Below, in pieces: positions 1 to 64,000 of a DNA stretch of 64,000 nucleotides. The number at the start of each line of letters is the position of its first letter. Position 1 is the first letter of the stretch. The translations under genes and the position numbers were made by a program. The DNA is from a virus. The stretch spans positions 1 through 64,000 of the IMG/VR virus record IMGVR_UViG_3300042520_001624. One strand, written 5' to 3'. The notes below the pieces were generated by a model that saw only the letters and a program-made list of their open reading frames with translations, made no database searches and was not told the origin of the DNA.

Positions 1-481
1 AGCATCGACAGCGGAAGTCTGGACAATGTCCGGCACGATACTTGCAGATCCAGGCGGTGGCACAAGACTTGCGTTAGACCCCCGGGGAGGGGGGAAAACG
101 GGAGTCTCTGGAGGGGGGAGGTACCCTTCCACCGGTCCATGCTGTGTTTTCGGAAACGGGTTGCAAAGTCTTGCAAGGTGTCCGACTGCCACACAGTGTT
201 CTGGTGTTCTGGCTATACTCCTTACCATGTTTTTCTGAAGTGGTCAAAGCTCCAACACATCCCGCACATGTTTTCTCGGGATACAGGCGCTTCGCGCAAC
301 AGAAATTTCCTACAAAAATTCCAGCGACTGCGATGCACAGTTATGCAAAGGCTCCATACAGATCGAGGAGCAGGAACAGGAGGAGTGCTGTTCCGAGGCA
401 GAGCACAACAATGTCCTCGTGTTTCCTGTTCTTCACAGTCTAAAAGTAGCGTAAGTCCTTGTGCCGTAGTAGGTTGTGTCC
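1..481. other. left-end stretch without a supported gene
   Basis: I see no reading frame here with a recognisable product. The open frames on both strands overlap each other, have no convincing ribosome site and read as low-information Arg/Ser/Cys-rich sequence. The stretch contains G-runs around 86-120. It may be regulatory or the tail end of a module left of the window. Confidence 0.5.
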
Positions 482-1276
482 ATGCGAACCTCCAAAATCT
501 ACGCAGTCTGTTCTGATATTCATTTCGATTTGCAGGACAGGGCGTGTTGGGCAGCGTTCCGTGCATGGCACAGGGACATCTCCCCGGACCGGACAATAAT
601 CCTGGGTGACTTTCTGGATTTCGGAATGCTATCTCGGTACACGCAGAGTCCGAACGATCCTGTCTTTGCGGTACCTCAGATCCAGATGTTTGTCCGGGAG
701 GCGAATGCTCTTGCTCTGGAGTCCAAGGAGGTAGTTGTCGTTGAAGGCAACCACGACGAGCGTTGGTCCAAGATCCTGGGTGTGAACCCACAGTTTCTGA
801 AAGGGGCCAAGGGTTTTACGTTGGAGGAGCAGTGTCGTGCTCAGGGTCTTTCTCCCAACGTGAAATGGTTTCGGGAGGACGTGGAGCACAAGGGCGTGAA
901 GTGCGGGCCGTTCATGCTCCGCCACGGGCACAAGCAATCGGGCAGGTTCGGGGGTGCAAAGCACCTGTCCTCGAACCGGCTGGACAAGACTCTGGGGCAG
1001 TCGGAGGTGTTTGGTCACCATCACCGAGCCCAGATGTTTTGCAAGACTTCCTACGGCAAGACGGCTATTGCCATTGCTAATCCTGCTTTGACCGGGGGAC
1101 ATGAGTACGCTCCGGATGCGGACTGGCAGCAGGGCTTTACGGTTCTGGAGGTCTTTGGCAAGGGAGAGTCTCAGTGCACCCCGCATCTTATCGTTATGTC
1201 GGAGGGTGCGTTTGCTTGGGGTGGTAAGGTCTACGACGGGAACTACATTCTGAAAGAGAAGGCGAGGAAGCGTTGA
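482..1276 (+). CDS. calcineurin-like metallophosphoesterase
   Basis: The protein has the ordered metal-binding motifs of the metallophosphoesterase superfamily: D-x-H near the N-terminus (SDIHFD), GDFLDFG, the GNHDE motif, and two later histidine motifs (RHGHK and GHHHR). Such enzymes hydrolyse phosphodiester or phosphomonoester bonds with two metal ions; the substrate here is unknown. About 264 residues is normal for phage versions. An in-frame GTG at 476 is an alternative start; I prefer the ATG at 482. The gene is followed by a tightly overlapping small gene, which suggests an operon with the HslV-like gene. It is distinct from the SbcD-like gene at 54043, which is longer and paired with SbcC. 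Confidence 0.85.
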   Translation: MRTSKIYAVCSDIHFDLQDRACWAAFRAWHRDISPDRTIILGDFLDFGMLSRYTQSPNDPVFAVPQIQMFVREANALALESKEVVVVEGNHDERWSKILGVNPQFLKGAKGFTLEEQCRAQGLSPNVKWFREDVEHKGVKCGPFMLRHGHKQSGRFGGAKHLSSNRLDKTLGQSEVFGHHHRAQMFCKTSYGKTAIAIANPALTGGHEYAPDADWQQGFTVLEVFGKGESQCTPHLIVMSEGAFAWGGKVYDGNYILKEKARKR

Positions 1277-1479
1277 GCCGGAAGAAGCTAGAGCAGATTG
1301 AGGATTTCATTTTTGAGGCGGGGCGTTCTGGGGGTCTTACAGGGTTTATTGTCCAAGGACTTGTTCTGGGAACTGTAGGTTCTTTTTACGTGGTGGGGTC
1401 TCTGGCAATGCAAGCGGGGCGTGGGATCAGCTGGCTGTGTGGTAAGACCAAGAAGGACGAGGAGAAGCCCAAGACATGA
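1273..1479 (+). CDS. small membrane protein
   Basis: This 68-residue protein starts with TTG whose bases overlap the stop of the metallophosphoesterase gene (TTGA). It has an acidic/basic N-terminal stretch, one likely membrane segment at about residues 24-47 (TGFIVQGLVLG to SLAMQ) and a charged lysine-rich tail. I do not recognise a family. The tight overlap on both sides, with the next start at 1476, supports translation as part of a three-gene unit. The function is unknown; a membrane anchor or accessory to its neighbours is only a guess. Confidence 0.6.
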   Translation: MSRKKLEQIEDFIFEAGRSGGLTGFIVQGLVLGTVGSFYVVGSLAMQAGRGISWLCGKTKKDEEKPKT

Positions 1480-2000
1480 CTTGTGTAGTTGCGATAGAGA
1501 CTTCGGAGGGTGTCCTGTTTGGGACAGACAGCGGGATCTCTGTTGGCAACATCATCACGAGCCACGGTCCAAAGCTCATTCACAAGCGGGGAGTAACGAT
1601 TGCGTACGCCGGGGAGATTCGGGCAGCTCAAATTCTAGAACATGAGATCAAGCTGCCTGCTCTTCCCAAGCGGATGTCTTCCGAGGAGTACCTGTACAGA
1701 AACCTGATAGAGCCATACAGAAAGGCTGTGAAGGAGTCGGGGCTTGCTCCGGAGCATTCGGGTCTGGACTGTGTGGTTTCTCTCCGCGGCAAGGTATGGG
1801 AGGTTACAGACAATTACACGCTGCTGAGCCGCCCAGAGGGCTACGCAGTGGCAGGGAGCGGAGGGGACATAGCTCGGGGTGCGATGGAGGCTCTGGAGGA
1901 TTGGGAGCCCAAGCAGAGGGCAGAGCGGGCCTTGCAGATTTCGGAGAAGTTCTGCTCGTCGGTCCGGGGGCCTTTCTATTTTTATCTGTCGACTGGCTAA
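1476..2000 (+). CDS. HslV/proteasome beta-like Ntn hydrolase
   Basis: The 174-residue protein begins M-T-C-V-V-A-I-E, so removal of Met1 would expose the N-terminal threonine used as nucleophile in HslV and proteasome beta subunits. Further matches to that family are GTDSG where HslV has GDGQ, a lysine in GPKLIHK near the position of the catalytic lysine, and the GSGGDIARGAMEAL segment that matches the GSGG-x-A-x-A helix of HslV. Its length is that of HslV. No HslU or other AAA unfoldase is visible in this window. It could be a stand-alone protease, a subunit that uses a host ATPase, or the procapsid protease, since I see no other prohead protease in the head module. The family assignment is strong from motif order; the role is inference. 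Confidence 0.8.
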   Translation: MTCVVAIETSEGVLFGTDSGISVGNIITSHGPKLIHKRGVTIAYAGEIRAAQILEHEIKLPALPKRMSSEEYLYRNLIEPYRKAVKESGLAPEHSGLDCVVSLRGKVWEVTDNYTLLSRPEGYAVAGSGGDIARGAMEALEDWEPKQRAERALQISEKFCSSVRGPFYFYLSTG

Positions 2001-2045
2001 ACGGTATTGTTGTAGCTAGTATCAGTCGGAGGAGACAAAGACGAA

Positions 2046-2810
2046 ATGGCTGCTTCTTCGATTCGGAACCCTTCTGTAGAGGTCTGCGCGATGCCCTACC
2101 CCTTTCAGGGGATTCTTCAGGGGGGCCAGACAATCATCCTGTCGGGAACTCCGGCACAGCTTGCGGCTTTTTGCCCCTCGCTACAGAACTCTTTCGTAGT
2201 GAACGACCTGGGGAGCTACTCAGGCTCTACAGATGACGCAACTTTTGGGGTCGTCACAGAGACCTCGCCTCAGTTTGCCGGACTGACGCTTACCCCTTTT
2301 GCAGAAACTTCCGGATCGCGGGCAGTTCTTACTGTAGGGGGCGCGGCAGATACGGGCGTGACTGCTTCTACAGAGCAGAGCGATGTCTACTTTAACCTTG
2401 CCCGTACGGTTACTTGGGCGACCGGTGCTCTGACTACACAGCGGGCAGTCCGGATTGCTGCGCCGACTTACGCGTTTGCTGCAGCGTCGACGGTGACTAC
2501 GGCAGTAACTGTGGACATCAGCGGCGCTCCTGTAGCGGGCACCAATGCCACTCTTAGCCACTCGTATGCCCTGCGGGTTGCTTCGGGGGATTCGCGCTTC
2601 TCGGGGTCGGTAGGCGTCGGTGGGGCTCCTGCAGCTTCTGCAGCCCTGACGGTCACGAGCACTACGCAGGGGCTGTTGTTCCCCCGGATGACCGAAGTAC
2701 AGCGCGATGCCATCTCGGCTCCCGCTGCGGGTCTTGTTATCTACAATACGACTACCAACAAGCTGAACCTGCGGGTAGCCGCTGCTTGGGAAGTAATCAC
2801 CTCGGCCTGA
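2046..2810 (+). CDS. fibre-like structural protein
   Basis: A strong ribosome site (GGAGGAG) precedes the ATG. The 254-residue product is rich in Thr, Ala, Ser and Gly with alternating small and hydrophobic residues typical of beta-structured fibres. Its C-terminal part, with TTQGLLFPRMTEVQRD followed by AGLVIYNTTTNKL, is a segment very common in phage tail fibres and tail-spike shafts. No enzymatic motif or chaperone (S74) domain is seen. Its position apart from the main tail locus suggests an additional fibre or decoration protein. Confidence 0.65.
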   Translation: MAASSIRNPSVEVCAMPYPFQGILQGGQTIILSGTPAQLAAFCPSLQNSFVVNDLGSYSGSTDDATFGVVTETSPQFAGLTLTPFAETSGSRAVLTVGGAADTGVTASTEQSDVYFNLARTVTWATGALTTQRAVRIAAPTYAFAAASTVTTAVTVDISGAPVAGTNATLSHSYALRVASGDSRFSGSVGVGGAPAASAALTVTSTTQGLLFPRMTEVQRDAISAPAAGLVIYNTTTNKLNLRVAAAWEVITSA

Positions 2811-2811
2811 T

Positions 2812-3021
2812 ATGGAACGCCGTCCGGTCTCTAGCTCTAACCTTGCAGCTGTCGGCTACGACAAGTCTAGTAAGGTCTTGGAAATAGAGTTCCGGACGGG
2901 CGCCGTTTACCAGTATCGGTCTGTCCACCCCAACACTGCCCGCGGACTCTTCGCTGCTTCCTCTAAAGGGAAGTACGTATGGAAGAACGTCCGCGGGAAG
3001 TACTCGTACTCAAAAGTCTAG
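2812..3021 (+). CDS. KTSC-domain protein
   Basis: The 69-residue product fits the KTSC domain along its whole length: SSNLAAVGYD, then a hydrophobic strand leading to FRTGAVYQYRSV, then a helix and a C-terminal strand ending in VRGKYSYSKV. KTSC is a small domain of unknown detailed function, often found in phage genomes and next to lysyl-tRNA synthetase-like or DNA-processing proteins. The gene starts directly after the previous stop and its end overlaps the end of the convergent minus-strand gene by 12 nt. Confidence 0.8.
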   Translation: MERRPVSSSNLAAVGYDKSSKVLEIEFRTGAVYQYRSVHPNTARGLFAASSKGKYVWKNVRGKYSYSKV

Positions 3022-3495
3022 ATAGTCTTTCCGAACGGACTGCAGCCATTCGACCCCTTCGGGGGTCAGATAGTACGAGCCTTCATACGCCCGTACTACC
3101 ATGTTGCGTCCTATAAGCCCTTCAGGTCCGCAGATCTTTGCACGGGACTTAGAGGCATCGGGGCAATCATATCCGGCCAGTCCAAAGACATCCGGCCACA
3201 GCTGCCACGCTGTATAGACGATGTCGGCATCCCGGATCTCTACTTCTGTACTACCTCGGGCTAGCTTGCACATGGCGAGCAAGACACGTCCTCGCATTGT
3301 TGTCGGAGACACCTCCCCATTGCGGGCACGTACTTGTTTCTGTCGTACGGGCTTTCCGACAAAGACATCAGTGATAGAAACCTTCCGAGAAACAACTGGT
3401 GCGGGTGCCTCAACCGGGATGGGCTTCTGGGGCTTCTTCGAGAAGCCAAGAATACCTGCCATAGGATTGGGCACCTCGTACCAGGGTTTATTCAT
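3010..3495 (-). CDS. hypothetical winged-helix-like protein
   Basis: This 161-residue protein lies just downstream of the large terminase and overlaps its stop by 4 nt. The N-terminal 60 residues are proline and basic-rich and probably disordered. From about residue 65 a helical domain follows (TTMRGRVLLAMCKLARG), and the C-terminus (GLIGRNMVVRAYEGSYYLTPEGVEWLQ) reads like the recognition helix and wing of a winged helix. I do not recognise a named family. Translational coupling with terminase suggests a packaging or regulatory accessory role. Confidence 0.6.
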   Translation of the reverse strand: MNKPWYEVPNPMAGILGFSKKPQKPIPVEAPAPVVSRKVSITDVFVGKPVRQKQVRARNGEVSPTTMRGRVLLAMCKLARGSTEVEIRDADIVYTAWQLWPDVFGLAGYDCPDASKSRAKICGPEGLIGRNMVVRAYEGSYYLTPEGVEWLQSVRKDYLDF

Positions 3496-6134
3496 CGGTT
3501 CTTTCCAAGACGGAGGCGTCCAAACTGGACCTTGCCCTGCGACTTTTCACGGCTCTGTCTTGCTCCGTCTTTAGCAATCCACAAAGACATGAGCAAGTCA
3601 CCTGTGTGGTTGCTAGGTTGGTAGGAGAGCATCTCCTCAACAAGCTCGTCTACTTCTTCCTCGCAGCCCTCCCGAGTGCCGTCCCACGAAGGGATGTACC
3701 ACTTGTTCAGGGCCATCTCGGCAGCGATAGCCTCGACTCCGAACATGGGATCGTACTTGTTCATGCCGGTTCGGAAGGCGTTGATCTTGTAGCTGAGCCC
3801 GGACATGTTCATCAGCTGGATAAGAAAGTCCTGCGCTCCGTTGGACTCGACCCAGACCTCAGACATGAACAGTCGCTGCTGCTCCTTGATTTTGTCCATG
3901 ATCTCTTGGGCATTCCAACGCCCTTTGACGATGTTCAGTATCTGATAGTCGTACTGGTTGCCGGACTTGGGAACCTCCAAGATTGTCGTAATGACAGTCG
4001 GGTCGTTCTTAGCCTTGGGCTTAACGCCAAGGTCTACTCCAGTAACCGTACGACAGCCTGCGGGGATCTTGGGGAGACCCATGCGCATCAGGATCTGCTG
4101 CTTGCCGAGATCCAGAGCCTGATCAATCCACTCCTGCTTAAAGCGCTGCTCTCCGTCGATACGGGCTTTAAGCATGTAGAGACGCTCGAACTCAATAGGT
4201 CCCTGGTCGAAGTCTCGGATCTGGTAGATGCGTTCCATGGGAAACATCCCAGGATCACGGCTGATTAGTTCCCCAGAGTCGTCATCGTACTTGAGCACGG
4301 GGAACTTGAGAGCCTTCCATCCGGACTTAACCAGACGGTGCATCAAGTCTTTCTCGTGCCAGACGTTCCCGATAGCAACCGCCCAACCTGCAGCATCCAA
4401 GCGGGAGATGACCTGCTTCCGGATACGTTGTTCAGTTTGGTCTCTAGATGCTTCTGTTAGCGTGGAGTCGATGTTGTCTACGTCGTCTAAGACAAGGCCG
4501 TCTAGACGAGCACCTACAATGTTTCCTGTAAGACCTACGGCCTGCAGTGTGGGGTCGCGTCGAATGGTCTCTCGGGCAACAGTAAACTTGTTGCCTGCCC
4601 AGATCTCTCCGGGCTTGATGTCCGGGAATACGTCTTTGAACTCCTGAGAATAGGCAATGTACTGCTTGATGGCAGACACAGTGCGCTCGGCCATCTCGGA
4701 CGTGTTGCAGACCATTGCGATGGAGCAGTTGGGATTCTTCCCGATTCTCCAGAGAACATGGCCAATAGCAATCTGGTTGGTATTGTGTACAACCAGTCCT
4801 TCTTGAATGTAGCTGTGCTCTTTTTCCGCAATCTCAATCCCCCAAGTCTGTACAGGTTTTACAGACTTCGTGATGGACAAGATTCGGACCTTCTTGAGCA
4901 GAGCAGGAGGAGTCTCGGGTACTTCCTGCGTTGGCCAGAAGCGTCCCAAGTCTTCCGGCAGTACGTACAGCTTGTAGTGCCTGTTTACACGGGCAGTTCG
5001 GGCCCGCATCGGAGGGAAGATCCCCCCATGTGTGCCCTGAATAGCGGCCCCTTTTCCGGCCAGACGAAGACTGAGCTTGGCCCCCGTCCGGAGATTCAGT
5101 CTCCTGACACTTTCCAGAGTGTCCCGGTTTGTGTGTCCGACGTACAGAGGCAGTCGGGTGTCGGCAACTCCGAAGGTACCAGCAATAGCGCTGTTACGAT
5201 TTAGGTCTCCGGTAGTATTCAAACGGAAGTAAGCCGCAGAGAAGAAGGCAGACAGCAGCCGACAGATTGAGCTGGTCTTGAGCTGGTAAACCTCTGGGAG
5301 AAAGTCTACCGGCCAGCCCTGCTCAATCTTGGCCAACGAAGCCAAGAAAAGTGCCGGAGACATGGCCGCCTTCTTGGTGTTCTTTACTCGGAATGCATGC
5401 TCCTTGTACGGAACAACTTCCCAGCCTGCAGCCTCCAGCATTCGCTGTCTACGAGCAGACCACTTCTCTGCTCCGTTCATCCGACGAACAATCACAGACT
5501 CGTGCTTGCCGACACGTCCGGCGTACAGGTAGCCAAGGATCTCGGCTTCTTCGGGGGGAACCTGCTCGTCTGCAGTAGTTCCGTCTATGTCCAGGTGGTT
5601 AAGAGCAACAACCTCTTCCCCGGCCTCTAGCTGGTCCGCACGGACCCAGCTAAGGTCTGAACGGAGTAGGGGATGATTCTCTGTAACCTTTAGTAGAGCC
5701 CCATCTGCCGTCTTGATGTGGAGAATTGGGTGCTTGCCGTTGTCAATTAGACTGGCAGTAACGGGAATGAGCGCATGCTTTTCCGGAGACCAAGTTAGTA
5801 GCTTGTCTCCTGCTTGCAGGTCTCCCGCGTTTCTCCATGTTCCATCCGCATACAGCACCTTGGCGTCCTCCGTAACGCACTTGCCAAGGCCCGGATGGGT
5901 CCAAATAGCCACACGTGGGCAGTCCAGAATGGCTCTGTGCAGCGCTTCGTGGTCGGAATGCTGGTAGATCTGCGACCCGTCTGTAGCGTTTCTTAGGACG
6001 TAAGCGCAGAACCAGCTCGGGTCCTCCCGAGCGAGGACAATCATGGCCTTGCGGTACTCCCGAGCCAGCTGTGCAGCATACTCGGGTTCTTCCTTGGCAA
6101 TTTCCTCGATAATCCGGGGATCAAGACGCATCAT
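3492..6134 (-). CDS. terL: terminase large subunit with an in-frame intein
   Basis: The precursor is 880 residues. Removing the intein (residues 86-451) leaves about 514 residues, a normal large terminase. The N-extein ends in the Walker A sequence THPGLGK and the C-extein resumes with TNQIAIG, so splicing restores GKT. Walker B is GLVLDDVDN. The nuclease half begins with TGVDLGVKPKAKNDPTV, where the first aspartate is the expected RNase H-fold metal ligand. TerL cuts concatemeric DNA and drives it through the portal by ATP hydrolysis. The start overlaps the upstream small-terminase gene by 14 nt. The gene lies on the strand opposite the portal gene, an unusual arrangement. Confidence 0.93.
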   Translation of the reverse strand: MMRLDPRIIEEIAKEEPEYAAQLAREYRKAMIVLAREDPSWFCAYVLRNATDGSQIYQHSDHEALHRAILDCPRVAIWTHPGLGKCVTEDAKVLYADGTWRNAGDLQAGDKLLTWSPEKHALIPVTASLIDNGKHPILHIKTADGALLKVTENHPLLRSDLSWVRADQLEAGEEVVALNHLDIDGTTADEQVPPEEAEILGYLYAGRVGKHESVIVRRMNGAEKWSARRQRMLEAAGWEVVPYKEHAFRVKNTKKAAMSPALFLASLAKIEQGWPVDFLPEVYQLKTSSICRLLSAFFSAAYFRLNTTGDLNRNSAIAGTFGVADTRLPLYVGHTNRDTLESVRRLNLRTGAKLSLRLAGKGAAIQGTHGGIFPPMRARTARVNRHYKLYVLPEDLGRFWPTQEVPETPPALLKKVRILSITKSVKPVQTWGIEIAEKEHSYIQEGLVVHNTNQIAIGHVLWRIGKNPNCSIAMVCNTSEMAERTVSAIKQYIAYSQEFKDVFPDIKPGEIWAGNKFTVARETIRRDPTLQAVGLTGNIVGARLDGLVLDDVDNIDSTLTEASRDQTEQRIRKQVISRLDAAGWAVAIGNVWHEKDLMHRLVKSGWKALKFPVLKYDDDSGELISRDPGMFPMERIYQIRDFDQGPIEFERLYMLKARIDGEQRFKQEWIDQALDLGKQQILMRMGLPKIPAGCRTVTGVDLGVKPKAKNDPTVITTILEVPKSGNQYDYQILNIVKGRWNAQEIMDKIKEQQRLFMSEVWVESNGAQDFLIQLMNMSGLSYKINAFRTGMNKYDPMFGVEAIAAEMALNKWYIPSWDGTREGCEEEVDELVEEMLSYQPSNHTGDLLMSLWIAKDGARQSREKSQGKVQFGRLRLGKNR
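4782..5879 (-). other. intein in the TerL Walker A motif
   Basis: This in-frame 366-residue insertion encodes residues Cys86 to Asn451 of the terminase precursor. It starts with CVTEDAKVLYADGTW (block A, Cys1), has a TENHPLL block B with the T-x-x-H signature, and ends with HSYIQEGLVVHN followed by Thr, giving block F and block G with the terminal His-Asn and a Thr +1 residue. The central 200 residues hold two LAGLIDADG-like helices, LGYLYAGRVG and LLSAFFSAAYF, in which the catalytic acidic residues are absent. The splicing domain therefore looks intact while the homing endonuclease looks degenerate. Insertion between GK and T of a P-loop is a known favoured intein site. Confidence 0.92.
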
Positions 6135-6798
6135 CAGAGGGCTCCACGGTAGCTTCCGCTACAATTGCTGTATCCTTGGCGTACTTTCCGCTAATGTGCA
6201 TGATGGACTTCGACAGATTTTCGAGAATCTGCTTAGCTCCGGTGGCATCAAGACCTTCGAGCTCGTCTGCGTTCTCGCTTCCGTCATCTAGAGGATGCCG
6301 CATTACGTAACGCTCGGTCTTAACCATGGCTTCTACAGCAGTCTGGGCCTTAACTACAGTAGTTCCGGTCACTTGAATGATCTGTTGCAGGTCTTTGATC
6401 GTAAGATCCTCTGGACTGCGGGAAACACGCCCGTCTAGCTCTTTAGCAGCCGTTTGCATGGTCTTGAGCAGCTGCAAAGCCGCTCCGGAGAACCCCAAAG
6501 CGATGCGTCGGTTAGCTCGGAGGGTAGTTGTCTGCTCGTCGAGGGCAGACAAACGCTCTTTACGGGCGGTTAGAACGGCCTCTGCCTCCTGTCGCTCTAC
6601 TGATCTCTCGTCTTCGTCGAACTGTTTTTCCCAGCTTTTACGACGTGGAGGCACCGCAAAGGTCTGAGGTTGCTGCGCTCTGACTTCTTGAATGGCCTTT
6701 TCTGCCCCTTCCAGCTCTCCTGCAGCAGCCTGCTCGGCTTTGGTGGGTCTGCCCCCCTTGCCACGCTGGTTTGGGGGCTTGCCGAGTGTCCAGCTCAT
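6121..6798 (-). CDS. terS: probable terminase small subunit
   Basis: The 225-residue product lies directly upstream of the large terminase and overlaps it, the usual place for TerS. The N-terminus (GKGGRPTKAEQ) is a basic, RPTK-type segment often seen at the start of phage DNA-binding and small-terminase proteins. The middle is strongly helical (residues about 75-190) with long Ala/Leu/Gln stretches that could form a coiled coil, and the C-terminus is acidic. No helix-turn-helix motif is certain. The assignment rests on position and general architecture, so another packaging accessory is possible. Confidence 0.6.
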   Translation of the reverse strand: MSWTLGKPPNQRGKGGRPTKAEQAAAGELEGAEKAIQEVRAQQPQTFAVPPRRKSWEKQFDEDERSVERQEAEAVLTARKERLSALDEQTTTLRANRRIALGFSGAALQLLKTMQTAAKELDGRVSRSPEDLTIKDLQQIIQVTGTTVVKAQTAVEAMVKTERYVMRHPLDDGSENADELEGLDATGAKQILENLSKSIMHISGKYAKDTAIVAEATVEPSDDAS

Positions 6799-7040
6799 AC
6801 AATCACCCCGATTGCACGCTGTCCTGCCTCAGTTACCTGCAGACTTCGAGCACGATTAGGGACGGAGCTCGCCAGTCCCTTCTTATAGATTGCATTGAGC
6901 ATGTCTGTAATGGCATTGAGGCTGGCAACGCCCATCATGCGTGCAATTTCTCTCCGGCTGGGCGGATAGCCGTTACGTTTGGTATAGTTGTAGACCAGCC
7001 GGACAAGTTCCAGCTGCCGAAACGTTGGTTCCCTGTCCAT
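6795..7040 (-). CDS. LexA-type winged-helix DNA-binding protein
   Basis: The 81-residue protein matches the N-terminal DNA-binding domain of LexA: a first helix (TFRQLELVRLVYNYTKRNGYPPSRREIARMMG in two parts), PPSRREIA being the typical turn, a recognition helix with SLNAITDMLNAIYKKG, and a wing ending VTEAGQRAIGV. The autoprotease domain of LexA is absent, so the protein cannot be inactivated by RecA-stimulated self-cleavage. It begins next to the 71-nt divergent intergenic gap before the portal gene and overlaps the small terminase start by 4 nt. It may control the terminase or portal transcripts; that is inference. Confidence 0.75.
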   Translation of the reverse strand: MDREPTFRQLELVRLVYNYTKRNGYPPSRREIARMMGVASLNAITDMLNAIYKKGLASSVPNRARSLQVTEAGQRAIGVIV

Positions 7041-7111
7041 ATGTTCCGATACTAGATCATTTGTACAGGTCCGTCTAAGACAAGTTGGCTGTTTTGCGTT
7101 AGTCTCGCACT

Positions 7112-9223
7112 ATGACCGTACAGAGAGATCCAGACAGCGCTCGCGGCGCATTTGATTCCACAGCCGACGGTATTCTGGAGACTGGGGCTAAGCACATGAA
7201 GCTTACCAGTCGTCAGAGAGCTCTGGCGGATCTGTGGACATACTTCCGTGTATCAGAACACGATGCGAAGCAGGTAGACTGGGACGGGCGCCCTGTACTC
7301 TCTAAAGAGCAGCTGAAGATTGCTGCCAAGAGCCATTACACGCCTCCGGGCTACGACAATGTGTCCGACATGCCCCGCAGCATGCGCAAGCCTGTTGCTC
7401 CCCTAGGCATTGTCCGTATCATTGTTTCCCGGTTTACAGGTCTTCTGTTTTCTAACAGGAAGCAGCCAAGACTGGCTGTACCCGGAGACCCCAAGACGGA
7501 AGACTATCTACAGGCCATCATCCATTCTGGGGGCTTTTGGCCCGCGTGGATTCAAGCCCGCAACTACGGCGGTGCAATGGGATCCGCCTGTGTGGGTTTC
7601 CGGTTTGTGCAGGGCAAGTGCACGTTTGAGGCACTAGATCCACGTTGGACCACTCCGGAGTTTACCGGGCGTGGGTACAAGGAACCCGCCAAGCTTACAG
7701 TCCAGTACACGTATTCTCGGGAAGTTAAAGACGAGAACGGTGTATACAAGGCTGTCTGGTACTGGTATCGCCGTGTCATTGATGCAGACACAGACACCGT
7801 CTGGGTTCCTGTAAAGTGCAAGGACAAGGAGCCTAACTGGGAGTACATCCAGCGGAACACAGTCCGACATGGGCTAGGTTTTGTTCCCTACGAGTGGATC
7901 CAGAATCTCCAGGATGACGATGACTGCGACGGAGATCCGGACTGTGCAGGGTGCTACGACCTTGTAAACGTGATCGACCAGCTCTTGGCGGAGGTCTACA
8001 CCGGGACCATCAAGAACTGCGATCCCACGCTAATGCTGGTCACGGATGCAGACTTCAAGGATGTGTCCAAGGGCTCGGACAATGCCATTAAGCTGCCCGG
8101 GAGCAGCTCGGGTCAGTACCTTGAGCTAGCAGGAGCGGGAGCACGCATTGGTCTTGAGGTTATCAAAGACCTTGAGGACCGTGTGTATCGTCTAGCGCAG
8201 TGCGTTCCCGACTCCGTTCTTTTCCAGAACTCCGGGGAGAAAACTGCCACAGAGATTGAGCGAATCTTCTCCAGCATGTTGGAGAAGGCTGACTCGCTAC
8301 GGGAACAGTATGGACCCGCCATTACTCGTCTCGGCGAGAAGATTCTGAAAGCCGTACGCATGTATACGGCTATTCGGGAACTGCCGGATGGTCGTCTTAT
8401 CCGCGGCCGGGTTGAAGTATCCCCCAAGGTTATTCAGCAACCAGACGGAGATGTCGTAGAGATTCCCCGTTCTATCGGCAAAGGAACTGTCTGCGAGATC
8501 AAGTGGCCCGCTTACTTCCGTCCCACAATGACGGATGCGGACACAGCTTCTCGTGTGCTTACTTCGCTACTAACCAGCGATCCGAAGCTACTTACGAAGA
8601 CAACTGCCATTAAGTTCATGGCCCCCTTGCTGGACTACGACCCTCTTGCGGAGCTACAGGCCCTCAAGAAGGAGGAGCAGGACGCTGCTGCCGCCGAGGA
8701 AGCCGCTGAGCCGGAAGAGGGCGAGGAAGGTGCGGAGGAGGAAGAGGCTGCAGAGGACCCCACAGCTTCCACGTCCGGGAACCCGGCTTCGTGGAAGGCA
8801 GCCTTGGACTCGGGCATCGTTACGCTGAACGAGTACCGCGAGAAAGCCCTCGGTCTTGGGGCCATCCCGGACGGGGACCTTACGATGGTTCAGTACCGGG
8901 CCAAGTACAGCCAGATCTTTGTCGCCAGCACTGCCGCTCAGTCTGAAAAGATGGTCGACATGGTTAACGGCAAGTTCGAGCAGGAGCAGACAGACAAGGT
9001 CCAAGACCGGGAGGAGAAGATGGCTCAGGCAGAGCAGGCCGCTGCAGAGCGTGCAGAGGCTCTCAAGGCCGCTGCAGAGCAGCCCGAAGCAGTTGGTACT
9101 TCTCCGTCCGTTGGGCAGCCAGAACAGCTCCCAGGGCGTCGTAGCAATGCTCCTGTAGCCCCTCAGTCCGGATCTGTGCAGCCACAACCTGCTTCACCCA
9201 CGCCGAAGAAGGAACAAGATTGA
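7112..9223 (+). CDS. portal protein
   Basis: The 703-residue product is placed at the start of the head module and has features of large phage portal proteins. An N-terminal region with PLGIVRIIVSRFTGLLF is followed by a beta-rich wing, then GLGFVPYEWIQNLQDDDD and CAGCYDLVNVIDQLLAEV, a long helix typical of portal stems, and SGEKTATEIERIFSSMLEKADSLRE. The last 150 residues are highly charged, with an acidic run (EEAAEPEEGEEGAEEEE in outline) and a coiled-coil-like QAEQAAAERAEALK segment, then a Pro/Gln tail. It forms the dodecameric DNA channel at the capsid vertex. Its last 161 nt overlap the convergent RuvC-like gene. Confidence 0.85.
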   Translation: MTVQRDPDSARGAFDSTADGILETGAKHMKLTSRQRALADLWTYFRVSEHDAKQVDWDGRPVLSKEQLKIAAKSHYTPPGYDNVSDMPRSMRKPVAPLGIVRIIVSRFTGLLFSNRKQPRLAVPGDPKTEDYLQAIIHSGGFWPAWIQARNYGGAMGSACVGFRFVQGKCTFEALDPRWTTPEFTGRGYKEPAKLTVQYTYSREVKDENGVYKAVWYWYRRVIDADTDTVWVPVKCKDKEPNWEYIQRNTVRHGLGFVPYEWIQNLQDDDDCDGDPDCAGCYDLVNVIDQLLAEVYTGTIKNCDPTLMLVTDADFKDVSKGSDNAIKLPGSSSGQYLELAGAGARIGLEVIKDLEDRVYRLAQCVPDSVLFQNSGEKTATEIERIFSSMLEKADSLREQYGPAITRLGEKILKAVRMYTAIRELPDGRLIRGRVEVSPKVIQQPDGDVVEIPRSIGKGTVCEIKWPAYFRPTMTDADTASRVLTSLLTSDPKLLTKTTAIKFMAPLLDYDPLAELQALKKEEQDAAAAEEAAEPEEGEEGAEEEEAAEDPTASTSGNPASWKAALDSGIVTLNEYREKALGLGAIPDGDLTMVQYRAKYSQIFVASTAAQSEKMVDMVNGKFEQEQTDKVQDREEKMAQAEQAAAERAEALKAAAEQPEAVGTSPSVGQPEQLPGRRSNAPVAPQSGSVQPQPASPTPKKEQD

Positions 9224-9626
9224 GGACACCCTTCTGAACCTCTTGCTTGCTGGCCGACCGAGACCCGGTGGCCAGCAGCTTGATGTCCTGCGGACTGACC
9301 TCGATCAGGGGGATACCTTCTAGCAGGGGGGCGATTGCTCCCCAGGCTAGTGCCATCTTCAAAGCGCTAGAGGCGTTACGGGGCCAAGACTGGGACTCTA
9401 CGACCACTACGTCTGGCTTGGCTTCGGACAGAAACTCGTGTAGTTCTCGATAGATTTTCTGGGACCTACGAACGTTGTCTACGGTGGCGCTGACTTTCTC
9501 TGAGGTAGCGTTCTTCTCTGTTTCAATGACAAAACAGGAAGTGAGCAGGGCAGAGTTGTCTTCTCCAATGGCCACAGACACAACGCCAGTAGACCGAAAC
9601 GAGATGTCCAAACCAACAACGTGCAT
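9063..9626 (-). CDS. RuvC-like Holliday junction resolvase
   Basis: The protein starts MHVVGLDISFRSTG, with the first catalytic aspartate of the RuvC/RNase H fold in GLDIS. A second acidic residue lies in VVVVESQSWPRN and the C-terminal acidic cluster in EHCYDALGAVLAA. Length, about 187 residues, is that of RuvC. A clear ribosome site (AAGGAG) six nt upstream of the ATG at 9626 sets the start. The gene stands alone on the minus strand and its 3' 161 nt are antisense to the end of the portal gene. It likely resolves branched DNA before packaging. Confidence 0.8.
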   Translation of the reverse strand: MHVVGLDISFRSTGVVSVAIGEDNSALLTSCFVIETEKNATSEKVSATVDNVRRSQKIYRELHEFLSEAKPDVVVVESQSWPRNASSALKMALAWGAIAPLLEGIPLIEVSPQDIKLLATGSRSASKQEVQKGVLNLVPSSAWVKQVVAAQIRTEGLQEHCYDALGAVLAAQRTEKYQLLRAALQRP

Positions 9627-9666
9627 AGTAACTCCTTGCTTCCAGAAGTAGCGTACAGTAGAACAA

Positions 9667-10077
9667 ATGTCCAGTATGAGCAGCACCCGACTGATTCTGA
9701 ACGGTCGTGTCTATACCTACGGGGACAGGGAAGTTCCGTACTCTACGGAGCAGCTAGAAGCACCTCTAGGGTACATCAATCCTCCCCAGAACGACTACGT
9801 AGATGGTCCTTGGAAACTCCGCTACCGTCTTATGGATAAGGCTAATCCCCCGCAAGACTGGCTGACAATGCCGGAAATGCTGGAGTTGACTCGGCAGCAA
9901 GAAACCTGGATAGCAATGAAGGTAGTCGAGGGCGCCGTGGACGCTGCCATGGTACGGGGCTCGGGTATTCCCCTGTTTCGTATCCGGAACAGGACAGAGA
10001 TTGTGCATGCGCTGATTACAACCCCAGCAGCAACTGGGGTTAAAAAGGTCGAGAACAAGAACAGGTGGGACAAGTGA
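9667..10077 (+). CDS. hypothetical protein after portal
   Basis: This 136-residue protein is divergent from the RuvC-like gene across a 40-nt gap. The N-terminal part contains beta-forming segments (TRLILNGRVYTYGDRE) and the middle a helical region (LTMPEMLELTRQQETWIAMKV) that may be structural. I recognise no family. It is coupled to the next gene by a GTGA overlap and both follow the portal, so a head-module or accessory role is likely. Confidence 0.55.
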   Translation: MSSMSSTRLILNGRVYTYGDREVPYSTEQLEAPLGYINPPQNDYVDGPWKLRYRLMDKANPPQDWLTMPEMLELTRQQETWIAMKVVEGAVDAAMVRGSGIPLFRIRNRTEIVHALITTPAATGVKKVENKNRWDK

Positions 10078-10463
10078 GCAAGGGAAAGACCATTCACCGC
10101 AAGCAGTTCATGGGCGGGCGGGTTACTCCGCAGGAACTGCATTCAGCATTGGCGTTTCCTGTCGGGGCCAAGTGCGTAGGTTGTGGGGGACCTCCTCTTA
10201 CAACTATCCGCACGTTTGCGGAGGAAGCAGAGATGCTTAAGCGGGATCCCCGTCTGAAGATTTTGTGCATGGCGGATCCGGACAAGTACATGTCTATGCG
10301 GCTTGTCACAAAGATGGGTCCGTACCTGCGACTAGCAGAGGTCTATGCCTGCGCTCGTTGTACTCCCGAGGCAGAGCGGGCAGCTGCCAAGCATCCTAGT
10401 TGGACATTTGTTGATATTAACAGAGGTCCAGAAGCCCTAAAGCTCGTTATTGGTCCTACGTAA
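10074..10463 (+). CDS. small zinc-binding-type protein
   Basis: The start is taken as the GTG at 10074, which overlaps the previous stop (GTGA); a GTG at 10065 is also in frame. Two cysteine pairs, CVGCGGPP and CARCTPEA, are spaced about 60 residues apart and could bind one zinc ion. The rest is mixed helix with basic residues. The protein is about 129 residues. No enzyme motif is seen and the function is unknown. Confidence 0.6.
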   Translation: MSKGKTIHRKQFMGGRVTPQELHSALAFPVGAKCVGCGGPPLTTIRTFAEEAEMLKRDPRLKILCMADPDKYMSMRLVTKMGPYLRLAEVYACARCTPEAERAAAKHPSWTFVDINRGPEALKLVIGPT

Positions 10464-10484
10464 TTCGTGGTAGTCTAGAGGACT

Positions 10485-11696
10485 ATGGCCTCTCCTTCTC
10501 AACACTTTGGAGCTTTGCGTGACGCAACTGCGGTAAGACAGGCTCCTCCAAAAACTCGGCGTGCTCGCAGGGAAGCAAAAGGGCTAGATTTTGGCCACTT
10601 CAAGCCGCATTCTGCGACAGACTCGGGACAATTTCGACCGCACGCAGCTACAGAGGGGGACTCTGGCCACTTTGGGGCTTTGAAGAATCCTACCCAACGC
10701 ACAGAACACAACGACGGTGTCAGTGTGGACGGTGCGGCTTTTCGCAATGCAAAGCGTGCAATTGCGGATCGTGTACAAGGGGGGCTTCGGCGCGCTACAG
10801 GACAAGCAGGCGCGTGGGCACGGGACACTATAGATCAGTACAAATCTGTGCACTCCAGCAGCGGATCTGTTGCAGACTGGGCAAACGCAGATTCTACAAA
10901 GGCCAATGCCCGGTTTGCCTTGGGGTCTGCGTTTAACCAGCATCTGAAAGACAAGATGGGCAACGCTAACAAACGTGGGGGTCTAATCTCCCGCACTTTG
11001 TGGACGTTTGCGCACACTGCATTTCAGAGCACGATGAGAAACCTAAAAGAGGACCAGCGCACATTTGAGCATGTTGCGCGTGTCCGACGTGGCGATCCCA
11101 ACATCAAAGACCTCACGCACAATGAGCTGCGTGCAGTTCTGGCGCACGCCGACAAGTTTGGCGGAAAAGACAAAGAGCGCGTAAAGGCAATGGCAGACGG
11201 GGAGCTTGCGCGCCGCTGGGACGTAAAAGCTACGGAGCACGCCGGGTACGATGCTGCCCGTCGAAACAAGCTAGACGCCTCTCGTGCGGGTGCCGTGCAG
11301 GCAAAAGCTGCCGAGAAGGAAATGCGCGGACAAGCTCGCGCCGCAGAAAGCGCGCATAAGCAGGAGCGGTACCACCAAGACCAGATCCGTCGCAATGAGG
11401 AACTGCACAAACAAAAGCTCAAGCACCAGACCGAGCTTCGGCAGGTTGCTGGGGTCGGTGCAGGCGCCAAGGCTGCTACCGACGTTGCTGTAAAGCAGGC
11501 GGGTGCTCGTAAAGCCGCTAAAGACAAGCCTACAAAGACAAAAGAAGCGTTGCAGGTTGTAGGCAAAACCAAAAAAGGCAATGCAATTGTAAAGACAAAG
11601 ACGGGCACGACTCGTGTAGCAACACAAGCTGAAGTTACAAAGAGTCGTGGAGCTCGAACTAAGAGCGTCACTCCTACACGTCGCACACGGCGGTAA
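10485..11696 (+). CDS. basic repeat-containing protein
   Basis: The 403-residue product is strongly basic and rich in Ala, Lys, Arg, Gln and His. The first 70 residues hold four imperfect repeats of the form G-H/Q-F-x-P/A (QHFGALRDAT, GHFKPHSAT, GQFRPHAAT, GHFGALKNPT). A long helical, probably coiled-coil section follows at about residues 230-330 (AAEKEMRGQARAAESAHKQ and onward), and the tail is Lys/Thr/Arg-rich. No catalytic motif is visible. Basic, helical proteins in this position can be internal head proteins that condense or travel with DNA. The gene immediately precedes the Dam-type methylase. Confidence 0.6.
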   Translation: MASPSQHFGALRDATAVRQAPPKTRRARREAKGLDFGHFKPHSATDSGQFRPHAATEGDSGHFGALKNPTQRTEHNDGVSVDGAAFRNAKRAIADRVQGGLRRATGQAGAWARDTIDQYKSVHSSSGSVADWANADSTKANARFALGSAFNQHLKDKMGNANKRGGLISRTLWTFAHTAFQSTMRNLKEDQRTFEHVARVRRGDPNIKDLTHNELRAVLAHADKFGGKDKERVKAMADGELARRWDVKATEHAGYDAARRNKLDASRAGAVQAKAAEKEMRGQARAAESAHKQERYHQDQIRRNEELHKQKLKHQTELRQVAGVGAGAKAATDVAVKQAGARKAAKDKPTKTKEALQVVGKTKKGNAIVKTKTGTTRVATQAEVTKSRGARTKSVTPTRRTRR

Positions 11697-11697
11697 C

Positions 11698-12615
11698 ATG
11701 CGAGAAGCAGATGGCCTTCTTCTGAATTACGGCGGCAAGTCGCGCATAGCGCACAAGCTTGTCCAGCACTTTCCGAAGGGGCCAAACTGCTATGTTGAGC
11801 CTTTTTTTGGAGGCGGAGGTGTCTTCTTCTCCGTGCCCGAGCAGCTGTATCCAGTTCAGGTAATCAACGATCTGAACAAGTCTGTTGTTACTTTCTACCG
11901 GGTACTCAGGGACCGCACAGAGGACCTGCTGCGGGTATGCTCCCTAACTCCGTTTGCTTTGGACGAGCAGCGAGCTTGTCGGGACAGTTCTAAAGATCCC
12001 GAAGACGAGCTTGAAGTTGCTCGACGTGTCTGGGTCCGGCAGCGTCAGAACTTTGGGGGACGGCAGCACCCGTCTGCGGGTTGGCGCAGGGGTACCGAGG
12101 TACAGTCTTGTGCCTCTGCTACTGCCGCAAAGCTTCCGGAGTTTGAGCGCTTCGCGCAGAGAATGCTGTCTGTAGAGATCAACAATACAGACGCTCTAGA
12201 GTTGGTACAAACCTACTCTAAACCAAACGTGTTCATCTACGCGGACCCTCCTTACTACCCAGAGACGCGGACGACTAACAACGATTATGAACATGAGATG
12301 TCTCCGGAGCAGCACTTGCGGCTATCGGAACTGCTACATGCAGCTTCGGACAACGGGGCTCTGGTAGCTATCTCCGGCTACGACTGTCCGTTCTACAACG
12401 AGCAGTATGGGTCTTGGCGAAGGGTTGAGTACCAGCACTACGTGTCCTCTACGAACTTTGTTTCGGCGGAGGAACGTACTAGAACCGAGTGCATGTGGGT
12501 GAATTACCCTGTAAGTCTGGAGATTGGACCTGCTTGGCAGCCTAATTTGAAGGCTACAAACAGTAAAGAGAAGGCACTGCTAAGGCTGATCAACAGCCGT
12601 AGAGGTCTAAAGTGA
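11698..12615 (+). CDS. dam: D12-class N6-adenine DNA methyltransferase
   Basis: The ATG at 11698 follows the previous stop by one base; a frame extension further upstream lies inside the preceding gene. The 305-residue enzyme has the Dam-family motifs: NYGGKSRIAHKL near the start, the SAM-binding YVEPFFGGGGVFFS, and the catalytic ADPPYYPET. These enzymes transfer a methyl group from SAM to adenine N6, usually in a short palindrome. In phages this can protect DNA from restriction. Length and motif order are normal for the family. It is coupled to the next small gene. Confidence 0.92.
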   Translation: MREADGLLLNYGGKSRIAHKLVQHFPKGPNCYVEPFFGGGGVFFSVPEQLYPVQVINDLNKSVVTFYRVLRDRTEDLLRVCSLTPFALDEQRACRDSSKDPEDELEVARRVWVRQRQNFGGRQHPSAGWRRGTEVQSCASATAAKLPEFERFAQRMLSVEINNTDALELVQTYSKPNVFIYADPPYYPETRTTNNDYEHEMSPEQHLRLSELLHAASDNGALVAISGYDCPFYNEQYGSWRRVEYQHYVSSTNFVSAEERTRTECMWVNYPVSLEIGPAWQPNLKATNSKEKALLRLINSRRGLK

Positions 12616-12878
12616 AGCTTTTCCGAAAGACAGATGGCTATACGGAGGTTGCTGCAGTTCCGCAGGGGGATCTTGTGGAGCTGTTTGTTACGTATCCTGG
12701 GGAGTCCCAAGATGTTTTGCATGCCCATTTCTCCGCTAAAATAGCTTGGAGACTAGGCATTTGGCTGCTCTGGTACTGGATTCGAGACAGGATGTTTGGG
12801 ACAAAACAGATGTTGGCAACCCAGTCGCAGAAGCGTCGACTGTTTGCAGGCGCTGAGGTAGAGACAAACGCAGACTAG
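12612..12878 (+). CDS. small membrane-anchored hypothetical protein
   Basis: This 88-residue protein starts with GTG overlapping the methylase stop (GTGA). Residues about 42-58 (AKIAWRLGIWLLWYWIR) form a tryptophan-rich hydrophobic segment that could be a membrane or amphipathic helix, followed by basic residues. No family is recognised. Confidence 0.5.
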   Translation: MKLFRKTDGYTEVAAVPQGDLVELFVTYPGESQDVLHAHFSAKIAWRLGIWLLWYWIRDRMFGTKQMLATQSQKRRLFAGAEVETNAD

Positions 12879-12906
12879 TTGCTATCTAAACTCTGCGTTG
12901 TATGAT
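12879..12906 (+). promoter_or_regulatory. sigma70-like promoter for the tagged-protein cluster
   Basis: TTGCTA at 12879-12884 and TATGAT at 12901-12906 are 16 nt apart, close to bacterial -35 and -10 elements. They lie 17 nt upstream of the first tagged gene's ATG, which has its own ribosome site (AGAGGTAA). The assignment is by pattern only. Confidence 0.4.
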
Positions 12907-12922
12907 TTACGCAGAGGTAATA

Positions 12923-13549
12923 ATGGCTAGCAGCCGCGCGGGACTCAAAAAGATTACGAAGAGCGTTCGGGGCAAGAAAGGGTCTGTCCGGCGTTCTTAT
13001 TGGGTAAAAGCGCAAGAAGCAGCCAAGGGTGCTGGGCGTTTTCTTAACCGGCACAAAGGTAAGATTGCGGCGGGGGCGGCTCTTGCCGGAACGGCTGCAC
13101 TTGCTATCCACAACCGAGGTGCTGTTAAGGGGGCCTACCATGGAGCGCGCATTGCTCACCGAGCATCTGGAGCGGTCTCGCATGGTATGAAGACTGTAAC
13201 CGGCAGTGGCATGTCTCTGCGTAACCGATTCAACATTATCCGCACGGGAGCCATTGGGGGCGCAAAACTTGGTGGGGCCGCCGACTACCTTCGGCATAAT
13301 CCAGGCGTTGCACGGGGGGCGCGGCTTGCGGGCAGGACTGCGGTAGCCGCTGGAACTGTTTACGCGGCCAGACACAATCCTGCTGCCGTGAAAATGGCTG
13401 TTTTGGACGGTATCAACACGGTCCGCGACGGCGTGTCTATGTCTAGACAGACTGGAAACATTCGATGGTTAGGACGCTCTATTGGTGGCGCGCTGCGGTA
13501 TGGCACCGCGGGTGGGCACCTGCGTAAGCTGGGCAGTGTGCTGCAGTAA
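12923..13549 (+). CDS. tagged protein 1 (basic N-terminal tag, glycine-rich body)
   Basis: The start at 12923 places RAGLKKITKSVRGKKG at residues 5-20 with SVRRSYWVK just after, the tag shared by nine proteins in this window. After the tag come RHKGKIAAGAALAGTAAL, a glycine/alanine hydrophobic segment that could insert in membranes, then a basic region rich in Gly, Ala, Arg and His. An upstream ATG at 12902 is in frame but would overlap the predicted -10 box. There is no catalytic motif. By position between portal and scaffold it may be a virion-internal protein. The family is unrecognised. Confidence 0.75.
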   Translation: MASSRAGLKKITKSVRGKKGSVRRSYWVKAQEAAKGAGRFLNRHKGKIAAGAALAGTAALAIHNRGAVKGAYHGARIAHRASGAVSHGMKTVTGSGMSLRNRFNIIRTGAIGGAKLGGAADYLRHNPGVARGARLAGRTAVAAGTVYAARHNPAAVKMAVLDGINTVRDGVSMSRQTGNIRWLGRSIGGALRYGTAGGHLRKLGSVLQ

Positions 13550-13603
13550 ACACAACTTGCAGTTTGTAGCAACAGGCGTAGCATAATCGAAAGAGGTAAC
13601 AAG

Positions 13604-14359
13604 ATGGCTGGTAGCCGTGCAGGTCTCAAGAAGGTAACCAAGGTCGTTCGGGGCAAGCGGGGTTCCGTAAAGCGGACTTACTGGGTAAAGGCCCAGCAGG
13701 CTGCTAAGGGCGTTGGTGGCTTTCTGAAGCGCCACAAGGGCAAGATCGCAGCGGGTGTGGCCTTGGCCGCAGGCGCCGCACTTGCACACCGTCACCGTGG
13801 TGCCATCAAGGGTGCATACCACGGCGCCAAGATTGCCAACAGTGCCGCGGGCGGCGTAAGCCGGGGCATGTCGGCGGTTACAGGCAAGGGTCTTGGTCTT
13901 CGTAATCGGATCAAGGCCATTGCAACGGGCGCACGCGTCGGTGCCGCAGTTGGCGGGGCTGGGGACAGTGGTCGCCGCGCAATGAGTGCTGGCCGCTCAA
14001 TGCTGGACAAGGCACGCAGTCTTCCCTCCGCTGCTCGCGGAGCTGTTGCTGGCGCCAAGTTTGGTGGTCGTGCTGCAGCGGGTGCGGGTCGCGCAGGCGC
14101 CGCTGCAATGGGCGCGGTCGGTCGCGCAACAGTGAGTGGCACCAAGGCGGCTGCACGTCATCTTGGTGCAGGTACTGCGGGTCGCGTAGCTCGTGCGGGT
14201 CTGGGCGCCATGGGCGCCGTTGCACGGGGGACCGTCGGCGCAGTCAAGGGCATCGCACGGGCCACTCCGACGCTGGCAAAGACTGGTGCAATGATCGGAT
14301 ACCACGGCAACCGCGCTCGTCTGGCGGCGGGTCGTGCGTTCGGTCGCAAGAGCAGCTAA
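13604..14359 (+). CDS. tagged protein 2 (basic N-terminal tag, Gly/Ala-rich)
   Basis: This 251-residue paralogue of tagged protein 1 carries RAGLKKVTKVVRGKRG and SVKRTYWVK at residues 5-29, followed by RHKGKIAAGVALAAGAAL. The rest is an extreme Gly/Ala/Arg composition with many GxxxG-like steps, long tracts of ARGAVAG and AGRAGAAAMG type. It has a good ribosome site (AGAGGTAACAAG then ATG). A promoter-like TTGCAG lies upstream at 13557. Such a sequence could be membrane-active or DNA-binding; nothing shows an enzyme. Confidence 0.75.
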   Translation: MAGSRAGLKKVTKVVRGKRGSVKRTYWVKAQQAAKGVGGFLKRHKGKIAAGVALAAGAALAHRHRGAIKGAYHGAKIANSAAGGVSRGMSAVTGKGLGLRNRIKAIATGARVGAAVGGAGDSGRRAMSAGRSMLDKARSLPSAARGAVAGAKFGGRAAAGAGRAGAAAMGAVGRATVSGTKAAARHLGAGTAGRVARAGLGAMGAVARGTVGAVKGIARATPTLAKTGAMIGYHGNRARLAAGRAFGRKSS

Positions 14360-14369
14360 GGAGCGCTAA

Positions 14370-14834
14370 ATGCGGGCAGGGCTAAAGAAAGTCGTCAAGA
14401 CCGTACGCGGTAAACGTGGAACGGTCCGACGCTCCTACTATGTGAAGGCTAACGAGGCTCCTAAAAAGCAGGGGTTTCTTAGCCGACACAAGGGCAAGAT
14501 TGCGGCGGGAGCCCTTGCTCTAGGGGCTGCTGCCCTCGCCTCTCGGCACCGTCTTGCTCTTCGCGGGGCGTACCACGGAGCTAGAGCCGCGCACGTCGAG
14601 AACAAAGCAATCCACAGCAACATGCAGCGTTTTGGCAAAGGCATGAGTCTTATGACTCGGGCTAAGCACATGCTGGGTGGTGCTCGTGTCGGTGCTCAGG
14701 TCGGCAACGAGCTACGTCCGCAGAAGAGTGGAGGCTGGCGACGTCTGCGAAGCGCCGGACAGGCAGTTGCTGCAGGACGTAACGTGAGCTCGTATCTTGC
14801 TGCGTCTAACGCGCTTAGCGGCTATCGCGACTGA
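14370..14834 (+). CDS. tagged protein 3
   Basis: The 154-residue protein begins directly with the tag: MRAGLKKVVKTVRGKRG then TVRRSYYVK. A shorter linker (NEAPKKQG) leads to the same FLSRHKGKIAAGALALG hydrophobic segment found in copies 1, 2, 4 and 5. The remainder is basic and helical. It follows copy 2 after 10 nt with ribosome site AAGGAG. It is probably a direct tandem duplicate that diverged. Confidence 0.75.
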   Translation: MRAGLKKVVKTVRGKRGTVRRSYYVKANEAPKKQGFLSRHKGKIAAGALALGAAALASRHRLALRGAYHGARAAHVENKAIHSNMQRFGKGMSLMTRAKHMLGGARVGAQVGNELRPQKSGGWRRLRSAGQAVAAGRNVSSYLAASNALSGYRD

Positions 14835-14879
14835 TCTGCGGGCATACAAACTCTGCAGGTTGTAGACTGTGGGGAGAAT

Positions 14880-15440
14880 ATGTCCCGTAGCAATCTCAAA
14901 AGAATCCAGAAAGTTGTGCGGACGAAGCGCGGAAGCGCTCGCCGCACCTTTTGGGTGAAAGCGGATGAAGCTCCCAAACCCGAAGTACGGCAAAGTTTCC
15001 TGCGCAGACACGCAGGCAAGATTGCTGTAGGCACAGCAGCTTTGGTCGGTGCTACGGTCTTCGCCAAGCACCGACACGGAGCCGTTGCTGCCGCGGAAGG
15101 CGCACACGCAGCCTACAAAGGCGCTCGCATCGCTGATCACGCTTCACACTTGCTAACAGGTCGCGGCATCGGTGTAGGTAACCACTACCGAGCTGTAAAG
15201 GCTGGAGCATCCTTGGGGTACGCTGCGGGTTCCATTGCAGACCAAGGAAGGCGAAAAGTCTATAACATGCTTGGGATCTCTCCGACCCTAATGAATCTGG
15301 GTTACGGAGTGGCCGCTCTTAGTGTAGTGGGCATTAAAGGATACCGAACTGCCCAGCGCATTATTCAGCATGTAGACAGGGCAAAAGGCGTGCACCGTCG
15401 TATCGCTCGCGAAGTGAGTGGGGTGACACGTGCGCGGTAA
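14880..15440 (+). CDS. tagged protein 4
   Basis: The 186-residue product has a diverged tag: SNLKRIQKVVRTKRG then SARRTFWVK, followed by SFLRRHAGKIAVGTAALVG. The body contains several hydrophobic, glycine-spaced segments and a possible membrane helix (MNLGYGVAALSVVGIKGY). The ATG is preceded by GGGGAG. Its end overlaps the next tagged gene by 11 nt, indicating coupled translation of the cluster. Confidence 0.75.
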   Translation: MSRSNLKRIQKVVRTKRGSARRTFWVKADEAPKPEVRQSFLRRHAGKIAVGTAALVGATVFAKHRHGAVAAAEGAHAAYKGARIADHASHLLTGRGIGVGNHYRAVKAGASLGYAAGSIADQGRRKVYNMLGISPTLMNLGYGVAALSVVGIKGYRTAQRIIQHVDRAKGVHRRIAREVSGVTRAR

Positions 15441-16131
15441 TCTCAAGAAGGTAATCAAGACCGTTCGCGGCAAAAGAGGTTCTGTAAAGCGGACTTACTG
15501 GGTGAAGTCCCAGGAAGCTCCCCAAAAGCAGGGATTTCTACGTCGACATGCGGGCAAGTTGCTAGCGGGCGCCGCAATTGCAGGTCTGGCTATTGCTAAC
15601 CGCCACAAGCTTTCTGGAGCAGCAAGAGGTGCTCAGATGGCTCTGAACGCTCACAAGCACTCTGGTACACAGCTCAGTACGTCCGAGCGTGCAAAAGACG
15701 CTTTCCGCATGGCAAAAGTTGGTTACGCTTCTAACCGCGGCATGGACCGAGTAGACGGTCTTATGTCGCGGGCTAGAATCCAGGCGCCATTGGCCAGAGA
15801 CGCCGCACAGCGCGGTCTTGCTAAGACACGAGCAGGCGCGCAGCGAGCTATGCGTAACCTCCCGGAGAAGGCAACAGCGTGGCGTCGGGGCACAGGGGCG
15901 GATCTTGCTCATCACCTAGCCACTACCGGGGGGGACGCGGCAGCTAGCCACTTTGGGTCTAGGTTTGGACAAGTTGCAGGCACCGCCCTTGGCGCGCTTG
16001 CTGGAGGCCCCGCAGGCATGGCAATTGGCGGGTTCATTGGCGGACAGGCAGGAGGCTTTTTGGGGAGTCGGCATGCAGCTCCTCACGTTGCCCGAGGCGC
16101 AGAGTGGCTCGCCAACCGACTGCGTAGGTGA
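15430..16131 (+). CDS. tagged protein 5 with glycine-zipper C-terminus
   Basis: The GTG start lies inside the end of copy 4. The tag is RGNLKKVIKTVRGKRG then SVKRTYWVK, followed by FLRRHAGKLLAGAAIAG. The C-terminal 65 residues (VAGTALGALAGGPAGMA, IGGFIGGQAGGFLG) form a clear glycine-zipper segment of the kind found in membrane-inserting and pore proteins. Length is 233 residues. A role in crossing the host membrane during DNA entry would fit, but this is inference from composition and position. Confidence 0.75.
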   Translation: MRGNLKKVIKTVRGKRGSVKRTYWVKSQEAPQKQGFLRRHAGKLLAGAAIAGLAIANRHKLSGAARGAQMALNAHKHSGTQLSTSERAKDAFRMAKVGYASNRGMDRVDGLMSRARIQAPLARDAAQRGLAKTRAGAQRAMRNLPEKATAWRRGTGADLAHHLATTGGDAAASHFGSRFGQVAGTALGALAGGPAGMAIGGFIGGQAGGFLGSRHAAPHVARGAEWLANRLRR

Positions 16132-16134
16132 TTG

Positions 16135-16971
16135 GTGTCTCTGCAGCGCCGAACACTGGTTGTACGCGGCAAACACGGCAGCCACAAACAGACTTTTTGG
16201 GTAGCCAATGAGCTCCCCAAGGAGCAACGCACTCTGCGATTTGCCGAAGGGGAACGAACAAAGCCGAAAAACTCTGTAGTAAATCCGAAAGACGGAGTAA
16301 CTGTTCAGTACGGCATGCTCTTTGCACGAAAGGCAAACGAAGGTGTCGACCATGCGCTTGCTGCAATCGGCAAAGTACATGGAGTTCCTAAAGACTTGTA
16401 CAAACTTCCTGTACAGGTGAAAGGAAGTCTGGGCGGGGCTAACGGTGCGTACTCTGTCTGGAGCCCAATTGGACCGAACAGCAAGCTTATGGTCTCCAAG
16501 TGGGCAGAAGGCCCTGCGGCTACTGTTGCCCATGAGTACGGACACTTTCTGGACCACCAACTGTTTGGAACGGGGAAACCTACACTACAGGCGATGGCAA
16601 CTATAAAGTGGGCTCAGCGAGAGCCCGGAGGGCGAGAAGTCGCTCCCGTTATGCGAGCTATCTGCAGCAGCAAAGCCGTGCACAGCTTGGTACTCGCGCA
16701 CGAAAAGAACGTAAAGAACAACGATGGGTATGGCCAAAGACTGAGCAACTACTTGCTCATGCCCCCGGAGATGTTTGCCCGAGCCTACAACCAGTACATC
16801 GGACTCCGTAGTTCCCCGCAAATCGCGGCAGAGACACGTGAGTTTGGAAGAAGCTGGGGCAGGCACGGATACGACGCGCAATGGAATGATGCAGACTTCG
16901 CTCCTATTGCTCGTGAGTTTGATAGACTGTTCCAACGTCGGGGTCTTCTACGTCGCAGGAGTGCAGAATGA
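16135..16971 (+). CDS. tagged zincin metallopeptidase (polyvalent-protein type)
   Basis: The N-terminus RRTLVVRGKHGSHKQTFWV is a diverged copy of the tag, so the tag is joined here to an enzyme. The peptidase core is VAHEYGHFLDHQLF, with the HExxH zinc motif, followed about 90 residues later by LMPPEMFARAYNQYI, where the glutamate is the likely third ligand. HExxH plus PxE-x-x-A-R is characteristic of MPTase domains in phage polyvalent proteins, which are thought to be delivered with DNA. A GTG at 16135 is taken as start; TTG at 16132 is also possible. It follows copy 5 directly. Confidence 0.75.
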   Translation: MSLQRRTLVVRGKHGSHKQTFWVANELPKEQRTLRFAEGERTKPKNSVVNPKDGVTVQYGMLFARKANEGVDHALAAIGKVHGVPKDLYKLPVQVKGSLGGANGAYSVWSPIGPNSKLMVSKWAEGPAATVAHEYGHFLDHQLFGTGKPTLQAMATIKWAQREPGGREVAPVMRAICSSKAVHSLVLAHEKNVKNNDGYGQRLSNYLLMPPEMFARAYNQYIGLRSSPQIAAETREFGRSWGRHGYDAQWNDADFAPIAREFDRLFQRRGLLRRRSAE

Positions 16972-17186
16972 AACCTGAAGACATGATCAAGGGTCTTGCT
17001 CGCCAGAAGCATTCGATTTCTTTGAAGGAGAACGACCACGAAGCGGAGGTGGAGAACGCAGAAACTCAGATGGAGTACGTCATGTACAAAGACCGACATG
17101 GCGACTTGGAGCTGGCTCCAGGGGATACTATCGACTTTGACCCTTACCAGATCGCTAAAGCCGTACAAGACGGCGAAGACTGGTAA
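16968..17186 (+). CDS. small acidic protein
   Basis: The 72-residue product starts at an ATG overlapping the metallopeptidase stop (ATGA). It is acidic (HEAEVENAETQMEY, DTIDFDPYQIAK) with no tag and no recognised domain. The coupling suggests co-expression with, and possibly control of, the peptidase. Confidence 0.55.
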   Translation: MKPEDMIKGLARQKHSISLKENDHEAEVENAETQMEYVMYKDRHGDLELAPGDTIDFDPYQIAKAVQDGEDW

Positions 17187-17231
17187 CAGCTTCTAAGTAG
17201 CTATATACTGTACGCGGACACGGGAGACTAA

Positions 17232-17654
17232 ATGTCTAAAGCGGGATTGCGAAAGGTTACAAAGACGGTTCGCGGTAAAAAGGGAACTGTGCGCCGTTCT
17301 TACTGGGTAAAGAGCGCGGACAACAATCAGCGCCGTAAGAGCGTGTTTAGTCCAGGAGAGTCAGCCTACAGGAAGAACTCAGGACTCGCCTCGGCAAATA
17401 CGGGAGCACGCGTGGGACTAATAGCTGGCCTGCTGGGCGCCCACCGAATTCCGGGGTCGCCGATTGTGTCCGGCGTCGGGGCACAGGTACTCGCACATCG
17501 ACAGCGGAAGCAATACGGCCAGCGCGGTAAGTCTATTTTTGGCAAGCTGGGACATGGCATTGCTACAGAGCTTGGCCACACCACGGGGCACTTTGTAGGG
17601 TCGGCACTGCATGAGGTTGGCCGTGAGGGCGTTAGGCGCTTTTTCCGCAGGTAG
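17232..17654 (+). CDS. tagged protein 6
   Basis: The 140-residue product opens with KAGLRKVTKTVRGKKG then TVRRSYWVK, one of the best-conserved tags. The body differs from the other copies: a Ser/Gln/Arg stretch, then a hydrophobic glycine-rich segment (GARVGLIAGLLGAHRIPG) and a histidine/glycine-rich C-terminus. It is preceded by a TATACT box near 17202 and ribosome site GGGAG. It shows the tag staying constant while the body changes. Confidence 0.75.
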   Translation: MSKAGLRKVTKTVRGKKGTVRRSYWVKSADNNQRRKSVFSPGESAYRKNSGLASANTGARVGLIAGLLGAHRIPGSPIVSGVGAQVLAHRQRKQYGQRGKSIFGKLGHGIATELGHTTGHFVGSALHEVGREGVRRFFRR

Positions 17655-17683
17655 CAACTTGGGATAGGTAGGAGGAAGCGATT

Positions 17684-18238
17684 TTGAAACGCGCAGGACT
17701 TGTAAAGAAGGTTATCAGCACAAAAAAGGGAAGGCGTACCTACTGGGTCAAGCCAGCCCAGCCAGCTGACCTCTCAAAACTTGTGGGGACAACTAAGTAC
17801 TACGCTGCGAGAGCCAAAGACTTCCGCAAGCGGGAGGGGAAAGCTCCGCCTGCGTATTACATGGGGTATGGCAACAAGTACGCGCACAGGTTTACGCATC
17901 AAACGCGCAAGAAGCTTAGCCCCGAGGGCAAGAAGTTCGTCGACAAGACTCTATTTGAGCTGCAGAAAGCTATCGAGGACCGACGTAGGCGCAATCCAGC
18001 GGCCTTTGCTCGGTTGGAGCGAAATCCCGAAAAACTCAAGGCGTTTGCGTACAAGTCGCACGCACCCGCTTACATACGCGGTGGTATCGGGAAACTTGGC
18101 GTGCGCGATCTTGTTCGTGTGGGCATGACGCCAGACAGAAAAGATCTGTTCAATAAGGATGGAGTTAGCCAGGGCGTAGCAGTGGCAAAACACGTTGTAG
18201 TTCGCCGATTTAAAAACGTGCGGCGGGGCCGCTGGTAA
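17684..18238 (+). CDS. tagged protein 7 (shorter tag, distinct helical body)
   Basis: A strong ribosome site (AGGAGG) sets the TTG start. The tag is shortened to KRAGLVKKVISTKKG then RRTYWVKPA. The body (residues about 25-184) is unlike the other copies: basic, helical and rich in Tyr and Arg (YYMGYGNKYAHRFTHQTRKK), with no Gly/Ala segment. No family is recognised. The change of body behind a retained tag argues that the tag is a separate functional element such as a packaging or targeting signal. Confidence 0.7.
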   Translation: MKRAGLVKKVISTKKGRRTYWVKPAQPADLSKLVGTTKYYAARAKDFRKREGKAPPAYYMGYGNKYAHRFTHQTRKKLSPEGKKFVDKTLFELQKAIEDRRRRNPAAFARLERNPEKLKAFAYKSHAPAYIRGGIGKLGVRDLVRVGMTPDRKDLFNKDGVSQGVAVAKHVVVRRFKNVRRGRW

Positions 18239-18267
18239 TCTAAACAGAACAGCTGTACAGTACGCAC

Positions 18268-18699
18268 ATGGCTGAAATGGACATGCAAAGCTGGGCCAAG
18301 AATCGTCCTCCGCCTGGGGGCGAAGAAGACCCTGTACCCTCCGAGGAAGTACCCCCGGAGATGGGGCTAGACGCCAAACAGGGCGGGATGGGCAACAAGA
18401 CCCCCGACCAGATGGAGAACATTGTCACGTTGATGCGCCAGCATCTTCCCGAGGTTGAGTCTCAGCTGGGGAACATGGATCCGGTAATGCTCTTGTCTGA
18501 CGGACAAGAGTTGCCCGAGGGGGAAGCAGACCAGCTTTTGGAGCTTCTGGACACCTGGGATGACGGACTTCCGGAACTTCTCTCGGGGATTTTTCCGGAC
18601 GAGGCGATCACGGTGTCGGAGGCTCTAGCAAACGAGATTCAAGAAGTAGAGCCTGTTCTAGTGGCGGCATGGATGTGGCGAGCGGGAGAGCTGGTGTGA
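18268..18699 (+). CDS. acidic head-module protein
   Basis: The 143-residue product is acidic and Pro/Gly-rich at the N-terminus (PPPGGEEDPVPSEEVPPE) and helical and Leu-rich towards the C-terminus. No family is recognised. Its place between the tagged cluster and the scaffold/capsid genes suggests a head-assembly role. Confidence 0.5.
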   Translation: MAEMDMQSWAKNRPPPGGEEDPVPSEEVPPEMGLDAKQGGMGNKTPDQMENIVTLMRQHLPEVESQLGNMDPVMLLSDGQELPEGEADQLLELLDTWDDGLPELLSGIFPDEAITVSEALANEIQEVEPVLVAAWMWRAGELV

Positions 18700-18701
18700 A
18701 A

Positions 18702-18836
18702 ATGGCTAAGACTGTAAAGAAGAGTTCCAAACACCCCGACGAGAAAGAGGACAAGGCTCTGATCAAGAAGATGATCAAAGACTCTGGCTGCTCGTCAAAG
18801 TGCAAGAAGCCTGCTAAGTCTAAGAAGAGGGGTTAA
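18702..18836 (+). CDS. 44-residue lysine-rich protein
   Basis: An ATG three bases after the previous stop opens a 44-codon frame, which ends in TAATG, coupling it to the next gene. The product is very lysine-rich (MAKTVKKSSKHPDEKEDK, SKCKKPAKSKKRG) with two cysteines. It may bind DNA or interact with the acidic protein before it. A GTG at 18696 is an alternative start. The evidence is tight packing and coupled stop/start; no homologue is recognised. Confidence 0.55.
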   Translation: MAKTVKKSSKHPDEKEDKALIKKMIKDSGCSSKCKKPAKSKKRG

Positions 18837-19222
18837 TGCCAACACAGATGCTGACATTCAACGGGGAGGTTTCAGTTGAGCCTCTGTCCGGAAACAACTC
18901 GGGACAGCCGACTGTGTTGGTGTCTTACAACCAGCGAGTTGCTCAGGAGCGTCAGCTTGTGACGACCTACACCCTGGATGCAGACGGCGCTGTGTCTGTA
19001 GATTTGGGACCTCTGACAGAAGTAAATTTCCTGTCTATTACGGCAGTGGGAAACAAGATTCGAGTCCGGATTACATCTGCTGACGGAAACAGTCAGTCTA
19101 TTCCGGTTGACCCGTCCTTGATTCTGCGCTGTGATAGTGTAGGTATAACAGCCATCGACCTGACTCGAACAGCCACGTACGACACTGATGTCTACTTGGT
19201 TATGACGCAGATTCCAGACTGA
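18836..19222 (+). CDS. hypothetical beta-rich structural protein
   Basis: The 128-residue protein has alternating hydrophobic and polar segments with many Val, Thr and Asp residues (TVLVSYNQRVAQERQLVT, VYLVMTQIPD), as expected for a beta-sandwich. Together with its place just before the scaffold and capsid genes, this suggests a decoration or head-fibre protein. No family is recognised. Confidence 0.55.
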   Translation: MPTQMLTFNGEVSVEPLSGNNSGQPTVLVSYNQRVAQERQLVTTYTLDADGAVSVDLGPLTEVNFLSITAVGNKIRVRITSADGNSQSIPVDPSLILRCDSVGITAIDLTRTATYDTDVYLVMTQIPD

Positions 19223-19234
19223 GGAGAATAGAAA

Positions 19235-19720
19235 ATGCCCGTAACGCCCGCAGACGTGACTCTACAGCAGGTTCTCAACAAGGCGAACCTGAACCAGCTT
19301 GCGACCATTCTGCAGAAGATGAAGCTGGGCAACATGCTCAACCCCGTTCGGGTGGTTGTGACTGGTCTTACTGCAACTCAGGAGATCAACATTACCAGCG
19401 CGGCTGTCCGAGCTGCTGCAACCATTACGGGCCTGGAGCGTGAGACCGGGGACAACCTTCCGCCCATTCTTTCGGTGAAGGTTCTCCGCGTAACTGCTTC
19501 GGGCACTGCCAACAGCGTAGGTAGCTACGCCGTTACGGACGGTCTGGTAGCGGACGTTGCTCGCTGCGTTAGCCCCACTGCAGGTGCGAACGTGGGTCTG
19601 GCCTTGCTTTCCAACGACGGCACGAAGCTGACTTTCCCGTCTACTGTGACTGCGTTTGTACTTGAGTACATTCCGCGGTCGAACACTGATCTCGAAGACA
19701 ACTGGGTCTCCGGGGTTTGA
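19235..19720 (+). CDS. hypothetical head protein, possible decoration protein
   Basis: The 161-residue product begins with a helical part (DVTLQQVLNKANLNQLATIL) and continues as a Thr/Ala/Val-rich beta region. GAGGAG precedes the start. Position directly before the scaffold is typical of head decoration or stabilising proteins. No domain is recognised, so this is inference from context. Confidence 0.5.
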   Translation: MPVTPADVTLQQVLNKANLNQLATILQKMKLGNMLNPVRVVVTGLTATQEINITSAAVRAAATITGLERETGDNLPPILSVKVLRVTASGTANSVGSYAVTDGLVADVARCVSPTAGANVGLALLSNDGTKLTFPSTVTAFVLEYIPRSNTDLEDNWVSGV

Positions 19721-19753
19721 TAGAAACGTCTGGGCAAGGAGACGTAACTACAC

Positions 19754-20530
19754 ATGACAACTGAGAATACGAACCCCGATACCGAACTGCAGGATGTTCT
19801 GGACGATGTACTTCCCGATCCGGAAGTCCAGCTGTCTGAGCCCGAGGAGCAGCCAGCTACACGTAGCGTAGCCCAGGCACTCAAGCGGGAGGGACAGAAG
19901 GACAACGCGGCCCAGCGTAAGCAGGACCGTGAGGCCGGTCGGCAGTCGATCCTAGAGGCGTACAACAAGAAGGCAATGTCTCTTGGCTTTAAGACAGTCG
20001 AAGAGATGTTTGCTGCTCAGCAAAAGGCAGAGGGGAAGGGTGACGGTAAGAAGGTCCAGTCTGAGGCTCTTGCGCAAGCACAGTCTCAGATCGATACCCT
20101 CAATCGTCAGGTGCGCGGGTACAAGTCGCGCATCACTCAGCTTGAGACCGAGCTTCAGCTTCGTAACATTGCTTACGAGTCGGACGTGAATCCCGAGGAC
20201 ATCGAGTATGCAATCTCGCGTGTTCACACGACCTACAAGGGACTTACGGATGATCAGGCAAAGTCGTTCGATCCCAAGAAGTTTCTTTCTGAGGATCTGA
20301 AGACCAAGAAGCCCAGCATCTTTCGTCAGGCGCTTGCAGCAAAGCAGGCTGCAGAGACTGCCAAGCCTGTTGAAGAGCAGCCCGTGAATACAGCCCCTGC
20401 GGGGTCTGCTCCTAAGCCCAATGGTGGGTCTTCGGAGGAAGCTCCGCGCCGTGCAACTGCGATGAGTCGTGCGGAGTATCTTGAGGCTTTGCGCTCGAAG
20501 GGCATCAAAAACCCTGCGGGCTTTGTGTGA
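19754..20530 (+). CDS. probable capsid scaffolding protein
   Basis: The 258-residue protein immediately precedes the major capsid gene. It has an acidic N-terminus (DTELQDVLDDVLPDPEVQ), a long predicted coiled coil at about residues 90-145 (QAQSQIDTLNRQVRGYKS, RITQLETELQLR) and a disordered Pro/Ala C-terminus with a short basic helix (SRAEYLEALRSKGIKNP) as often used to bind capsid protein. This is the usual scaffold layout; there is no fused protease. Confidence 0.75.
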   Translation: MTTENTNPDTELQDVLDDVLPDPEVQLSEPEEQPATRSVAQALKREGQKDNAAQRKQDREAGRQSILEAYNKKAMSLGFKTVEEMFAAQQKAEGKGDGKKVQSEALAQAQSQIDTLNRQVRGYKSRITQLETELQLRNIAYESDVNPEDIEYAISRVHTTYKGLTDDQAKSFDPKKFLSEDLKTKKPSIFRQALAAKQAAETAKPVEEQPVNTAPAGSAPKPNGGSSEEAPRRATAMSRAEYLEALRSKGIKNPAGFV

Positions 20531-20548
20531 GATAAGGTGGCACTAGAC

Positions 20549-20577
20549 TTGCGTAGTGAGTCTTTTGCCAGTAGAGA
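20549..20577 (+). promoter_or_regulatory. possible promoter before the major capsid gene
   Basis: TTGCGT at 20549 and TAGAGA at 20572 are separated by 17 nt and are followed by a strong ribosome site (AGGAAAGAGGAG) and the capsid ATG. The -10 is a weak match. An extra promoter here would suit the high demand for capsid protein. Confidence 0.3.
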
Positions 20578-20600
20578 ATAAGGAAAGAGGAGACTAACAA

Positions 20601-21998
20601 ATGGACTTCGGCATTGCCGTAATGACCCCAGAGATTCGTTCGATCATCCAGGAAGGTTACCTGGAGCGAGCGTTTCACGATGCCCTGTTTCCCCAGCTCA
20701 TCTACCGGGGCGACGTTGTTTCGGTGCCGTGGCCCGGTGAGGTTGGCGACCAGCAGATCTTTACTGGTAAGGGTCTCATTCCCCCGAAGGGCAAGCCGCT
20801 TGCTCCGGGTGTTGATCCCGAGCCCGTGTCGTACCAGCTGGAGCAGTGGGAGTCGACTCTCCAGAACTACGCTTCGACCATCGACACGCACATGCCCACC
20901 AGCGTGCAGGCGATTGCGGACCTTCTGATGCAGAACGCTGCCCAGCTCGGTATGCAGTCGGCACAGACCCTCAACCGTCTTGTGCGTGACCGCATGCACA
21001 ACGCGGCTGAGGCGGGCTGGTCGGTTGCTGACGGTGCGGCCTCGGGCGGCTCGTCTGCTTCGCTTCGCGTGAAGCGCCTCAACGGGTTTACCCGTGCGCG
21101 TAACCCGAACCTGTCGAACGGTTCGCGTGTCCGCTTTGATCAGGTGTCGAGCACCAACCCGCTTGCTATCACGGTCGGCGGGACTGCTCGCAACGTGATT
21201 GGTTACACTCCCGATACCGCTGGCGACGAGCTTGGTCCGGGTACGCTGACTCTGAGCTCGGCTGCCAACTGGGCCGACCGTGATGCAGTGCTCTCGGTGG
21301 ACCGCTCTGGCACCCTCTTCGTGGGCGGTGGCAATCGCGTGGACGATCTTGACGTGACGGATCTGCCCCGTCTGCAGGACATTCGTAACATGGTTACCCG
21401 GCTTCGCCGGAACAACATCCCGCGTCATCCCGACGGGGACTACCATGCCCACATTGGCCCTGTGTCTGAGTCGCAGCTTCTCGCTGATACCGAGATCCAG
21501 CGCATGCTCACCGGCCGTCCGGAGAACTACATGTATCAGGACTTCGTTGTGGGTCGTATCCTCAACGTAGCCTTCGTGCAGAACAACGAGGCCCCCACAC
21601 CTCTTACGGTAGACCCGTACGACGGTGCAACCTTCAGCCAGGAGGACCCTTTCGCTCCTGAGCTGACTGCAGACGGCACCACGACCGGCATGGAGGTTCA
21701 GCGTATCCTCTTCTCGGGTTACGGCGGCATCTTCGAGTACTTCCAGGATCCGGCCATGTACCTTACCGAGGCTGGTATCACGGGCAAGATGGGCGACGTG
21801 CAGGTCTCGAACAACGGTGTCGAGATCAACGCGGACCGCATCAAGCTCATCATGCGGGCGCCCCTCAACCGCCTGCAGGACATGGTTGCTACCTCGTGGC
21901 GCTTTGTCGGCGACTGGGTCTGCCGCACGGATGCCTCGACTGGCGACAGCGCACGTTTCAAGCGCTTCCTGTCGCTGAACACCGGTACTGCTGCCTGA
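20601..21998 (+). CDS. major capsid protein
   Basis: The 465-residue product follows the scaffold gene and is the only large, non-fibrous protein in the head module with a very strong ribosome site and a terminator directly after it. Its codons are more GC-rich at third positions than those of neighbours, as in highly expressed phage genes. N-terminal MTPEIRSIIQEGYLERAFHD and the later FSGYGGIFEYFQDPAMYL segment fit capsid-type folds. No cleavage motif can be assigned. The call rests on position, length and expression signals. Confidence 0.85.
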   Translation: MDFGIAVMTPEIRSIIQEGYLERAFHDALFPQLIYRGDVVSVPWPGEVGDQQIFTGKGLIPPKGKPLAPGVDPEPVSYQLEQWESTLQNYASTIDTHMPTSVQAIADLLMQNAAQLGMQSAQTLNRLVRDRMHNAAEAGWSVADGAASGGSSASLRVKRLNGFTRARNPNLSNGSRVRFDQVSSTNPLAITVGGTARNVIGYTPDTAGDELGPGTLTLSSAANWADRDAVLSVDRSGTLFVGGGNRVDDLDVTDLPRLQDIRNMVTRLRRNNIPRHPDGDYHAHIGPVSESQLLADTEIQRMLTGRPENYMYQDFVVGRILNVAFVQNNEAPTPLTVDPYDGATFSQEDPFAPELTADGTTTGMEVQRILFSGYGGIFEYFQDPAMYLTEAGITGKMGDVQVSNNGVEINADRIKLIMRAPLNRLQDMVATSWRFVGDWVCRTDASTGDSARFKRFLSLNTGTAA

Positions 21999-22033
21999 TC
22001 ACTACGACTCACTGAAAGCAGGCAAGAGTGGGG

Positions 22034-22074
22034 AAGGTCCCTGGGAGGTTGTAGCCCTGGGGACCTTTTCTTTT
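22034..22074 (+). terminator. rho-independent terminator after the capsid gene
   Basis: AAGGTCCC at 22034-22041 pairs with GGGACCTT at 22060-22067, and the stem runs into TTTTCTTTT. It lies 35 nt after the capsid stop, a place where many phages reduce read-through. Confidence 0.85.
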
Positions 22075-22092
22075 GTGTGCTAGAGTTTTCGT

Positions 22093-22431
22093 ATGGGCAG
22101 GCCGAAGAAACACTACAATCACCACAACATTCTCCCTCCAGCAGAGAAGGAGATTACTCTGTCTTTCAATGCAGATCCGGAGAAGACAGTTCCCGGAATC
22201 TCTGCAGCAGCCGAAGCACTGTCGAAGCTTGCAGATGCTGTAGACACAACCAGCAGCGCTTTGTCTGCATTGCCTCTTCTGAAGACTAAGTACTGGGTTG
22301 TACTGGAAGAGCGACGAGCCGCACTTAACGGCGCGCTTGTCACTGTCGCTAAGGGTAAGATTGTAAAGAGCGAAGCCATAGCTAAGCGTCTGATGGAGCA
22401 GAAGGTTCCGCTGGAGGAGAAGACTCTGTAA
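22093..22431 (+). CDS. hypothetical helical protein after the capsid gene
   Basis: The 112-residue protein begins GRPKKHYNHHN and then contains two helical sections with KYWVVLEERRAALNGALV. Its stop overlaps the next start by one base (TAATG). No domain is recognised. It may be a small connector-module protein. Confidence 0.5.
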   Translation: MGRPKKHYNHHNILPPAEKEITLSFNADPEKTVPGISAAAEALSKLADAVDTTSSALSALPLLKTKYWVVLEERRAALNGALVTVAKGKIVKSEAIAKRLMEQKVPLEEKTL

Positions 22432-22844
22432 TGTCGGCACTGCTAACAGAAGACGAGAAAGCACGATGCAGGCGCCATCTGGGCTTTCCAGAGGTCGCAG
22501 CTGTCAGTGTCTACGCAATGGGCATGGTGATTCCCATGCAGGGTGCGTTCCTTCTGGAGGCAGCGCTGAGTAGCCAGACTCAGTACTCGGCAGAGCGTGT
22601 TCGGCAGCTGCTCGGCATTCTAGATGGCTTTGAGACCAAGATGCTCAAGGCCGCTTGCTACCTGACTGTGGAGTCTATTGGAGACATCAAGATGCGCGGA
22701 GCGCAGTCTGGAATGACTTCTACGGACCTGCTTCGTCGGGAGTACATCTACTGGGCCAAGCGACTGTCGGACACTCTTGGTGTGCCGTACTACCCGTACG
22801 CTGAAATGTTTCAAGGACAGGGCAACATCCGGGTACGGAGGTAG
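22431..22844 (+). CDS. probable head-completion protein
   Basis: The 137-residue, mainly helical protein lies two genes after the capsid, where head-tail connector adaptors are found. It has helices around ERVRQLLGILDGFETKMLKA and LLRREYIYWAKRLSDTLG. Length and helical content are compatible with gp15/gp6-like adaptors, but I cannot name a family. Confidence 0.5.
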   Translation: MSALLTEDEKARCRRHLGFPEVAAVSVYAMGMVIPMQGAFLLEAALSSQTQYSAERVRQLLGILDGFETKMLKAACYLTVESIGDIKMRGAQSGMTSTDLLRREYIYWAKRLSDTLGVPYYPYAEMFQGQGNIRVRR

Positions 22845-22846
22845 GC

Positions 22847-23329
22847 ATGTCCAGAGCTGGACTTAAACGAGTTGTAAAAATTGTGCGCGGAAAGAGGGGC
22901 ACAACTCGCCGTACGTACTGGATGAAGTCCCAAGAACGTCCCAACAGCCGGATGTCAGTTGGGGAGTTCGCTAAGAAGCATGGCAAGAACTGGATGGCTC
23001 TTCATGCGGCTTCCGGGGCTGCAGGGGGCTCTTTGGGATATCTTGCTTTGCGACATGGCAAAGTCGGAGGACATCGCGACAAAGACGCCATGTTTTACCG
23101 TGCTTTGGCAGGCTACGGAGCGGGCGCTTACGGAAGCATGCCGCTACTTCTGCGGGGGCGTGCAGCAAAGATCTCCGAGTTTGCTGCAGACCACCGAAGA
23201 CTTGGACGTGGTAGCAGGGCGCTTTTGCAAGGCGCCGGAGTGGCTGCGCAACTTGCAGGCATTGCGGGCGGGGCGTACGCCACGCACAAAGCACACTCTA
23301 TCTTCAGGCAGGGAACCCGGGTAGGCTAG
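22847..23329 (+). CDS. tagged protein 8, separate from the main cluster
   Basis: The 160-residue product starts SRAGLKRVVKIVRGKRG then TTRRTYWMK, a full tag, although it lies 4.6 kb beyond the main cluster and inside the connector genes. After the tag a linker leads to glycine/alanine-rich hydrophobic segments (HAASGAAGGSLGYLALRH, LLQGAGVAAQLAGIAGG). Its location among genes for virion parts supports the view that tagged proteins are made and assembled with the head. Confidence 0.75.
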   Translation: MSRAGLKRVVKIVRGKRGTTRRTYWMKSQERPNSRMSVGEFAKKHGKNWMALHAASGAAGGSLGYLALRHGKVGGHRDKDAMFYRALAGYGAGAYGSMPLLLRGRAAKISEFAADHRRLGRGSRALLQGAGVAAQLAGIAGGAYATHKAHSIFRQGTRVG

Positions 23330-23332
23330 TTT

Positions 23333-23863
23333 ATGAGTTGCAAGACTGGGCCGATTCTGGATCAGGACTACAAGGACACGCTTCTTGGCGGGTTCATGGA
23401 TGGCTGCATTGACGACATCCGTCAACTAGCTTCCGACCTTGGAGCACGTCCTTATCGAGTCTTCTGGGTTCGCACACGCTGGTCCGGACGTGAGCGTGGG
23501 GAAGGTGTTGAGTCTGTTATCTCCGAAGAAGAGGTACTCCCAACTCCGAAAGTCGAGATGGGAGGTCTGCAACGTACCTTGCTGGACATCGGAACCGACG
23601 AGCAGGGTGCTGTAACTGTCACGGAGATTAGTCCTCGTTACGTAGAGACACAGCTGACAGGCGATCTTTCCAACGGAGACGCCATCCCGAGCAACGAGAC
23701 ATTCTTTTGGGAGATTAGTCTTTCTCGGGGAGACTCCGATGCCAAAATCAGACGTCGGTACATGATTCAGGGGGCGCCTGTCTACTTGGCTACACGTCTA
23801 CAGTGGACAGTGCGCTTGCTAAGGTCGGGCAACGACAGAGAGGCCAACGGTTCGCCAGGATGA
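23333..23863 (+). CDS. hypothetical connector-module protein
   Basis: The 176-residue protein has a helical N-terminus (YKDTLLGGFMDGCIDDIRQL) and a beta-rich remainder with FWEISLSRGDSDAKIRRRY. Its stop overlaps the following 26-codon gene by 4 nt. It may be a neck or head-tail joining protein by position only. Confidence 0.5.
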   Translation: MSCKTGPILDQDYKDTLLGGFMDGCIDDIRQLASDLGARPYRVFWVRTRWSGRERGEGVESVISEEEVLPTPKVEMGGLQRTLLDIGTDEQGAVTVTEISPRYVETQLTGDLSNGDAIPSNETFFWEISLSRGDSDAKIRRRYMIQGAPVYLATRLQWTVRLLRSGNDREANGSPG

Positions 23864-23940
23864 AACCTACAAACGTCGGCAAGGTTCGTAAGCGCGTAAA
23901 GGTCCACACAAAGCGCGGAGGACGTAAAGGTCGTCGGTAA
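23860..23940 (+). CDS. 26-residue basic micro-protein
   Basis: The ATG overlaps the previous stop (ATGA) and the TAA overlaps the next ATG (TAATG), so the frame fits exactly between coupled genes. Of 26 residues, 13 are Lys, Arg or His (VRKRVKVHTKRGGRKGRR). The composition and K/R spacing recall the stand-alone basic part of the N-terminal tag. It could bind DNA or be a tag remnant. It is too short for default gene calling. Confidence 0.5.
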   Translation: MKPTNVGKVRKRVKVHTKRGGRKGRR

Positions 23941-24536
23941 TGTCTCTTCGTAAAGACATCGACATCTCCAAGACTTCGGGAAATCTTGGGGCTTACGAAA
24001 AGGCTTTCAAGCAGAGAGTTTTGCGTCCTGCGCTTGTCCGCGCAATGGACAAAGCCGCTCGGGAAGCTGTCGCTGTCTTGGCTAAGAACACACTGGATGC
24101 TCCTCCTGCAAAGCCCGGAGGCAGCAACAAGGGTGCAGTAGCGTCGGGGGCTTTCCTCAAGGCTTGGGAGATTATTCCGGATAGGCCCTCGATGGAAATA
24201 GCCATCATCAACAAGAAGATCTACTCCCCCTACGTTGAAAACGGAGTAGGTGCCGGAGCCAAAAGACTGTACTTGGGGAAGAACGAGCGAGGTCACTCTT
24301 TCACGCTCGACATGTTTGAGCAGTGGGTTCGGGCTCGGGGACTTACCTCTCGGTACACACGCGCGAATACTCCTCGTAAGCTTGCAAGAATGATCATGTG
24401 GCGGATAAACAAGCGTACAGGTGTTCGCTTCGCTCCCCGCAACATTATCAAGAAGTCTACACAGAAGATTCGGGGTATCTTTCAGACCTGCATTCGACAA
24501 GAGGTTGAGCAGCTGGCATCAAGAAATCTGAAATGA
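23940..24536 (+). CDS. probable minor head-tail joining protein (HK97 gp10-like)
   Basis: The 198-residue product lies between connector and tail genes. An N-terminal helical section (KRQRVLRPALVRAMDKAAREA in outline) is followed by a segment with YSPYVENGVGAGAKR and a C-terminal basic helix; the Y-x-x-Y-V-E-x-G step is common in HK97 gp10-type neck proteins. The family match is by general pattern. Confidence 0.5.
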   Translation: MSLRKDIDISKTSGNLGAYEKAFKQRVLRPALVRAMDKAAREAVAVLAKNTLDAPPAKPGGSNKGAVASGAFLKAWEIIPDRPSMEIAIINKKIYSPYVENGVGAGAKRLYLGKNERGHSFTLDMFEQWVRARGLTSRYTRANTPRKLARMIMWRINKRTGVRFAPRNIIKKSTQKIRGIFQTCIRQEVEQLASRNLK

Positions 24537-24784
24537 AGCTTCCCAAGGTTACATACATTGCATCGGATGCTTTGCGCTTTGGCAAGAATGCCATGGCTTA
24601 CGCTCTGTTGAGGTTTAGCAAGAGACTTCCGGTATACCTGTTTGGCTGTACGACTCTGGCGGGGAGATCACATGGACCTAATAACAAGGCTGGTAACAGA
24701 GCCAAACGACAAGCAAGCAGTGTCCGACTACCGGGAAGTGAGCTCTGTCCGAGCGGCAGTTCGGGCGCTTGCCGACTATCTTAG
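24533..24784 (+). CDS. possible small overlapping gene
   Basis: An ATG overlapping the previous stop (ATGA) opens an 83-codon frame that fills the otherwise empty 135 nt before the next gene and then overlaps it out of frame by 113 nt. The first 40 residues (PKVTYIASDALRFGKNAM, RFSKRLPVYLFGC) look like protein; the overlapping part is Ser/Gly/Arg-rich and may be meaningless. It may be real or simply a leader. Confidence 0.3.
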   Translation: MKLPKVTYIASDALRFGKNAMAYALLRFSKRLPVYLFGCTTLAGRSHGPNNKAGNRAKRQASSVRLPGSELCPSGSSGACRLS

Positions 24785-25292
24785 GGACATCACGTTCCCC
24801 ATCGACGGAGGCAAACACACTTCATTCTCTGTAGTTCGGGAGATGAAAGCGGAGCCGGAAGACAAGGCTGTCTACCCCGCAGCGTCTGTGTACGTAGATG
24901 GAAACATTGAGTACGACTCAGACACAGGGGCCTTCGAGCAGTACCTTGTGAAGCAGTTTCCTAAAGGTGGGCTGTATATCAATGGGGACGTGTCGATGGA
25001 GCTCACTGTACATGTCTGGACAAACGAAGACATGCATCGTGAAAATGCTTTGATGGCTTTGGAGGACGCTTCCAACCCCGTAAACTGGATGACAGGTTTT
25101 CGTTTGGAGATGCCCTACTATCACAATCTTCGGGCGGATTTTCTGCTGCTTCGTATGCAGTACGAAGACAACGAAGCGGACAATCAGCGCCGCTATCGTA
25201 AGCTTGTGATGCAGTTTCGAGCCAAGACACCTTATGCGCAGTTCCTGACGCTGCCAGAACTGAAAGCAAAGCCACTGGTAGACTTTGCGTAA
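24672..25292 (+). CDS. probable tail terminator or tail-completion protein
   Basis: The ATG at 24672 is preceded by GGGGAG at good spacing; an upstream in-frame start at 24642 lacks one. The roughly 206-residue protein precedes the sheath gene, the standard place for the tail terminator. It has a helical start (VRAAVRALADYLRDITFP) and a beta-rich core with a segment (MELTVHVWTNEDMHRENALM) typical of tail-completion folds. Assignment is by position. Confidence 0.55.
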   Translation: MDLITRLVTEPNDKQAVSDYREVSSVRAAVRALADYLRDITFPIDGGKHTSFSVVREMKAEPEDKAVYPAASVYVDGNIEYDSDTGAFEQYLVKQFPKGGLYINGDVSMELTVHVWTNEDMHRENALMALEDASNPVNWMTGFRLEMPYYHNLRADFLLLRMQYEDNEADNQRRYRKLVMQFRAKTPYAQFLTLPELKAKPLVDFA

Positions 25293-25329
25293 CAACAGAA
25301 GTAGATTGTAGAAACTAGGAGAAGCATAA

Positions 25330-27363
25330 ATGGCCGGAGCTGGCTTTGTACGACGGTATGGCTACTTCCCCGGGACGGAAGAGCTCAACGCAATTGAGGG
25401 TGTGGTCATTGTCGACCAGCGCTCTCCCGGTCCTATTAGCGGGGCTAGCTACGGCGTCGTGTGTGTGGTCGGCGAAGCCACCAACATGTCGTCTGTGTGC
25501 AAGGTAAACACAGCTGGCGAAGTTGTGTCTTCGTTCCGCGTGCAGGAAGTCTATGGCGGTTCGGATCTCCTCGACAAGATCGGTGGGTTCGATTCGACTC
25601 TTGGGGACTTCGGCGATGAGATGGGCAACCTCTTTGTTGAGGTTCGCAACAAGCGTTTCTCCCGTCTCGCAGTCTGCCCGGTAGACCTTGTTCGTCCGGC
25701 TTCGGGGACTACGCAGTACGCTGTTCGCTGCTGGCGTCAGCTCCCGACCAACACGAGCGCTACGGACACAACCCCGATTACTCCGGGGGTTGCTGTACGT
25801 CTTGAGGCAGGTTCGGAGTTCCGAGCCAGCACAGACCGCGTTATCACGGCAGCTCCTGTAGATTTTTCGGGGACTCCTCCGAAGATTGTGGGCGTGAACG
25901 GTACTACGTCGGTATCGGGTCTTCCTGCGGCCACGGTAACGCTTACATCGTCCGGTGCAAACTTCGAGACTAACGGGGTTGCTATTGGGGATGTTGTAGT
26001 TGTTGGCTCGCTCAATGCGGTTGCTCTGTCGCAGAACCTTGTCTGCGCTGCAACTCTTCGTGTAGTGACCGTAGACTCGGAGACGCAGCTTACTCTGCAG
26101 AAGCTTGCTGGAGGCACCTTCACCGCTAGTACCGACTGGTTGGCTGGTTCTGCTCTTGCCTACCGCGTACACCGTGGAACTGACGCCGACTCGGGGGCTG
26201 GTTACGTGCTGTCCGGTCCGGCAGGCTACTCAGTACTTGCTCGCCCGATTACCGGTACTGTTTCGGCTGCTACAGCCCTTGCAGCGTACCCGACTCCCAC
26301 TGCTCCTACAGGGGCTGTCTGGGACGAGCTTTCGGGCCTTACTGGAGTAACGCACCCGACCGGGGCACTTACCTACGATGCCAACGTACACGCTCCGAAC
26401 CTGACGACCACCTCGTTGCTCCGGACCCGCTACATTGACGCGTTCAACGCTCTTCTCAACGACGTAGAGCCCGTGAACTCGATCTCGCTGGTTACCTGCG
26501 CACGTAAGGACAACACGATTCAGAGCCACCTACGTCTGCACTGCCTGTCGGCATCGCAGCGTGGCATGTCCCGCATGTACGTCATCTCTCCGAAGCTGAC
26601 AACTCTTACCAAGTCGACCATCCTCTCGGCTGCTGCTCCTGGCGTGGGCGGCACTGGCGGTGGTGCTATCCGCAACGAGCGGGGGATTTACTCGTGGCCC
26701 GGCTGCCGCACGTTCATCCCGGAGCTTGTCGGTACCGAGGTTGATTGCTCGGACGGTACGACTACGGACGATGGCTACATTGATGTGTCGATGGACACTT
26801 GGGTAGCCTGTCTGCTGTCGAACCTTCAGCCTGAGTTGAACCCTGGACAGGCTGCAGAGCCTGTACCGACCATCTTCAGTCCGATCATCGGCTATCAGCG
26901 GGGCACCCCTTCGCTGGACATGTCGGACTACATCCTGTTCAAGCAGGCAGGTATCTGCGCGCTCCGGATGGATCGCGTAGTTGGTCCCATCCTCCAGTCC
27001 GGGATTACTACGTCCCTGACTTCCGGAGAGAAGAACATCAACCGTCGCCGGATGGCAGACTTCATCCAGGACTCTCTGGCTGCTCGCTACAACCAGATGT
27101 CCAAGATGCTTGGTCGCCAGTCGATTAAAGACAGCCTCCTGTCGGAGACAGTGGCTTTCTATGAGGATCTGCTCTCGGACAACAACCCGGAAGCACAGCG
27201 GATTGAGAGCTACTCGGTAGACGACAAGTCTCCGAATACCCCCGCGCTTTCTGCGCAGGGTATCTGGATCATCAAGAGTGTGGTGCGCATGCTGCCGACC
27301 CTTGATGTGATTGTTTGCCAGTCTGAGGTAAGCCCGGATGCCATCACGGTGACGGCTAGCTGA
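25330..27363 (+). CDS. tail sheath protein
   Basis: The 677-residue protein follows the tail-completion gene and precedes the tube gene, the conserved order in myoviruses. GVVIVDQRSPGPISGASYGVV near the start (in parts) is the beta-strand region common to sheath N-termini, and the C-terminal 150 residues, with LMRSRVVGPILQSGITTSL-like and NRRRMADFIQDSLAARYNQM segments, match the sheath C-terminal domain that polymerises around the tube. Third positions are GC-rich as in the capsid gene. Contraction of this protein drives the tube into the host. Confidence 0.85.
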   Translation: MAGAGFVRRYGYFPGTEELNAIEGVVIVDQRSPGPISGASYGVVCVVGEATNMSSVCKVNTAGEVVSSFRVQEVYGGSDLLDKIGGFDSTLGDFGDEMGNLFVEVRNKRFSRLAVCPVDLVRPASGTTQYAVRCWRQLPTNTSATDTTPITPGVAVRLEAGSEFRASTDRVITAAPVDFSGTPPKIVGVNGTTSVSGLPAATVTLTSSGANFETNGVAIGDVVVVGSLNAVALSQNLVCAATLRVVTVDSETQLTLQKLAGGTFTASTDWLAGSALAYRVHRGTDADSGAGYVLSGPAGYSVLARPITGTVSAATALAAYPTPTAPTGAVWDELSGLTGVTHPTGALTYDANVHAPNLTTTSLLRTRYIDAFNALLNDVEPVNSISLVTCARKDNTIQSHLRLHCLSASQRGMSRMYVISPKLTTLTKSTILSAAAPGVGGTGGGAIRNERGIYSWPGCRTFIPELVGTEVDCSDGTTTDDGYIDVSMDTWVACLLSNLQPELNPGQAAEPVPTIFSPIIGYQRGTPSLDMSDYILFKQAGICALRMDRVVGPILQSGITTSLTSGEKNINRRRMADFIQDSLAARYNQMSKMLGRQSIKDSLLSETVAFYEDLLSDNNPEAQRIESYSVDDKSPNTPALSAQGIWIIKSVVRMLPTLDVIVCQSEVSPDAITVTAS

Positions 27364-27486
27364 GCTTGCTTCGCGGTCTGGGGGTTCTGTTCCTTGCCCT
27401 GGACCCCAAGCCCGTGGCCCGCGGGTAGCCGAAAGGCAGGGCGATTTTCTAGCTCGGTAGTCTGGTAATCACGAAAGGTAAATGCT

Positions 27487-27921
27487 GTGGCCCAAAGAAT
27501 TCTAGGACAGAACGTAAGCGTAATCGTGATTCAGGACTCCGCACCTCTGCAGGAGATCAACTGCATCCGGAGCTTTTCGTTTAACTACGAGCTAGAGCTG
27601 AAGGACGAGGGCTACCTTGGCGAGACTACCAACCGCAAGGACTCGGTCTTCAAGGGAATCAAGTTCGACATGGAGCTACACGCTGCGTCGAACGACATCT
27701 TCAATCTGATTCGGTCTGCTGTGGACAAGGCTCGGCGCCGTACCCCTGGCACCCGTATCAACGTGAAGGCATCGCTCACGTGGCCTAATGGCGACCGTGC
27801 AGTCATTACCTTCCCCGACGTGGAGTTCGGTCCTTTTCCTGTGAACACCAACTCGCGTACGGACTACGTGACTATCAAGCTCGAAGGCGCATGCTCTGAG
27901 GCTCTCGCCGTACTCACCTGA
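27487..27921 (+). CDS. tail tube protein
   Basis: The GTG-started 144-residue protein lies directly after the sheath gene. It has the beta-barrel look of contractile-tail tubes (SVIVIQDSAPLQEINCIRS, YLGETTNRKDSVFKGI, ending in VTIKLEG). The GETTNRKD segment is shared in position with many myovirus tubes. It forms the inner DNA conduit. The 123 nt before it contain a weak GC-rich hairpin but no gene. Confidence 0.8.
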   Translation: MAQRILGQNVSVIVIQDSAPLQEINCIRSFSFNYELELKDEGYLGETTNRKDSVFKGIKFDMELHAASNDIFNLIRSAVDKARRRTPGTRINVKASLTWPNGDRAVITFPDVEFGPFPVNTNSRTDYVTIKLEGACSEALAVLT

Positions 27922-27965
27922 TCTGCATAGGGCAGGTCTAGTTCCAACCAAGGCAAGGAAAGAAC

Positions 27966-28355
27966 ATGTCTGACAATCAGCTGAATCCCCGCTCGTACCG
28001 ACAGCCGGTCGAGGTCACTTTCACATTCCCAGAGAAGGTACAGGCCGAGATCGGTTACGTGTCTGTAACCGTTCGGGAGCTCAAGGCTTCGTCTGAGGCG
28101 CGAGCATTGGCTCGCGCTGGCAACGACGGCGCAAAGCTTATTACAGAGCTCGTGAAGGAGTCTGTAGTGTGCGCTGTCGATCTGGACGGCGTCAGTGGCA
28201 AAATCTCAACCGCGGACGAGTCTATTGAAATTTTTATGGACCGTCTGGGACCAAAGGGCCGGACTGCTTTGATGGCTGCTTACTCGAATGTGAACCAGCC
28301 GCAGCAAGACGAGATTGCGGATTTTTTGAAGTCAGCAAAAGCAGTCGTCCGCTAA
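27966..28355 (+). CDS. tail assembly chaperone G
   Basis: The 129-residue zero-frame product lies between tube and tape-measure genes, the conserved place of the lambda G-like chaperone. It is acidic and helical after a short beta start. Its last codons contain the slippery heptamer T TTT TTG, which allows a second, longer product. The chaperone binds the tape measure and tube during tail assembly and is not in the mature virion in known systems. Confidence 0.8.
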   Translation: MSDNQLNPRSYRQPVEVTFTFPEKVQAEIGYVSVTVRELKASSEARALARAGNDGAKLITELVKESVVCAVDLDGVSGKISTADESIEIFMDRLGPKGRTALMAAYSNVNQPQQDEIADFLKSAKAVVR

Positions 28356-28558
28356 CTTTTGCTGAGTATCTGCTCGGCGGAAAGAAACACGGCACTGCAG
28401 AGCACGCCGATGCTTTCTGGCAGAGGCTAGCCGTTGCCTGCCGTTACGGGCATACTACTCTGTGTGATGCAATGGAGATGCCACTGTCCGACTTGTTCAA
28501 GTTTACTGAAGCAGTCGGTAAGCTGGTCGAGCAGGAGAACAAGCCCGGAGAGTCGTAA
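27966..28558 (+). CDS. tail assembly chaperone GT (-1 frameshift product)
   Basis: After a -1 slip at 28322-28328 translation continues from GAA at 28328 through an open frame with no stop until TAA at 28556-28558, adding 76 residues to the first 121 for about 197 residues. The added part (TFAEYLLGGKKHGTAEHAD and later LSDLFKFTEAVGKLVEQEN) has no start codon of its own suitable for a gene and fills exactly the space up to the tape-measure ATG, which overlaps the stop (TAATG). This is the G/GT arrangement known from lambda and many myoviruses. Confidence 0.85.
28322..28328 (+). promoter_or_regulatory. slippery heptamer for -1 frameshifting
   Basis: T TTT TTG in the zero frame (GAT TTT TTG) fits the X XXY YYZ rule exactly. 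It lies eight codons before the G stop. Confidence 0.8.
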
Positions 28559-30693
28559 TGTTTGAAGTAGCCCAGCAACTTTCTTACTATCTTAGAGTCG
28601 TAGATGGCGGGGCTACTTCAAAGCTTGTTTCTTTCGGACAGCAGCTTGCTTCCGTAGGAATGATTGCTTCTTCTGTTAGACAGTCTCTGCAGACTGCTCT
28701 AGCTCCAATGCAGTCGGTGGCGACTGCATGGTCTGGCCGGGAGCAGCAACTTAACAGCATGTCGCGCACTCTTCGACAGTACGAAATTGTCGGAACTTCA
28801 ATTGCAGAAATCAACGAGCGGATAAACCGCAGCATGGTGAACAGCACTGTGTCGGAGCGGGCAGCCGCACAAACTGCTGCTTACCGGCAACAGTTTACAG
28901 ATGCTCGCCAGTTCTCACGCGGAATCATCCAGCAGATGTCGGAAGACGCGGCGATCCTTCCCGGAGAGCTTAACGACTATGCCGCGTCTTTTGCCAGCTT
29001 TTTGCCCGCTGCAATGGGCTCCGCAACCCGTCGAGTAAACGGACATCTCCAAACGCGCACAGTAGGGGAGATTCTTCGGACCTCCAACTACTTGACAGCA
29101 GGCGGTGTCTCTGCAGGCATTGATGCCCCGCAGGTGTCTAGAGACATCATGGGCATGATGCAGGGCGTTGCGGGTCTTGATAACCGTACGTGGCGAGAAG
29201 TCGTTAAGAACTACGCGACTTTCCGGGGACGTAGAATCACAGACGCGGGACAGTTTAATCGCCTGACCGGAGACCAGCGGTTTGAAGTGCTTGCAGATGT
29301 GGCTTCTCGTTTGCAGCCGCTAATGGACGCAACTGGAGACGCATACGAGGCTATCATAGGCACGTTCGTGTCGCTTCGGCATGAGCTGTTCTTGTCTATT
29401 ACAGAGCCGGTCTACAACGCTTGGAAAGGCATTATCTCCGCAACAACTGTACAGATGGCCCGACTAGCGCCTATTGTAGAGCGTATTAGCGGGCGGCTGC
29501 TGCAACCTGTTACACGCTGGATGGAGCGTTTTGCGCAAGTAATGCCCAAGGTCGGAGAGAAGCTGGAGCAGTGGCTTACAGCTCTTCCCGAGAAGATGTC
29601 TCAGGTGTCGACCCGGGCATGGGCAATGTACTCCGCCGGAAAAACCCACATGAATGAAATGTTGCGTGGCTTTTTTGCTAGCCACCCAGCGTTCGGCAGT
29701 CGAAGATCCTCTGTAAATGGAACCATGGCGGCCGTTCTTGGCGTGCCACTCGCAACGCTAGTAACAGACTTGGGAAGCGCCGCAAAGACTTTCTTCCTGC
29801 AAGCTCTGCCGTTGCTGTTGATGCGCAGCTTGGGCGTTGCATTGGGACCTGTTGGTATATTCCTTACCGTGCTGCTCGGCCGTGTATTTGGCATGGGCGC
29901 GTTTGGTGGGGCCAGCGGCACCGGGATTGTTGCGTTCATAGGACAACTTGTGACGGCGTTTGCTCCCCTTGTACTCATGCTAGACGCGTTTATGAACGTG
30001 CTGGCGGTCGGCGTCAGCACTGTTCTTCCCGTGCTGTTCACAACGTTGCAGCTACTAGGGGGCGTTGTAACCGGCGTTCTTTTGCCAATCTTTACCGTGT
30101 TTCAAGTGCTGGTGTACGGAGCCGCAGCTATCTTGGTAGTCGCTCTGTTTGGTCTTGCGGTCGCGTTTAACATTCTGTGGGAAGTAGTTAAAGCTACCGC
30201 CCGTATTTTGCTAACAGGGTTTTCGTACATGGGGTTCCTTACGGGACCTTTGCGCAACTTGAATCTAGACATTACCAACTTCGCAGAGACGATGCGGCAG
30301 CTGTCTATGAACCTTAGAAACTGGTGGACTGAACTCGGGGAGAGCGTTCAGTACCTCAAGCTGCAGCTACACCTCATCAGTGCGGAAGAGTACCAACGCA
30401 ACCTTCGGTCTCGGGAAGAGGTGCGTTTGTCCAGAGCTTTTGACGAAACAGAAGCAGGCTTGGCGGAAATTCAGCGCCGCACGAGCACGTTTAACCCAAA
30501 CCGACGTGGTCGTCCGGAAGCAAACCGCCCGCAAGTTCACCAGGATTTTCGATACAGCCGGTTCGACATTACGCAGAAGTTTGCAGAGGGCTTTAGCCCC
30601 GAGCGTGTAGCTGCCGCATTTGTGGGAGACTTGGAGTCGATGGCCTCTCAGCGACTATCTAGCGGGTTTGCTCCTGCGTTCTCGAATGGGTGA
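28558..30693 (+). CDS. tail tape measure protein
   Basis: The 711-residue protein follows the chaperone pair. It has a helical N-terminal third with many Gln/Ser/Ala, a central region with repeated hydrophobic membrane-like segments at about residues 400-550 (LVTAFAPLVLMLDAFMNV, LLGGVVTGVLLPIFTVFQ, ILVVALFGLAVAFNILW), and a charged C-terminus. Tape measures set tail length at about 0.15 nm per residue, implying a tail near 100 nm. The hydrophobic part may help membrane passage of DNA. Confidence 0.85.
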   Translation: MFEVAQQLSYYLRVVDGGATSKLVSFGQQLASVGMIASSVRQSLQTALAPMQSVATAWSGREQQLNSMSRTLRQYEIVGTSIAEINERINRSMVNSTVSERAAAQTAAYRQQFTDARQFSRGIIQQMSEDAAILPGELNDYAASFASFLPAAMGSATRRVNGHLQTRTVGEILRTSNYLTAGGVSAGIDAPQVSRDIMGMMQGVAGLDNRTWREVVKNYATFRGRRITDAGQFNRLTGDQRFEVLADVASRLQPLMDATGDAYEAIIGTFVSLRHELFLSITEPVYNAWKGIISATTVQMARLAPIVERISGRLLQPVTRWMERFAQVMPKVGEKLEQWLTALPEKMSQVSTRAWAMYSAGKTHMNEMLRGFFASHPAFGSRRSSVNGTMAAVLGVPLATLVTDLGSAAKTFFLQALPLLLMRSLGVALGPVGIFLTVLLGRVFGMGAFGGASGTGIVAFIGQLVTAFAPLVLMLDAFMNVLAVGVSTVLPVLFTTLQLLGGVVTGVLLPIFTVFQVLVYGAAAILVVALFGLAVAFNILWEVVKATARILLTGFSYMGFLTGPLRNLNLDITNFAETMRQLSMNLRNWWTELGESVQYLKLQLHLISAEEYQRNLRSREEVRLSRAFDETEAGLAEIQRRTSTFNPNRRGRPEANRPQVHQDFRYSRFDITQKFAEGFSPERVAAAFVGDLESMASQRLSSGFAPAFSNG

Positions 30694-30705
30694 TAGACTG
30701 TTGTC

Positions 30706-31959
30706 ATGGCGATTTCAGAGGTTCCGGCATTCACGATCAGGGAACTAGGGGGTCGACGTCGTGCGATCACTCTTGTTGCTCGTGGTTTGCCCTATCGTCC
30801 TTTGACCCTAGAGGGTGAGCAACGGGTAAAGATCACCAATCCTGCAGGCAATCCCATTGGCTACGGCACAGTCATGGGGTCCATGGAGGGGGAAACTCAG
30901 ATCGAGGGATTTTGGAAAGACAAGTACCTCAACTACTCGACAGCTTTTGCGGAGCGTCCCGGGCAAGCCCCAATCATTCTGGTCCAGCCCCGTACTCCCG
31001 GAGCCAACGGTGGGGCACTCGGAAACTTCTCTCCGGGCACGTCGGGCACTCCAGTAACTTCTGTTGTGGACGCTATTAGTTTGCTGGACTCTGTCCGCAC
31101 GGAAGGGCAGCTGCTGGAGGTCCAGTGGGGTTACGTAATCCGTCGTGGGTATCTCAAGAAACTCTCTCAGAAGTGGCACAACATTCACGACTGCGAGTGG
31201 TCTGCCAACTTCGCCTGGGTCTCTAAAGATCGAGTACCAGAGTCTCCGGAGTTTGGTCCCCCTGCCGGACAGCGCGAGATCGGTTCCAATCTTCGTAGCC
31301 TGTTGCGAAACGCGCTTCGGATTATCGACACTCCTCGTGCTTTGATGTCGGAGTACATGCAGGAATATCGCAACTTCCTAAACAGGATTGCGGATGCTTC
31401 CTACTCCATTGATCAGAGTGTTACAGGTTTGATCGACGAGGCTTCTCCTATCCGCGCAGCGTCTGAGATACAGACTACGCTCGGCGGTATTGCTCAAACT
31501 GCTTTCAACATCAAAGACAAAACAGAAGCTGACGGGTGGGCAGGAGTCTTTGAGGACTACCGGAGAGCTATCCCGTTCGGTTCTTACATCGGGACTAGCA
31601 GCGGTAGTGCTGATAGTCGTTTTGCGGCTGCGGAACAGGCAGCTTTGGACGCCTTGGATCCGGAAGAGGTGATGAAGGCCCAGCTCTACGTTAGGGAAAC
31701 GGTCTCAGACCTCCGCAGAGTGCAGGATGAGACAGAAGCACGTCGGCGGTACTTCGAGGCTACTCCGGAGCGGGCGTTGGGTCTGTATCGTGCCAGGGAA
31801 GGGGATGATCTTCGCTACGTGTCTCAACTGTATTATGGTACGCCCACTCAGTGGCGTGCTCTAATGCTATTCAACGGTCTGGATACTACCGAGCTGTATC
31901 CGGGACAGACCATTACAATTCCGCGCATTGATCAGCCGGAAGACGAGGCGCAGTTGTGA
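30706..31959 (+). CDS. LysM-containing tail/baseplate protein
   Basis: The 417-residue protein follows the tape measure. The C-terminal 55 residues form a LysM domain (REGDDLRYVSQLYYG, RALMLFNGLDTTELYPG, QTITIPR), which binds peptidoglycan sugars. The first 180 residues are beta-rich and resemble hub-associated proteins that connect tube and baseplate. It overlaps the next gene by GTGA. LysM proteins at this place (gp53-like in T4 or the equivalent in other myoviruses) anchor the tube end in the baseplate. Confidence 0.75.
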   Translation: MAISEVPAFTIRELGGRRRAITLVARGLPYRPLTLEGEQRVKITNPAGNPIGYGTVMGSMEGETQIEGFWKDKYLNYSTAFAERPGQAPIILVQPRTPGANGGALGNFSPGTSGTPVTSVVDAISLLDSVRTEGQLLEVQWGYVIRRGYLKKLSQKWHNIHDCEWSANFAWVSKDRVPESPEFGPPAGQREIGSNLRSLLRNALRIIDTPRALMSEYMQEYRNFLNRIADASYSIDQSVTGLIDEASPIRAASEIQTTLGGIAQTAFNIKDKTEADGWAGVFEDYRRAIPFGSYIGTSSGSADSRFAAAEQAALDALDPEEVMKAQLYVRETVSDLRRVQDETEARRRYFEATPERALGLYRAREGDDLRYVSQLYYGTPTQWRALMLFNGLDTTELYPGQTITIPRIDQPEDEAQL

Positions 31960-33926
31960 CAGTTCTTGGTACGGAGTCTTTCTACCCTAGCTGCGTGGTC
32001 AACCTGACGCTTATCTTTGAGAGCAAGCTACAGGTCCGCGTGCAGGAGGAATCCGGGCAGCAGACTGAGTTTCTCGTCAACCAGAGTGATTCCAGCACGT
32101 TTGTAATGAACCGGGTACCCAAGAAGTGCTCCGTACACCTACAAGGACATACCCAAGCCGCTACTTACAAGTTGATCTTTGATTATCGGGAACTGCCGAT
32201 TGATCCTCGTACAGTTGTAGCGTGCTCTGCAGAGATTCACCTCGGAACAGTCTCTGCATCCGACTTTGCAGAAGGCATGCGGCGAACTCTCCCGAATGGC
32301 AACCGCAGGTCTATTCTTGTTACTCGGACAGACGACAACGTTCCTATCGACGACAACTTGCTCATGGTTGGTCCTGCAGACAACTGGACTGTAGAGTTCG
32401 GAGCAGACGGAGCAGAAGTTCACATCGAAGGCAGAGATCTTCGGGGGCTTTTGTTGGACTCCCCGCTTGTTTCCTTTGCAGATGTCTACGACGAGGCAAA
32501 CCCCACGAGACAGGGCATGCCCTCTCGTCGCCGACGCCGGTCTACAATCTTGTCTCGTATTCAGCTGAACGTACCTATTCAGACTGTAATCAAGCAGATT
32601 CTGGCGGAACACGACACAATCCGACATCTCCCTACCAGAGAGCAGATTCAGGTGCGTGTATACCCGGAGGAGTGGCCCGACCAGAAGGTGCTCGGTCCTG
32701 GGGACGAGGCTGTACTACCTCGTAATCGTCGGGGGGCTAACGGACAAGGGGCCAACGCTGGCGGCGCTTCCAACAGCATGAACTTCTGGGACCTAATCAC
32801 ACGCATGTGTTATCTGGTCGGTGCTGTCCCCAAGTTTGTAGGCAGGAATCTGGAGATTCGCTACGCCCCTTCGCTGTTCAACATGATCGCTAGAGACCGG
32901 TCTGGACAGCCTATGGAGACTCCTTTTCGTCCTAACCGACGGCGGGAACTCGGAGAGGATGCTTGGGGAATCCGCCGTCTGGTCTGGGGTCGAGATATCC
33001 AGAGCATGAAGATCGCTCGGAAGTATGCGGGCGTAAACAAGCCGCACTCGATCCGCGTGGTGGCCCAGAACACGGGCTCAGGGGCTCGTGGGAGGCGGCA
33101 GATGCTCCAGGTTGTGTGGCCCCCCAGAACCGTGCGGGAGGCCCGTGCGCAGGGCGTGGGGTGGACTCCTATTCGTGACGCTCTTGGAGGCCAAGAGTCT
33201 CAGGAGATCCGCACCTACCGCGTCCCCGGAGTAGCATCTCTCGCACGTCTTACGCAGATTGCCCAGTCTTTCTACGAGCAGATTGGTCGCCAAGAGATGT
33301 CTGGAGACATCGAAGCTGCCCGCGTAACTTCTTTCGGAGGGACCAACGCAGACCCTGACTTGCTACGTCTGCGGGTAGGGGATCCTATCGAGCTGCTTGT
33401 AGACGCTAGCCGTCTAGACTCCAACGCCCCAATTGTGTCTACCCTGAATGCTACAGCACAGATGCCGTACGCAGAGTCTGTCGCTCAGGTCGCACGGCAT
33501 CTGAACGGTAACACGGGTCTTGCTCGCGTAATTGTTGCCACCGCACGAGGTAACATCATGGGAGCACTTCGCTACTTTATGGTCTCTTCTGTGAACTTCG
33601 ACTGGAGTTATGAGGAGGTCACGGTCAAAGCAGACGTACAGAACTACATCATCTACCGCTGGGGAGAAACAGATCGAGAGGGACTCGCTAACGCTCGTCG
33701 ACACTCCGGAACTCCGACTGCGCGCAGAACAGGTACTGCTAGCTCTAGAACAACGAACGCAGTACCGCAGCCCGCTGTTGCTGGGGGGCGTGTCCCTACC
33801 GCAAACTTGCCGACCGCGCCGTCCTTTGACATTGAGGAGCCCCAGACAGATTCTGCTCTTCAAGGACTTAGAGGGAATGAAGTTGCAGAGCTGAGCGAGT
33901 TCCGGTCGACAGGAAGGTGGCGATGA
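31956..33926 (+). CDS. baseplate hub protein (gp27/gpD-like)
   Basis: The 656-residue GTG-started protein stands between the LysM protein and the spike, the hub position in contractile tails. Beta-rich domains at both ends surround a central part with FWDLITRMCYLVGAVPKFVG and a later SGDIEAARVTSFGGTNADPD segment that fits gpD-like hub folds. The C-terminal 60 residues are Thr/Arg/Pro-rich and probably disordered. It would form the ring through which the tube attaches to the spike. Confidence 0.7.
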   Translation: MTVLGTESFYPSCVVNLTLIFESKLQVRVQEESGQQTEFLVNQSDSSTFVMNRVPKKCSVHLQGHTQAATYKLIFDYRELPIDPRTVVACSAEIHLGTVSASDFAEGMRRTLPNGNRRSILVTRTDDNVPIDDNLLMVGPADNWTVEFGADGAEVHIEGRDLRGLLLDSPLVSFADVYDEANPTRQGMPSRRRRRSTILSRIQLNVPIQTVIKQILAEHDTIRHLPTREQIQVRVYPEEWPDQKVLGPGDEAVLPRNRRGANGQGANAGGASNSMNFWDLITRMCYLVGAVPKFVGRNLEIRYAPSLFNMIARDRSGQPMETPFRPNRRRELGEDAWGIRRLVWGRDIQSMKIARKYAGVNKPHSIRVVAQNTGSGARGRRQMLQVVWPPRTVREARAQGVGWTPIRDALGGQESQEIRTYRVPGVASLARLTQIAQSFYEQIGRQEMSGDIEAARVTSFGGTNADPDLLRLRVGDPIELLVDASRLDSNAPIVSTLNATAQMPYAESVAQVARHLNGNTGLARVIVATARGNIMGALRYFMVSSVNFDWSYEEVTVKADVQNYIIYRWGETDREGLANARRHSGTPTARRTGTASSRTTNAVPQPAVAGGRVPTANLPTAPSFDIEEPQTDSALQGLRGNEVAELSEFRSTGRWR

Positions 33927-34648
33927 CTCGTCGAAACATAGATCCTAGCCGTCTGTCGTCTCTGGTCTCGCGGCCAGGGATCGACCCGCGTGTACACCTC
34001 ACGCTCGGTATTGTGGACAGGGTGCTTGTGGACCCCGAGCACGGTGTGTTCGCCGACATTACCTACCTTCTGCACGAGGACAACGATACAGCCACTGTAG
34101 GGACTGCCTACGCTGGCAACTTGTTTGGCCAGCACGTTCCACTTCAAGAAGAGGACACGGTACTCATCGCAATCCCCGAAGGGGACACAGATGCAGGTCC
34201 CGTGATCATCTCTCGCATGTGGTCTGCCGGAGACAAGCCTTTCGCAGAGCAGCAAGGTACCGCCCTTACGGGCGAGGAAGCTGGTCTCTACGAACAGGCG
34301 GAGAAGGTCGTTCTCAGGTGCAAGCCCAGCACTCCGTATGAGATCTACGTTTCAGAAGGGGCAAACATCACGATCAAGGTCGAAGGCTCTGGAAACGCTA
34401 ACGTCATTGTAGACTCTGGGAAAGTCTTCTTGTCGGATGTCTCCGGAACAGAGCCTGCCGCCAAAGGACAAACCCTAAAGTCTTATCTGGATTCTCTGAA
34501 GAGCTGGGCTGATGCGCATGTGCACGGATACGTAAGTCCTGTAGCTGCTGCGTTGACAACACCCGCAACGCTGAGCCCGTCTGGAACACCGCCTGAACCG
34601 TCCCCGACAGTACCCGACGTTCGTGCTACAAAAGTAGAGTTGAAATGA
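33923..34648 (+). CDS. baseplate spike / puncturing protein
   Basis: ATG at 33923 overlaps the hub stop and has AGGAAGG at good distance; a GTG at 33917 is less likely. The roughly 241-residue product has an OB-like N-terminal domain (VADITYLLHEDNDTATVG-like, then EEDTVLIAIPEGD), a beta-helix-type middle (YVSEGANITIKVEGSGNANV) and a DAHVHGYVSP segment common in Mu gp45/gpV-type spikes. It forms the membrane-piercing tip. Confidence 0.7.
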   Translation: MTRRNIDPSRLSSLVSRPGIDPRVHLTLGIVDRVLVDPEHGVFADITYLLHEDNDTATVGTAYAGNLFGQHVPLQEEDTVLIAIPEGDTDAGPVIISRMWSAGDKPFAEQQGTALTGEEAGLYEQAEKVVLRCKPSTPYEIYVSEGANITIKVEGSGNANVIVDSGKVFLSDVSGTEPAAKGQTLKSYLDSLKSWADAHVHGYVSPVAAALTTPATLSPSGTPPEPSPTVPDVRATKVELK

Positions 34649-34995
34649 AACTAAAGAGAGCCATGTTGGTGAAGCCTCGGAAGGACCCTTCGGGGGGTCT
34701 TACGGCTGCTGGTCGCGCTCACTACAAGCGCAAGGAGGGTGCCAACCTCAAGCCCGGTGTGAAGGGGGCTGCGGACACTCCCGAGAAGATGCGCCGTAAA
34801 GGCTCTTGGGCGGCTCGCTTCTACTGCAGGGCCAAGATGCCCCCGCTGACCAAGCCGGACGGCTCTCCGACCCGACAGGCGCTTACTGCGCGTGCTTGGG
34901 GCGAGCCCGTACCCAAGACCCGCGAGGGCGCTGCGCGCATCTGTGCGAAGGGCCGGAACCTGCTGGCTCGCTACAAAGCTCGGAAGGGGAAGTAA
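34645..34995 (+). CDS. small basic protein (DUF6321-like)
   Basis: The 116-residue product is Lys/Arg-rich and contains GLTAAGRAHYKRKEGANLKP, ADTPEKMRRKGSW and HAWGEPVPKT-like AWGEPVPKTREGA. This order of segments is that of a conserved small phage and bacterial protein family, which I recall as DUF6321. Function is unknown. It overlaps the spike stop (ATGA) and sits inside the baseplate cluster, so it is likely co-expressed with tail genes. Confidence 0.65.
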   Translation: MKLKRAMLVKPRKDPSGGLTAAGRAHYKRKEGANLKPGVKGAADTPEKMRRKGSWAARFYCRAKMPPLTKPDGSPTRQALTARAWGEPVPKTREGAARICAKGRNLLARYKARKGK

Positions 34996-34996
34996 C

Positions 34997-35761
34997 TTGA
35001 GCTACGGACTCGGGGAGTGGGGACTTGATGTCTGGGGTGCAGACCCTCGTCTAAGTGTTCAGGGGGCTGTGGCAACCACCACGCACTCTGTCACTGTCAC
35101 TCTCTCACGTCCTCCTCGTGCCCGGTCCGTACTGTCCGCAGGAGATGCCCTGAACCCGTCTTCGTGGACTGTCGAGCGTGTAGACGGTTCTAGAACGTTC
35201 ACCCCTATTGGTGTTCTCAAGATCACAGATCGTAGATTCCAGATCTTTCTACGGGAGCCGCTATCGTCCCGGAACTACCAGCATCGCGTACAGTCTTTGA
35301 CACTGCTGTCCGCAGCTACAGGAGCAGTGATTTCTGCTCCTCGATATGTAGATTTCCCGGGAGTGCTTCCGACTACGGCAGTGAACGAGCCTCGGGGTGC
35401 TTGGGACTTCGAGCAGACCAACATCCTAGCCGGAGCCCTAAACACAAGCACGGCGGGAACGTATACTCGTATCTTTACCGAGGATGTTCTCCGCAAGCTC
35501 ATCTACCGGCGTCTGACGACGCTACCTGGAGCTTACTACCACTTGAACCCGGACGATTTCGGACAAGGTTTGAAGGTCAAAGAGGGTCTGAGGGCGTCTT
35601 CTCTGCCTGCTCTGAAAGTAAATATCGAGCAGGAAGTTTTGAAAGAGCCGGGAGTGCTGTCTGCAACTGCTAAACTGGAGCTGAGTGCGGGACAGTTGTC
35701 TATTCACGTACGGGCACAGACACCTGATGGAGAAGTCGAGACTACACTAGTCTCCAGTTAA
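34997..35761 (+). CDS. baseplate wedge protein, gp25-like
   Basis: A TTG start at 34997 is preceded by AGGGGA and follows the previous stop by one nt; the open frame upstream lies inside the previous gene. The 254-residue protein has an N-terminal beta domain and a C-terminal half with VLRKLIYRRLTTLPGAYYHL, NPDDFGQGL and a final beta segment (GQLSIHVRAQTPDGE), the usual order of gp25/W wedge proteins. Gp25-like subunits start sheath polymerisation. Confidence 0.65.
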   Translation: MSYGLGEWGLDVWGADPRLSVQGAVATTTHSVTVTLSRPPRARSVLSAGDALNPSSWTVERVDGSRTFTPIGVLKITDRRFQIFLREPLSSRNYQHRVQSLTLLSAATGAVISAPRYVDFPGVLPTTAVNEPRGAWDFEQTNILAGALNTSTAGTYTRIFTEDVLRKLIYRRLTTLPGAYYHLNPDDFGQGLKVKEGLRASSLPALKVNIEQEVLKEPGVLSATAKLELSAGQLSIHVRAQTPDGEVETTLVSS

Positions 35762-35765
35762 ACCT

Positions 35766-36917
35766 ATGGACCTTCCGGCGTTCTTCGACATCTTTCGCAT
35801 TGGCAAATCAGAAGCTCTGATTCGCAACGGGCTTTTGTCCGCGTCGGAGATTGATCGCAAAGGCTCGGACCTGAACATCTTGTTTGCTGCGGCTTCCGCC
35901 ATGGCCGACGAGTGTGTCGGACAGCTAGCCAAGATCCGCGGGGACCTCTACGTAGGCACTGCTCGGGATGCAGCCCTCGACCGGTTGATCATTGACCGCT
36001 ATCCGGACCTGATTCGGAAGCAGGCATCTCCGTCGTTTGGCTACGCTAACTTCAGTTTCTCTCCTGCAGTTACAGGAGCTTTCACCGTCCCGGACGGGAC
36101 CACGCTGTCCACTTCCGACAACGTACAGTTCATTACTGTCGGAGACTTTCCGGTAGCTGTAGGTGCGACCACCGCTCGGGTACCGATCCGTTCGGTACTG
36201 GCAGGCTTCTCTCAGAAAGCCTCCGCACTGAAGATCAACAACATCACGTCCACGATTACAGGTGCTCCTACCAGTGGCATGACTGTGACCAACACAGCAG
36301 CCACCTTCGGTGGAGAGGACCGGGAGAACGACTCGGACTATGCTCTTCGATACCGTCTTCGCTATCTTGCTGCTCGTCGGGCGACACTGGGAGCCATCGA
36401 ACAGGCCATCCTGTCCGTCCCCGGAGTCGTAAAGGCCAACGTCTTCGAGAACTTGGACACTCTGGGTCGGCCGATTGGCTACGTCCAAGCTGTAGTCGCT
36501 GATAGCTTTACAGAGCAGTTGATTACGTCTGCAACGATCCCGGGCGCTTACGCTACGCAACAGGCACTACTGACCAATCAGCTAGATCAGGTCTTGACGG
36601 AATGGCGAGCTGCCGGTGTCGGGGTTCAGGTCTCTGTTGCTGCTGTTACTCTTCAAGCCCTCAGAATAGAGCTTACTTTCTCTTCTGGTTCTAATGAAGA
36701 GACTGTAACGGCGAACGTTCGGACTGCTTTAATTCAGTACATCAACAATCTGGACCCCGGACAGATGCTTCGTCTCCAAGACATTCGCAGCATCATTCAG
36801 CGTATTCCTGGTGTGTATTACACAGGCAACGAAGTCATTAGTCCTACAGGAGACATTCAACCGTTGCCTGGAGAGGTTTTGCGGACTTCAACTACCTTCT
36901 GTAAAGTAGGTAGTTAA
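35766..36917 (+). CDS. baseplate J-like wedge protein
   Basis: The 383-residue protein matches the J/gp47 baseplate family: N-terminal GTARDAALDRLIIDRYPDL, a beta-rich middle (FTVPDGTTLSTSDNVQFIT), the family-specific GGEDRENDSDYALRYRLR and ATLGAIEQAILSVPGVVKAN, and a C-terminal helical domain with DIRSIIQRIPGVYYT. It builds the inner wedge of the baseplate. The stop overlaps the next ATG by one base. Confidence 0.88.
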   Translation: MDLPAFFDIFRIGKSEALIRNGLLSASEIDRKGSDLNILFAAASAMADECVGQLAKIRGDLYVGTARDAALDRLIIDRYPDLIRKQASPSFGYANFSFSPAVTGAFTVPDGTTLSTSDNVQFITVGDFPVAVGATTARVPIRSVLAGFSQKASALKINNITSTITGAPTSGMTVTNTAATFGGEDRENDSDYALRYRLRYLAARRATLGAIEQAILSVPGVVKANVFENLDTLGRPIGYVQAVVADSFTEQLITSATIPGAYATQQALLTNQLDQVLTEWRAAGVGVQVSVAAVTLQALRIELTFSSGSNEETVTANVRTALIQYINNLDPGQMLRLQDIRSIIQRIPGVYYTGNEVISPTGDIQPLPGEVLRTSTTFCKVGS

Positions 36918-38452
36918 TGGCTCCTGTTGTCGCTAACATCAGTCCTACCAGCCCGTCTACTATATTGGAGACGCAGGTATTGGGCTTTGACGTTACGGGA
37001 ATACCGGCCCTGCAGCGTGTGTTTGTTTTTGTGGCTTTTCCGGGAATGGAACTGGAGGAGCTGGCATTCGATGGTACAAATTTTACGGAGCCTTATGCGT
37101 CACTGTCTTCACGTAGTGCAATCACTGATGGCCACCGCTATCTTCTCCGGCGCGGACCGGTATGGCCTGATTCTCCTGCAGTCTCTGTTTACGCTGTAGA
37201 CAACGCTGCGACAGAGCTAGACCAGTCTTGGCCGTACACGTTGGTCAACGCTCCTACGGACACGGGGTACGTCCCTGTCATCCCGATATTTCCTGTAGGA
37301 CCAGTGGCACCTACAGCGGACTCCGGATTCTCCGAGTTCGACCAAGAGTACTTCCTGCGGCTGATGCCAAAGGTCTTGGACCCTGAGTTTGTCGCAAGTT
37401 TGAAAGCTGGGCAGGGCTACGAGCAGCTGGAAGCTTACGCGGCCATGTTCGCTCGGGTGTCTACCGCTAGCTACAACACGGCTACAGGGCTGCTGGCAGC
37501 CTACGCAAGAGGTCCCGGGTACTCTGAAGGGGTCGTGGAGTTCTACCGGACATCTGGGGGCACTGCCGTCACGGTCAAGCGGGGGTCAGTTGTCTCTGCA
37601 AAGGGCGGCAGGTACTATCGGACTCTTGAAGATGCAGTCTTTACTTCTGCCGATCTTGGTCCGATCACTTCTCGTGTTCGGGCTATTTTCCCTGACTGGC
37701 AGCATAACGCTTCGGGAACTACGGTCACTCCCGCGGGAGTTACTATCCCTGGCGAGGTCGATAAGATCCACGTTCTCGTGGAGGATCCTCCTCTTGCGGA
37801 TCTTTCGATCAAAGTAAGACAGATCACGAGTTTTACGGGGGGTGCAGCACCGATGCTGGACCTGATCGCTAAATCTCAGGACATCTCCAGAGGAGCGGGA
37901 GAGACAGATGCGAGTCTGTCTTTTCGTATTCGGAACCTGCCAGACAACATTTCTCCCGCTTCTATGTGGAGAAACGTAGAGATTCTGTTGGATCCTTGGC
38001 GAGTTCGGTACGAGTACTGGGAGCCCTTCAATCAGGATTTCCAGACTGCGTATGATGTGCCGGATGGTCTAGCCGCGTCGAATGTCTTTACGTACGACGA
38101 TCCGAGGCCGAGATACTTCCCTGCAAAGAACTGGTACGCGGACAAGACCGAGCAGTGGGGAACTTTCTACATTAACCTCGGGAAGATTCAGACCATTCGG
38201 GATTTCGGTGGTTGTTATGATGACACAGCTGCGGATACAGCGGACTGCATTGTTCCCATAACAGGGGGGCGTCGGGCTGTTGCGGCTTACGATCTTCCGG
38301 ATTCGTCCACGTACGGGACAGGCGAAGACTTGGGTCTTTGCTATGATGGTAGGGATGTTGGGATTGATGGTCTGACGACTTCGATCTCTGGGATGATGCA
38401 ATCTAACCGCGCTGCCGGAATCGTGGCAGGTCTACAACAAGAGGGCTGGTAA
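36917..38452 (+). CDS. baseplate or tail-fibre attachment protein
   Basis: The 511-residue protein follows the J-like gene where gpI-type proteins lie. Its first 130 residues are an Ig-like beta domain; residues about 135-330 contain FDQEYFLRLMPKVLDPEFV and a strand run with GVTIPGEVDKIHVLVEDPP resembling J-like folds; and DASLSFRIRNLPDNISPASM follows. The C-terminus is Asp/Tyr-rich. It may link fibres to the wedge. Family assignment is tentative. Confidence 0.55.
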   Translation: MAPVVANISPTSPSTILETQVLGFDVTGIPALQRVFVFVAFPGMELEELAFDGTNFTEPYASLSSRSAITDGHRYLLRRGPVWPDSPAVSVYAVDNAATELDQSWPYTLVNAPTDTGYVPVIPIFPVGPVAPTADSGFSEFDQEYFLRLMPKVLDPEFVASLKAGQGYEQLEAYAAMFARVSTASYNTATGLLAAYARGPGYSEGVVEFYRTSGGTAVTVKRGSVVSAKGGRYYRTLEDAVFTSADLGPITSRVRAIFPDWQHNASGTTVTPAGVTIPGEVDKIHVLVEDPPLADLSIKVRQITSFTGGAAPMLDLIAKSQDISRGAGETDASLSFRIRNLPDNISPASMWRNVEILLDPWRVRYEYWEPFNQDFQTAYDVPDGLAASNVFTYDDPRPRYFPAKNWYADKTEQWGTFYINLGKIQTIRDFGGCYDDTAADTADCIVPITGGRRAVAAYDLPDSSTYGTGEDLGLCYDGRDVGIDGLTTSISGMMQSNRAAGIVAGLQQEGW

Positions 38453-38454
38453 GA

Positions 38455-39702
38455 ATGTCTTACGGTAGTTTCCAGAAGCGTGTGCTGATCCCTGTGCGGC
38501 AGCGTCCAAGCTCGGAGGACCTCAATGCCCTTCAGTGGGAACGTGCTGCTAGCGAGCTGATTGCTGCGGGCACTGCGTACGGCCAAAATGTATTTTCGTC
38601 TCCAGGAAGTTGCGTTCCGTCAGCCATGCTGGGCGCCAGAGGTTTTTCTGGCGGGGGCTTTTACGTAGCTGTGGACTCTACTGCACCTCCATTTGGTGTA
38701 ACTGTGCAAGCGGGGGTTGGGTACAACTACGTGGGTCCGGCTTCTGCAACAGACATTGACTCTAACCAAGGCGCAGACTGGGTTCTTAACAACAGCTGGG
38801 CGGTTCCGTTGGTATTGTCCGCGGATCAGGACTTTATTGTTCCGGCGCCCCCGGCAGTGGGGTCCAGCCGGATCGACATTATCGAAGTGCGTGCAGATTA
38901 CCTTGCAGCAGATCCCCAAACTGTAGGCATTTTTGATCCGGGCAGCTCCGCGTTCAACCCTACTGTGTCTAACAAGTCTTTGTCTTGGGATCTGGCGGGA
39001 CGCACAGGTAGCGTAAACGCTCCTAGTGTTTCTACGGCGTGCATTAGCTACGTCAAGGGACAGTCTGCTGTTGGGGCCATTACAGCCGCTACTGTGCCCT
39101 CTACCACCTCTGGCTACATTAAGATTGCGCAGATCAATTTGGATGCTTCGGGAGGCGCAATTGCTGCGGTCACCGAAGCCATGATTGCGGATTACCGACC
39201 GCTGCTATTTCCCCAGTCAACACTCTGCGTTGGTGGGCGTTTTACAGCTGCCGGAGTTTTGGGCGGGCTGGGCTCGATTAATTTCGGTTCAGTAGAAGTG
39301 CCCCCCGGAGTGCACGTAGTCGGTCTTGTACAGACAGGCGCTGCCGCACCTTCGGTGGGGTCTGCCTACCCAGTCTACGTTTACATTTTTGGCGGAGACC
39401 TGAGACCGCGTTCTGCCGGTCTGACTCCCGGATTTCCCGAATACAGAGGTGCGGTAAGCACTTCTCCCTCTGGCAATAGGTATGTAGCTGCTGGCAGTGT
39501 ATACGGGATTTTGGACGCCACAGAAGTGTCTAGATTAAGCGGGGGTGCTGTGGGCTGGTCTACGTACGGCAGCAGCGTGTCCGGAAACTACGCTTATGGA
39601 CAGCCATATTGGAGACTCACATTTCAATTGGGGAGTCCGACAGCTGCTGCTTTGAACAACACAGAGAGTTTTTACTTTAACGCAATGCTGAACCTGGGGT
39701 GA
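38455..39702 (+). CDS. tail fibre-type structural protein
   Basis: The 415-residue protein is Gly/Ser/Ala/Val-rich with long alternating beta segments. A conserved-looking N-terminus (SYGSFQKRVLIPVRQRPSSE) contains a helical baseplate-binding-type segment (LNALQWERAASELIAAG). No enzyme or chaperone domain is seen. It probably forms the proximal part of a tail fibre. Confidence 0.6.
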   Translation: MSYGSFQKRVLIPVRQRPSSEDLNALQWERAASELIAAGTAYGQNVFSSPGSCVPSAMLGARGFSGGGFYVAVDSTAPPFGVTVQAGVGYNYVGPASATDIDSNQGADWVLNNSWAVPLVLSADQDFIVPAPPAVGSSRIDIIEVRADYLAADPQTVGIFDPGSSAFNPTVSNKSLSWDLAGRTGSVNAPSVSTACISYVKGQSAVGAITAATVPSTTSGYIKIAQINLDASGGAIAAVTEAMIADYRPLLFPQSTLCVGGRFTAAGVLGGLGSINFGSVEVPPGVHVVGLVQTGAAAPSVGSAYPVYVYIFGGDLRPRSAGLTPGFPEYRGAVSTSPSGNRYVAAGSVYGILDATEVSRLSGGAVGWSTYGSSVSGNYAYGQPYWRLTFQLGSPTAAALNNTESFYFNAMLNLG

Positions 39703-39705
39703 TAC

Positions 39706-41238
39706 GTGGCTCAAGCACTCATCACGATAAACGCCGTTACAGGGTCTAACCCGCCCAACGGCACTGCTTTGGTCATCGACACCGTTGTTTCTTTGTCGAA
39801 CATCAACAACGGTGGGGAGGTCTCGTACCTTTGGGAGTTTCTGGACCGTCCGGAGGGCTCTACCGCCGCGTTCTCGTCTTCGACAGTTCAGAGCCCTACG
39901 TTCACTCCTGACTGCGAGGGAACCTATCTCATTCGCTTGACGGTGAACGCAGCCTTGTCTACAGAGTCTATAAACACGGTCATTGCGGCTATCGCCCAGA
40001 TGAAATCCGGGATTCGCATTCCGGCTGCAGGAGAGACCACGGAGGAGGACACTGCTCGGGGCTGGGCAGAAGACGTAAACCGCGGGATGCAGATGCTGGA
40101 CAGCCTGCGTGCGGACCCTGGATACGTAACTGGGTTTGCGGGTGTTGCTCTGGCCAGAGGACAGATTGTCTACATCTCTGGAATGACTCTCATCAAAGCC
40201 GGTCTTCCAGACGAGGAGTACATCCCGACGTTCAACAAGGCACTGGCCAACAATGCCAGCCGAATGCTTTTGCCTCTGTACATTGTCCAGAACCTGATTG
40301 ATGGCGGCACTTCTGTGTTGGCCAACAAGATCTTCTACGCACGAGACAAGGGCATTTGTGGTCCTGTCACTACGCTCGGCGCTGCTGCAGGTACCCCTGT
40401 CTACGTCTCGGACACTGGTACGCTGTCGCTAACTCCCGGAACTAATCCGCGTCGTGTAGGCACCATCGCGTACACGGATGGGTCTACGTTCGACTGGATC
40501 TACTTTGACGGTGGGATGGTTCACGGCGAGAGCGACCTATACCTTGAAGACGGCGCTCGGATTATCCAGCGAGACGGAGATCTTGTTCTGGACAACCAGG
40601 GCTCTGGAGACGTGGTTGCTCTGGGCTCCGGAGATTTTCAGGTTACAGTATCCGGAGATGCCACGCTCAGTGCGGGCACAGACGCTGTAATCCAGTCTGC
40701 TTTGGCGGATCTTACGCTGTCTGCAGCGGGAGCGGTGACGTTTGGTCCAACTGCACGGGTTGTTAGCGGTGTTAACACGCCAGTTGCGGGGACTGACGCA
40801 ACCAACAAAACCTATGTAGACGGGCTGATTGCAGCTGTCCCGCAGCCTGTAAACGGCTACTTCTTCTTCGGGAACATAGCGACAATCAGCGCTTCTACAG
40901 AGTGCGTTTTGGATCCGGGCTTTGGCAACCGGACAGCTGTTGCAGCTGCCAGTAGCCATCCCCTGCTCCCGATTTCTAAGTCCGGAGTACTTCGGGACTT
41001 GGAAGTCCGGTCTGTAACAGGTCCCGTTGGAGCCAGTCTGGACTACACCGTTTGGAAAAACGGTCTTGTAACCACGATTACCTGCACGCAGGCTATCGCA
41101 GGTCTGACGGCTTCGGACCACTCTAACAGTGTCTCTGTTGCTGCGGGAGACTACATCGAACTCCGTGTAAAGAGCGGGGGAGTGATTGTCAGCGGCGCGG
41201 TAGACGTTGCTGCTATGCTAAGACTTGCACCCTCGTGA
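39706..41238 (+). CDS. tail fibre protein with PKD-like N-terminal domain
   Basis: The GTG-started 510-residue protein has a PKD/Ig-like domain in the first 90 residues (VSYLWEFLDRPEGSTAAF, SPTFTPDCEGTYLIRL). A central beta-helical shaft follows (YLEDGARIIQRDGDLVLD and the repeats after it) with a DATNKTYVDGLI segment, which is very common at shaft-to-tip junctions of phage fibres. The C-terminal 130 residues form the probable tip. It is the largest fibre candidate. Confidence 0.7.
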   Translation: MAQALITINAVTGSNPPNGTALVIDTVVSLSNINNGGEVSYLWEFLDRPEGSTAAFSSSTVQSPTFTPDCEGTYLIRLTVNAALSTESINTVIAAIAQMKSGIRIPAAGETTEEDTARGWAEDVNRGMQMLDSLRADPGYVTGFAGVALARGQIVYISGMTLIKAGLPDEEYIPTFNKALANNASRMLLPLYIVQNLIDGGTSVLANKIFYARDKGICGPVTTLGAAAGTPVYVSDTGTLSLTPGTNPRRVGTIAYTDGSTFDWIYFDGGMVHGESDLYLEDGARIIQRDGDLVLDNQGSGDVVALGSGDFQVTVSGDATLSAGTDAVIQSALADLTLSAAGAVTFGPTARVVSGVNTPVAGTDATNKTYVDGLIAAVPQPVNGYFFFGNIATISASTECVLDPGFGNRTAVAAASSHPLLPISKSGVLRDLEVRSVTGPVGASLDYTVWKNGLVTTITCTQAIAGLTASDHSNSVSVAAGDYIELRVKSGGVIVSGAVDVAAMLRLAPS

Positions 41239-41246
41239 GGAGTTAG

Positions 41247-41531
41247 ATGGACGCACTAACAACAGTTTCAGTAACGCTGACTACATATCCTACGAATCCG
41301 CAGGTTACACAGACCTGGGAACCGGACTCGATTATGTTTGTGGTTGCCAGTACGACTGCAGCAGACCTCATCTATGTGTCGTTCAACGGGACTTCTGATG
41401 CGGGAGTGCTGCGACCCGGAGTTACAGGTGCGGTTGCTTGGCAGTCTAAGCGCACGAACATCTGGCTCCGTCTAGGTCCTGCGGCCACCAACCCTACGTC
41501 TGTAGACGTGATGACAAGCACGGTGCGCTGA
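41247..41531 (+). CDS. small fibre-locus protein
   Basis: The 94-residue product is beta-rich (SVTLTTYPTNPQVTQTWE, IMFVVASTTAADLIYVSF). It ends TNPTSVDVMTSTVR. The DNA of this end is repeated in the scar at 42422-42470. Its TGA overlaps the ATG of the next fibre gene (TGATG). It may be a fibre accessory or cap. Confidence 0.55.
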   Translation: MDALTTVSVTLTTYPTNPQVTQTWEPDSIMFVVASTTAADLIYVSFNGTSDAGVLRPGVTGAVAWQSKRTNIWLRLGPAATNPTSVDVMTSTVR

Positions 41532-42358
41532 TGCCTGTTCCTGCTCCAATCCCCGGCCCTGCAGGGTCTGCAGGTTCTCCGGGAGCAACTGGTCCCGCAG
41601 GCCCTGCTCCGTCTGGTACAGGGCTTGTTTCTGTAACTGGCGGTGTGCTGGACACTCCTACTACGCTAGTCGCAAGAGTAACGGCCGACGCTGCTGCAAT
41701 TCGTAGTGCCATCGGCGCTGCTGAGGGCACCACCGCCGTCGACCCGCTCACGGGCACGGGGTGGACGACCACGCCCGAGAGCGGTGTCACGGTCACGTGG
41801 TCGGGCACGGCGCTCACGCTCGCCGCGGCGGCTGGCGTCACCAGCCTCGGCTTCGTGACGCGCGATGCGACGCCCCTCGGTGCGTCGTCGACCTCGTGGG
41901 AAATCGCCGTGCGCCTGCGGGTGACCGCGGGCGATGGCCTCGGTGCGCCGCGCGGATTTTTCCTCATGGGCTTTTATTTCAACGCCAGCAACTACTCGCT
42001 GTCGACGCTGCGTTCCGACCGTTTTGTGGGCATGTTCACGAACGCCTCGGGCGGGTTCACCAACGTGGGCGAGACCACGGGGCCGTCAAGCGGCGACCTC
42101 ACGGGCGGGCAGTTCTGGCTGCGGCACTCGCGCACGCAGCAGGGGCTTTTCATCTCGTGGTGGGGTGTCGGCACGGGTGGCGCGCTCCCGACCGTGTGGC
42201 GCCAACTCTACACGGTCAGCAACGTGTCTCTGATGACGGCGCTCCCGACGACGACGACGATCTACGTCGGCTCCGGTGCCTACGGCGAGGGCGCAATCGC
42301 GAGTCCGTGGACCGTCGAGGTCCTCGCGATCCGCATGACCTCGATGGGGTCGCTGTGA
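41531..42358 (+). CDS. mosaic fibre tip with short collagen-like stalk
   Basis: The 275-residue product begins with a Gly-X-Y-like proline-rich stalk (IPGPAGSAGSPGATGPAGPA) and then a beta-rich C-terminal domain (GFFLMGFYFNASNYSLSTL, TVWRQLYTVSNVSL). From about 41705 codon third positions become almost all G or C, unlike the first 60 codons and the genes before it. This suggests that the receptor-binding domain was imported and joined to a native stalk. It probably binds the host surface. Confidence 0.65.
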   Translation: MPVPAPIPGPAGSAGSPGATGPAGPAPSGTGLVSVTGGVLDTPTTLVARVTADAAAIRSAIGAAEGTTAVDPLTGTGWTTTPESGVTVTWSGTALTLAAAAGVTSLGFVTRDATPLGASSTSWEIAVRLRVTAGDGLGAPRGFFLMGFYFNASNYSLSTLRSDRFVGMFTNASGGFTNVGETTGPSSGDLTGGQFWLRHSRTQQGLFISWWGVGTGGALPTVWRQLYTVSNVSLMTALPTTTTIYVGSGAYGEGAIASPWTVEVLAIRMTSMGSL

Positions 42359-42386
42359 GCGCTCCGATAACCAGATGGACACTGAT

Positions 42387-42470
42387 ATGAACACACGCGA
42401 AGTACTTACTCTGGTCTTGCAGGCCACCAACCCCACGTCTGTAGACGTAATGGCGAGCACGGTGCACTGA
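42387..42470 (+). pseudogene. chimeric 27-codon relic of holin start and fibre-gene end
   Basis: An ATG frame of 27 codons reads MNTREVLTLVLQAT then NPTSVDVMASTVH. The first 14 codons match the start of the holin-like gene at 44323 (MSTREVLTLVLQAT) and the last 13 match the end of the gene at 41247 (NPTSVDVMTSTVR). The join falls at a shared CAGGCCAC/GCCACCAA-type sequence. The TGA overlaps the next ATG exactly as at 41531. It is a recombination scar that kept its translational signals, and may act only as a leader for the next gene. Confidence 0.75.
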
Positions 42471-42886
42471 TGCCTATTCCTGCAATGATATCTAACCCGC
42501 TAGGCGGGGGAACAGTCATCTCGCCCCGGATTGAGTGTCTGGCGGGGCTTGTTTCAACTACCACCAGCGTTGGGCACGATGTCGTTGGTTACGCGCGGAT
42601 AGACCCGGCTACGTACGCTCGCAGCGGGGAGACTACTGTCCTTACGCTGGAGGCTTTTGGTCGTGTCGTAAGTGGTGTTACGGGCACTCTAGTTCTCTAC
42701 AATCTGGACACAGCAGCAACTGTTGCCACACTTGCATGGACGGAGACCGCCGTTACACGCAAGACCGCCTCTGTGGCCGTTCCTGTTAGTGCTAGTCGCT
42801 ATGAACTACGAGTGTCTAAGAGCGGCGGAGCCGTGTCGGACTTTGCCGTTGTAGGCGGCGCAACTGTTTTGATTACCTGGAGCTGA
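42470..42886 (+). CDS. small fibre-locus protein with duplicated start region
   Basis: The 138-residue protein begins MPIPAMISNP, similar to MPVPAPIPGP of the gene at 41531, and both start codons overlap a stop preceded by the same sequence. The rest is a beta-rich domain (VLTLEAFGRVVSGVTGTLVL, ASRYELRVSKSGG). Base use is like the phage average, unlike both neighbours. It is probably a fibre tip or accessory alternative. Confidence 0.55.
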   Translation: MPIPAMISNPLGGGTVISPRIECLAGLVSTTTSVGHDVVGYARIDPATYARSGETTVLTLEAFGRVVSGVTGTLVLYNLDTAATVATLAWTETAVTRKTASVAVPVSASRYELRVSKSGGAVSDFAVVGGATVLITWS

Positions 42887-42888
42887 CA

Positions 42889-43848
42889 ATGGCGACCCTC
42901 ACCAACGTTTCTTCCCCTGCAAACGGCACCGCCGCGGTCTTCTCGCTCCTTACACAGCTCTGCGCCGCGGGCTGGATCGTGAAGCGCTGGAGCGATGCGA
43001 CCTCGCTGTCATTGGACAACGTCAACCTTACCAGCAACCCCTACGGCGGCAGCGGCAGCGGCGCTGGCAACCTCGGGAACACCTCGGCGTGGTTCCGCGT
43101 GGCAGCGTCGGGCGGCTCGCGCGAGTGGCTCTTTCAGCGCGGCTCGGGCGATGCGACGTGGACCATCTCGCGCTCCAAGGCGGGCTTCACTGGCGGCTCC
43201 CCGAACGCGACGACGGCGAGCACCGCAACCGACGCGACGCCGCTGTTCAGCGCAGCGACTGCGTTCAGCGCGACGCCCGGCCGGTGGTTCATCTCCGGCG
43301 ACGACGCGGACGGCTTCGGCTGGACGGCCTACGCGATCCCGGTGGGTGGCGGCAACGTGCTGACCTTCTTGTCGGATGAGCCGCTGCTCACGGGCACCTT
43401 CGCGGCCGAGGACACCGACCCCTATCTGTGGCTTGGATACTACAATGTGACGGGGCTCGCGGCGACGGGGACGTTCATCGTGACCTCGAACAGCGCGCTG
43501 CTGCTCGGGTACAAGCGATACACCACGGCGGGATCAAACCAACGCATCACATACGGGACGATCCACATGGCCGCGAACGCGGAGGCCATCGCGCCCGCGG
43601 TCAACACGAGCACGCAGCAGATGGGGCAGACGCCCGTCGGCGGGTTGGAGGTGCCCTGGCAGATCCCCGTGTTCCGCAACGCCGCCGCGAGCACGTCGTC
43701 GGGATGGGTGGGCGTCCCGAGTCGCCACCGCTGGTGCACCGTCGGGGGGCGTGCCAACGGCGACAAGCTCGTCTCGGGCTCTGACAACTGGTTGTATGCT
43801 GCTGGTTTGTGGGTCAAGTGGGACTCGTCGACTCCGACGCTGAGCTGA
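42889..43848 (+). CDS. GC-rich fibre or appendage protein, likely imported
   Basis: The 319-residue product is rich in Gly, Ser, Ala, Thr and Trp with a beta look (WIVKRWSDATSLSLDNVNL, FSATPGRWFISGDDADGFGW). Third codon positions are almost all G or C until about 43770, unlike adjacent genes, so it was probably acquired from a GC-rich source. It may be a receptor-binding protein. No domain is named. Confidence 0.6.
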   Translation: MATLTNVSSPANGTAAVFSLLTQLCAAGWIVKRWSDATSLSLDNVNLTSNPYGGSGSGAGNLGNTSAWFRVAASGGSREWLFQRGSGDATWTISRSKAGFTGGSPNATTASTATDATPLFSAATAFSATPGRWFISGDDADGFGWTAYAIPVGGGNVLTFLSDEPLLTGTFAAEDTDPYLWLGYYNVTGLAATGTFIVTSNSALLLGYKRYTTAGSNQRITYGTIHMAANAEAIAPAVNTSTQQMGQTPVGGLEVPWQIPVFRNAAASTSSGWVGVPSRHRWCTVGGRANGDKLVSGSDNWLYAAGLWVKWDSSTPTLS

Positions 43849-43854
43849 GGAATC

Positions 43855-44058
43855 ATGGCTACATTCAACGCTTTCGTAATCCCAGCGCCTACTACCTCCT
43901 TTGCGGCACGTTGCGGCACTGTACGCGGAGCTCTGCCCGTGCTGCAAGGGGGCATAACTACCTACAATTACTTCACTTCTGCGGGTGTGTTTGGCAACAC
44001 CACCGATCCGAGTGCAGTACCTTCTACTGCGGGCATCGTGCGTGTGGTAACGACATAA
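43855..44058 (+). CDS. small structural protein at the end of the fibre locus
   Basis: The 67-residue protein (TFNAFVIPAPTTSFAARCG, GGITTYNYFTSAGVFGN) is beta-rich and has no membrane segment. GAGGAATC precedes the start. No family is recognised. It returns to average base composition after the GC-rich gene. Confidence 0.45.
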   Translation: MATFNAFVIPAPTTSFAARCGTVRGALPVLQGGITTYNYFTSAGVFGNTTDPSAVPSTAGIVRVVTT

Positions 44059-44102
44059 GTAAAACGTAAGCTGTGGGATGGTGCGGCGTGGAGGAGACGG
44101 AC

Positions 44103-44303
44103 ATGAATGCGGGGCACAAATGGGGGTTTTTGCCAGTGGAAACACTGGTATTTACGGCGTTTGGCCAATTCGCACACATTGTTGCGGAGATACCCCCGTG
44201 GGTAGGTGGTGGCGTTAGTGCCCTACTAGTCGGGCTGCTACTACGTTTTCTGGACCCAAGTCTAAAGGTTTGGGGAGAGCGTTTTCGGGACCGGAAGAAG
44301 TAA
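44103..44303 (+). CDS. holin candidate with two membrane segments
   Basis: The ATG at 44103 has GGAGG eight nt upstream; an in-frame ATG at 44073 does not. The 66-residue product has two hydrophobic segments (ETLVFTAFGQFAHIVAEI and VGGGVSALLVGLLLRFL) and a basic tail (VWGERFRDRKK), the layout of small class II holins. It opens the lysis region. It could also be another small membrane protein. Confidence 0.5.
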   Translation: MNAGHKWGFLPVETLVFTAFGQFAHIVAEIPPWVGGGVSALLVGLLLRFLDPSLKVWGERFRDRKK

Positions 44304-44322
44304 AGTCTGGTAGGCTTTTCGT

Positions 44323-44715
44323 ATGAGCACACGAGAAGTACTTACTTTGGTTCTACAGGCCACTACGCCGCTACTGCTGGCGGTGTTTGGTCTGTTTCTG
44401 GCTTGGCTACAGCGGAAGGTTTCGGCTGCGACCAAGAACCAGCAACTGCTAAGTGCAGTAGACCTTCTTGCGCACGGAGCACAGGGTGTTGTTGCGGAGC
44501 TGGCCCAGTCGGTAGTAAAGGATCTCAAGGATCCTAACAAGCCTGGAAGCTGGGACAAGGTTACTCAGGAGTCTGTAAAGGCCACAGCTATCCGGCGTTT
44601 GCAGGAGCTTTACCCGCACGCCATTGCAGAACTGCAACAGTCTAACCCGGACAAGGTTTCTGCAATGGTAGGTACCTTTGTAGAGGCTGCAGTCCTAAAG
44701 TACAAGAAGCCGTGA
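44323..44715 (+). CDS. holin-like protein, LLH type candidate
   Basis: The 130-residue protein has one N-terminal membrane helix (TTPLLLAVFGLFLAWLQ) followed by a soluble helical region with VDLLAHGAQGVVAELAQ and a lysine-rich end, resembling phage holins of the LLH family. Its first 14 codons are duplicated in the scar at 42387. It is coupled to the next gene (GTGA). Confidence 0.5.
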   Translation: MSTREVLTLVLQATTPLLLAVFGLFLAWLQRKVSAATKNQQLLSAVDLLAHGAQGVVAELAQSVVKDLKDPNKPGSWDKVTQESVKATAIRRLQELYPHAIAELQQSNPDKVSAMVGTFVEAAVLKYKKP

Positions 44716-45011
44716 AACCCAAGAAGCACAAGGTTCCTGTAGACACGTTCGACCAGATTATCCCGGACGGGGCTGGGTACGTGTCTACGACCAATGATGC
44801 TACCGGGAAAATCACTATTCCCGAACACGCACAGCTGCTTTGGAACCTGTCTTCTGGTCCGTTCTGGTCTTGGAACCAAGAGACCCATTTCCGAGACGAC
44901 AGCTGTCCTATCTGCAAGACTGCCAAGCACTGTACGCAGAACGTGACTGTATGGAGTCGCAGTCGTACAGTGCTTGTAGTACACGACTACAAACCCGTCC
45001 GCCCGTGCTGA
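44712..45011 (+). CDS. small Cys-containing hypothetical protein
   Basis: The GTG-started 99-residue protein has a CPICKTAKHC motif in its C-terminal half and Trp-rich strands (FWSWNQETHF). One zinc site is possible. No family is recognised. It is coupled to the holin-like gene. Confidence 0.5.
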   Translation: MKPKKHKVPVDTFDQIIPDGAGYVSTTNDATGKITIPEHAQLLWNLSSGPFWSWNQETHFRDDSCPICKTAKHCTQNVTVWSRSRTVLVVHDYKPVRPC

Positions 45012-45016
45012 GGTAT

Positions 45017-45109
45017 ATGAATCGACAACTGAAGTATTCTCTTTCTGGAGTCTGGCTGCTGCTTGCTCTTGTTTTGTTTGCAGTAGCTTGTCCGAGAGTA
45101 CTTAACTAG
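45017..45109 (+). CDS. 30-residue membrane peptide with lipobox-like cysteine
   Basis: The ATG is six nt after the previous stop with GAGGT upstream. The peptide has a basic start, a hydrophobic segment (GVWLLLALVLFAVAC) and five more residues. The AVAC end resembles a lipobox, so it may be a tiny lipoprotein or a membrane peptide of the lysis cassette, perhaps a spanin-type partner. It is too short for default calling. Confidence 0.4.
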   Translation: MNRQLKYSLSGVWLLLALVLFAVACPRVLN

Positions 45110-45722
45110 TCTGTAACGCCTGTTCCGGGGATGCACCTCGTTTAAGACGCTTGCATATAGTGCTGAGGCACAAAGACCGCTCTTCTGCCCACTCAGAGAG
45201 GCGCTGGGTTTTGCCGAAAGCCGTCAGGGGTACAACGTTTTTTCTATTTTGGGACTGCTGACGGACAGTTGCCCACCGACAGTTCGAGGGCTCGTAATTT
45301 TTTGCAGAGTCTATACGGTCTAGAGTATGGGCTTGTGAAGGCGCCGGACCCATGTCGTTGTAGAAGTTTAAAAAGTCGTTCCAACGGTCGCAAACCTCTA
45401 CGCCTAGTCCACCATATCTTGCGTAGTTTGCAGCTTTGGGGTTGCGACATCGCGTACGCATGGACAGCCAGATGCTGTACTCTCGACAACTTTTACGTTG
45501 CGTGCCGGAAAAGCCGTGACGCAGTTTTGACACTCGGCACAGAGAAGCTTTCAAGCAACCACACGAAGAAGTTTTTCCGAGAAAAACATGGCTGGCATTG
45601 TAGCTTCTTACTCGACCGCACACACAGCGGGCGTAGACTCTGTGTAGGCTGTAGGTGGTAACGTCGGAAACTACAAGCAGGGAACCGTGTACGCTTCCTG
45701 CTAGCACTCGTTTGGTTCGCAT
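45102..45722 (-). CDS. HNH homing-type endonuclease
   Basis: The ATG at 45722 gives 206 residues; upstream in-frame codons overlap the lipoprotein gene. The motif order is that of phage HNH/NUMOD-type endonucleases: CVCGRVRSYNASHVFLGKTS with CGC after it, IWLSMRTRCRNPKAANYARY, GGLGVEVCDRWNDFLNFYND, and TLDRIDSAKNYEPSNCRWAT. A C-terminal helix-turn-helix follows (FGKTQRLSEWAEE). It is antisense between lysis genes, the pattern of a mobile free-standing endonuclease. Confidence 0.85.
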   Translation of the reverse strand: MRTKRVLAGSVHGSLLVVSDVTTYSLHRVYARCVCGRVRSYNASHVFLGKTSSCGCLKASLCRVSKLRHGFSGTQRKSCREYSIWLSMRTRCRNPKAANYARYGGLGVEVCDRWNDFLNFYNDMGPAPSQAHTLDRIDSAKNYEPSNCRWATVRQQSQNRKNVVPLTAFGKTQRLSEWAEERSLCLSTICKRLKRGASPEQALQTS

Positions 45723-45761
45723 CTGAGAACTCTGACACACCTTTAGCAAGGAGCAACTGGA

Positions 45762-46040
45762 ATGCGTTTGGTCACGTTTTTGTGCCTGTGTTTGCTGGCC
45801 TGTCCGCAATGGAACCGCCCGAAGTGTCCGCGTGTCGGGGTACACTCGTGCCTGAACAACCAGCCGCACTTCTGTTCTCCGACAGGGGAGCTGACTCCTT
45901 CTGGAGACGAGCCTTGTAGTTTGCAGAGCCCCGCACGTGTCTGTCAGGTAGACCCGTCCGACGGGCGTGCGTACTGTGCCCCTATTCTAGATGCAGGAGA
46001 GGTGTCTGATGCCGCCCAAGAAGCTAGCCTTGACCAGTGA
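45762..46040 (+). CDS. Cys-rich lipoprotein
   Basis: The 92-residue product has a short signal sequence (MRLVTFLCLCLLAC) with a lipobox-like LLAC, then a secreted domain with five or more cysteines (CPRVGVHSCLNNQPHFC). It may be an outer-membrane spanin or a superinfection-exclusion lipoprotein. It lies in the lysis region. Its end overlaps the next gene. Confidence 0.6.
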   Translation: MRLVTFLCLCLLACPQWNRPKCPRVGVHSCLNNQPHFCSPTGELTPSGDEPCSLQSPARVCQVDPSDGRAYCAPILDAGEVSDAAQEASLDQ

Positions 46041-46722
46041 GCGTTTGTCCGAGGTCCTTGCCGGACTTACGGAGGCCCTGAACGCAGACATGCCCGCCGC
46101 TGTCGTGGACAAGGAGTCTTCGATCCTGCACAACGGTATTGCTCTGGGGTTTGATCTCGGACGTAATACCGTGGAGGATGTCCGGGCTCTGGCTTCGCAT
46201 CTCTCGATTGATATTCCCGGATTGAAGCTTCCTTCCGGAAAAGAGTATCTTGAGAACTTTGCGACCAGCATCGGGACTGAGATCGCTATTCCTACAGGAT
46301 TTTCTGTAGAGCAGCGACTTCTCACGGTCCCGCACGAGTGGGTACACGTCTACCAGCACAAGCGCGGTGTCGACGCAGGTTGGTGGCCCAACTCTGTGTC
46401 CCACTCTGTTTTGTACCTTTGCTCGTTCTCTACTAAGGATGCAGCCGAGTACCTCGGCAAGGTCGAGGCAGACGCCTACGCAACCACAGAGTGCGTTCGG
46501 AAGTTCCTGTATGGTGGGGGACTTCGTCCCATCGTCAGTATCACCAAGAGTCTCCGGGACCACTACGCTCTTATGACCGAGGGCGCACAGGTTGCCGAGC
46601 AGGTACTGCTGACGCACTACAAGACCATGGATACCGGGGGCATTCCGAACGTGACGGGATGTCGCATCGCCATGGACTACTTGCACAAGAACGCCAAGGA
46701 CCTCCAGGGGTCTCTGGTCTGA
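46009..46722 (+). CDS. HExxH zinc metallopeptidase
   Basis: The ATG at 46009 has GGAGAGG at good spacing; an earlier ATG at 45991 is less likely. The 237-residue protein contains VPHEWVHVYQHKRG, a zinc HExxH motif, and about 50 residues later LGKVEADAYATTECVRK, with a possible third ligand glutamate. It lies in the lysis region, between the lipoprotein and endolysin. Substrate is unknown; a cell-wall or host-protein target is possible. Confidence 0.7.
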   Translation: MPPKKLALTSERLSEVLAGLTEALNADMPAAVVDKESSILHNGIALGFDLGRNTVEDVRALASHLSIDIPGLKLPSGKEYLENFATSIGTEIAIPTGFSVEQRLLTVPHEWVHVYQHKRGVDAGWWPNSVSHSVLYLCSFSTKDAAEYLGKVEADAYATTECVRKFLYGGGLRPIVSITKSLRDHYALMTEGAQVAEQVLLTHYKTMDTGGIPNVTGCRIAMDYLHKNAKDLQGSLV

Positions 46723-46739
46723 GCTAGGACGGAGCAAGC

Positions 46740-47648
46740 ATGGAAATCAAGCCCGGAATCGGCGTGACCTTTTACGGTCGTTTGCCCGCGATTTTGAACA
46801 CAGATGTCGTAGAAGCTTGCGACATCGTCTGTCTGCATACAGCGCTAGACAGCACAGATCCCAAGACTGTAGAGCAGGTTCGGAAGATCAATCCTGATGC
46901 TCAGATCTGGATTGGCTTCCCTGCGAATTATCTGTCGAGGATGGATCTCTTCCAGAGTCGGAAGAAGGTAATTGCGGAGGTGGATCGCATCGCTGCGGTC
47001 GCTTTGGATTGTGGTGCTGATGTTCTTGAGCCCAACGGAGAGGGCTCGTCGGATGGTAAGATTGTCGGGGACTGGGTTGGTCCCATGGGAGATGCAGCGG
47101 AAGCTGCTCGTCTGGAGGAGCTAAGCAAGGCTGTCATGGAACGGTTCAAGGACCGTCTCCAAGGCAAGATGGCTCTGGGCTGGACCTCGCACGATGGTAC
47201 AGGTTTCCGCATTCCCCGAAACGTATTGAAGAATGCAGATCTGCACTCCCCGCAGCACTATCCTGCGTTTGGAAAGCACATGATTTCGCAGCGGGAGCTG
47301 GATCGTCGCTTCCAGTGGTCTAAGGGCCAGTGGGAGGTGCTCGCGGCACGGGGCATCGTATCCCCTGATGTGTGCCCCTACGGGGCCAAGTGGAGCCCGT
47401 ACCTGCAAGGGTGGGGGCACTCGGTGAACGCTCTAGTTTGGGGCCTCTGCGAGGCTCCTACGGCCCGCATGTGGGCCTGCCCGGGGAGCTGGTCCCCGGA
47501 AGCTCTGGAGGCTCTCAAGCTGGCTCGCAAGCTACGTGCGAAGCACGGGTACGGTCCGAATGCCATCGAGCGGTTCCAGGCTGCAAGCGGTCTGGATGAC
47601 GATGGCATTGTCGGGAAGCTAACGCTTGCAGCTCTCAGAGCTTTGTGA
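46740..47648 (+). CDS. putative endolysin with peptidoglycan-binding domain
   Basis: The 302-residue protein has a C-terminal PG_binding_1-like segment (AIERFQAASGLDDDGIVG, KLTLAALRAL). The first 240 residues look like an alpha/beta barrel (IGVTFYGRLPAILNTDVVEA, GADVLEPNGEGSSDGK), where DVLEPNGE could hold catalytic acids. It lies at the end of the lysis cassette. The cut bond cannot be told. Its end overlaps the convergent methylase gene by 14 nt. Confidence 0.65.
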   Translation: MEIKPGIGVTFYGRLPAILNTDVVEACDIVCLHTALDSTDPKTVEQVRKINPDAQIWIGFPANYLSRMDLFQSRKKVIAEVDRIAAVALDCGADVLEPNGEGSSDGKIVGDWVGPMGDAAEAARLEELSKAVMERFKDRLQGKMALGWTSHDGTGFRIPRNVLKNADLHSPQHYPAFGKHMISQRELDRRFQWSKGQWEVLAARGIVSPDVCPYGAKWSPYLQGWGHSVNALVWGLCEAPTARMWACPGSWSPEALEALKLARKLRAKHGYGPNAIERFQAASGLDDDGIVGKLTLAALRAL

Positions 47649-48222
47649 GCGTGCCCCACTGCTCCGCCATGGCGGCAGCAATCCCAGCATAGGTCTTAGA
47701 CCGGAGCAGCCATCTGTCCGGACTAGGACCTAGTTTGTTCTGACCGCTGGGTGTCTGGTTGTCCCAGACACCTCGTGCAGGCAAAGGCAGCACGTTAGTA
47801 GGTCGAAGTCTGGGCAAGTTCTTCAGCCACAGACATGTCTTCTTGGATTCTGGATGTCCGTATTCGTATGGTTGGATAATCTGCTCTGGCTTGCGTATGC
47901 GAGAAGAGATCACGGAAACCGGATTCTCAACACAGATTCGGGGAACAGGGAGCTGCATCAGGGCGCGGACAAAATCAAGTGCAGCTTCTTGTTCTACTCG
48001 CTTGTCCTTGAACCAACGGGAGCCTGAAACTGCCAGATGCGTACAGGGTGGATGGCAGATTAGCAGGTCGTAGCCAGACCAATCAAAGGACAAGCAGTCT
48101 CTCTGCAAGTGCGGTCCAGGTACTGCAGTTGGGAGAAGATCGCAGGACACTGCTTCATGCCCCAGGGAGATGAAAGCGTCTCGGACAGTTCCGGAGAACT
48201 CACAGAGTACGCCGACCTTCAT
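47635..48222 (-). CDS. DNA cytosine methyltransferase-like protein
   Basis: The ATG at 48222 overlaps the previous stop (ATGA) and fixes the start. The 195-residue protein has a SAM-binding-type start (VGVLCEFSGTVRDAFISLGH), AVSCDLLP, and LLICHPPCTHLAVSGSRWF, where PPC is the motif of cytosine-5 methylases. It is shorter than bacterial Dcm and lacks a clear target-recognition domain, as in many phage versions. It could protect DNA from restriction. Confidence 0.7.
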   Translation of the reverse strand: MKVGVLCEFSGTVRDAFISLGHEAVSCDLLPTAVPGPHLQRDCLSFDWSGYDLLICHPPCTHLAVSGSRWFKDKRVEQEAALDFVRALMQLPVPRICVENPVSVISSRIRKPEQIIQPYEYGHPESKKTCLWLKNLPRLRPTNVLPLPARGVWDNQTPSGQNKLGPSPDRWLLRSKTYAGIAAAMAEQWGTLTKL

Positions 48223-48458
48223 CGCTTGAAGCTCTCCGCAAGCTGTAGGAATTTGTCTAAAGGACAGTCCTGAACATGGTGTCCGGGTGGGAAGCCACAC
48301 ACCCGGCACTCTGCTTTTGTCCAGCCGTCAGCATGGCTAGTTTCTGTCGCTAGAGCTTCTGCGATGTCGACCATTTGCCCAATGGCAGCTTCGACCTTCT
48401 CTACACGCAGTTTGAGTTTGGCGATCTCTGCGACCAGATCAGCAGTTGCTTTGTTCAT
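48219..48458 (-). CDS. small coiled-coil zinc-type protein
   Basis: The ATG at 48458 overlaps the stop of the upstream small gene. The 79-residue protein has an N-terminal coiled coil (ATADLVAEIAKLKLRVEKVE) and a C-terminal CRVCGFPPGHHVQDC motif that could bind zinc. No family is recognised. It is coupled on both sides. Confidence 0.6.
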   Translation of the reverse strand: MNKATADLVAEIAKLKLRVEKVEAAIGQMVDIAEALATETSHADGWTKAECRVCGFPPGHHVQDCPLDKFLQLAESFKR

Positions 48459-48607
48459 AGCTTCTCCGAACAGACCAAGCGAAATCCTGTCATTTCGTGC
48501 ACTACGTCTTCGTGAAGGGCGCCACAAAAGCCGGAGCTAGGACGCGGAATCCGGGAGTACATTCCATCCCACCACGAAAAAGCTTTAGTGACTAGGAAGT
48601 CAGGCAC
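48455..48607 (-). CDS. SW/RLC-family small protein E2
   Basis: A GTG inside the Leu-Cys codons of E1 (TTG TGC) starts this 50-residue protein. It has FSWWDGM near the middle and ends TGFRLVCSEKL, the family signature. Its stop overlaps the next gene by ATGA. No ribosome site is seen, so translation probably depends on ribosomes finishing E1. Confidence 0.75.
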   Translation of the reverse strand: MPDFLVTKAFSWWDGMYSRIPRPSSGFCGALHEDVVHEMTGFRLVCSEKL

Positions 48608-48804
48608 AAGCGGAATCCTCTTCGTTTGTCTCGGCTTAGCTTTCCGGGGAGTGTTGCAGGAGTGAGCATGGACTTCAGCTGCACAGCCGGTTCCAAAACA
48701 GCTTTGCCCATCTTGTGATACAGCTTCCAGTCGTAACACTTCCCTATGGTTCGCACGTGGAAAAGCCCCAGCATGCCTGGAGCTAGCTGAAGCGCGGCGC
48801 TCAC
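48592..48804 (-). CDS. SW/RLC-family small protein E1
   Basis: The GTG start overlaps the previous stop (GTGA). The 70-residue protein has a tryptophan segment (CYDWKLYHKMGK) and ends RRGFRLCLTS. It is longer than most members. It is the first of a two-gene array far from the main replication-module arrays, showing the family also spread to this position. Confidence 0.7.
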   Translation of the reverse strand: MSAALQLAPGMLGLFHVRTIGKCYDWKLYHKMGKAVLEPAVQLKSMLTPATLPGKLSRDKRRGFRLCLTS

Positions 48805-49172
48805 TGCAGACTCGCAGAGTAGTCCGAGAAGGACTGGGGGCAGAGTAGTCCTACCCGAACTTCTTTGCTAATCGCCGCTAAGCTTTCTGGAGCCACAGCC
48901 GTAGCGGTCAGGTGCTCGTTGAAGTTACCTTCGTCTTGGGCTTCGACGAGAGTAACGTTTGGGAAGAAGCAGTAAACTCCTGTGAGGTTTACGCGTACTC
49001 CAGAAGCGTTGTACTCCTGTAGTGTTCCCCAGAGGGACTGTCCATCGGCAAACATGACCTTTACGGTGAGCTTGCGAGCCGGTCCAAGAACTGCTGGTCT
49101 AGCTGTTGGGACTCCCGCAGGAGTGCTTCTGCTCGTCTTCTTGATTGGGGATCTCTGTGCGCGGTTGGACAT
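48801..49172 (-). CDS. hypothetical protein with Sm-like pattern
   Basis: The 123-residue protein has a basic, Pro/Thr-rich N-terminus and a beta core (LTVKVMFADGQSLWGTLQEY, SGVRVNLTGVYCFFPNVTLV) whose strand pattern recalls Sm/Hfq-type barrels. This is only a resemblance. It follows the HTH gene and overlaps E1. Confidence 0.5.
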   Translation of the reverse strand: MSNRAQRSPIKKTSRSTPAGVPTARPAVLGPARKLTVKVMFADGQSLWGTLQEYNASGVRVNLTGVYCFFPNVTLVEAQDEGNFNEHLTATAVAPESLAAISKEVRVGLLCPQSFSDYSASLQ

Positions 49173-49399
49173 AGACCTAACTCCCTGAGATGCAGGCTGT
49201 GGGCGTGATTACAAGACAGCGCAAGCTGATAGAAGGAACGCTCCCAGTATCCGGGATTGTCGACATTGAGACAGTGGATGCCGCAGCTAACGCAGACAAC
49301 TGCGCCTTCTTCCGTGAGGAGCTTGCCCCGTTCTTGGCGGCAGCAGCTGCATGTCTGGCCTTCGTGTGCTGAGTCCAGAGCTCGAAGATCTCGTCCCAT
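49061..49399 (-). CDS. possible zinc-ribbon protein overlapping two genes out of frame
   Basis: This 112-codon frame contains TCSCCRQERGKLLTEEGAVV then CVSCGIHC, a convincing two-pair zinc ribbon. It overlaps the end of the HTH gene by 223 nt and the start of the next gene by 112 nt, both in other frames. Either it is a real overlapping gene, or a frameshift joins it to the HTH protein. Its residues look more protein-like than those of the HTH tail in the same stretch. Confidence 0.4.
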   Translation of the reverse strand: MGRDLRALDSAHEGQTCSCCRQERGKLLTEEGAVVCVSCGIHCLNVDNPGYWERSFYQLALSCNHAHSLHLRELGLCPTAHRDPQSRRRAEALLRESQQLDQQFLDRLASSP

Positions 49400-50052
49400 T
49401 CTTTGGCTTTCAGTCTGTACTTTCTGTACAGCTTGGGCAGCTTGTAGTGCCTACAGATGCGGTTGAGCGTGCACTTTGTCTTGCCCAAGCGCTTGCAAGC
49501 ATCCTCGACAGTCTCACGAGCAAAGTAGGACTTGGCCCCTGCGATTATTTGATGCTCGTAGAACTTCAGAACACGCCCTACAGTTTTGGAAGACTGCAGA
49601 CGAAAGTTGCCTTTGGCATTGGGGTCCGCTTGGACGGTCGTCGTTCCCCAATTCAGGGCTACGGGCTTTACTTCCTCTAGCTCCATGATTTTCAGGAGCT
49701 GGCGACGTCCTACTCCGACTTTGTCTGCCGCTTCTGGAACGCTCAGGAGTGTCGCAAGCCGTGGTCCAAGCTTGAGAGAGCCTGCTTTCTTTCGGATGGA
49801 TATGAACGTCCGTCCGGGAAGTGCATGAACCATCTCTCGGTAGCTTGCGTGGGGCCAAGCTGCCTTTAGTACGTCGAGCTCTTTTGGAGACCAGTGAGCG
49901 GTACGTACGTGTAGTCCCATCTGGTTGGACCTCCAGCGGACTGTTCCTGCGCTTCTCTGTAGTTTCTTTGCGCAGTACTCTATGCCCCGGCGCTTGTAGT
50001 TCTTCTTCAGGAACTCAAGTTCTTCCTTGGACCAAAGCTTTCCGTTCGCCAC
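49177..50052 (-). CDS. Myb/HTH-type DNA-binding protein
   Basis: The 291-residue protein has two tryptophan-led SANT-like repeats (LWSKEELEFLKKNYKRRG and HWSPKELDVLKAAWPHAS), each followed by a helix with Arg/Ser, then a MerR-like segment (SVPEAADKVGVGRRQLLKIM) and further HTH-like helices. The last 65 residues are Ala/Ser/Thr-rich with little structure and overlap a zinc-ribbon frame. It probably binds DNA as a regulator or recombination accessory. Confidence 0.65.
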   Translation of the reverse strand: MANGKLWSKEELEFLKKNYKRRGIEYCAKKLQRSAGTVRWRSNQMGLHVRTAHWSPKELDVLKAAWPHASYREMVHALPGRTFISIRKKAGSLKLGPRLATLLSVPEAADKVGVGRRQLLKIMELEEVKPVALNWGTTTVQADPNAKGNFRLQSSKTVGRVLKFYEHQIIAGAKSYFARETVEDACKRLGKTKCTLNRICRHYKLPKLYRKYRLKAKEWDEIFELWTQHTKARHAAAAAKNGASSSRKKAQLSALAAASTVSMSTIPDTGSVPSISLRCLVITPTACISGS

Positions 50053-50056
50053 GTGT

Positions 50057-50269
50057 TCAGCTCTTGCTGGTTAGGAGTTTTTCGATGCGGAGATTGGACT
50101 TGAGAATCTCGACAAGCAAATCTTCGCTGGACAGCCCGGAGCCGTTACAGGTTTCGCAGGTCTTTTGTACGGTTTCCCACTCTCCCGAAGTCTTTCGCTC
50201 GAATACGGTGTACTTGGAACCTCCGCACTCTCTGCAGAGGAAGTTGTCCCTGTCGAACTCTGTAGCCAT
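50057..50269 (-). CDS. DnaJ-type zinc-finger small protein
   Basis: The 70-residue protein has CRECGGSKYTVFERK and CETCNGSGLSSED, two CxxC pairs; the second, CxxCxGxG, is the DnaJ zinc-finger signature. A C-terminal helix follows. Small proteins of this type are common in phage early regions. It starts two nt after the previous stop. Confidence 0.65.
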   Translation of the reverse strand: MATEFDRDNFLCRECGGSKYTVFERKTSGEWETVQKTCETCNGSGLSSEDLLVEILKSNLRIEKLLTSKS

Positions 50270-50270
50270 G

Positions 50271-50486
50271 TTAGATGCCTGTTTTGTACGGGGGATGGAG
50301 GGCTCCTGAGCGTGTTTCAGTCTCGGGAGTTTCTTCTACGGGGGTGCCATTGGCGTCTGTAGGTCCCGGCTGTATTGCAGCGGGCACGCTTGGCGTCTTG
50401 ATGACTTTCTCAGAGAAATACTGATTCACCCGAAGAAAGAACTGTTCAAGTGTCTCTCTCGGTTTGCGGCTGTCGAAGATCGACAT
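50271..50486 (-). CDS. small hypothetical protein
   Basis: The 71-residue protein has an N-terminal helical part (RETLEQFFLRVNQYFSEKV) and a Pro/Thr/Glu-rich disordered end. No family is recognised. Tight spacing on both sides supports it as a gene. Confidence 0.5.
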   Translation of the reverse strand: MSIFDSRKPRETLEQFFLRVNQYFSEKVIKTPSVPAAIQPGPTDANGTPVEETPETETRSGALHPPYKTGI

Positions 50487-50493
50487 GGCTACC

Positions 50494-50874
50494 TCAGTTG
50501 GCGAAGGTTCGGGAGGTATTGTTCAGACGGAAGGCAGCGAGGGGCTTTACCTGATACCGGCGCCCCCCGCTTTCGATCCACATGTCCCAAGAGTAGGTAC
50601 CTGGAGCGATGTAGGCAGGGAGATTGATGTCGAGGTTTGCTCGACCCAGACGATCTCCCTGCGTGGTCGATATACTGTACAGAGGCGACATGTTGTAGTC
50701 GACTAGCCGGAAGGACAACGTGGTCCCGATCAAGCTAGCTTCCTGTCCGCTGTTCAGGAGGATTTGCACCTCCATGTTCATGCTCTCACCCTTGGGAAGG
50801 TCGAGAGTGTTCGCGGTTACAACCTCATTGTCGTCTTCGGCAATGTTCCAGACACCTACAATGTACTTGTACAT
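50494..50874 (-). CDS. beta-rich hypothetical protein
   Basis: The 126-residue protein has an Ig-like or BppU-N-like strand pattern (NMEVQILLNSGQEASLIG, GTYSWDMWIESGGRRYQVK). Such domains bind other virion proteins in some phages, yet this gene lies with DNA-metabolism genes. It ends AAFRLNN..., which I do not count with the RLC family because the domain is different. Confidence 0.5.
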   Translation of the reverse strand: MYKYIVGVWNIAEDDNEVVTANTLDLPKGESMNMEVQILLNSGQEASLIGTTLSFRLVDYNMSPLYSISTTQGDRLGRANLDINLPAYIAPGTYSWDMWIESGGRRYQVKPLAAFRLNNTSRTFAN

Positions 50875-50894
50875 CTCTTACTCTTTGTTTTGAG

Positions 50895-51668
50895 TTACTC
50901 AGTCTCCTCTTCTGTAGCACTCTCGGCGAGCTTTTCCAGAAGGTTAGGACCATTCTCAAACCAAACAGGCTCGACTTCTTCGATCTTGAGACCCTCAGCT
51001 TCAAGAACCGAGCGGACTTCGGCATCTAGAATCGTGTCCTTGTGGGTCAGACCGAAGGTGGGATAGACCTCTTTCGTGTCCGGATCTGTGTAGAGCAGGA
51101 TCACGAGCTTGGTCGAGGGGGGCTTCTTCGCCTTGGGGGTCTTGCCGCCCCCTGCGCCTTCTTGCAGGTTGTCCTCGGGAAGCCCTGTAGGCTCCTCCAG
51201 AGAGGTCTGCAGAGCCTCCATGAACGCGGAAGAGATGGTCGCATGCTTCCGGATCTCATCGGCATCTGCGCCCGCATCCATGAGGTCCTGAATCATGGTT
51301 GCAAACTCCGCATCCACCACCTCGGCGCTCACGTTGAACGAGAGCATGCCCAGGTCTGCATCCGTCTTGGACAGCCCATCCGGGAGCAGGACAACGGGGA
51401 TACGGTCCGCTCCACGAGACTCTAGTTCCTCAACGCGGTGATGGCCGTCTACGATTCCGTACGTGCCGTCTTCGTTGCGTACGACAGTAATCAGGTCCTG
51501 AAACCCGAACTTGTCGACAGAAGCCTGCAGAGTCTCCTTCTGCTGGGCGTTCATCTTCCGGTAGTTCTTACGCCGGATTGCCAGCTTGGACATCGGCACT
51601 GTACCGACAGTGACCTGATTGATTCCTGCATCTAGCGTTACGAACTTCTCTTTGGCTTCTTTGCTCAT
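50895..51668 (-). CDS. ParB/sulfiredoxin-like nuclease-domain protein
   Basis: The 257-residue protein has the ParB N-terminal domain: IRRKNYRKMNAQQKETLQAS, FGFQDLITVVRN and the key GTYGIVDGHHRVEELESRG followed by IPVVLLPDG. The rest is acidic, with a Lys/Pro linker and a second small domain. ParB-like phage proteins can be nucleases or transcription regulators. Its start overlaps the preceding gene by 4 nt. Confidence 0.75.
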   Translation of the reverse strand: MSKEAKEKFVTLDAGINQVTVGTVPMSKLAIRRKNYRKMNAQQKETLQASVDKFGFQDLITVVRNEDGTYGIVDGHHRVEELESRGADRIPVVLLPDGLSKTDADLGMLSFNVSAEVVDAEFATMIQDLMDAGADADEIRKHATISSAFMEALQTSLEEPTGLPEDNLQEGAGGGKTPKAKKPPSTKLVILLYTDPDTKEVYPTFGLTHKDTILDAEVRSVLEAEGLKIEEVEPVWFENGPNLLEKLAESATEEETE

Positions 51669-51955
51669 GTTTCCTCAGTAGCGAGTTGGTACTTGGCCCC
51701 GCCGTTACGGCGGGGACCGCAGTGTACCTTAGTCCCCGGCTTGTTGTGGCTGGGAATGTAGAACCAGTACGTCTTGTGGGTCGGTCCGCGTTTAACTTTG
51801 CGGGTTCCGACTATGTGCTTGTTGCACAGCGGACAGACCAACTCTGTCAGTTCGGGAGCTCGCTGGGGAGCTTTTGGTTTGAGAGCTGTGGGTTTTCTTG
51901 GCCGCGTGCATAGCCAAACACTGCGCATGAAAGCAGAAACTTCGGGCGTTTCCAC
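51665..51955 (-). CDS. small zinc-type protein
   Basis: A GTG at 51955 has GGGAG upstream and follows the previous stop closely; an ATG at 51928 is also in frame. The product of about 96 residues has a basic Pro-rich start and LVCPLCNKHIVGTRKVKRG followed by a HxKPGTKVHCG segment, possibly one zinc site. No family is recognised. Confidence 0.55.
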   Translation of the reverse strand: METPEVSAFMRSVWLCTRPRKPTALKPKAPQRAPELTELVCPLCNKHIVGTRKVKRGPTHKTYWFYIPSHNKPGTKVHCGPRRNGGAKYQLATEET

Positions 51956-51957
51956 GA

Positions 51958-52200
51958 CTACTCCCAGGCCAGGATGTACGAAACTCGAATTAGGAGTCTC
52001 GCTTTGTTGTCTTCGGAGAAGGGCTGGGAGTTGGCCCAGTCCATGAACTTGCCGGGATCCTTGCACATGATGCGGGGGATCTTGTAGCGGTCTTTGGAGG
52101 AGTAGTAGACCTCGCAGAAGCTTCCAAGGTCTGGATGTCTGCCCGCGACTACTTCCCAGCGTTTGTAAGTTACGCCTTCTTGCAGCTCTTTCAGGAGCAT
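51958..52200 (-). CDS. small hypothetical protein after SbcC
   Basis: The ATG at 52200 gives 80 residues; upstream frame codons lie inside the SbcC gene. It contains VTYKRWEVVAGRHPDLGSFC and a helical C-terminus (SEDNKARLLIRVSYILAW). No domain is recognised. Confidence 0.5.
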   Translation of the reverse strand: MLLKELQEGVTYKRWEVVAGRHPDLGSFCEVYYSSKDRYKIPRIMCKDPGKFMDWANSQPFSEDNKARLLIRVSYILAWE

Positions 52201-52214
52201 TACAAGATCGAACT

Positions 52215-53753
52215 CTACAGTTGCAATGTCTGAATCTCGCTCCCTTGGGGCAAGGGGTGTGCTGCATGGCTCACGAGAATCACCTGACGTGTCTGTCCGA
52301 TCTGGCACGCTAGCAATAGGAGCGCATCTACCCCGTCGCTGTCAAGCGTGTCCAGCGCTTCGTCGATGATCATGGGCGTGTTCGGGGTGATGTTCCCCGA
52401 GTTGGCAGCTACCTGCGACATGGCCAGGAGCAAGCAGATGTCGATGCGGCGCTGCTCTCCGGAAGAACAGTCGGAGTAGCTGGTCGCTCCTGTTCCAGAG
52501 ACCAGAATCTCCAACTTGCCTTTCTCCAAGACCATTTCGATGGAGTGCTTGGCCTCGATCAGTTGCAGGTACTGGTTTGCAAGACTCCCAATCCTAACTG
52601 CGTAGTCGAGCATGTACTGAACGCGAGCACGTTCTACAGCTTGCTTGGCGAGTTTTAGGACCTCCAAGCTATTGGACAGTACTTCGTACTCTTTGTCGTG
52701 CTCTGTTAGTTTCTCCGCTGCTTCGATGTAAGCAACAGCGTCCATGTACAGGCTTTCCTCGTGCTGATTGAGAGCATACTCGGAGGTCTGAGCTACTTCG
52801 TACTTGGCTATTGCTGTTTGAAGTTCAGAGTCTGCAATGGATTTAGCATTGCGGTCTAGGTGCAGTCTGCGTTGCAATGTTGAGAGCTGGTCTTGGATAG
52901 CATCCCGCTCTTTGGTAACTGTTGTAAGCGTTGCACGTAGCTGCTCCCGAACCGGATGGGGCTTTGCTTGTCCACAAACAAAACAGGTGTCTGCTTCCGG
53001 ACAGTTTCTGTAAGCTGTCTGGGCTTCCTCCAGTGCTCGACTATTTTGAAAAGCTTCTAGGAGTTTTCCCGCTTCGCAGAGCTCGTTGGTTGTCGCTTGC
53101 ACAAGTGCTGCGTGCTGCTGTACGTGTTGCTGGCAGAGCTTTACGGTAGCCTCTGCCGCAAGGACGTTAGGACCTCCGGGAAGCACCCTGTGACGCCGCT
53201 GGCGGTCACTGAACGCTTGGTACGCCCGTGAGGCCGCCCAGTTCAACGGCTGCCCCGCATTGGCTTTCTGCGTGCTCTGAACGTGGAGCGTTTGCAGCTG
53301 GCCGGACAGGTTCTCGATGACCTTCCGGAAAAGGACAGCATCAATGACCTGCTCAAGATGCTGCCATTTCTCAGAAGGACTACTAGAAGTAAACTTTCCT
53401 ACAGTCTTGCCTGTGATGTACAGGGTTCGGACCCAAGCCTCGTACGTCCCAAAGTCTGCTTCTATCTGCGGAGCAATGCGAGTCTTGTTGCTGTTCTTGA
53501 TGCCGCCATAGTCCACCAGCTCCGACGGTTTTGTCCGTCGGTAGATAGCCCCCTTAGATGTCAGTAGTCGAACGGAACTAGACTCTGTAAGGGTTCGGAG
53601 TTTCTTTCCCCACAGAGCCCAGATAATGGACTGGACAAGAGATGTCTTGCCGGATCCGTTCGCTCCACAGATAAGGGTTACTCCCTTTGCGTTGAGGTGG
53701 AACTTCTTGTTCTTGTGAACGAGAAACTCTCCTATGGCGACATTAGAAATCAT
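52215..53753 (-). CDS. sbcC: SbcC/Rad50-type recombination ATPase
   Basis: The 512-residue protein has Walker A (ICGANGSGKTSLVQS), a short coiled coil with the zinc-hook CFVCGQ, the ABC signature (SSGEQRRIDICLLLAM) and Walker B (PMIIDEALDTLDSDG) followed by a His switch (VSHAAHP). It is as short as T4 gp46. With the SbcD-like nuclease two genes upstream it forms the complex that processes DNA ends. It overlaps the upstream small gene by ATGA. Confidence 0.9.
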   Translation of the reverse strand: MISNVAIGEFLVHKNKKFHLNAKGVTLICGANGSGKTSLVQSIIWALWGKKLRTLTESSSVRLLTSKGAIYRRTKPSELVDYGGIKNSNKTRIAPQIEADFGTYEAWVRTLYITGKTVGKFTSSSPSEKWQHLEQVIDAVLFRKVIENLSGQLQTLHVQSTQKANAGQPLNWAASRAYQAFSDRQRRHRVLPGGPNVLAAEATVKLCQQHVQQHAALVQATTNELCEAGKLLEAFQNSRALEEAQTAYRNCPEADTCFVCGQAKPHPVREQLRATLTTVTKERDAIQDQLSTLQRRLHLDRNAKSIADSELQTAIAKYEVAQTSEYALNQHEESLYMDAVAYIEAAEKLTEHDKEYEVLSNSLEVLKLAKQAVERARVQYMLDYAVRIGSLANQYLQLIEAKHSIEMVLEKGKLEILVSGTGATSYSDCSSGEQRRIDICLLLAMSQVAANSGNITPNTPMIIDEALDTLDSDGVDALLLLACQIGQTRQVILVSHAAHPLPQGSEIQTLQL

Positions 53754-54046
53754 CCGGCCTGCTCTCGGAGTTCTTTGGTTCTGTCTGCGATGTAGTGCCG
53801 ACTCGCCAGGACCACGAGCAACGAAGCTACCTTCTCCTTGAGGGAGAAGTCTCCGTACTCTCGACCAGAAGCCAGAGCAGCCTCTGCAGTCGCCCGGTTG
53901 TCTTTGTAGATGATAGAACCTTTCAGGTCTGGCGTAGCCTCCAGAGTGGCTCGAATCTCCCCTGTCGTTAGCTTGCTGATGTCCAGTTCTTCCGGCTTTA
54001 CGGAGCTGTAGGTTACGTCGTACTTACCCAGAAATAGATCGCTCAT
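53750..54046 (-). CDS. small protein between SbcD and SbcC
   Basis: The 98-residue protein overlaps both neighbours by 4 nt, so all three are translated as a unit. It is mainly helical after a beta start, with no known motif. In T4 a small gene (46.1/46.2) lies between gp47 and gp46, so the arrangement has precedent, but I see no similarity. Confidence 0.55.
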   Translation of the reverse strand: MSDLFLGKYDVTYSSVKPEELDISKLTTGEIRATLEATPDLKGSIIYKDNRATAEAALASGREYGDFSLKEKVASLLVVLASRHYIADRTKELREQAG

Positions 54047-55098
54047 CGGGACTCCTGTATGGCTTTGTTGATGGTCTCTGCAAGATCTGTCTGCTTGTCT
54101 GTCTCAACCTGAGAAGCAGCAGTCCAGATGTAGGATTCAGGATCTTCGCATCCGGCTACGGGATTGGTCATCTCGTACTCGCCTTCAGCATACGCTTGGT
54201 GGACTTGGTATCCGGACAGAAGCCCGGAGGATACCAGATCTTTCGCGTGCTCTTCTTGGTGCTGCTCTACCCGAGCGTACACCGAGAAGTCGGAGAGGTA
54301 CTTCAGATCTGCCATCCACGTAACAAACTTGTCTGGACTGCCTGTGATTGACAGTGGCAGCCCTCGCAAGTCCAGGAACTTGGGAGTCAGGGCGGAGGGA
54401 ATGCTTACACGTCCGTCTGTTGTAAAGACGCGTAGAGGCTTGTCTACGTCCGAGAAGTTCAGGGGGAGTAGAGATCCGCAGGAAACTCCCCAAGAGGTTG
54501 TCGTTGTAGAGTCGTGCTCGTGTCCAAAGAACGCTTTGACAGTTCCACGATTGAACATGCCGATAAGCTTGCTCATGTCTGCGGCTGTAACACAGTCCGG
54601 ACGGGGACTTGTGTCTACAAAACCGTAGTGAACTGCTAGATTGCAGCGCCCTTGGGCGGACAGTTGCTCCAGAACTTTCAAAGCTTCCATGGCATTTGGT
54701 CCGGAGTAGGGAACCATTAGCCAACGCTCTCCGCGGATCTGTGCAAACTGGGCTGTGTCGCAGATACAGACATTACCCGCATGGTTCATGGGAGCCAATG
54801 CGCTAGGAGCGTCATAAGACGCGATGTCATGGTTCCCTGCGATGATGTGCCACTCGACTCCGGTGGCAGCGATCATATCCAGAGATGCGTTTAGAATCTG
54901 GGGGGATGGCTTGGGACCATCGAAGAAGTCCCCCAGCTGTACGATGTGCGTAACACCGTAGTGGAGCTTTGCGTACTCAACAATCTGATAAACAGACTGG
55001 AGAATGTCTCGGCACCTGCGATTGAGACCGGCGACTACTGGACCCCCAAACTGTTTGTGGTTCCAGACATGGAGGTCGCCCAACACCAGGGTTGTCAT
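54043..55098 (-). CDS. sbcD: SbcD/Mre11-type nuclease
   Basis: The 351-residue protein has the Mre11 phosphoesterase motifs in order: GDLHVWN, QLGDFFDGPKPSP, IIAGNHDIASYD, NLAVHYGFVD and FFGHEHDS. A C-terminal capping part follows. It works with the SbcC-like ATPase as 3'-5' exonuclease and endonuclease. Its start overlaps the stop of small protein D2 (ATGA). Confidence 0.9.
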   Translation of the reverse strand: MTTLVLGDLHVWNHKQFGGPVVAGLNRRCRDILQSVYQIVEYAKLHYGVTHIVQLGDFFDGPKPSPQILNASLDMIAATGVEWHIIAGNHDIASYDAPSALAPMNHAGNVCICDTAQFAQIRGERWLMVPYSGPNAMEALKVLEQLSAQGRCNLAVHYGFVDTSPRPDCVTAADMSKLIGMFNRGTVKAFFGHEHDSTTTTSWGVSCGSLLPLNFSDVDKPLRVFTTDGRVSIPSALTPKFLDLRGLPLSITGSPDKFVTWMADLKYLSDFSVYARVEQHQEEHAKDLVSSGLLSGYQVHQAYAEGEYEMTNPVAGCEDPESYIWTAASQVETDKQTDLAETINKAIQESR

Positions 55099-55250
55099 GT
55101 GGTTACGCTCAGCCGCAGTCCAAGCCAGTCAAACTTGTAGTAGTCGCTTCCGGTTTGTTTGGTGTGGCGGTCTCTGTAAGAACGTACTTCTTCCCAAGAG
55201 TAAACGTAGCCTAGCGCTAGTTTTTGTCTGTTGTTTGAGTAGCTACGCAC
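55095..55250 (-). CDS. SW/RLC-family small protein D2
   Basis: GTG inside the Leu-Cys codons (CTG TGC) of D1 starts this 51-residue protein. It has YSWEEVRSYRDRH and ends DWLGLRLSVTT; the usual Cys is Ser. Its stop overlaps the SbcD start (ATGA), so the array feeds straight into a core recombination gene. Confidence 0.8.
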   Translation of the reverse strand: MRSYSNNRQKLALGYVYSWEEVRSYRDRHTKQTGSDYYKFDWLGLRLSVTT

Positions 55251-55414
55251 AGTCTTACACCGTTTCGTTCGTAGATTTTTCCAGCTGTCATTAGGTCGGG
55301 AAGACGGCAGTCCATTTGCCTTGCCCACATGAAATGAAAACCGTAACTTACTAGAGCGTGTTTTGCTCTCGGAGGTCGCGGCGTACTGTTCCGCAGAAAC
55401 GCTGGAAGTGGCAT
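55217..55414 (-). CDS. SW/RLC-family small protein D1
   Basis: The ATG lies just two nt beyond the end of the tRNA gene. The 65-residue product contains HFMWARQMDCRLP and ends in ERNGVRLCVATQTTDKN. The overlap with D2 is 34 nt, the longest in the family. Tryptophan motif is diverged. Confidence 0.7.
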   Translation of the reverse strand: MPLPAFLRNSTPRPPRAKHALVSYGFHFMWARQMDCRLPDLMTAGKIYERNGVRLCVATQTTDKN

Positions 55415-55416
55415 AG

Positions 55417-55490
55417 TCCCCACGCCCGGACTCGAACCGGGACATATCTACTTTTGACGTAGACGCCGCTGCCAATTGGGCTACGTGGGG
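55417..55490 (-). tRNA. tRNA-Leu (anticodon CAA)
   Basis: A 7-bp acceptor stem (CCCCACG with CGTGGGG), a D-arm containing AATTGGCAG, an anticodon arm TCTAC-GTCAAAA-GTAGA with anticodon CAA, a 5-nt variable loop and a perfect T-arm (CCCGG-TTCGAGT-CCGGG) are all present. CAA would decode UUG leucine. The long variable arm normal for bacterial leucine tRNAs is missing, so charging identity is uncertain. CCA is not encoded. Confidence 0.85.
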
Positions 55491-55494
55491 AAGC

Positions 55495-55514
55495 GGGGCG
55501 GCGAAAGCCGCCCC
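55495..55514 (-). terminator. terminator-like hairpin after the SSB gene
   Basis: GGGGCGGC, GAAA tetraloop on the plus strand, GCCGCCCC: an 8-bp perfect stem directly after the SSB stop and just before the tRNA. There is no T-run, so it may act as RNA-processing or partial terminator. Confidence 0.5.
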
Positions 55515-55520
55515 TGTATC

Positions 55521-56432
55521 TCAGAACGGAACGTCGTCGCTGTCCAGTTCCTCCTGCAGGGACTTGGCACGTCCCGCGGGCTTCTTGGGCGTCTTGGGAG
55601 CATTGGCGGCTGCCTCTGCTGCCTGCACAATACGCTCGAACGGCTCAAGGGCAGCCATCACTTCGTCCCGGGTCTTGGTCCGGGTGAAGATCTGGAGGTT
55701 GTGGCGAGCCTCCAGCAGCTTGGCCTGCTCCGCAGGGTCGGAGTGGATCGGACCCACGTCGGGGACTGCCATCTGGAGCTTACGCCCCCCAACATCCACC
55801 AACTGGAGGTTGCTGGCAAGCTCTACCTTGTAGTTCGTGTCCAGACCTTCGCCGGTCTTGGTCAGGGAGATCTCACAGCCCTCGTCCGCGTCGAAAAACG
55901 GGACAGAGCCATTGGTCTGGGCTTCCTGCATCAACTTCAGGAAGTTCCCGATCTCGGTCTTGTGAGTGCCGCGCCAAACGCCACGGCTGAACTCAAGGAT
56001 GCGTACGCCCTGTAGGTCCTCGGGAACGGGCACGGCGCTCTCCCCATCGGTCCAGGACGTAAAGACAACGTTCATGCGGATGATTGTCTTGGCACGCCAC
56101 TGCTTGCCGTCGCGCTCACGCCCTGCGGCGATCATGCGCTCTGCAAGCTTCTGGCCGGGGTCTGTGTACCCCATGTCCAGATAGGAGGCGACTGCCTTGG
56201 TTGCTGCGTCGTACAGGAAGTGTTCCTCCGTACGGACCCACGGAAGACCGCGCATGTCGTCGGTCGGGGGGAGTACGCGCAAACGAACGGTGCCTTGGGG
56301 TAGCTTGGACTGCCGGACGATGATGTCCCGGAGCTTGGGACCGTCCTTGAAGGACTTCTTTCCGGAAGCTGCGGCAAGCTCCGCGTCGAGTGCGGTGGTG
56401 TCGATCTTGCCCTTGTTTACGATCTTTGCCAT
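55521..56432 (-). CDS. single-stranded DNA-binding protein (gp32-like)
   Basis: The ATG at 56432 is preceded by GGAGA; the longer frame upstream is not needed. The 303-residue protein ends in an acidic tail, ELDSDDVPF, the classic interaction tip of SSB proteins. It contains a gp32-type core with LRVLPPTDDMRGLPWVRTEE and FTSWTDGES, as in T4-like SSBs, and a Lys/Pro/Ala-rich linker before the tail. It protects single-stranded DNA in replication. The Cys/His zinc motif of gp32 is not seen. Confidence 0.75.
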   Translation of the reverse strand: MAKIVNKGKIDTTALDAELAAASGKKSFKDGPKLRDIIVRQSKLPQGTVRLRVLPPTDDMRGLPWVRTEEHFLYDAATKAVASYLDMGYTDPGQKLAERMIAAGRERDGKQWRAKTIIRMNVVFTSWTDGESAVPVPEDLQGVRILEFSRGVWRGTHKTEIGNFLKLMQEAQTNGSVPFFDADEGCEISLTKTGEGLDTNYKVELASNLQLVDVGGRKLQMAVPDVGPIHSDPAEQAKLLEARHNLQIFTRTKTRDEVMAALEPFERIVQAAEAAANAPKTPKKPAGRAKSLQEELDSDDVPF

Positions 56433-56473
56433 GATGATTCGTGTCTCCAAAAGTGGGCTTTCCGCCCTATGAT

Positions 56474-56496
56474 CTGACAAGAACAACTCTTGTCAG
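56474..56496. repeat. perfect 9-bp inverted repeat overlapping a stop codon
   Basis: CTGACAAGA (56474-56482) and TCTTGTCAG (56488-56496) flank a 5-nt loop. The stop codon of the small gene at 56493 lies in the stem. No T-run follows on the minus strand. It may be an RNA hairpin acting between that gene and SSB. Confidence 0.6.
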
Positions 56497-56633
56497 AAGC
56501 TCATGCACAACCGCAGTCCTACCCAGAAGCAGGAGTCGTGCGGGCTTTGCGTTAGGTCGTTGTCGCGTCCGTACAGATCTACTTCAAAGTACGACCAGCG
56601 TTTACCGAACAGCCTGTACTCAACCTCGGACAT
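56493..56633 (-). CDS. SW/RLC-family small protein F
   Basis: This single 46-residue member lies between the UvsY-like gene and SSB. Its ATG is inside the last codons of the upstream gene (14-nt overlap). It has GKRWSYFEVDLYG and ends FWVGLRLCMSF. It is the only member not in tandem; the following inverted repeat may mark where an array ended. Confidence 0.78.
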   Translation of the reverse strand: MSEVEYRLFGKRWSYFEVDLYGRDNDLTQSPHDSCFWVGLRLCMSF

Positions 56634-57021
56634 GGTCGACGCCTGCGCGGACCTGCATCCGATGGTTGGACCCCAGCTGAATGAGTGCGTCTTTCTTGGC
56701 TCGGAGGGACTCTACCAGAGCGCGCATCTTGCGGGCGTTGCCTTCCGCTTCGATGTGCTTGGCGACGTAGCGACGGTACTCCGGGTCCAGCTCTACCTCT
56801 GCGGAGAGGAGGGCTTCGGTGGCCTTGTCCTTGCGGGACATCTCCTTGAGAACCTTGTAGGTCCGTGCGTGAGCTTGCTCCATGTCGGCCTTGGCCGTCA
56901 GAGCTAGCTGGTACGCATCTGCTTCGAGGCTGCCGTAATGCCAGAGTAGCGTGGGCAGTCCTACCAGATCGTTGTCGATGTCTTCGCTGATGGCTACGTG
57001 ATTCTTGATCTTGTCTTCCAT
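56620..57021 (-). CDS. helical recombination-mediator-like protein (UvsY-type candidate)
   Basis: The 133-residue protein is almost wholly helical: a segment around LLWHYGSLEADAYQLA, ALLSAEVELDPEYRRYVAKH and a last helix with LRAKKDALIQLGSNHRMQ. Length, helix pattern and position before SSB resemble UvsY-type mediators that load recombinase onto SSB-coated DNA. No strict motif exists, so it is a candidate only. Confidence 0.5.
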   Translation of the reverse strand: MEDKIKNHVAISEDIDNDLVGLPTLLWHYGSLEADAYQLALTAKADMEQAHARTYKVLKEMSRKDKATEALLSAEVELDPEYRRYVAKHIEAEGNARKMRALVESLRAKKDALIQLGSNHRMQVRAGVDHVRG

Positions 57022-57042
57022 GATGCGGTGCTCCTGATGCGC

Positions 57043-57228
57043 TTACGCGCGCTGTGCACAAGGAGAAGATAGCAACTCGCTACCGGCCTTGTCAAGCCCA
57101 TTGTCATTGTGTGTCACTGCCAGCCGAAACGAACCTTGGCGTGTGTAGTCTCGGTCGGGCATTGGGTAGTCTCCCAGCAAGAAGTATTTTCCGCTGGCGA
57201 TGTACCCGTTAGTGTAGGTTACGATCAT
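57043..57228 (-). CDS. SW/RLC-family small protein B6
   Basis: The last of six tandem genes, 61 residues, overlapping B5 by 20 nt. It lacks the tryptophan motif (it has KYFLLGDYPMPDRDY) but has QGSFRLAVTHNDN, the family motif, followed by a long 24-residue extension with cysteine near the end. Probably a decayed or diverged member. Confidence 0.65.
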   Translation of the reverse strand: MIVTYTNGYIASGKYFLLGDYPMPDRDYTRQGSFRLAVTHNDNGLDKAGSELLSSPCAQRA

Positions 57229-57391
57229 ACGTCACCGACAGTCGTAAGCCTATCGCCCCGTGAGATCCTGAAAGTTCTCTGAAAGCGAACAGATGCCCTG
57301 TGAGCACGCAAGAGCTGCTGTGCGTTCCTTCTACTGCCCAGCCAAAGCTTGCGTAGGTTACTATGGGCGGGTTTGGTCTGTACTTATGCAT
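57209..57391 (-). CDS. SW/RLC-family small protein B5
   Basis: Its ATG lies inside the Tyr-Ala codons (TAT GCA) of B4. The 60-residue protein has SFGWAVEGTHSSS and ends AIGLRLSVTYDRNLH. VTY replaces the usual LC motif ending, and the next start lies within these codons. Confidence 0.75.
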   Translation of the reverse strand: MHKYRPNPPIVTYASFGWAVEGTHSSSCVLTGHLFAFRELSGSHGAIGLRLSVTYDRNLH

Positions 57392-57545
57392 ACGTCATTT
57401 TCAGACGAAACCCCATACGGTCTGTCCTAACTGTAATTCTGTAATGCCACTTCAGACAGTTAAAGTCTGTGGCCCTAGAAAGAGCTGAATTCTCCATGTC
57501 GTAGAAGCAGGGGGCCACAGTCTCTACTTGAGCTTCGTCATGCAT
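57384..57545 (-). CDS. SW/RLC-family small protein B4
   Basis: The 53-residue protein starts MHDEAQVE, nearly the same as MHDEDQVK of B3, and ends DRMGFRLKMTYA, nearly identical to the end of B3 (QMGFRLEMTYA). The middle (LKWHYRITVRT) differs. B3 and B4 are thus a recent duplication pair with conserved ends. The overlap with each neighbour is 8 nt (ATGCATRA). Confidence 0.82.
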   Translation of the reverse strand: MHDEAQVETVAPCFYDMENSALSRATDFNCLKWHYRITVRTDRMGFRLKMTYA

Positions 57546-57711
57546 ACGTCATCTCCAGCCTAAACCCCATCTGATTGCGTTCAGTATGGTCTTTAAACTT
57601 CCAAGACCAGTCGCCGTCTTGTGCTTCTGACAAAACAGCTGTGGCCTGTTCGCGCCAGCTGGGAGACACAGTCTGTACCCAAGCAGCCTTCACTTGATCT
57701 TCGTCATGCAT
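57538..57711 (-). CDS. SW/RLC-family small protein B3
   Basis: The 57-residue protein starts MHDEDQVKAAW, has two tryptophan motifs (SPSWREQA and GDWSWKFKD) and ends QMGFRLEMTYA. Its start codon lies in TAT GCA of B2 and its own TAT GCA gives the start of B4. Confidence 0.82.
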   Translation of the reverse strand: MHDEDQVKAAWVQTVSPSWREQATAVLSEAQDGDWSWKFKDHTERNQMGFRLEMTYA

Positions 57712-57841
57712 ACGTCATTTCCAGTCGCAAAGATCCGTACTTTGGCTGGAGGTCGCGTTTCGCAATAAAACTATCCAGCAGCAAGCTTGTGTTTAGCGAG
57801 TGAAAGCTGTAACTCCAGATTACCATGTGTTTATGGCGCAT
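57704..57841 (-). CDS. SW/RLC-family small protein B2
   Basis: The 45-residue protein starts within the last codons of B1 (TAT GCG). It has VIWSYSFHSLN and ends KYGSLRLEMTYA. The RLEMTYA end is shared with B3. Confidence 0.8.
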   Translation of the reverse strand: MRHKHMVIWSYSFHSLNTSLLLDSFIAKRDLQPKYGSLRLEMTYA

Positions 57842-57959
57842 AAAACACTCCCAGTCGGAACGAGCCATTGTTGCCATGCTCGTCCCCAGGAAACTGCCAG
57901 CTTTGAAAGTGCGACACTTCTGGATACGTCAGTGCGTTACCACGTGAAAGCACTCTCAT
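57831..57959 (-). CDS. SW/RLC-family small protein B1
   Basis: First of the array after DNA polymerase; the ATG is 5 nt after the polymerase stop. The 42-residue product has HFQSWQFPGDEHG and ends NGSFRLGVFYAP. No ribosome site; it probably depends on polymerase translation. Confidence 0.78.
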   Translation of the reverse strand: MRVLSRGNALTYPEVSHFQSWQFPGDEHGNNGSFRLGVFYAP

Positions 57960-57964
57960 GTAAG

Positions 57965-60721
57965 CTACTTTACCTTTTGCATGTTTCCCCATGAGGGACC
58001 TCTCTTTGCATCCGCAGTCAGCGGAGTGTTACCGAACAGGGGCTGCGTCATTGCAGTCTTGAGAAACTGAACAGTCTTCTCGACGTCTTCAGTTCGGACC
58101 ATGACCATGATTGAGTCGTAGACCTGCAGGATGAGCTTGCCGCCGTCTGTATTGGCACGCAGCCAGAGCACAGTCTCCCAGAGGTGGGAAGCAATGACGT
58201 CTACGGAGCTGCCCTGCACAGGCCCGTTGTACGTACTACGCGCTGCGTTAAGGTCGTAACGCTTTCTGTTCTCTCTGTCTTTCTTGATACCTTTCTCAAG
58301 ATCAGACAAGGTAGAAGGGTTACGGCCAAGACCCCAGAGAGGTCTACGTCGAGCAGACTCCCCCTTCCAGCTAGTCCGAGAGTAACCTGCAGACCAAGCT
58401 GCAGAGTACTGCTCTTCCATCCAAGCCCGGAGTCGGGTGTAGGTTTGGAACATGGAGACAGCGAGGGCCTCACCGTCTTTGTTGGGGATGCCCAAGCGAC
58501 CTGCAAGCATTCCTCCGAGCTCGGAAGGTATTTCGTAGATCGCTGCGAAGTTACTGGTCTTAGCGTTCTCTCTGTCGAGGTCTGTAACCTTCTCGGGATC
58601 CTTGCCTACGGCTACAGCGAACTTCTTGGCAGAAGCCATGTGGAAGTCTGTGCCTGCTGTAAGCATCTCGTGCATCGCAGGGTCGCCAGACAGGTGGGCA
58701 GCACCCCTGATCTCGATTTGCCCTGCGTCTACTTCTACGATCTCCCATCCGGGGGAACAGCTGAAGCAAGCACGTAGCTTGTCGGCCAGCTTCTTCTTAC
58801 GCTCGGTTCTACCCTTGCTCACATTGAACAAGTTAGGATCTTGACTGGAGGCTCGGCCGCTCTCAGTCCCGTCTGCAAGGTAGCTGGGATGTACGTAGCC
58901 GTCGGACCGGACAAAGTGCCCGTAGCCAATGGCGTATGTCCCAAGCTGCTTGGTAAGCTCCCGATGCTGTAGAATGAGATCTACAATTGGATGCTTCTTC
59001 TTGAAGTCTTCCAGAGCATCGTCAGAGTAAGAAGGCTTACCGCTGGATGTCTTCTTCTTGGGGACAATGCCAAGAGTAGACAGGTAAGCACCTACCTGCG
59101 GAGAAGATCCGGGATTGAGTCCGGGCTTGTACCCGTCGATCTTGGCCTGTACCTGCTTGAGCTCTGTCTCAAGGTACTGTGCGAACAGCTGGAGGCCCCC
59201 CTTGTCGAGGGGCATGCCGTTCATGCGCATCTCGCAGTAAGCCCACATAGCGGGCTTGGAGACTTCCTCCCAGAGCAGGCACATGCCGGGATCAAGGATC
59301 AGGCGGGAGTTGCACCAGTCTTCCAGATGCCATGTGGTAAAGGCGTCTCGGGCACAGTACCTCCAGAGAATGTCCTTGGGCATGAAGCGGTATGCAAACT
59401 TCTCCTCGTCGAAACCTGCATCGAGATACTCGAACCACTTGTTCCAAGTGGCTGTGTCCAGAGCAGCTGGCTGAATGTAGGTAAGAGTCGGAGGCTTACG
59501 TGTCTTGCCAGTGGGTGTCGTCTGGAAAGACATGCGGTACTTGCGGAGCTCATCGCAGATAGCTGCGAGTACTGTGTGAGCTTCCTGCTTGTGTCCGCCC
59601 ATACCGATGAGGTTGGCGGAGGTACCGAGGTCTGCAGCTGCGTCTGCCTCCAGCAGCTTACGCTTGATGCGGGCGTCTGACTGCAGGTTCATACTGCCGT
59701 GCTCTGTTTTGTATAGAGCAGAGCGGGAGCCAGCACCTACACGGGCATCGTGGTACCCGTAGCCGTACCTTGCTTCTGGGTCACACTGGAAGGCAGTGTA
59801 GTCGTACTGCCCATTCCAAGATGTCTGCGGCAGAGATAGAATCTGCTGCATGTAGGGATGGGGCATGTCTGGGGGGATGTCGTAGTCATCCCCCTGGTAT
59901 GCAAACCAGTACTCACGGGGCCAGACCCATACATGGTCTTCTGTGGAGGTAGCCACGCACTCAATGCGGAAGTCATCCTCGAACATCATCCCGGAGGTCT
60001 CAACGTCCGTGGCGATGTAAGGTGCCTTGCGGCACTCTAGGAGGGCATTGCGGGCAGCCTCCAGCGTGGTGACGACGGTGTACTGGGCGTCGAGCAATCG
60101 GGCACTGGGCGGGCTCTGGAGGGCTGTAGCGATGTCCTGCTCCAGAGCCATGCGGATGAGGCGGTTGGAGAGGGCGTAGCTGGGATCTGGCAGGAAAAAG
60201 ACAGGCTTGGGACCATCGTTGTAGAACCAGCCGTAGCCAGTACGTACAGACAGAGCCCTGTACGTCTCCCCAAGGACAGACAGACCCGCAAGAGGACCTA
60301 CGAGGAAGATGACCTTGGCATCGGAATCTACAATGTCCTGATGCATGTAAGGTCTACACGCATCTACACATGCAGGGATGTCCTGATCTGGAACCAGCTC
60401 CCCGTCGGGCTTACGCTTGAAGGTAGGCTTGCAGCCCAGCGATAGCGAGTAGACTACGTCCCTGCCCGGAGCCACAGACTCGAAGATGGCTCGGAGGGAC
60501 TGGCCTGCGTTGTCCGCAAGGGGGCGCCCAAGTCTGCGCTCGAACTCTCCGGGGTACTCACCGACAACCAAGATGTCTCCGGGGGTTCCCTCGGGGGAGA
60601 TACAGCGCTGTCCTGCTGGCGTTAGCGTGTGTAGCTCGCAACGGGTACAAGCACTGGAGCGTTCGAGGGGCTGAACTGTCTGAACGACGGGGAGTCGCTT
60701 GCCGGGAAACAGGGGGAGCAC
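57965..60721 (-). CDS. family A DNA polymerase fused to a UDG-like domain
   Basis: The GTG start has AGAGG upstream. The 918-residue protein has three parts. Residues about 20-200 are uracil-DNA-glycosylase-like (GDILVVGEYPGEFERRLG, PLADNAGQSLRAIFES). A 3'-5' exonuclease domain follows (ATDVETSGMMFEDDF, SWNGQYDYTAF, YCARDAFTTWHLED). The polymerase has motif A EVDAGQIEIRGAAHLSGD, motif B ENAKTSNFAAIYEIPSELGG and motif C ILQVYDSIMVMV. Motif C has Tyr-Asp-Ser where most family A enzymes have His-Asp-Glu. It is the replicative polymerase. Confidence 0.92.
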   Translation of the reverse strand: MLPLFPGKRLPVVQTVQPLERSSACTRCELHTLTPAGQRCISPEGTPGDILVVGEYPGEFERRLGRPLADNAGQSLRAIFESVAPGRDVVYSLSLGCKPTFKRKPDGELVPDQDIPACVDACRPYMHQDIVDSDAKVIFLVGPLAGLSVLGETYRALSVRTGYGWFYNDGPKPVFFLPDPSYALSNRLIRMALEQDIATALQSPPSARLLDAQYTVVTTLEAARNALLECRKAPYIATDVETSGMMFEDDFRIECVATSTEDHVWVWPREYWFAYQGDDYDIPPDMPHPYMQQILSLPQTSWNGQYDYTAFQCDPEARYGYGYHDARVGAGSRSALYKTEHGSMNLQSDARIKRKLLEADAAADLGTSANLIGMGGHKQEAHTVLAAICDELRKYRMSFQTTPTGKTRKPPTLTYIQPAALDTATWNKWFEYLDAGFDEEKFAYRFMPKDILWRYCARDAFTTWHLEDWCNSRLILDPGMCLLWEEVSKPAMWAYCEMRMNGMPLDKGGLQLFAQYLETELKQVQAKIDGYKPGLNPGSSPQVGAYLSTLGIVPKKKTSSGKPSYSDDALEDFKKKHPIVDLILQHRELTKQLGTYAIGYGHFVRSDGYVHPSYLADGTESGRASSQDPNLFNVSKGRTERKKKLADKLRACFSCSPGWEIVEVDAGQIEIRGAAHLSGDPAMHEMLTAGTDFHMASAKKFAVAVGKDPEKVTDLDRENAKTSNFAAIYEIPSELGGMLAGRLGIPNKDGEALAVSMFQTYTRLRAWMEEQYSAAWSAGYSRTSWKGESARRRPLWGLGRNPSTLSDLEKGIKKDRENRKRYDLNAARSTYNGPVQGSSVDVIASHLWETVLWLRANTDGGKLILQVYDSIMVMVRTEDVEKTVQFLKTAMTQPLFGNTPLTADAKRGPSWGNMQKVK

Positions 60722-60730
60722 TTGAACCTC

Positions 60731-60874
60731 TTAGCGGGTTTGAGTGGTGAGTCTGAGTCCGAAGATGGTGGTTCGGGCTTGAGGACGACTGATTGTGCCG
60801 AAACGTATAGCGTGTACAAACAGTATTGTTTCGTCGTCCCAAGACGCATTGGCAGCGTACATTACACTACGCAT
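60731..60874 (-). CDS. SW/RLC-family small protein C5
   Basis: The 47-residue protein starts with ATG inside CTA TGC of C4. It has NASWDDETILF and ends TIFGLRLTTQTR. It ends 10 nt before the polymerase start and is the last of array C. Confidence 0.82.
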   Translation of the reverse strand: MRSVMYAANASWDDETILFVHAIRFGTISRPQARTTIFGLRLTTQTR

Positions 60875-60990
60875 AGTCTTATCCCGAAGTACTTTGTTGT
60901 TGCCGACTGCGGAAAAGGTTCGCCGCTAAGAAAACAGGACTCGTCTTCATACGCAGTAAAGACTGCCAGTCGGGCTCTTAGTGCAGACAT
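60862..60990 (-). CDS. SW/RLC-family small protein C4
   Basis: The 42-residue protein begins at an ATG inside CTA TGT of C3. It lacks a clear tryptophan motif (FTAYEDESCFL in that place) and ends KYFGIRLCVV. The Y-E-D may be a substitution for W-D-D. Confidence 0.78.
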   Translation of the reverse strand: MSALRARLAVFTAYEDESCFLSGEPFPQSATTKYFGIRLCVV

Positions 60991-61130
60991 AGTCGCAGTC
61001 CCATGTAGCGAAGACGTCGCGTTTTCGGCTCTATGCCAAAGGACATTTCGCCGTTGAGCAGCAACCAGCGCGTATCGCAGTCTCCTACAAACGAGTGTCG
61101 GAAATACAGACTCACTTGGCACCTACGCAC
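60978..61130 (-). CDS. SW/RLC-family small protein C3
   Basis: The 50-residue protein starts at GTG inside CTG TGC of C2. It has DTRWLLLNGEMSFG and ends RYMGLRLCLH. Confidence 0.78.
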   Translation of the reverse strand: MRRCQVSLYFRHSFVGDCDTRWLLLNGEMSFGIEPKTRRLRYMGLRLCLH

Positions 61131-61231
61131 AGCCGGAAAGACATGCGGTAGCGGTATACACTCTTTTCAAAGTCTGTTTCTCCGTTTGCAAAGTGTGTTG
61201 TTCCGTAGGAAAACCCGAAGATGTGTACCAT
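61112..61231 (-). CDS. SW/RLC-family small protein C2
   Basis: The ATG at 61231 lies just after the FSLRIA codons of C1, giving a 39-residue protein that ends RYRMSFRLCVGAK; an ATG at 61285 would give 57 residues. It is almost wholly nested within C1 in another frame. It has the C-terminal motif but no tryptophan. Confidence 0.6.
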   Translation of the reverse strand: MVHIFGFSYGTTHFANGETDFEKSVYRYRMSFRLCVGAK

Positions 61232-61365
61232 GTAGCGATCCTCAGCGAGAATCTCGGGTTCTGGTCTGTTAGCTGGGCTGTCCATGGATAGGGCCTGTGT
61301 TTGAGAAGGGAGAAGTAGTCGTTCCAAGATCCGCCCAGAATCTTCTGAACTCGGAAAGTCTGCAT
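61123..61365 (-). CDS. SW/RLC-family small protein C1, possibly frame-extended
   Basis: The 80-residue product has KILGGSWNDYFSLL, the family's best match to a GGSW motif, and PRFSLRIATWY where others end with GFRLCV. It then runs on another 30 residues across C2. A lost stop or an indel after RIATWY would explain the extra length. The start is the ATG at 61365. Confidence 0.6.
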   Translation of the reverse strand: MQTFRVQKILGGSWNDYFSLLKHRPYPWTAQLTDQNPRFSLRIATWYTSSGFPTEQHTLQTEKQTLKRVYTATACLSGCA

Positions 61366-61372
61366 GTGTATA

Positions 61373-61396
61373 GGGTGGGGCTGCAAAGCCCCACCC
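61373..61396. terminator. strong GC-rich hairpin
   Basis: GGGTGGGGCT, loop GCAA, AGCCCCACCC: a perfect 10-bp stem between the gene at 61448 and array C. There is no T-run. It may be a partial terminator or mRNA stabiliser separating the two gene groups. Confidence 0.6.
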
Positions 61397-61447
61397 GCAA
61401 CACACTATGTATTTATGCAGAGTCGCAAGGAAGTTTCCGGGAGATAG

Positions 61448-62428
61448 CTACTTGTCGAGGAGCTTGGTCTTGGCTGCGCCAGCATACAGCTTCATCGTGG
61501 ACTGTCGGGTGATCTTGTAGATCTCTTCGGGAGTGACGTTGAGCGCCGGGTGCTTCCCGATCATGGAGACGAGCAGGTCTTCGACCATCTGGGCGCTGAC
61601 ACCCTGCTCTGTCTTGAGATGCGTACAGGCGTGCTTGACTGCCAGACCGAGCATGGGCTTGGGTTCCCCCGCCAGGGCTTCCAGCACGCTGTTGGCTGCC
61701 TCGGAGGGAGCGTTAGCGACCGGAGAGGCTACAGGTGCGTTCACGGGCACTGCAGGGGCTGCTACGGGCTCCTGCGGAGCCTCTGCCTTCTTCCCGGACA
61801 TGGCAGCCCGGAAAAGCTCCTTGGCTTCCTCGGGTTCTACGTTCAGGACTTCTGCCAGTCGGAAGGCCAGAGTATTGGACCCCCTAAGCTTGTCGGGCTC
61901 TGCCAGCTTCTTGATGGCTCCCGCATGGTCCTTCCAGACCTTCAGAGCATCCTGCATGGTCTTGATCTTCTTACAGTCTTCTTCAAAGAGGAAGAGGACG
62001 TCGTTGACCAGCTTGGGGCTGTCGACTTCCGGAGCGACGTGGACCTTGGGGGGTGCAACCGCGGGAGGAGCCACTACGACCGGAGGGGGCTCGGGGGCTG
62101 CAACTTCCTGAACGACCGGAGCGTACGTGACGATGTTCTCCGGCTTGAACAGGGGTACCTGTCGCTCGTCGGTCTGCTGCAGGAGTTCCTTCTTGAAGGC
62201 TTCCGCAATGTTCTGCGGGTTCACGCTGGGGTTGATGGTGACGGTCAGGTCTTGGGGTGCTGCTCGGTAGTTGAACTTCCGGATGTAGTCGAAGAGTTCT
62301 GTGTACTCTTCGTAGCTGTCGACGACCACTTCGATGCTGACCGTCTTCTTCGGGTCGTGGCCGTCGTGGTGGGTTCGGTACTCGCTGAAATCAACGTTGA
62401 GATCTCGGATGGTCATGGTCTCGCTCAC
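61448..62428 (-). CDS. hypothetical protein with Pro/Ala linkers
   Basis: The 326-residue protein starts with GTG overlapping the HIRAN stop (ATG at 62416 is also possible). A beta/alpha N-terminal domain (SIEVVVDSYEEYTELFDYI) is followed by a Pro/Val/Ala linker (residues about 108-135), a helical domain (FLFEEDCKKIKTMQDALKV), a second Pro/Ala linker and a C-terminal helical domain. No known motif. It may be a replication accessory. Confidence 0.55.
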   Translation of the reverse strand: MSETMTIRDLNVDFSEYRTHHDGHDPKKTVSIEVVVDSYEEYTELFDYIRKFNYRAAPQDLTVTINPSVNPQNIAEAFKKELLQQTDERQVPLFKPENIVTYAPVVQEVAAPEPPPVVVAPPAVAPPKVHVAPEVDSPKLVNDVLFLFEEDCKKIKTMQDALKVWKDHAGAIKKLAEPDKLRGSNTLAFRLAEVLNVEPEEAKELFRAAMSGKKAEAPQEPVAAPAVPVNAPVASPVANAPSEAANSVLEALAGEPKPMLGLAVKHACTHLKTEQGVSAQMVEDLLVSMIGKHPALNVTPEEIYKITRQSTMKLYAGAAKTKLLDK

Positions 62429-62742
62429 TTGGTCTGGGGTGGAAGGTAGATGGAGAGGACAACGCCGGAGGCGTCTACCTGGGTCACTTTGGCGTGCATG
62501 TTGTAGCCATGCTGCTTGAGCCGGAAGACTACTTCCTTGAGGATGCTACGAGCCACGTATCCGGCTTGCTCCAGTCCGTGATAGACAGCAACTGCAGTGT
62601 TGTCGTGCGGGTTGCGAGGCTCGATCTCTAGCGACAGTGTCTTGTTGAGGATCGAGGCGGGGTTGGGGATGTCGTGATGCTTGTAGCCCGCGAGGGTACA
62701 GTCGAACAGCTTGAAATACTCGGGATCGGTTGTGATTGTCAT
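62425..62742 (-). CDS. HIRAN-domain protein
   Basis: The ATG at 62742 overlaps the stop of A7 (ATGA). The 105-residue product has LSLEIEPRNPHDNTAVAVYH, EQAGYVARSILKEVVF and a C-terminal strand (DASGVVLSIYLPPQ), matching the HIRAN pattern E-x-x-NPxDxxA-V ... G-Y-[LV]. HIRAN domains bind DNA ends or stalled forks, suiting a replication operon. Confidence 0.78.
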   Translation of the reverse strand: MTITTDPEYFKLFDCTLAGYKHHDIPNPASILNKTLSLEIEPRNPHDNTAVAVYHGLEQAGYVARSILKEVVFRLKQHGYNMHAKVTQVDASGVVLSIYLPPQTK

Positions 62743-62897
62743 TGTTCTTCTTTCAGAGTGAGGGAGAGTCTTAGGCCAAAGGCTTTGGAATAGTAAGCTG
62801 TGTGGACATAGCTGCTCCAGCCACCGACCAGCGCAGCTACGGGCACTTGCAGGTCCCAAGCATGTCCTGCGGTGTGTTTTACGTTACCGAAGTACAC
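62739..62897 (-). CDS. SW/RLC-family small protein A7
   Basis: GTG inside CTG TGT of A6 starts a 52-residue protein. It has GHAWDLQVPVAA and a second GGWSSYVHTAYY, and ends KAFGLRLSLTLKEEQ. The stop overlaps the HIRAN start (ATGA). Confidence 0.82.
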   Translation of the reverse strand: MYFGNVKHTAGHAWDLQVPVAALVGGWSSYVHTAYYSKAFGLRLSLTLKEEQ

Positions 62898-63025
62898 AGT
62901 CTTATGCTCTTGTAGGAGACGCCGTGAGTTGGATATGAACTTCTGAAAGACTGGCTGGGAGGTCGAAAGAAGCCGCGCGTGCTTTCGTCCCACGCGAACC
63001 ACAAAGACATTGTTATTGAATGCAC
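62879..63025 (-). CDS. SW/RLC-family small protein A6
   Basis: GTG inside CTG TGC of A5 starts a 48-residue protein (an ATG at 63010 would give 43). It has LWFAWDESTRGFF and ends YKSIRLCTSVT. Confidence 0.8.
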   Translation of the reverse strand: MHSITMSLWFAWDESTRGFFRPPSQSFRSSYPTHGVSYKSIRLCTSVT

Positions 63026-63135
63026 AGTCTTAGTCCTACGTATTCGGCGTCCGTCTCAACGAATCGGATACTTACGGCTCGGAGTGGATTAAAGTCGTCC
63101 CACGAAGTCCAAATCATCCGTTTGACATACAACAT
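63013..63135 (-). CDS. SW/RLC-family small protein A5
   Basis: ATG inside CTA TGT of A4 starts a 40-residue protein with IWTSWDDFNPLRAV and the end EYVGLRLCIQ. It is one of the shortest and clearest members. Confidence 0.85.
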   Translation of the reverse strand: MLYVKRMIWTSWDDFNPLRAVSIRFVETDAEYVGLRLCIQ

Positions 63136-63266
63136 AGCCGAACTCCCATGCAGTGATACTTTTTAACGACCAGCAGAATGACGGGCGCGTGCTTTGGTTG
63201 CCAGTCGTCGTTCCAAGACGTGTTTGCGATAGCCGTCGCACTCATTTTAGGCGTTACGAAACGCAT
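63114..63266 (-). CDS. SW/RLC-family small protein A4
   Basis: ATG inside CTA TGC of A3 starts a 50-residue protein with IANTSWNDDWQPK and the end CMGVRLCCMSNG. The overlap with A5 is 22 nt. Confidence 0.83.
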   Translation of the reverse strand: MRFVTPKMSATAIANTSWNDDWQPKHAPVILLVVKKYHCMGVRLCCMSNG

Positions 63267-63385
63267 AGTCTCAGTCCGAAGTACAGGGCTTGGGTGCCTC
63301 TAAAGTAAGACCAGTGTACACGGCGATAGGAGGTTACTTGGTCGTCCCAAGAGATCCAAGACTTTACTAGATGATCTTCGTGCAC
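63254..63385 (-). CDS. SW/RLC-family small protein A3
   Basis: GTG inside CTG TGC of A2 starts a 43-residue protein with KSWISWDDQVTSYRRV and the end LYFGLRLCVS. Its start VHEDHLVKSW resembles MHDEDQVKAAW of B3, linking arrays A and B. Confidence 0.85.
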   Translation of the reverse strand: MHEDHLVKSWISWDDQVTSYRRVHWSYFRGTQALYFGLRLCVS

Positions 63386-63504
63386 AGCCGTACTCCCAGA
63401 TAGACTCTGTCTGAACTGTCGCTGTAATACCACGTCATGCTAAGGTGCCGATTGTCGTGATCGTCCCAAGAGATCAAAGGTTTGACTCTTAGATTGCAGT
63501 ACAC
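63367..63504 (-). CDS. SW/RLC-family small protein A2
   Basis: GTG inside CTG TGT of A1 starts a 45-residue protein with PLISWDDHDNRHLSMTWY and the end VYLGVRLCTKII. It has no ribosome site of its own. Confidence 0.85.
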   Translation of the reverse strand: MYCNLRVKPLISWDDHDNRHLSMTWYYSDSSDRVYLGVRLCTKII

Positions 63505-63650
63505 AGTCTTACTCCTCTCCACGGGGCTTTTGTTTGCGCGTAGTTGCATGCTGCGTCTCTGGACGGTAGCCACCCTTCGTCCCAGCTGCCGAAGAAGTAG
63601 TAGCCGTACATGGCTAGGCGAGGCACTTTTGAATCTCTGTTTGTAGCCAT
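63489..63650 (-). CDS. SW/RLC-family small protein A1
   Basis: The first member of array A starts at an ATG inside the end of the primase gene (37-nt overlap). The 53-residue protein has FFGSWDEGWLPSRDAA and ends APWRGVRLCTAI. The G-S-W-D...R-D-A-A...G-V-R-L spacing is the closest of all to the C-terminal end of formylglycine-generating enzymes. Confidence 0.83.
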   Translation of the reverse strand: MATNRDSKVPRLAMYGYYFFGSWDEGWLPSRDAACNYAQTKAPWRGVRLCTAI

Positions 63651-64000
63651 GAGGATTCTACGTCGTCTGGATCGAGGGTCGGGGGGAGTCTCACAAAGCC
63701 AGCACGGACTCCGTACAGCTTTAGCTTCATGGACAGGGCTTCGCCTTTTCTCCAGGCGTCTCCGTCCAGAACAACTGCAACAGGTCTGCGTGCTTCTCGG
63801 AGGATCTGAACTTGCGCCTCCGACCAAGTCCCGAGAGTAGCTACTGCATTGGGCCAGACGTACGCTACGTCCAGAGTGCCTTCGACAACGAGGAGGGGTT
63901 CCTCGGTCTGTATGTACACTTGCTTCTGGTTGTAGAGAATCTCACCGCGGAACATACCGCGTTTGTACATGTAGGTCAGGTTGCTCTTGCCGAGGGTCCT
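63614..64000 (-). CDS. DNA primase, C-terminal TOPRIM part (runs off the window)
   Basis: The frame is open to the window edge. The visible 129 residues contain the TOPRIM motifs LLVVEGTLDVAYVW (EGxxD) and VAVVLDGDAWRKGEAL (DxD), with GTWSEAQVQILREA between, as in DnaG-type primases. The catalytic N-terminal zinc domain would lie beyond the right edge. Its end overlaps A1. Confidence 0.8.
   Translation of the reverse strand, partial: RTLGKSNLTYMYKRGMFRGEILYNQKQVYIQTEEPLLVVEGTLDVAYVWPNAVATLGTWSEAQVQILREARRPVAVVLDGDAWRKGEALSMKLKLYGVRAGFVRLPPTLDPDDVESSWLQTEIQKCLA

What the first reader, a model, noticed from the sequence alone, without database searches (positions are those of the whole stretch)
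62739..63650. Array A: seven tandem overlapping micro-genes sharing an SW...G[VL]RLC pattern
Seven consecutive minus-strand frames of 40-53 codons fill the 900 nt between primase and the HIRAN gene. Six of the seven have a SWDD/SWND/AWD motif in their first half and all end within 12 residues after RL[CS]. Each overlaps the next by 13-22 nt. Such regularity in seven frames cannot be chance. Most begin with GTG and have no ribosome site, so usual gene callers would leave the region blank. I know of no described phage system of this form.
Basis: seen in the sequence. Interest (0 to 1): 0.95.

Follow-up and report, generated by a model that had tools for sequence, protein, structure and literature searches.

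The report
Chained family of 42 phage micro-genes
An unclassified bacterial virus fills nearly every gap between its DNA-copying genes with chains of tiny related genes, 42 in all, in which the last few letters of one gene usually also hold the start signal of the next; the family matches nothing in the databases searched and its job is unknown.

Summary
The seven frames at 62739-63650 belong to a family of at least 42 minus-strand micro-ORFs (39-80 codons, median 47) between 48.4 and 71.4 kb of a 71.5-kb IMG/VR virus record. They fill almost every gap between the replication genes.

All but one carry [G/S/T]-Φ-R-L near the C-terminus. R and L are invariant there although six Arg and six Leu codons are used. 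In most links the codons for R-L-C (MGR-CTR-TGY) contain the ATG/GTG start of the next gene. Where no start is embedded, C is usually replaced but ΦRL stays. This points to a protein family, not only a DNA signal.

No relative was found in Pfam, PHROGs, PDB, annotated phages, IMG/VR or GTDB genome contigs. The family profile weakly but specifically resembles the C-terminal 'SW...GFRL' module of FGE-sulfatase/C-type-lectin domains. Best guess: a repertoire of hypervariable small binding proteins made during replication. The arrays are near certain; the function is inferred.

The parts
63489..63611 (-). array A micro-ORF 1, MYGYYFFGSWDEGW..GVRLCTAI (alternative upstream ATG at 63650)
63367..63504 (-). 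array A micro-ORF 2, GTG start inside RLC codons of ORF 1, ..ISWDD..GVRLCTKII
63254..63385 (-). array A micro-ORF 3, GTG start inside RLC codons of ORF 2, ..ISWDD..GLRLCVS
63114..63266 (-). array A micro-ORF 4, ATG start inside RLC codons of ORF 3, ..TSWNDD..GVRLCCMSNG
63013..63135 (-). array A micro-ORF 5, ATG start inside RLC codons of ORF 4, ..TSWDDF..GLRLCIQ
62879..63010 (-). array A micro-ORF 6, ..FAWDE..SIRLCTSVT (alternative GTG start 63025 inside RLC codons of ORF 5)
62739..62897 (-). array A micro-ORF 7, last before the HIRAN gene, ..HAWDL..GLRLSLTLKEEQ (C replaced by S, no embedded start)
61123..61365 (-). array B, atypical first member MQTFRVQKILGGSWNDY..FSLRIATWY plus C-terminal extension
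61112..61231 (-). array B micro-ORF, ..MSFRLCVGAK
60978..61130 (-). array B micro-ORF, ..YMGLRLCLH
60862..60990 (-). array B micro-ORF, ..YFGIRLCVV
60731..60874 (-). array B last member before DNA polymerase, ..ASWDDE..IFGLRLTTQTR (C replaced by T)
57831..57992 (-). 57-kb array, ..QSWQF..GSFRLGVFYAP
57704..57841 (-). 57-kb array, ..YGSLRLEMTYA; next start lies in TYA codons
57538..57711 (-). 57-kb array, MHDEDQV..MGFRLEMTYA; next start lies in TYA codons
57384..57545 (-). 57-kb array, MHDEAQV..MGFRLKMTYA; next start lies in TYA codons
57209..57391 (-). 57-kb array, MHKYR..IGLRLSVTYDRNLH; next start lies in TYD codons
57043..57228 (-). 57-kb array last member, MIVTY..GSFRLAVTHND..
56493..56633 (-). 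single micro-ORF, ..KRWSYF..VGLRLCMSF
55217..55414 (-). micro-ORF beginning at the 3' end of tRNA-Leu, ..NGVRLCVATQTTDKN
55095..55250 (-). micro-ORF, ..YSWEE..LGLRLSVTT (last before SbcD-like gene, C replaced by S)
48592..48774 (-). outlying micro-ORF, ..RGFRLCLTS
48455..48607 (-). outlying micro-ORF, GTG start inside RLC codons of the previous, ..FSWWDG..TGFRLVCSEKL

Best explanation
A paralogous family of about 42 micro-proteins, encoded as translationally coupled chains in the gaps of the phage's replication operon. Each protein keeps a scaffold (strand-like N-terminus, an [S/A]W or other aromatic anchor, and a C-terminal [GST]-Φ-R-L-x-Φ-[TS] tail) around a hypervariable, aromatic- and Arg/Ser-rich body. 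Supported by sequence: (a) paralogy, (b) protein-level constraint on the tail, (c) the start codon and Shine-Dalgarno of the next gene usually written inside the tail codons of the previous one, so that ribosomes finishing one gene can begin the next. Inferred: the proteins are translated together during the DNA-replication phase; the tail docks to a common partner or completes a common fold; the variable bodies bind different, probably host, targets (takeover or anti-defence). The set grew by tandem duplication and fast divergence.
For: 42 members, minus strand only, confined to 48.4-71.4 kb. R and L fixed in the 40 motif-bearing members scored, with 6 Arg and 6 Leu codons used. ΦRL kept in array-final members where C became S/T/A, and in the 57-kb array whose next start sits in 'acgtATG' instead. 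GGA 15/18 at linked glycines vs 22% genome-wide, p=5e-8. 22 of 27 CTRTGY sites in [GST]xRL context open another ORF ending in the motif, and 2 more do so with a longer tail. Adjacent bodies are more alike than non-adjacent (mean z 1.48 vs 0.28, p=8e-4), with clear duplicate pairs. pN below pS in paralog pairs. Leave-one-out HMM: 33 of 42 held-out members outscore every non-member frame. Composition W 3.2, Y 5.8, F 5.4, R 8.8, S 9.3% against 1.5, 3.0, 2.6, 5.8, 6.5% in the phage's long proteins.
Against: No expression data and no related genome, so conservation is known only among paralogs of one record. Codon-position composition of the micro-ORFs is flatter than in the long genes. The pN/pS pairs were aligned as protein, which favours low pN. 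Members were partly picked by the motif, so HMM separation is partly circular, and 9 fail leave-one-out. AlphaFold2 gave no confident fold. Nothing tests binding, targets or anti-defence.
Confidence: 0.5

Rival explanations
1. Translation-relay spacers: the micro-ORFs exist only to carry ribosomes across gaps of a long operon (SD plus start embedded in the end of the previous ORF). The peptides have no function of their own.
For: Start and SD are written into the tail codons. Micro-ORFs overlap the ends or starts of several big genes, e.g. the helicase end (ORF 64735) and the primase start (ORF ending 64467).
Against: R and L stay fixed through synonymous codon changes, and the hydrophobic-R-L core is kept where no start is embedded. 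Bodies share homology and an aromatic anchor (W in 35 of 40). Up to seven relays in one gap are not needed for coupling.
Confidence: 0.17
2. Selfish intergenic elements: micro-genes that spread by duplication into gaps because the embedded start and SD let each copy land without breaking operon translation, with little benefit to the phage.
For: Copies sit in nearly all gaps of one operon and nowhere in the late region. Tandem duplicates are visible.
Against: No mobility function is plausible in 40-60 residues, no terminal repeats were seen, and paralog pairs show pN below pS. Few near-identical copies, so no sign of recent spread except local tandem pairs.
Confidence: 0.13
3. Remote members of the FGE-sulfatase / C-type-lectin superfamily reduced to its C-terminal SW...GFRL module, the stretch that diversity-generating retroelements vary in full-length proteins. 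(A claim about ancestry; compatible with the best explanation.)
For: hhalign of the 42-member profile against windows of 15 real FGE domains: the C-terminal window scores 20.0 (Prob 79, 37 columns), the other 21 windows 3.9-13.8. Random halves of the family score 16.9-20.6; without the SWDD members 17.1. Column-permuted profiles reach at most 12.2; with the tail kept, at most 17.5.
Against: No member hits PF03781 in hmmscan, while an FGE-like C-terminal peptide of similar length hits at 6e-7. The resemblance rests mainly on W and G-hydrophobic-R about 30 residues apart and could be convergent. The full domain needs about 250 residues. No RT and no FGE gene in this record.
Confidence: 0.2
4. 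A conserved DNA or RNA signal (promoter, RNA structure) that happens to leave open frames.
For: The nucleotide string MGRCTRTGY recurs at 101-140 nt spacing.
Against: Array RNA folds no better than shuffles (z=+1.7); no Rfam hit. The 57-kb array keeps the peptide without that string. Arg/Leu codons vary synonymously.
Confidence: 0.04

Closest known systems
Translational coupling by overlapping genes (termination-reinitiation; review PMC12548453, only its abstract was seen)
   Same: Co-oriented overlapping genes; the start of one gene lies before the stop of the previous, with an SD inside the upstream gene.
   Different: Here a family-wide conserved peptide tail encodes the start and SD, repeated over about 25 links in one operon.
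Clusters of small early genes in phages, e.g. the SPO1 host-takeover module (own knowledge)
   Same: Many small genes close to replication functions, presumed to act on the host.
   Different: Those are mostly unrelated genes with their own signals; here they are paralogs with one tail, chained by overlapping starts.
FGE-sulfatase / C-type lectin domain (PF03781), including DGR variable proteins
   Same: Profile-level match to the last 37 columns: SW, a variable stretch, then GFRL.
   Different: No hmmscan hit, 40-60 aa instead of about 250, no reverse transcriptase or template repeat found.

Membership tests
FGE-sulfatase domain PF03781 | Scores above the Pfam curated cut-off | tested here: not met
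   No member hits PF03781 at E up to 1-10; an FGE-like C-terminal peptide scores 29.8 bits.
FGE-sulfatase domain PF03781 | Profile similarity to the C-terminal SW...GFR module | tested here: inconclusive
   hhalign Prob 70-79, specific to the C-terminal window; above permuted controls but resting on few columns.
FGE-sulfatase domain PF03781 | C-type lectin fold | tested here: inconclusive
   Two AlphaFold2 jobs gave mean pLDDT 63.5 and 57.5.
Diversity-generating retroelement | Reverse transcriptase in the genome | tested here: not met
   No PF00078 match in the 71.5-kb record at E up to 10; the record may be incomplete.
Diversity-generating retroelement | Near-identical template and variable repeats with adenine-biased differences | tested here: not met
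   Self-BLAST shows only 31-45-nt matches between neighbouring micro-genes.
Translationally coupled genes | Start of downstream gene overlaps or abuts the end of the upstream gene | tested here: met
   29 neighbouring pairs, overlaps 4-34 nt except one 2-nt gap.
Translationally coupled genes | Translation of one gene depends on the previous | not testable with these tools
   Needs reporter assays.

The most novel reading that the evidence does not exclude
A phage-encoded, antibody-like repertoire: dozens of mini-proteins sharing a fixed two-anchor scaffold (possibly a stand-alone C-type-lectin C-terminal module) with hypervariable binding surfaces, expressed together by an embedded-start relay to bind many host factors or defence proteins at once.
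Probability: 0.25. Interest if true: 0.95.

Novelty: categorically new. Interest (0 to 1): 0.8.

Why it matters
If translated, this is a large paralogous family in a small phage genome that standard annotation would probably miss. It shows a compact dual code in which a protein's C-terminal motif is also the ribosome-binding site and start codon of the next gene, and it offers a ready set of natural variants of one tiny scaffold. It would make testable how phages build and diversify sets of small host-directed proteins, and suggests looking for similar dark arrays in 'empty' gaps of other phage operons.

Tried and rejected
Relatives: polymerase, terminase, one unidentified late gene and helicase scans of viral contigs gave no close relative; distant phages MaInes, ctfzr933, phiKX1 and Kromp show no such arrays in the stretches held. 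Triple-motif DNA patterns in viral contigs and genome contigs returned only repeats or chance matches, checked frame by frame. tblastn of six micro-proteins against phages: two weak Streptococcus phage hits, E about 1. Pfam, PHROGs and a PDB profile search: nothing convincing. Two AlphaFold2 jobs were uninformative, so no fold search was made. RNA structure and Rfam: negative. DGR: no RT, no FGE gene. The 126-aa gene at 50494-50874 looked like a possible parent (SWD...FRL) but is not hit by the family HMM or Pfam. Paper searches found no description; the library is open-access only.

Full report
The window is bases 1-64000 of a 71,484-bp IMG/VR virus record; bases 57000-71484 were fetched as L002. 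It is an isolated tailed-phage lineage: polymerase, terminase, helicases and major capsid protein have only distant matches, mostly 22-32% identity, and no DNA-level match exists among phage records for the region.

The reported seven frames are present as described. Scanning the whole record for frames ending in [VILFMT]RL[CSAT] showed that they are not alone: the members lie on the minus strand between 48.4 and 71.4 kb, in the gaps between replication genes. The final list has 42 members, 23 of which start inside the window. Gaps holding members adjoin the polymerase (57965-60721), the HIRAN gene (62425-62741; PF08797 at 4.6e-5, just below its cut-off), primase (63614-64474), DnaB-like helicase (64713-66041) and another DNA helicase (67983-69341).

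Chance is excluded. In nine gap stretches (6.5 kb) the minus strand has 37 frames ending in hydrophobic-R-L plus a short tail and 30 with [GS] in front; dinucleotide shuffles give 4.75 +/- 2.2 and 0.6 +/- 0.8, the plus strand 3 and 0.

What the tail encodes. In 27 members the L and C codons read YTR-TGY, which contains an RTG, and in most of them this RTG is the start of the next micro-gene. Of 27 sites found by pattern, 22 open another ORF ending in the motif and two more do so with a longer tail; the three that fail stand at the ends of arrays. The glycine codon is GGA in 15 of 18 linked cases against 22% in long genes (p=5e-8), giving GGA(G) about 7 nt before the start.

Why it is still a protein family. 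Arg is written AGA, CGG, CGA, CGT, AGG or CGC, and Leu with six codons, yet both residues are invariant in the 40 motif-bearing members scored. Array-final members mostly lose C (GLRLS, GFRLS, TFRLT, GLRLT, GFRLA) but keep the rest. In the 57-kb array the embedded start has moved to 'acgtATG' in the TYA/TYD codons, while GFRL/SLRL remains. Bodies are homologous: adjacent pairs align better than others (p=8e-4), with evident duplicates; pN is below pS in six pairs (with the alignment bias noted). W, Y and F are enriched in the reading frame and not in the shifted frames.

Function. No homolog was found. The composition is rich in W, Y, F, R and S and poor in A and E, as in binding surfaces (numbers; the reading is inference). 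The family profile aligns specifically to the C-terminal window of FGE-sulfatase domains (score 20.0 against 3.9-13.8 for 21 other windows; random halves of the family agree), while direct hmmscan fails. I treat this as a lead, not membership. The best-supported picture is a repertoire of small binding proteins produced alongside the replication proteins; coupling and family status are supported by sequence, the targets are inferred.

Noticed in passing
window 12913-13827, 14382-14513, 15441-15573, 17241-17317 (+): Late-region paralogous DNA repeats, 71-85% identical over 77-236 bp, in + strand ORFs; five ORFs tested there have no Pfam hit, and the two tested have no PHROGs hit.
   Followed up: partly
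window 41475-41544 and 42413-42483; 42386-42427 and 44322-44363 (+): Further short direct repeats of 42-71 bp at 86-89% identity among + strand genes.
   Followed up: no
window 55416-55490 (-): tRNA-Leu (anticodon CAA), the only tRNA found, directly before a two-member micro-gene array; the first member (ATG 55414) begins at the tRNA's 3' end.
   Followed up: partly
window 50494-50874 (-): 126-aa orphan protein ending GTYSWDMWIESGGRRYQVKPLAAFRLNNTSRTFAN, reminiscent of the micro-protein anchors but not hit by the family HMM or Pfam.
   Followed up: partly
window 61123-61365 (-): Atypical member: GGSWNDYF anchor, tail FSLRIATWY at the start of the next gene, then an in-frame extension of about 30 residues.
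   Followed up: partly
window 61373-61396 (-): GC-rich hairpin GGGTGGGGCTTTGCAGCCCCACCC between the 61448-62428 gene and the next micro-gene array, a possible terminator or attenuator (sequence).
   Followed up: no
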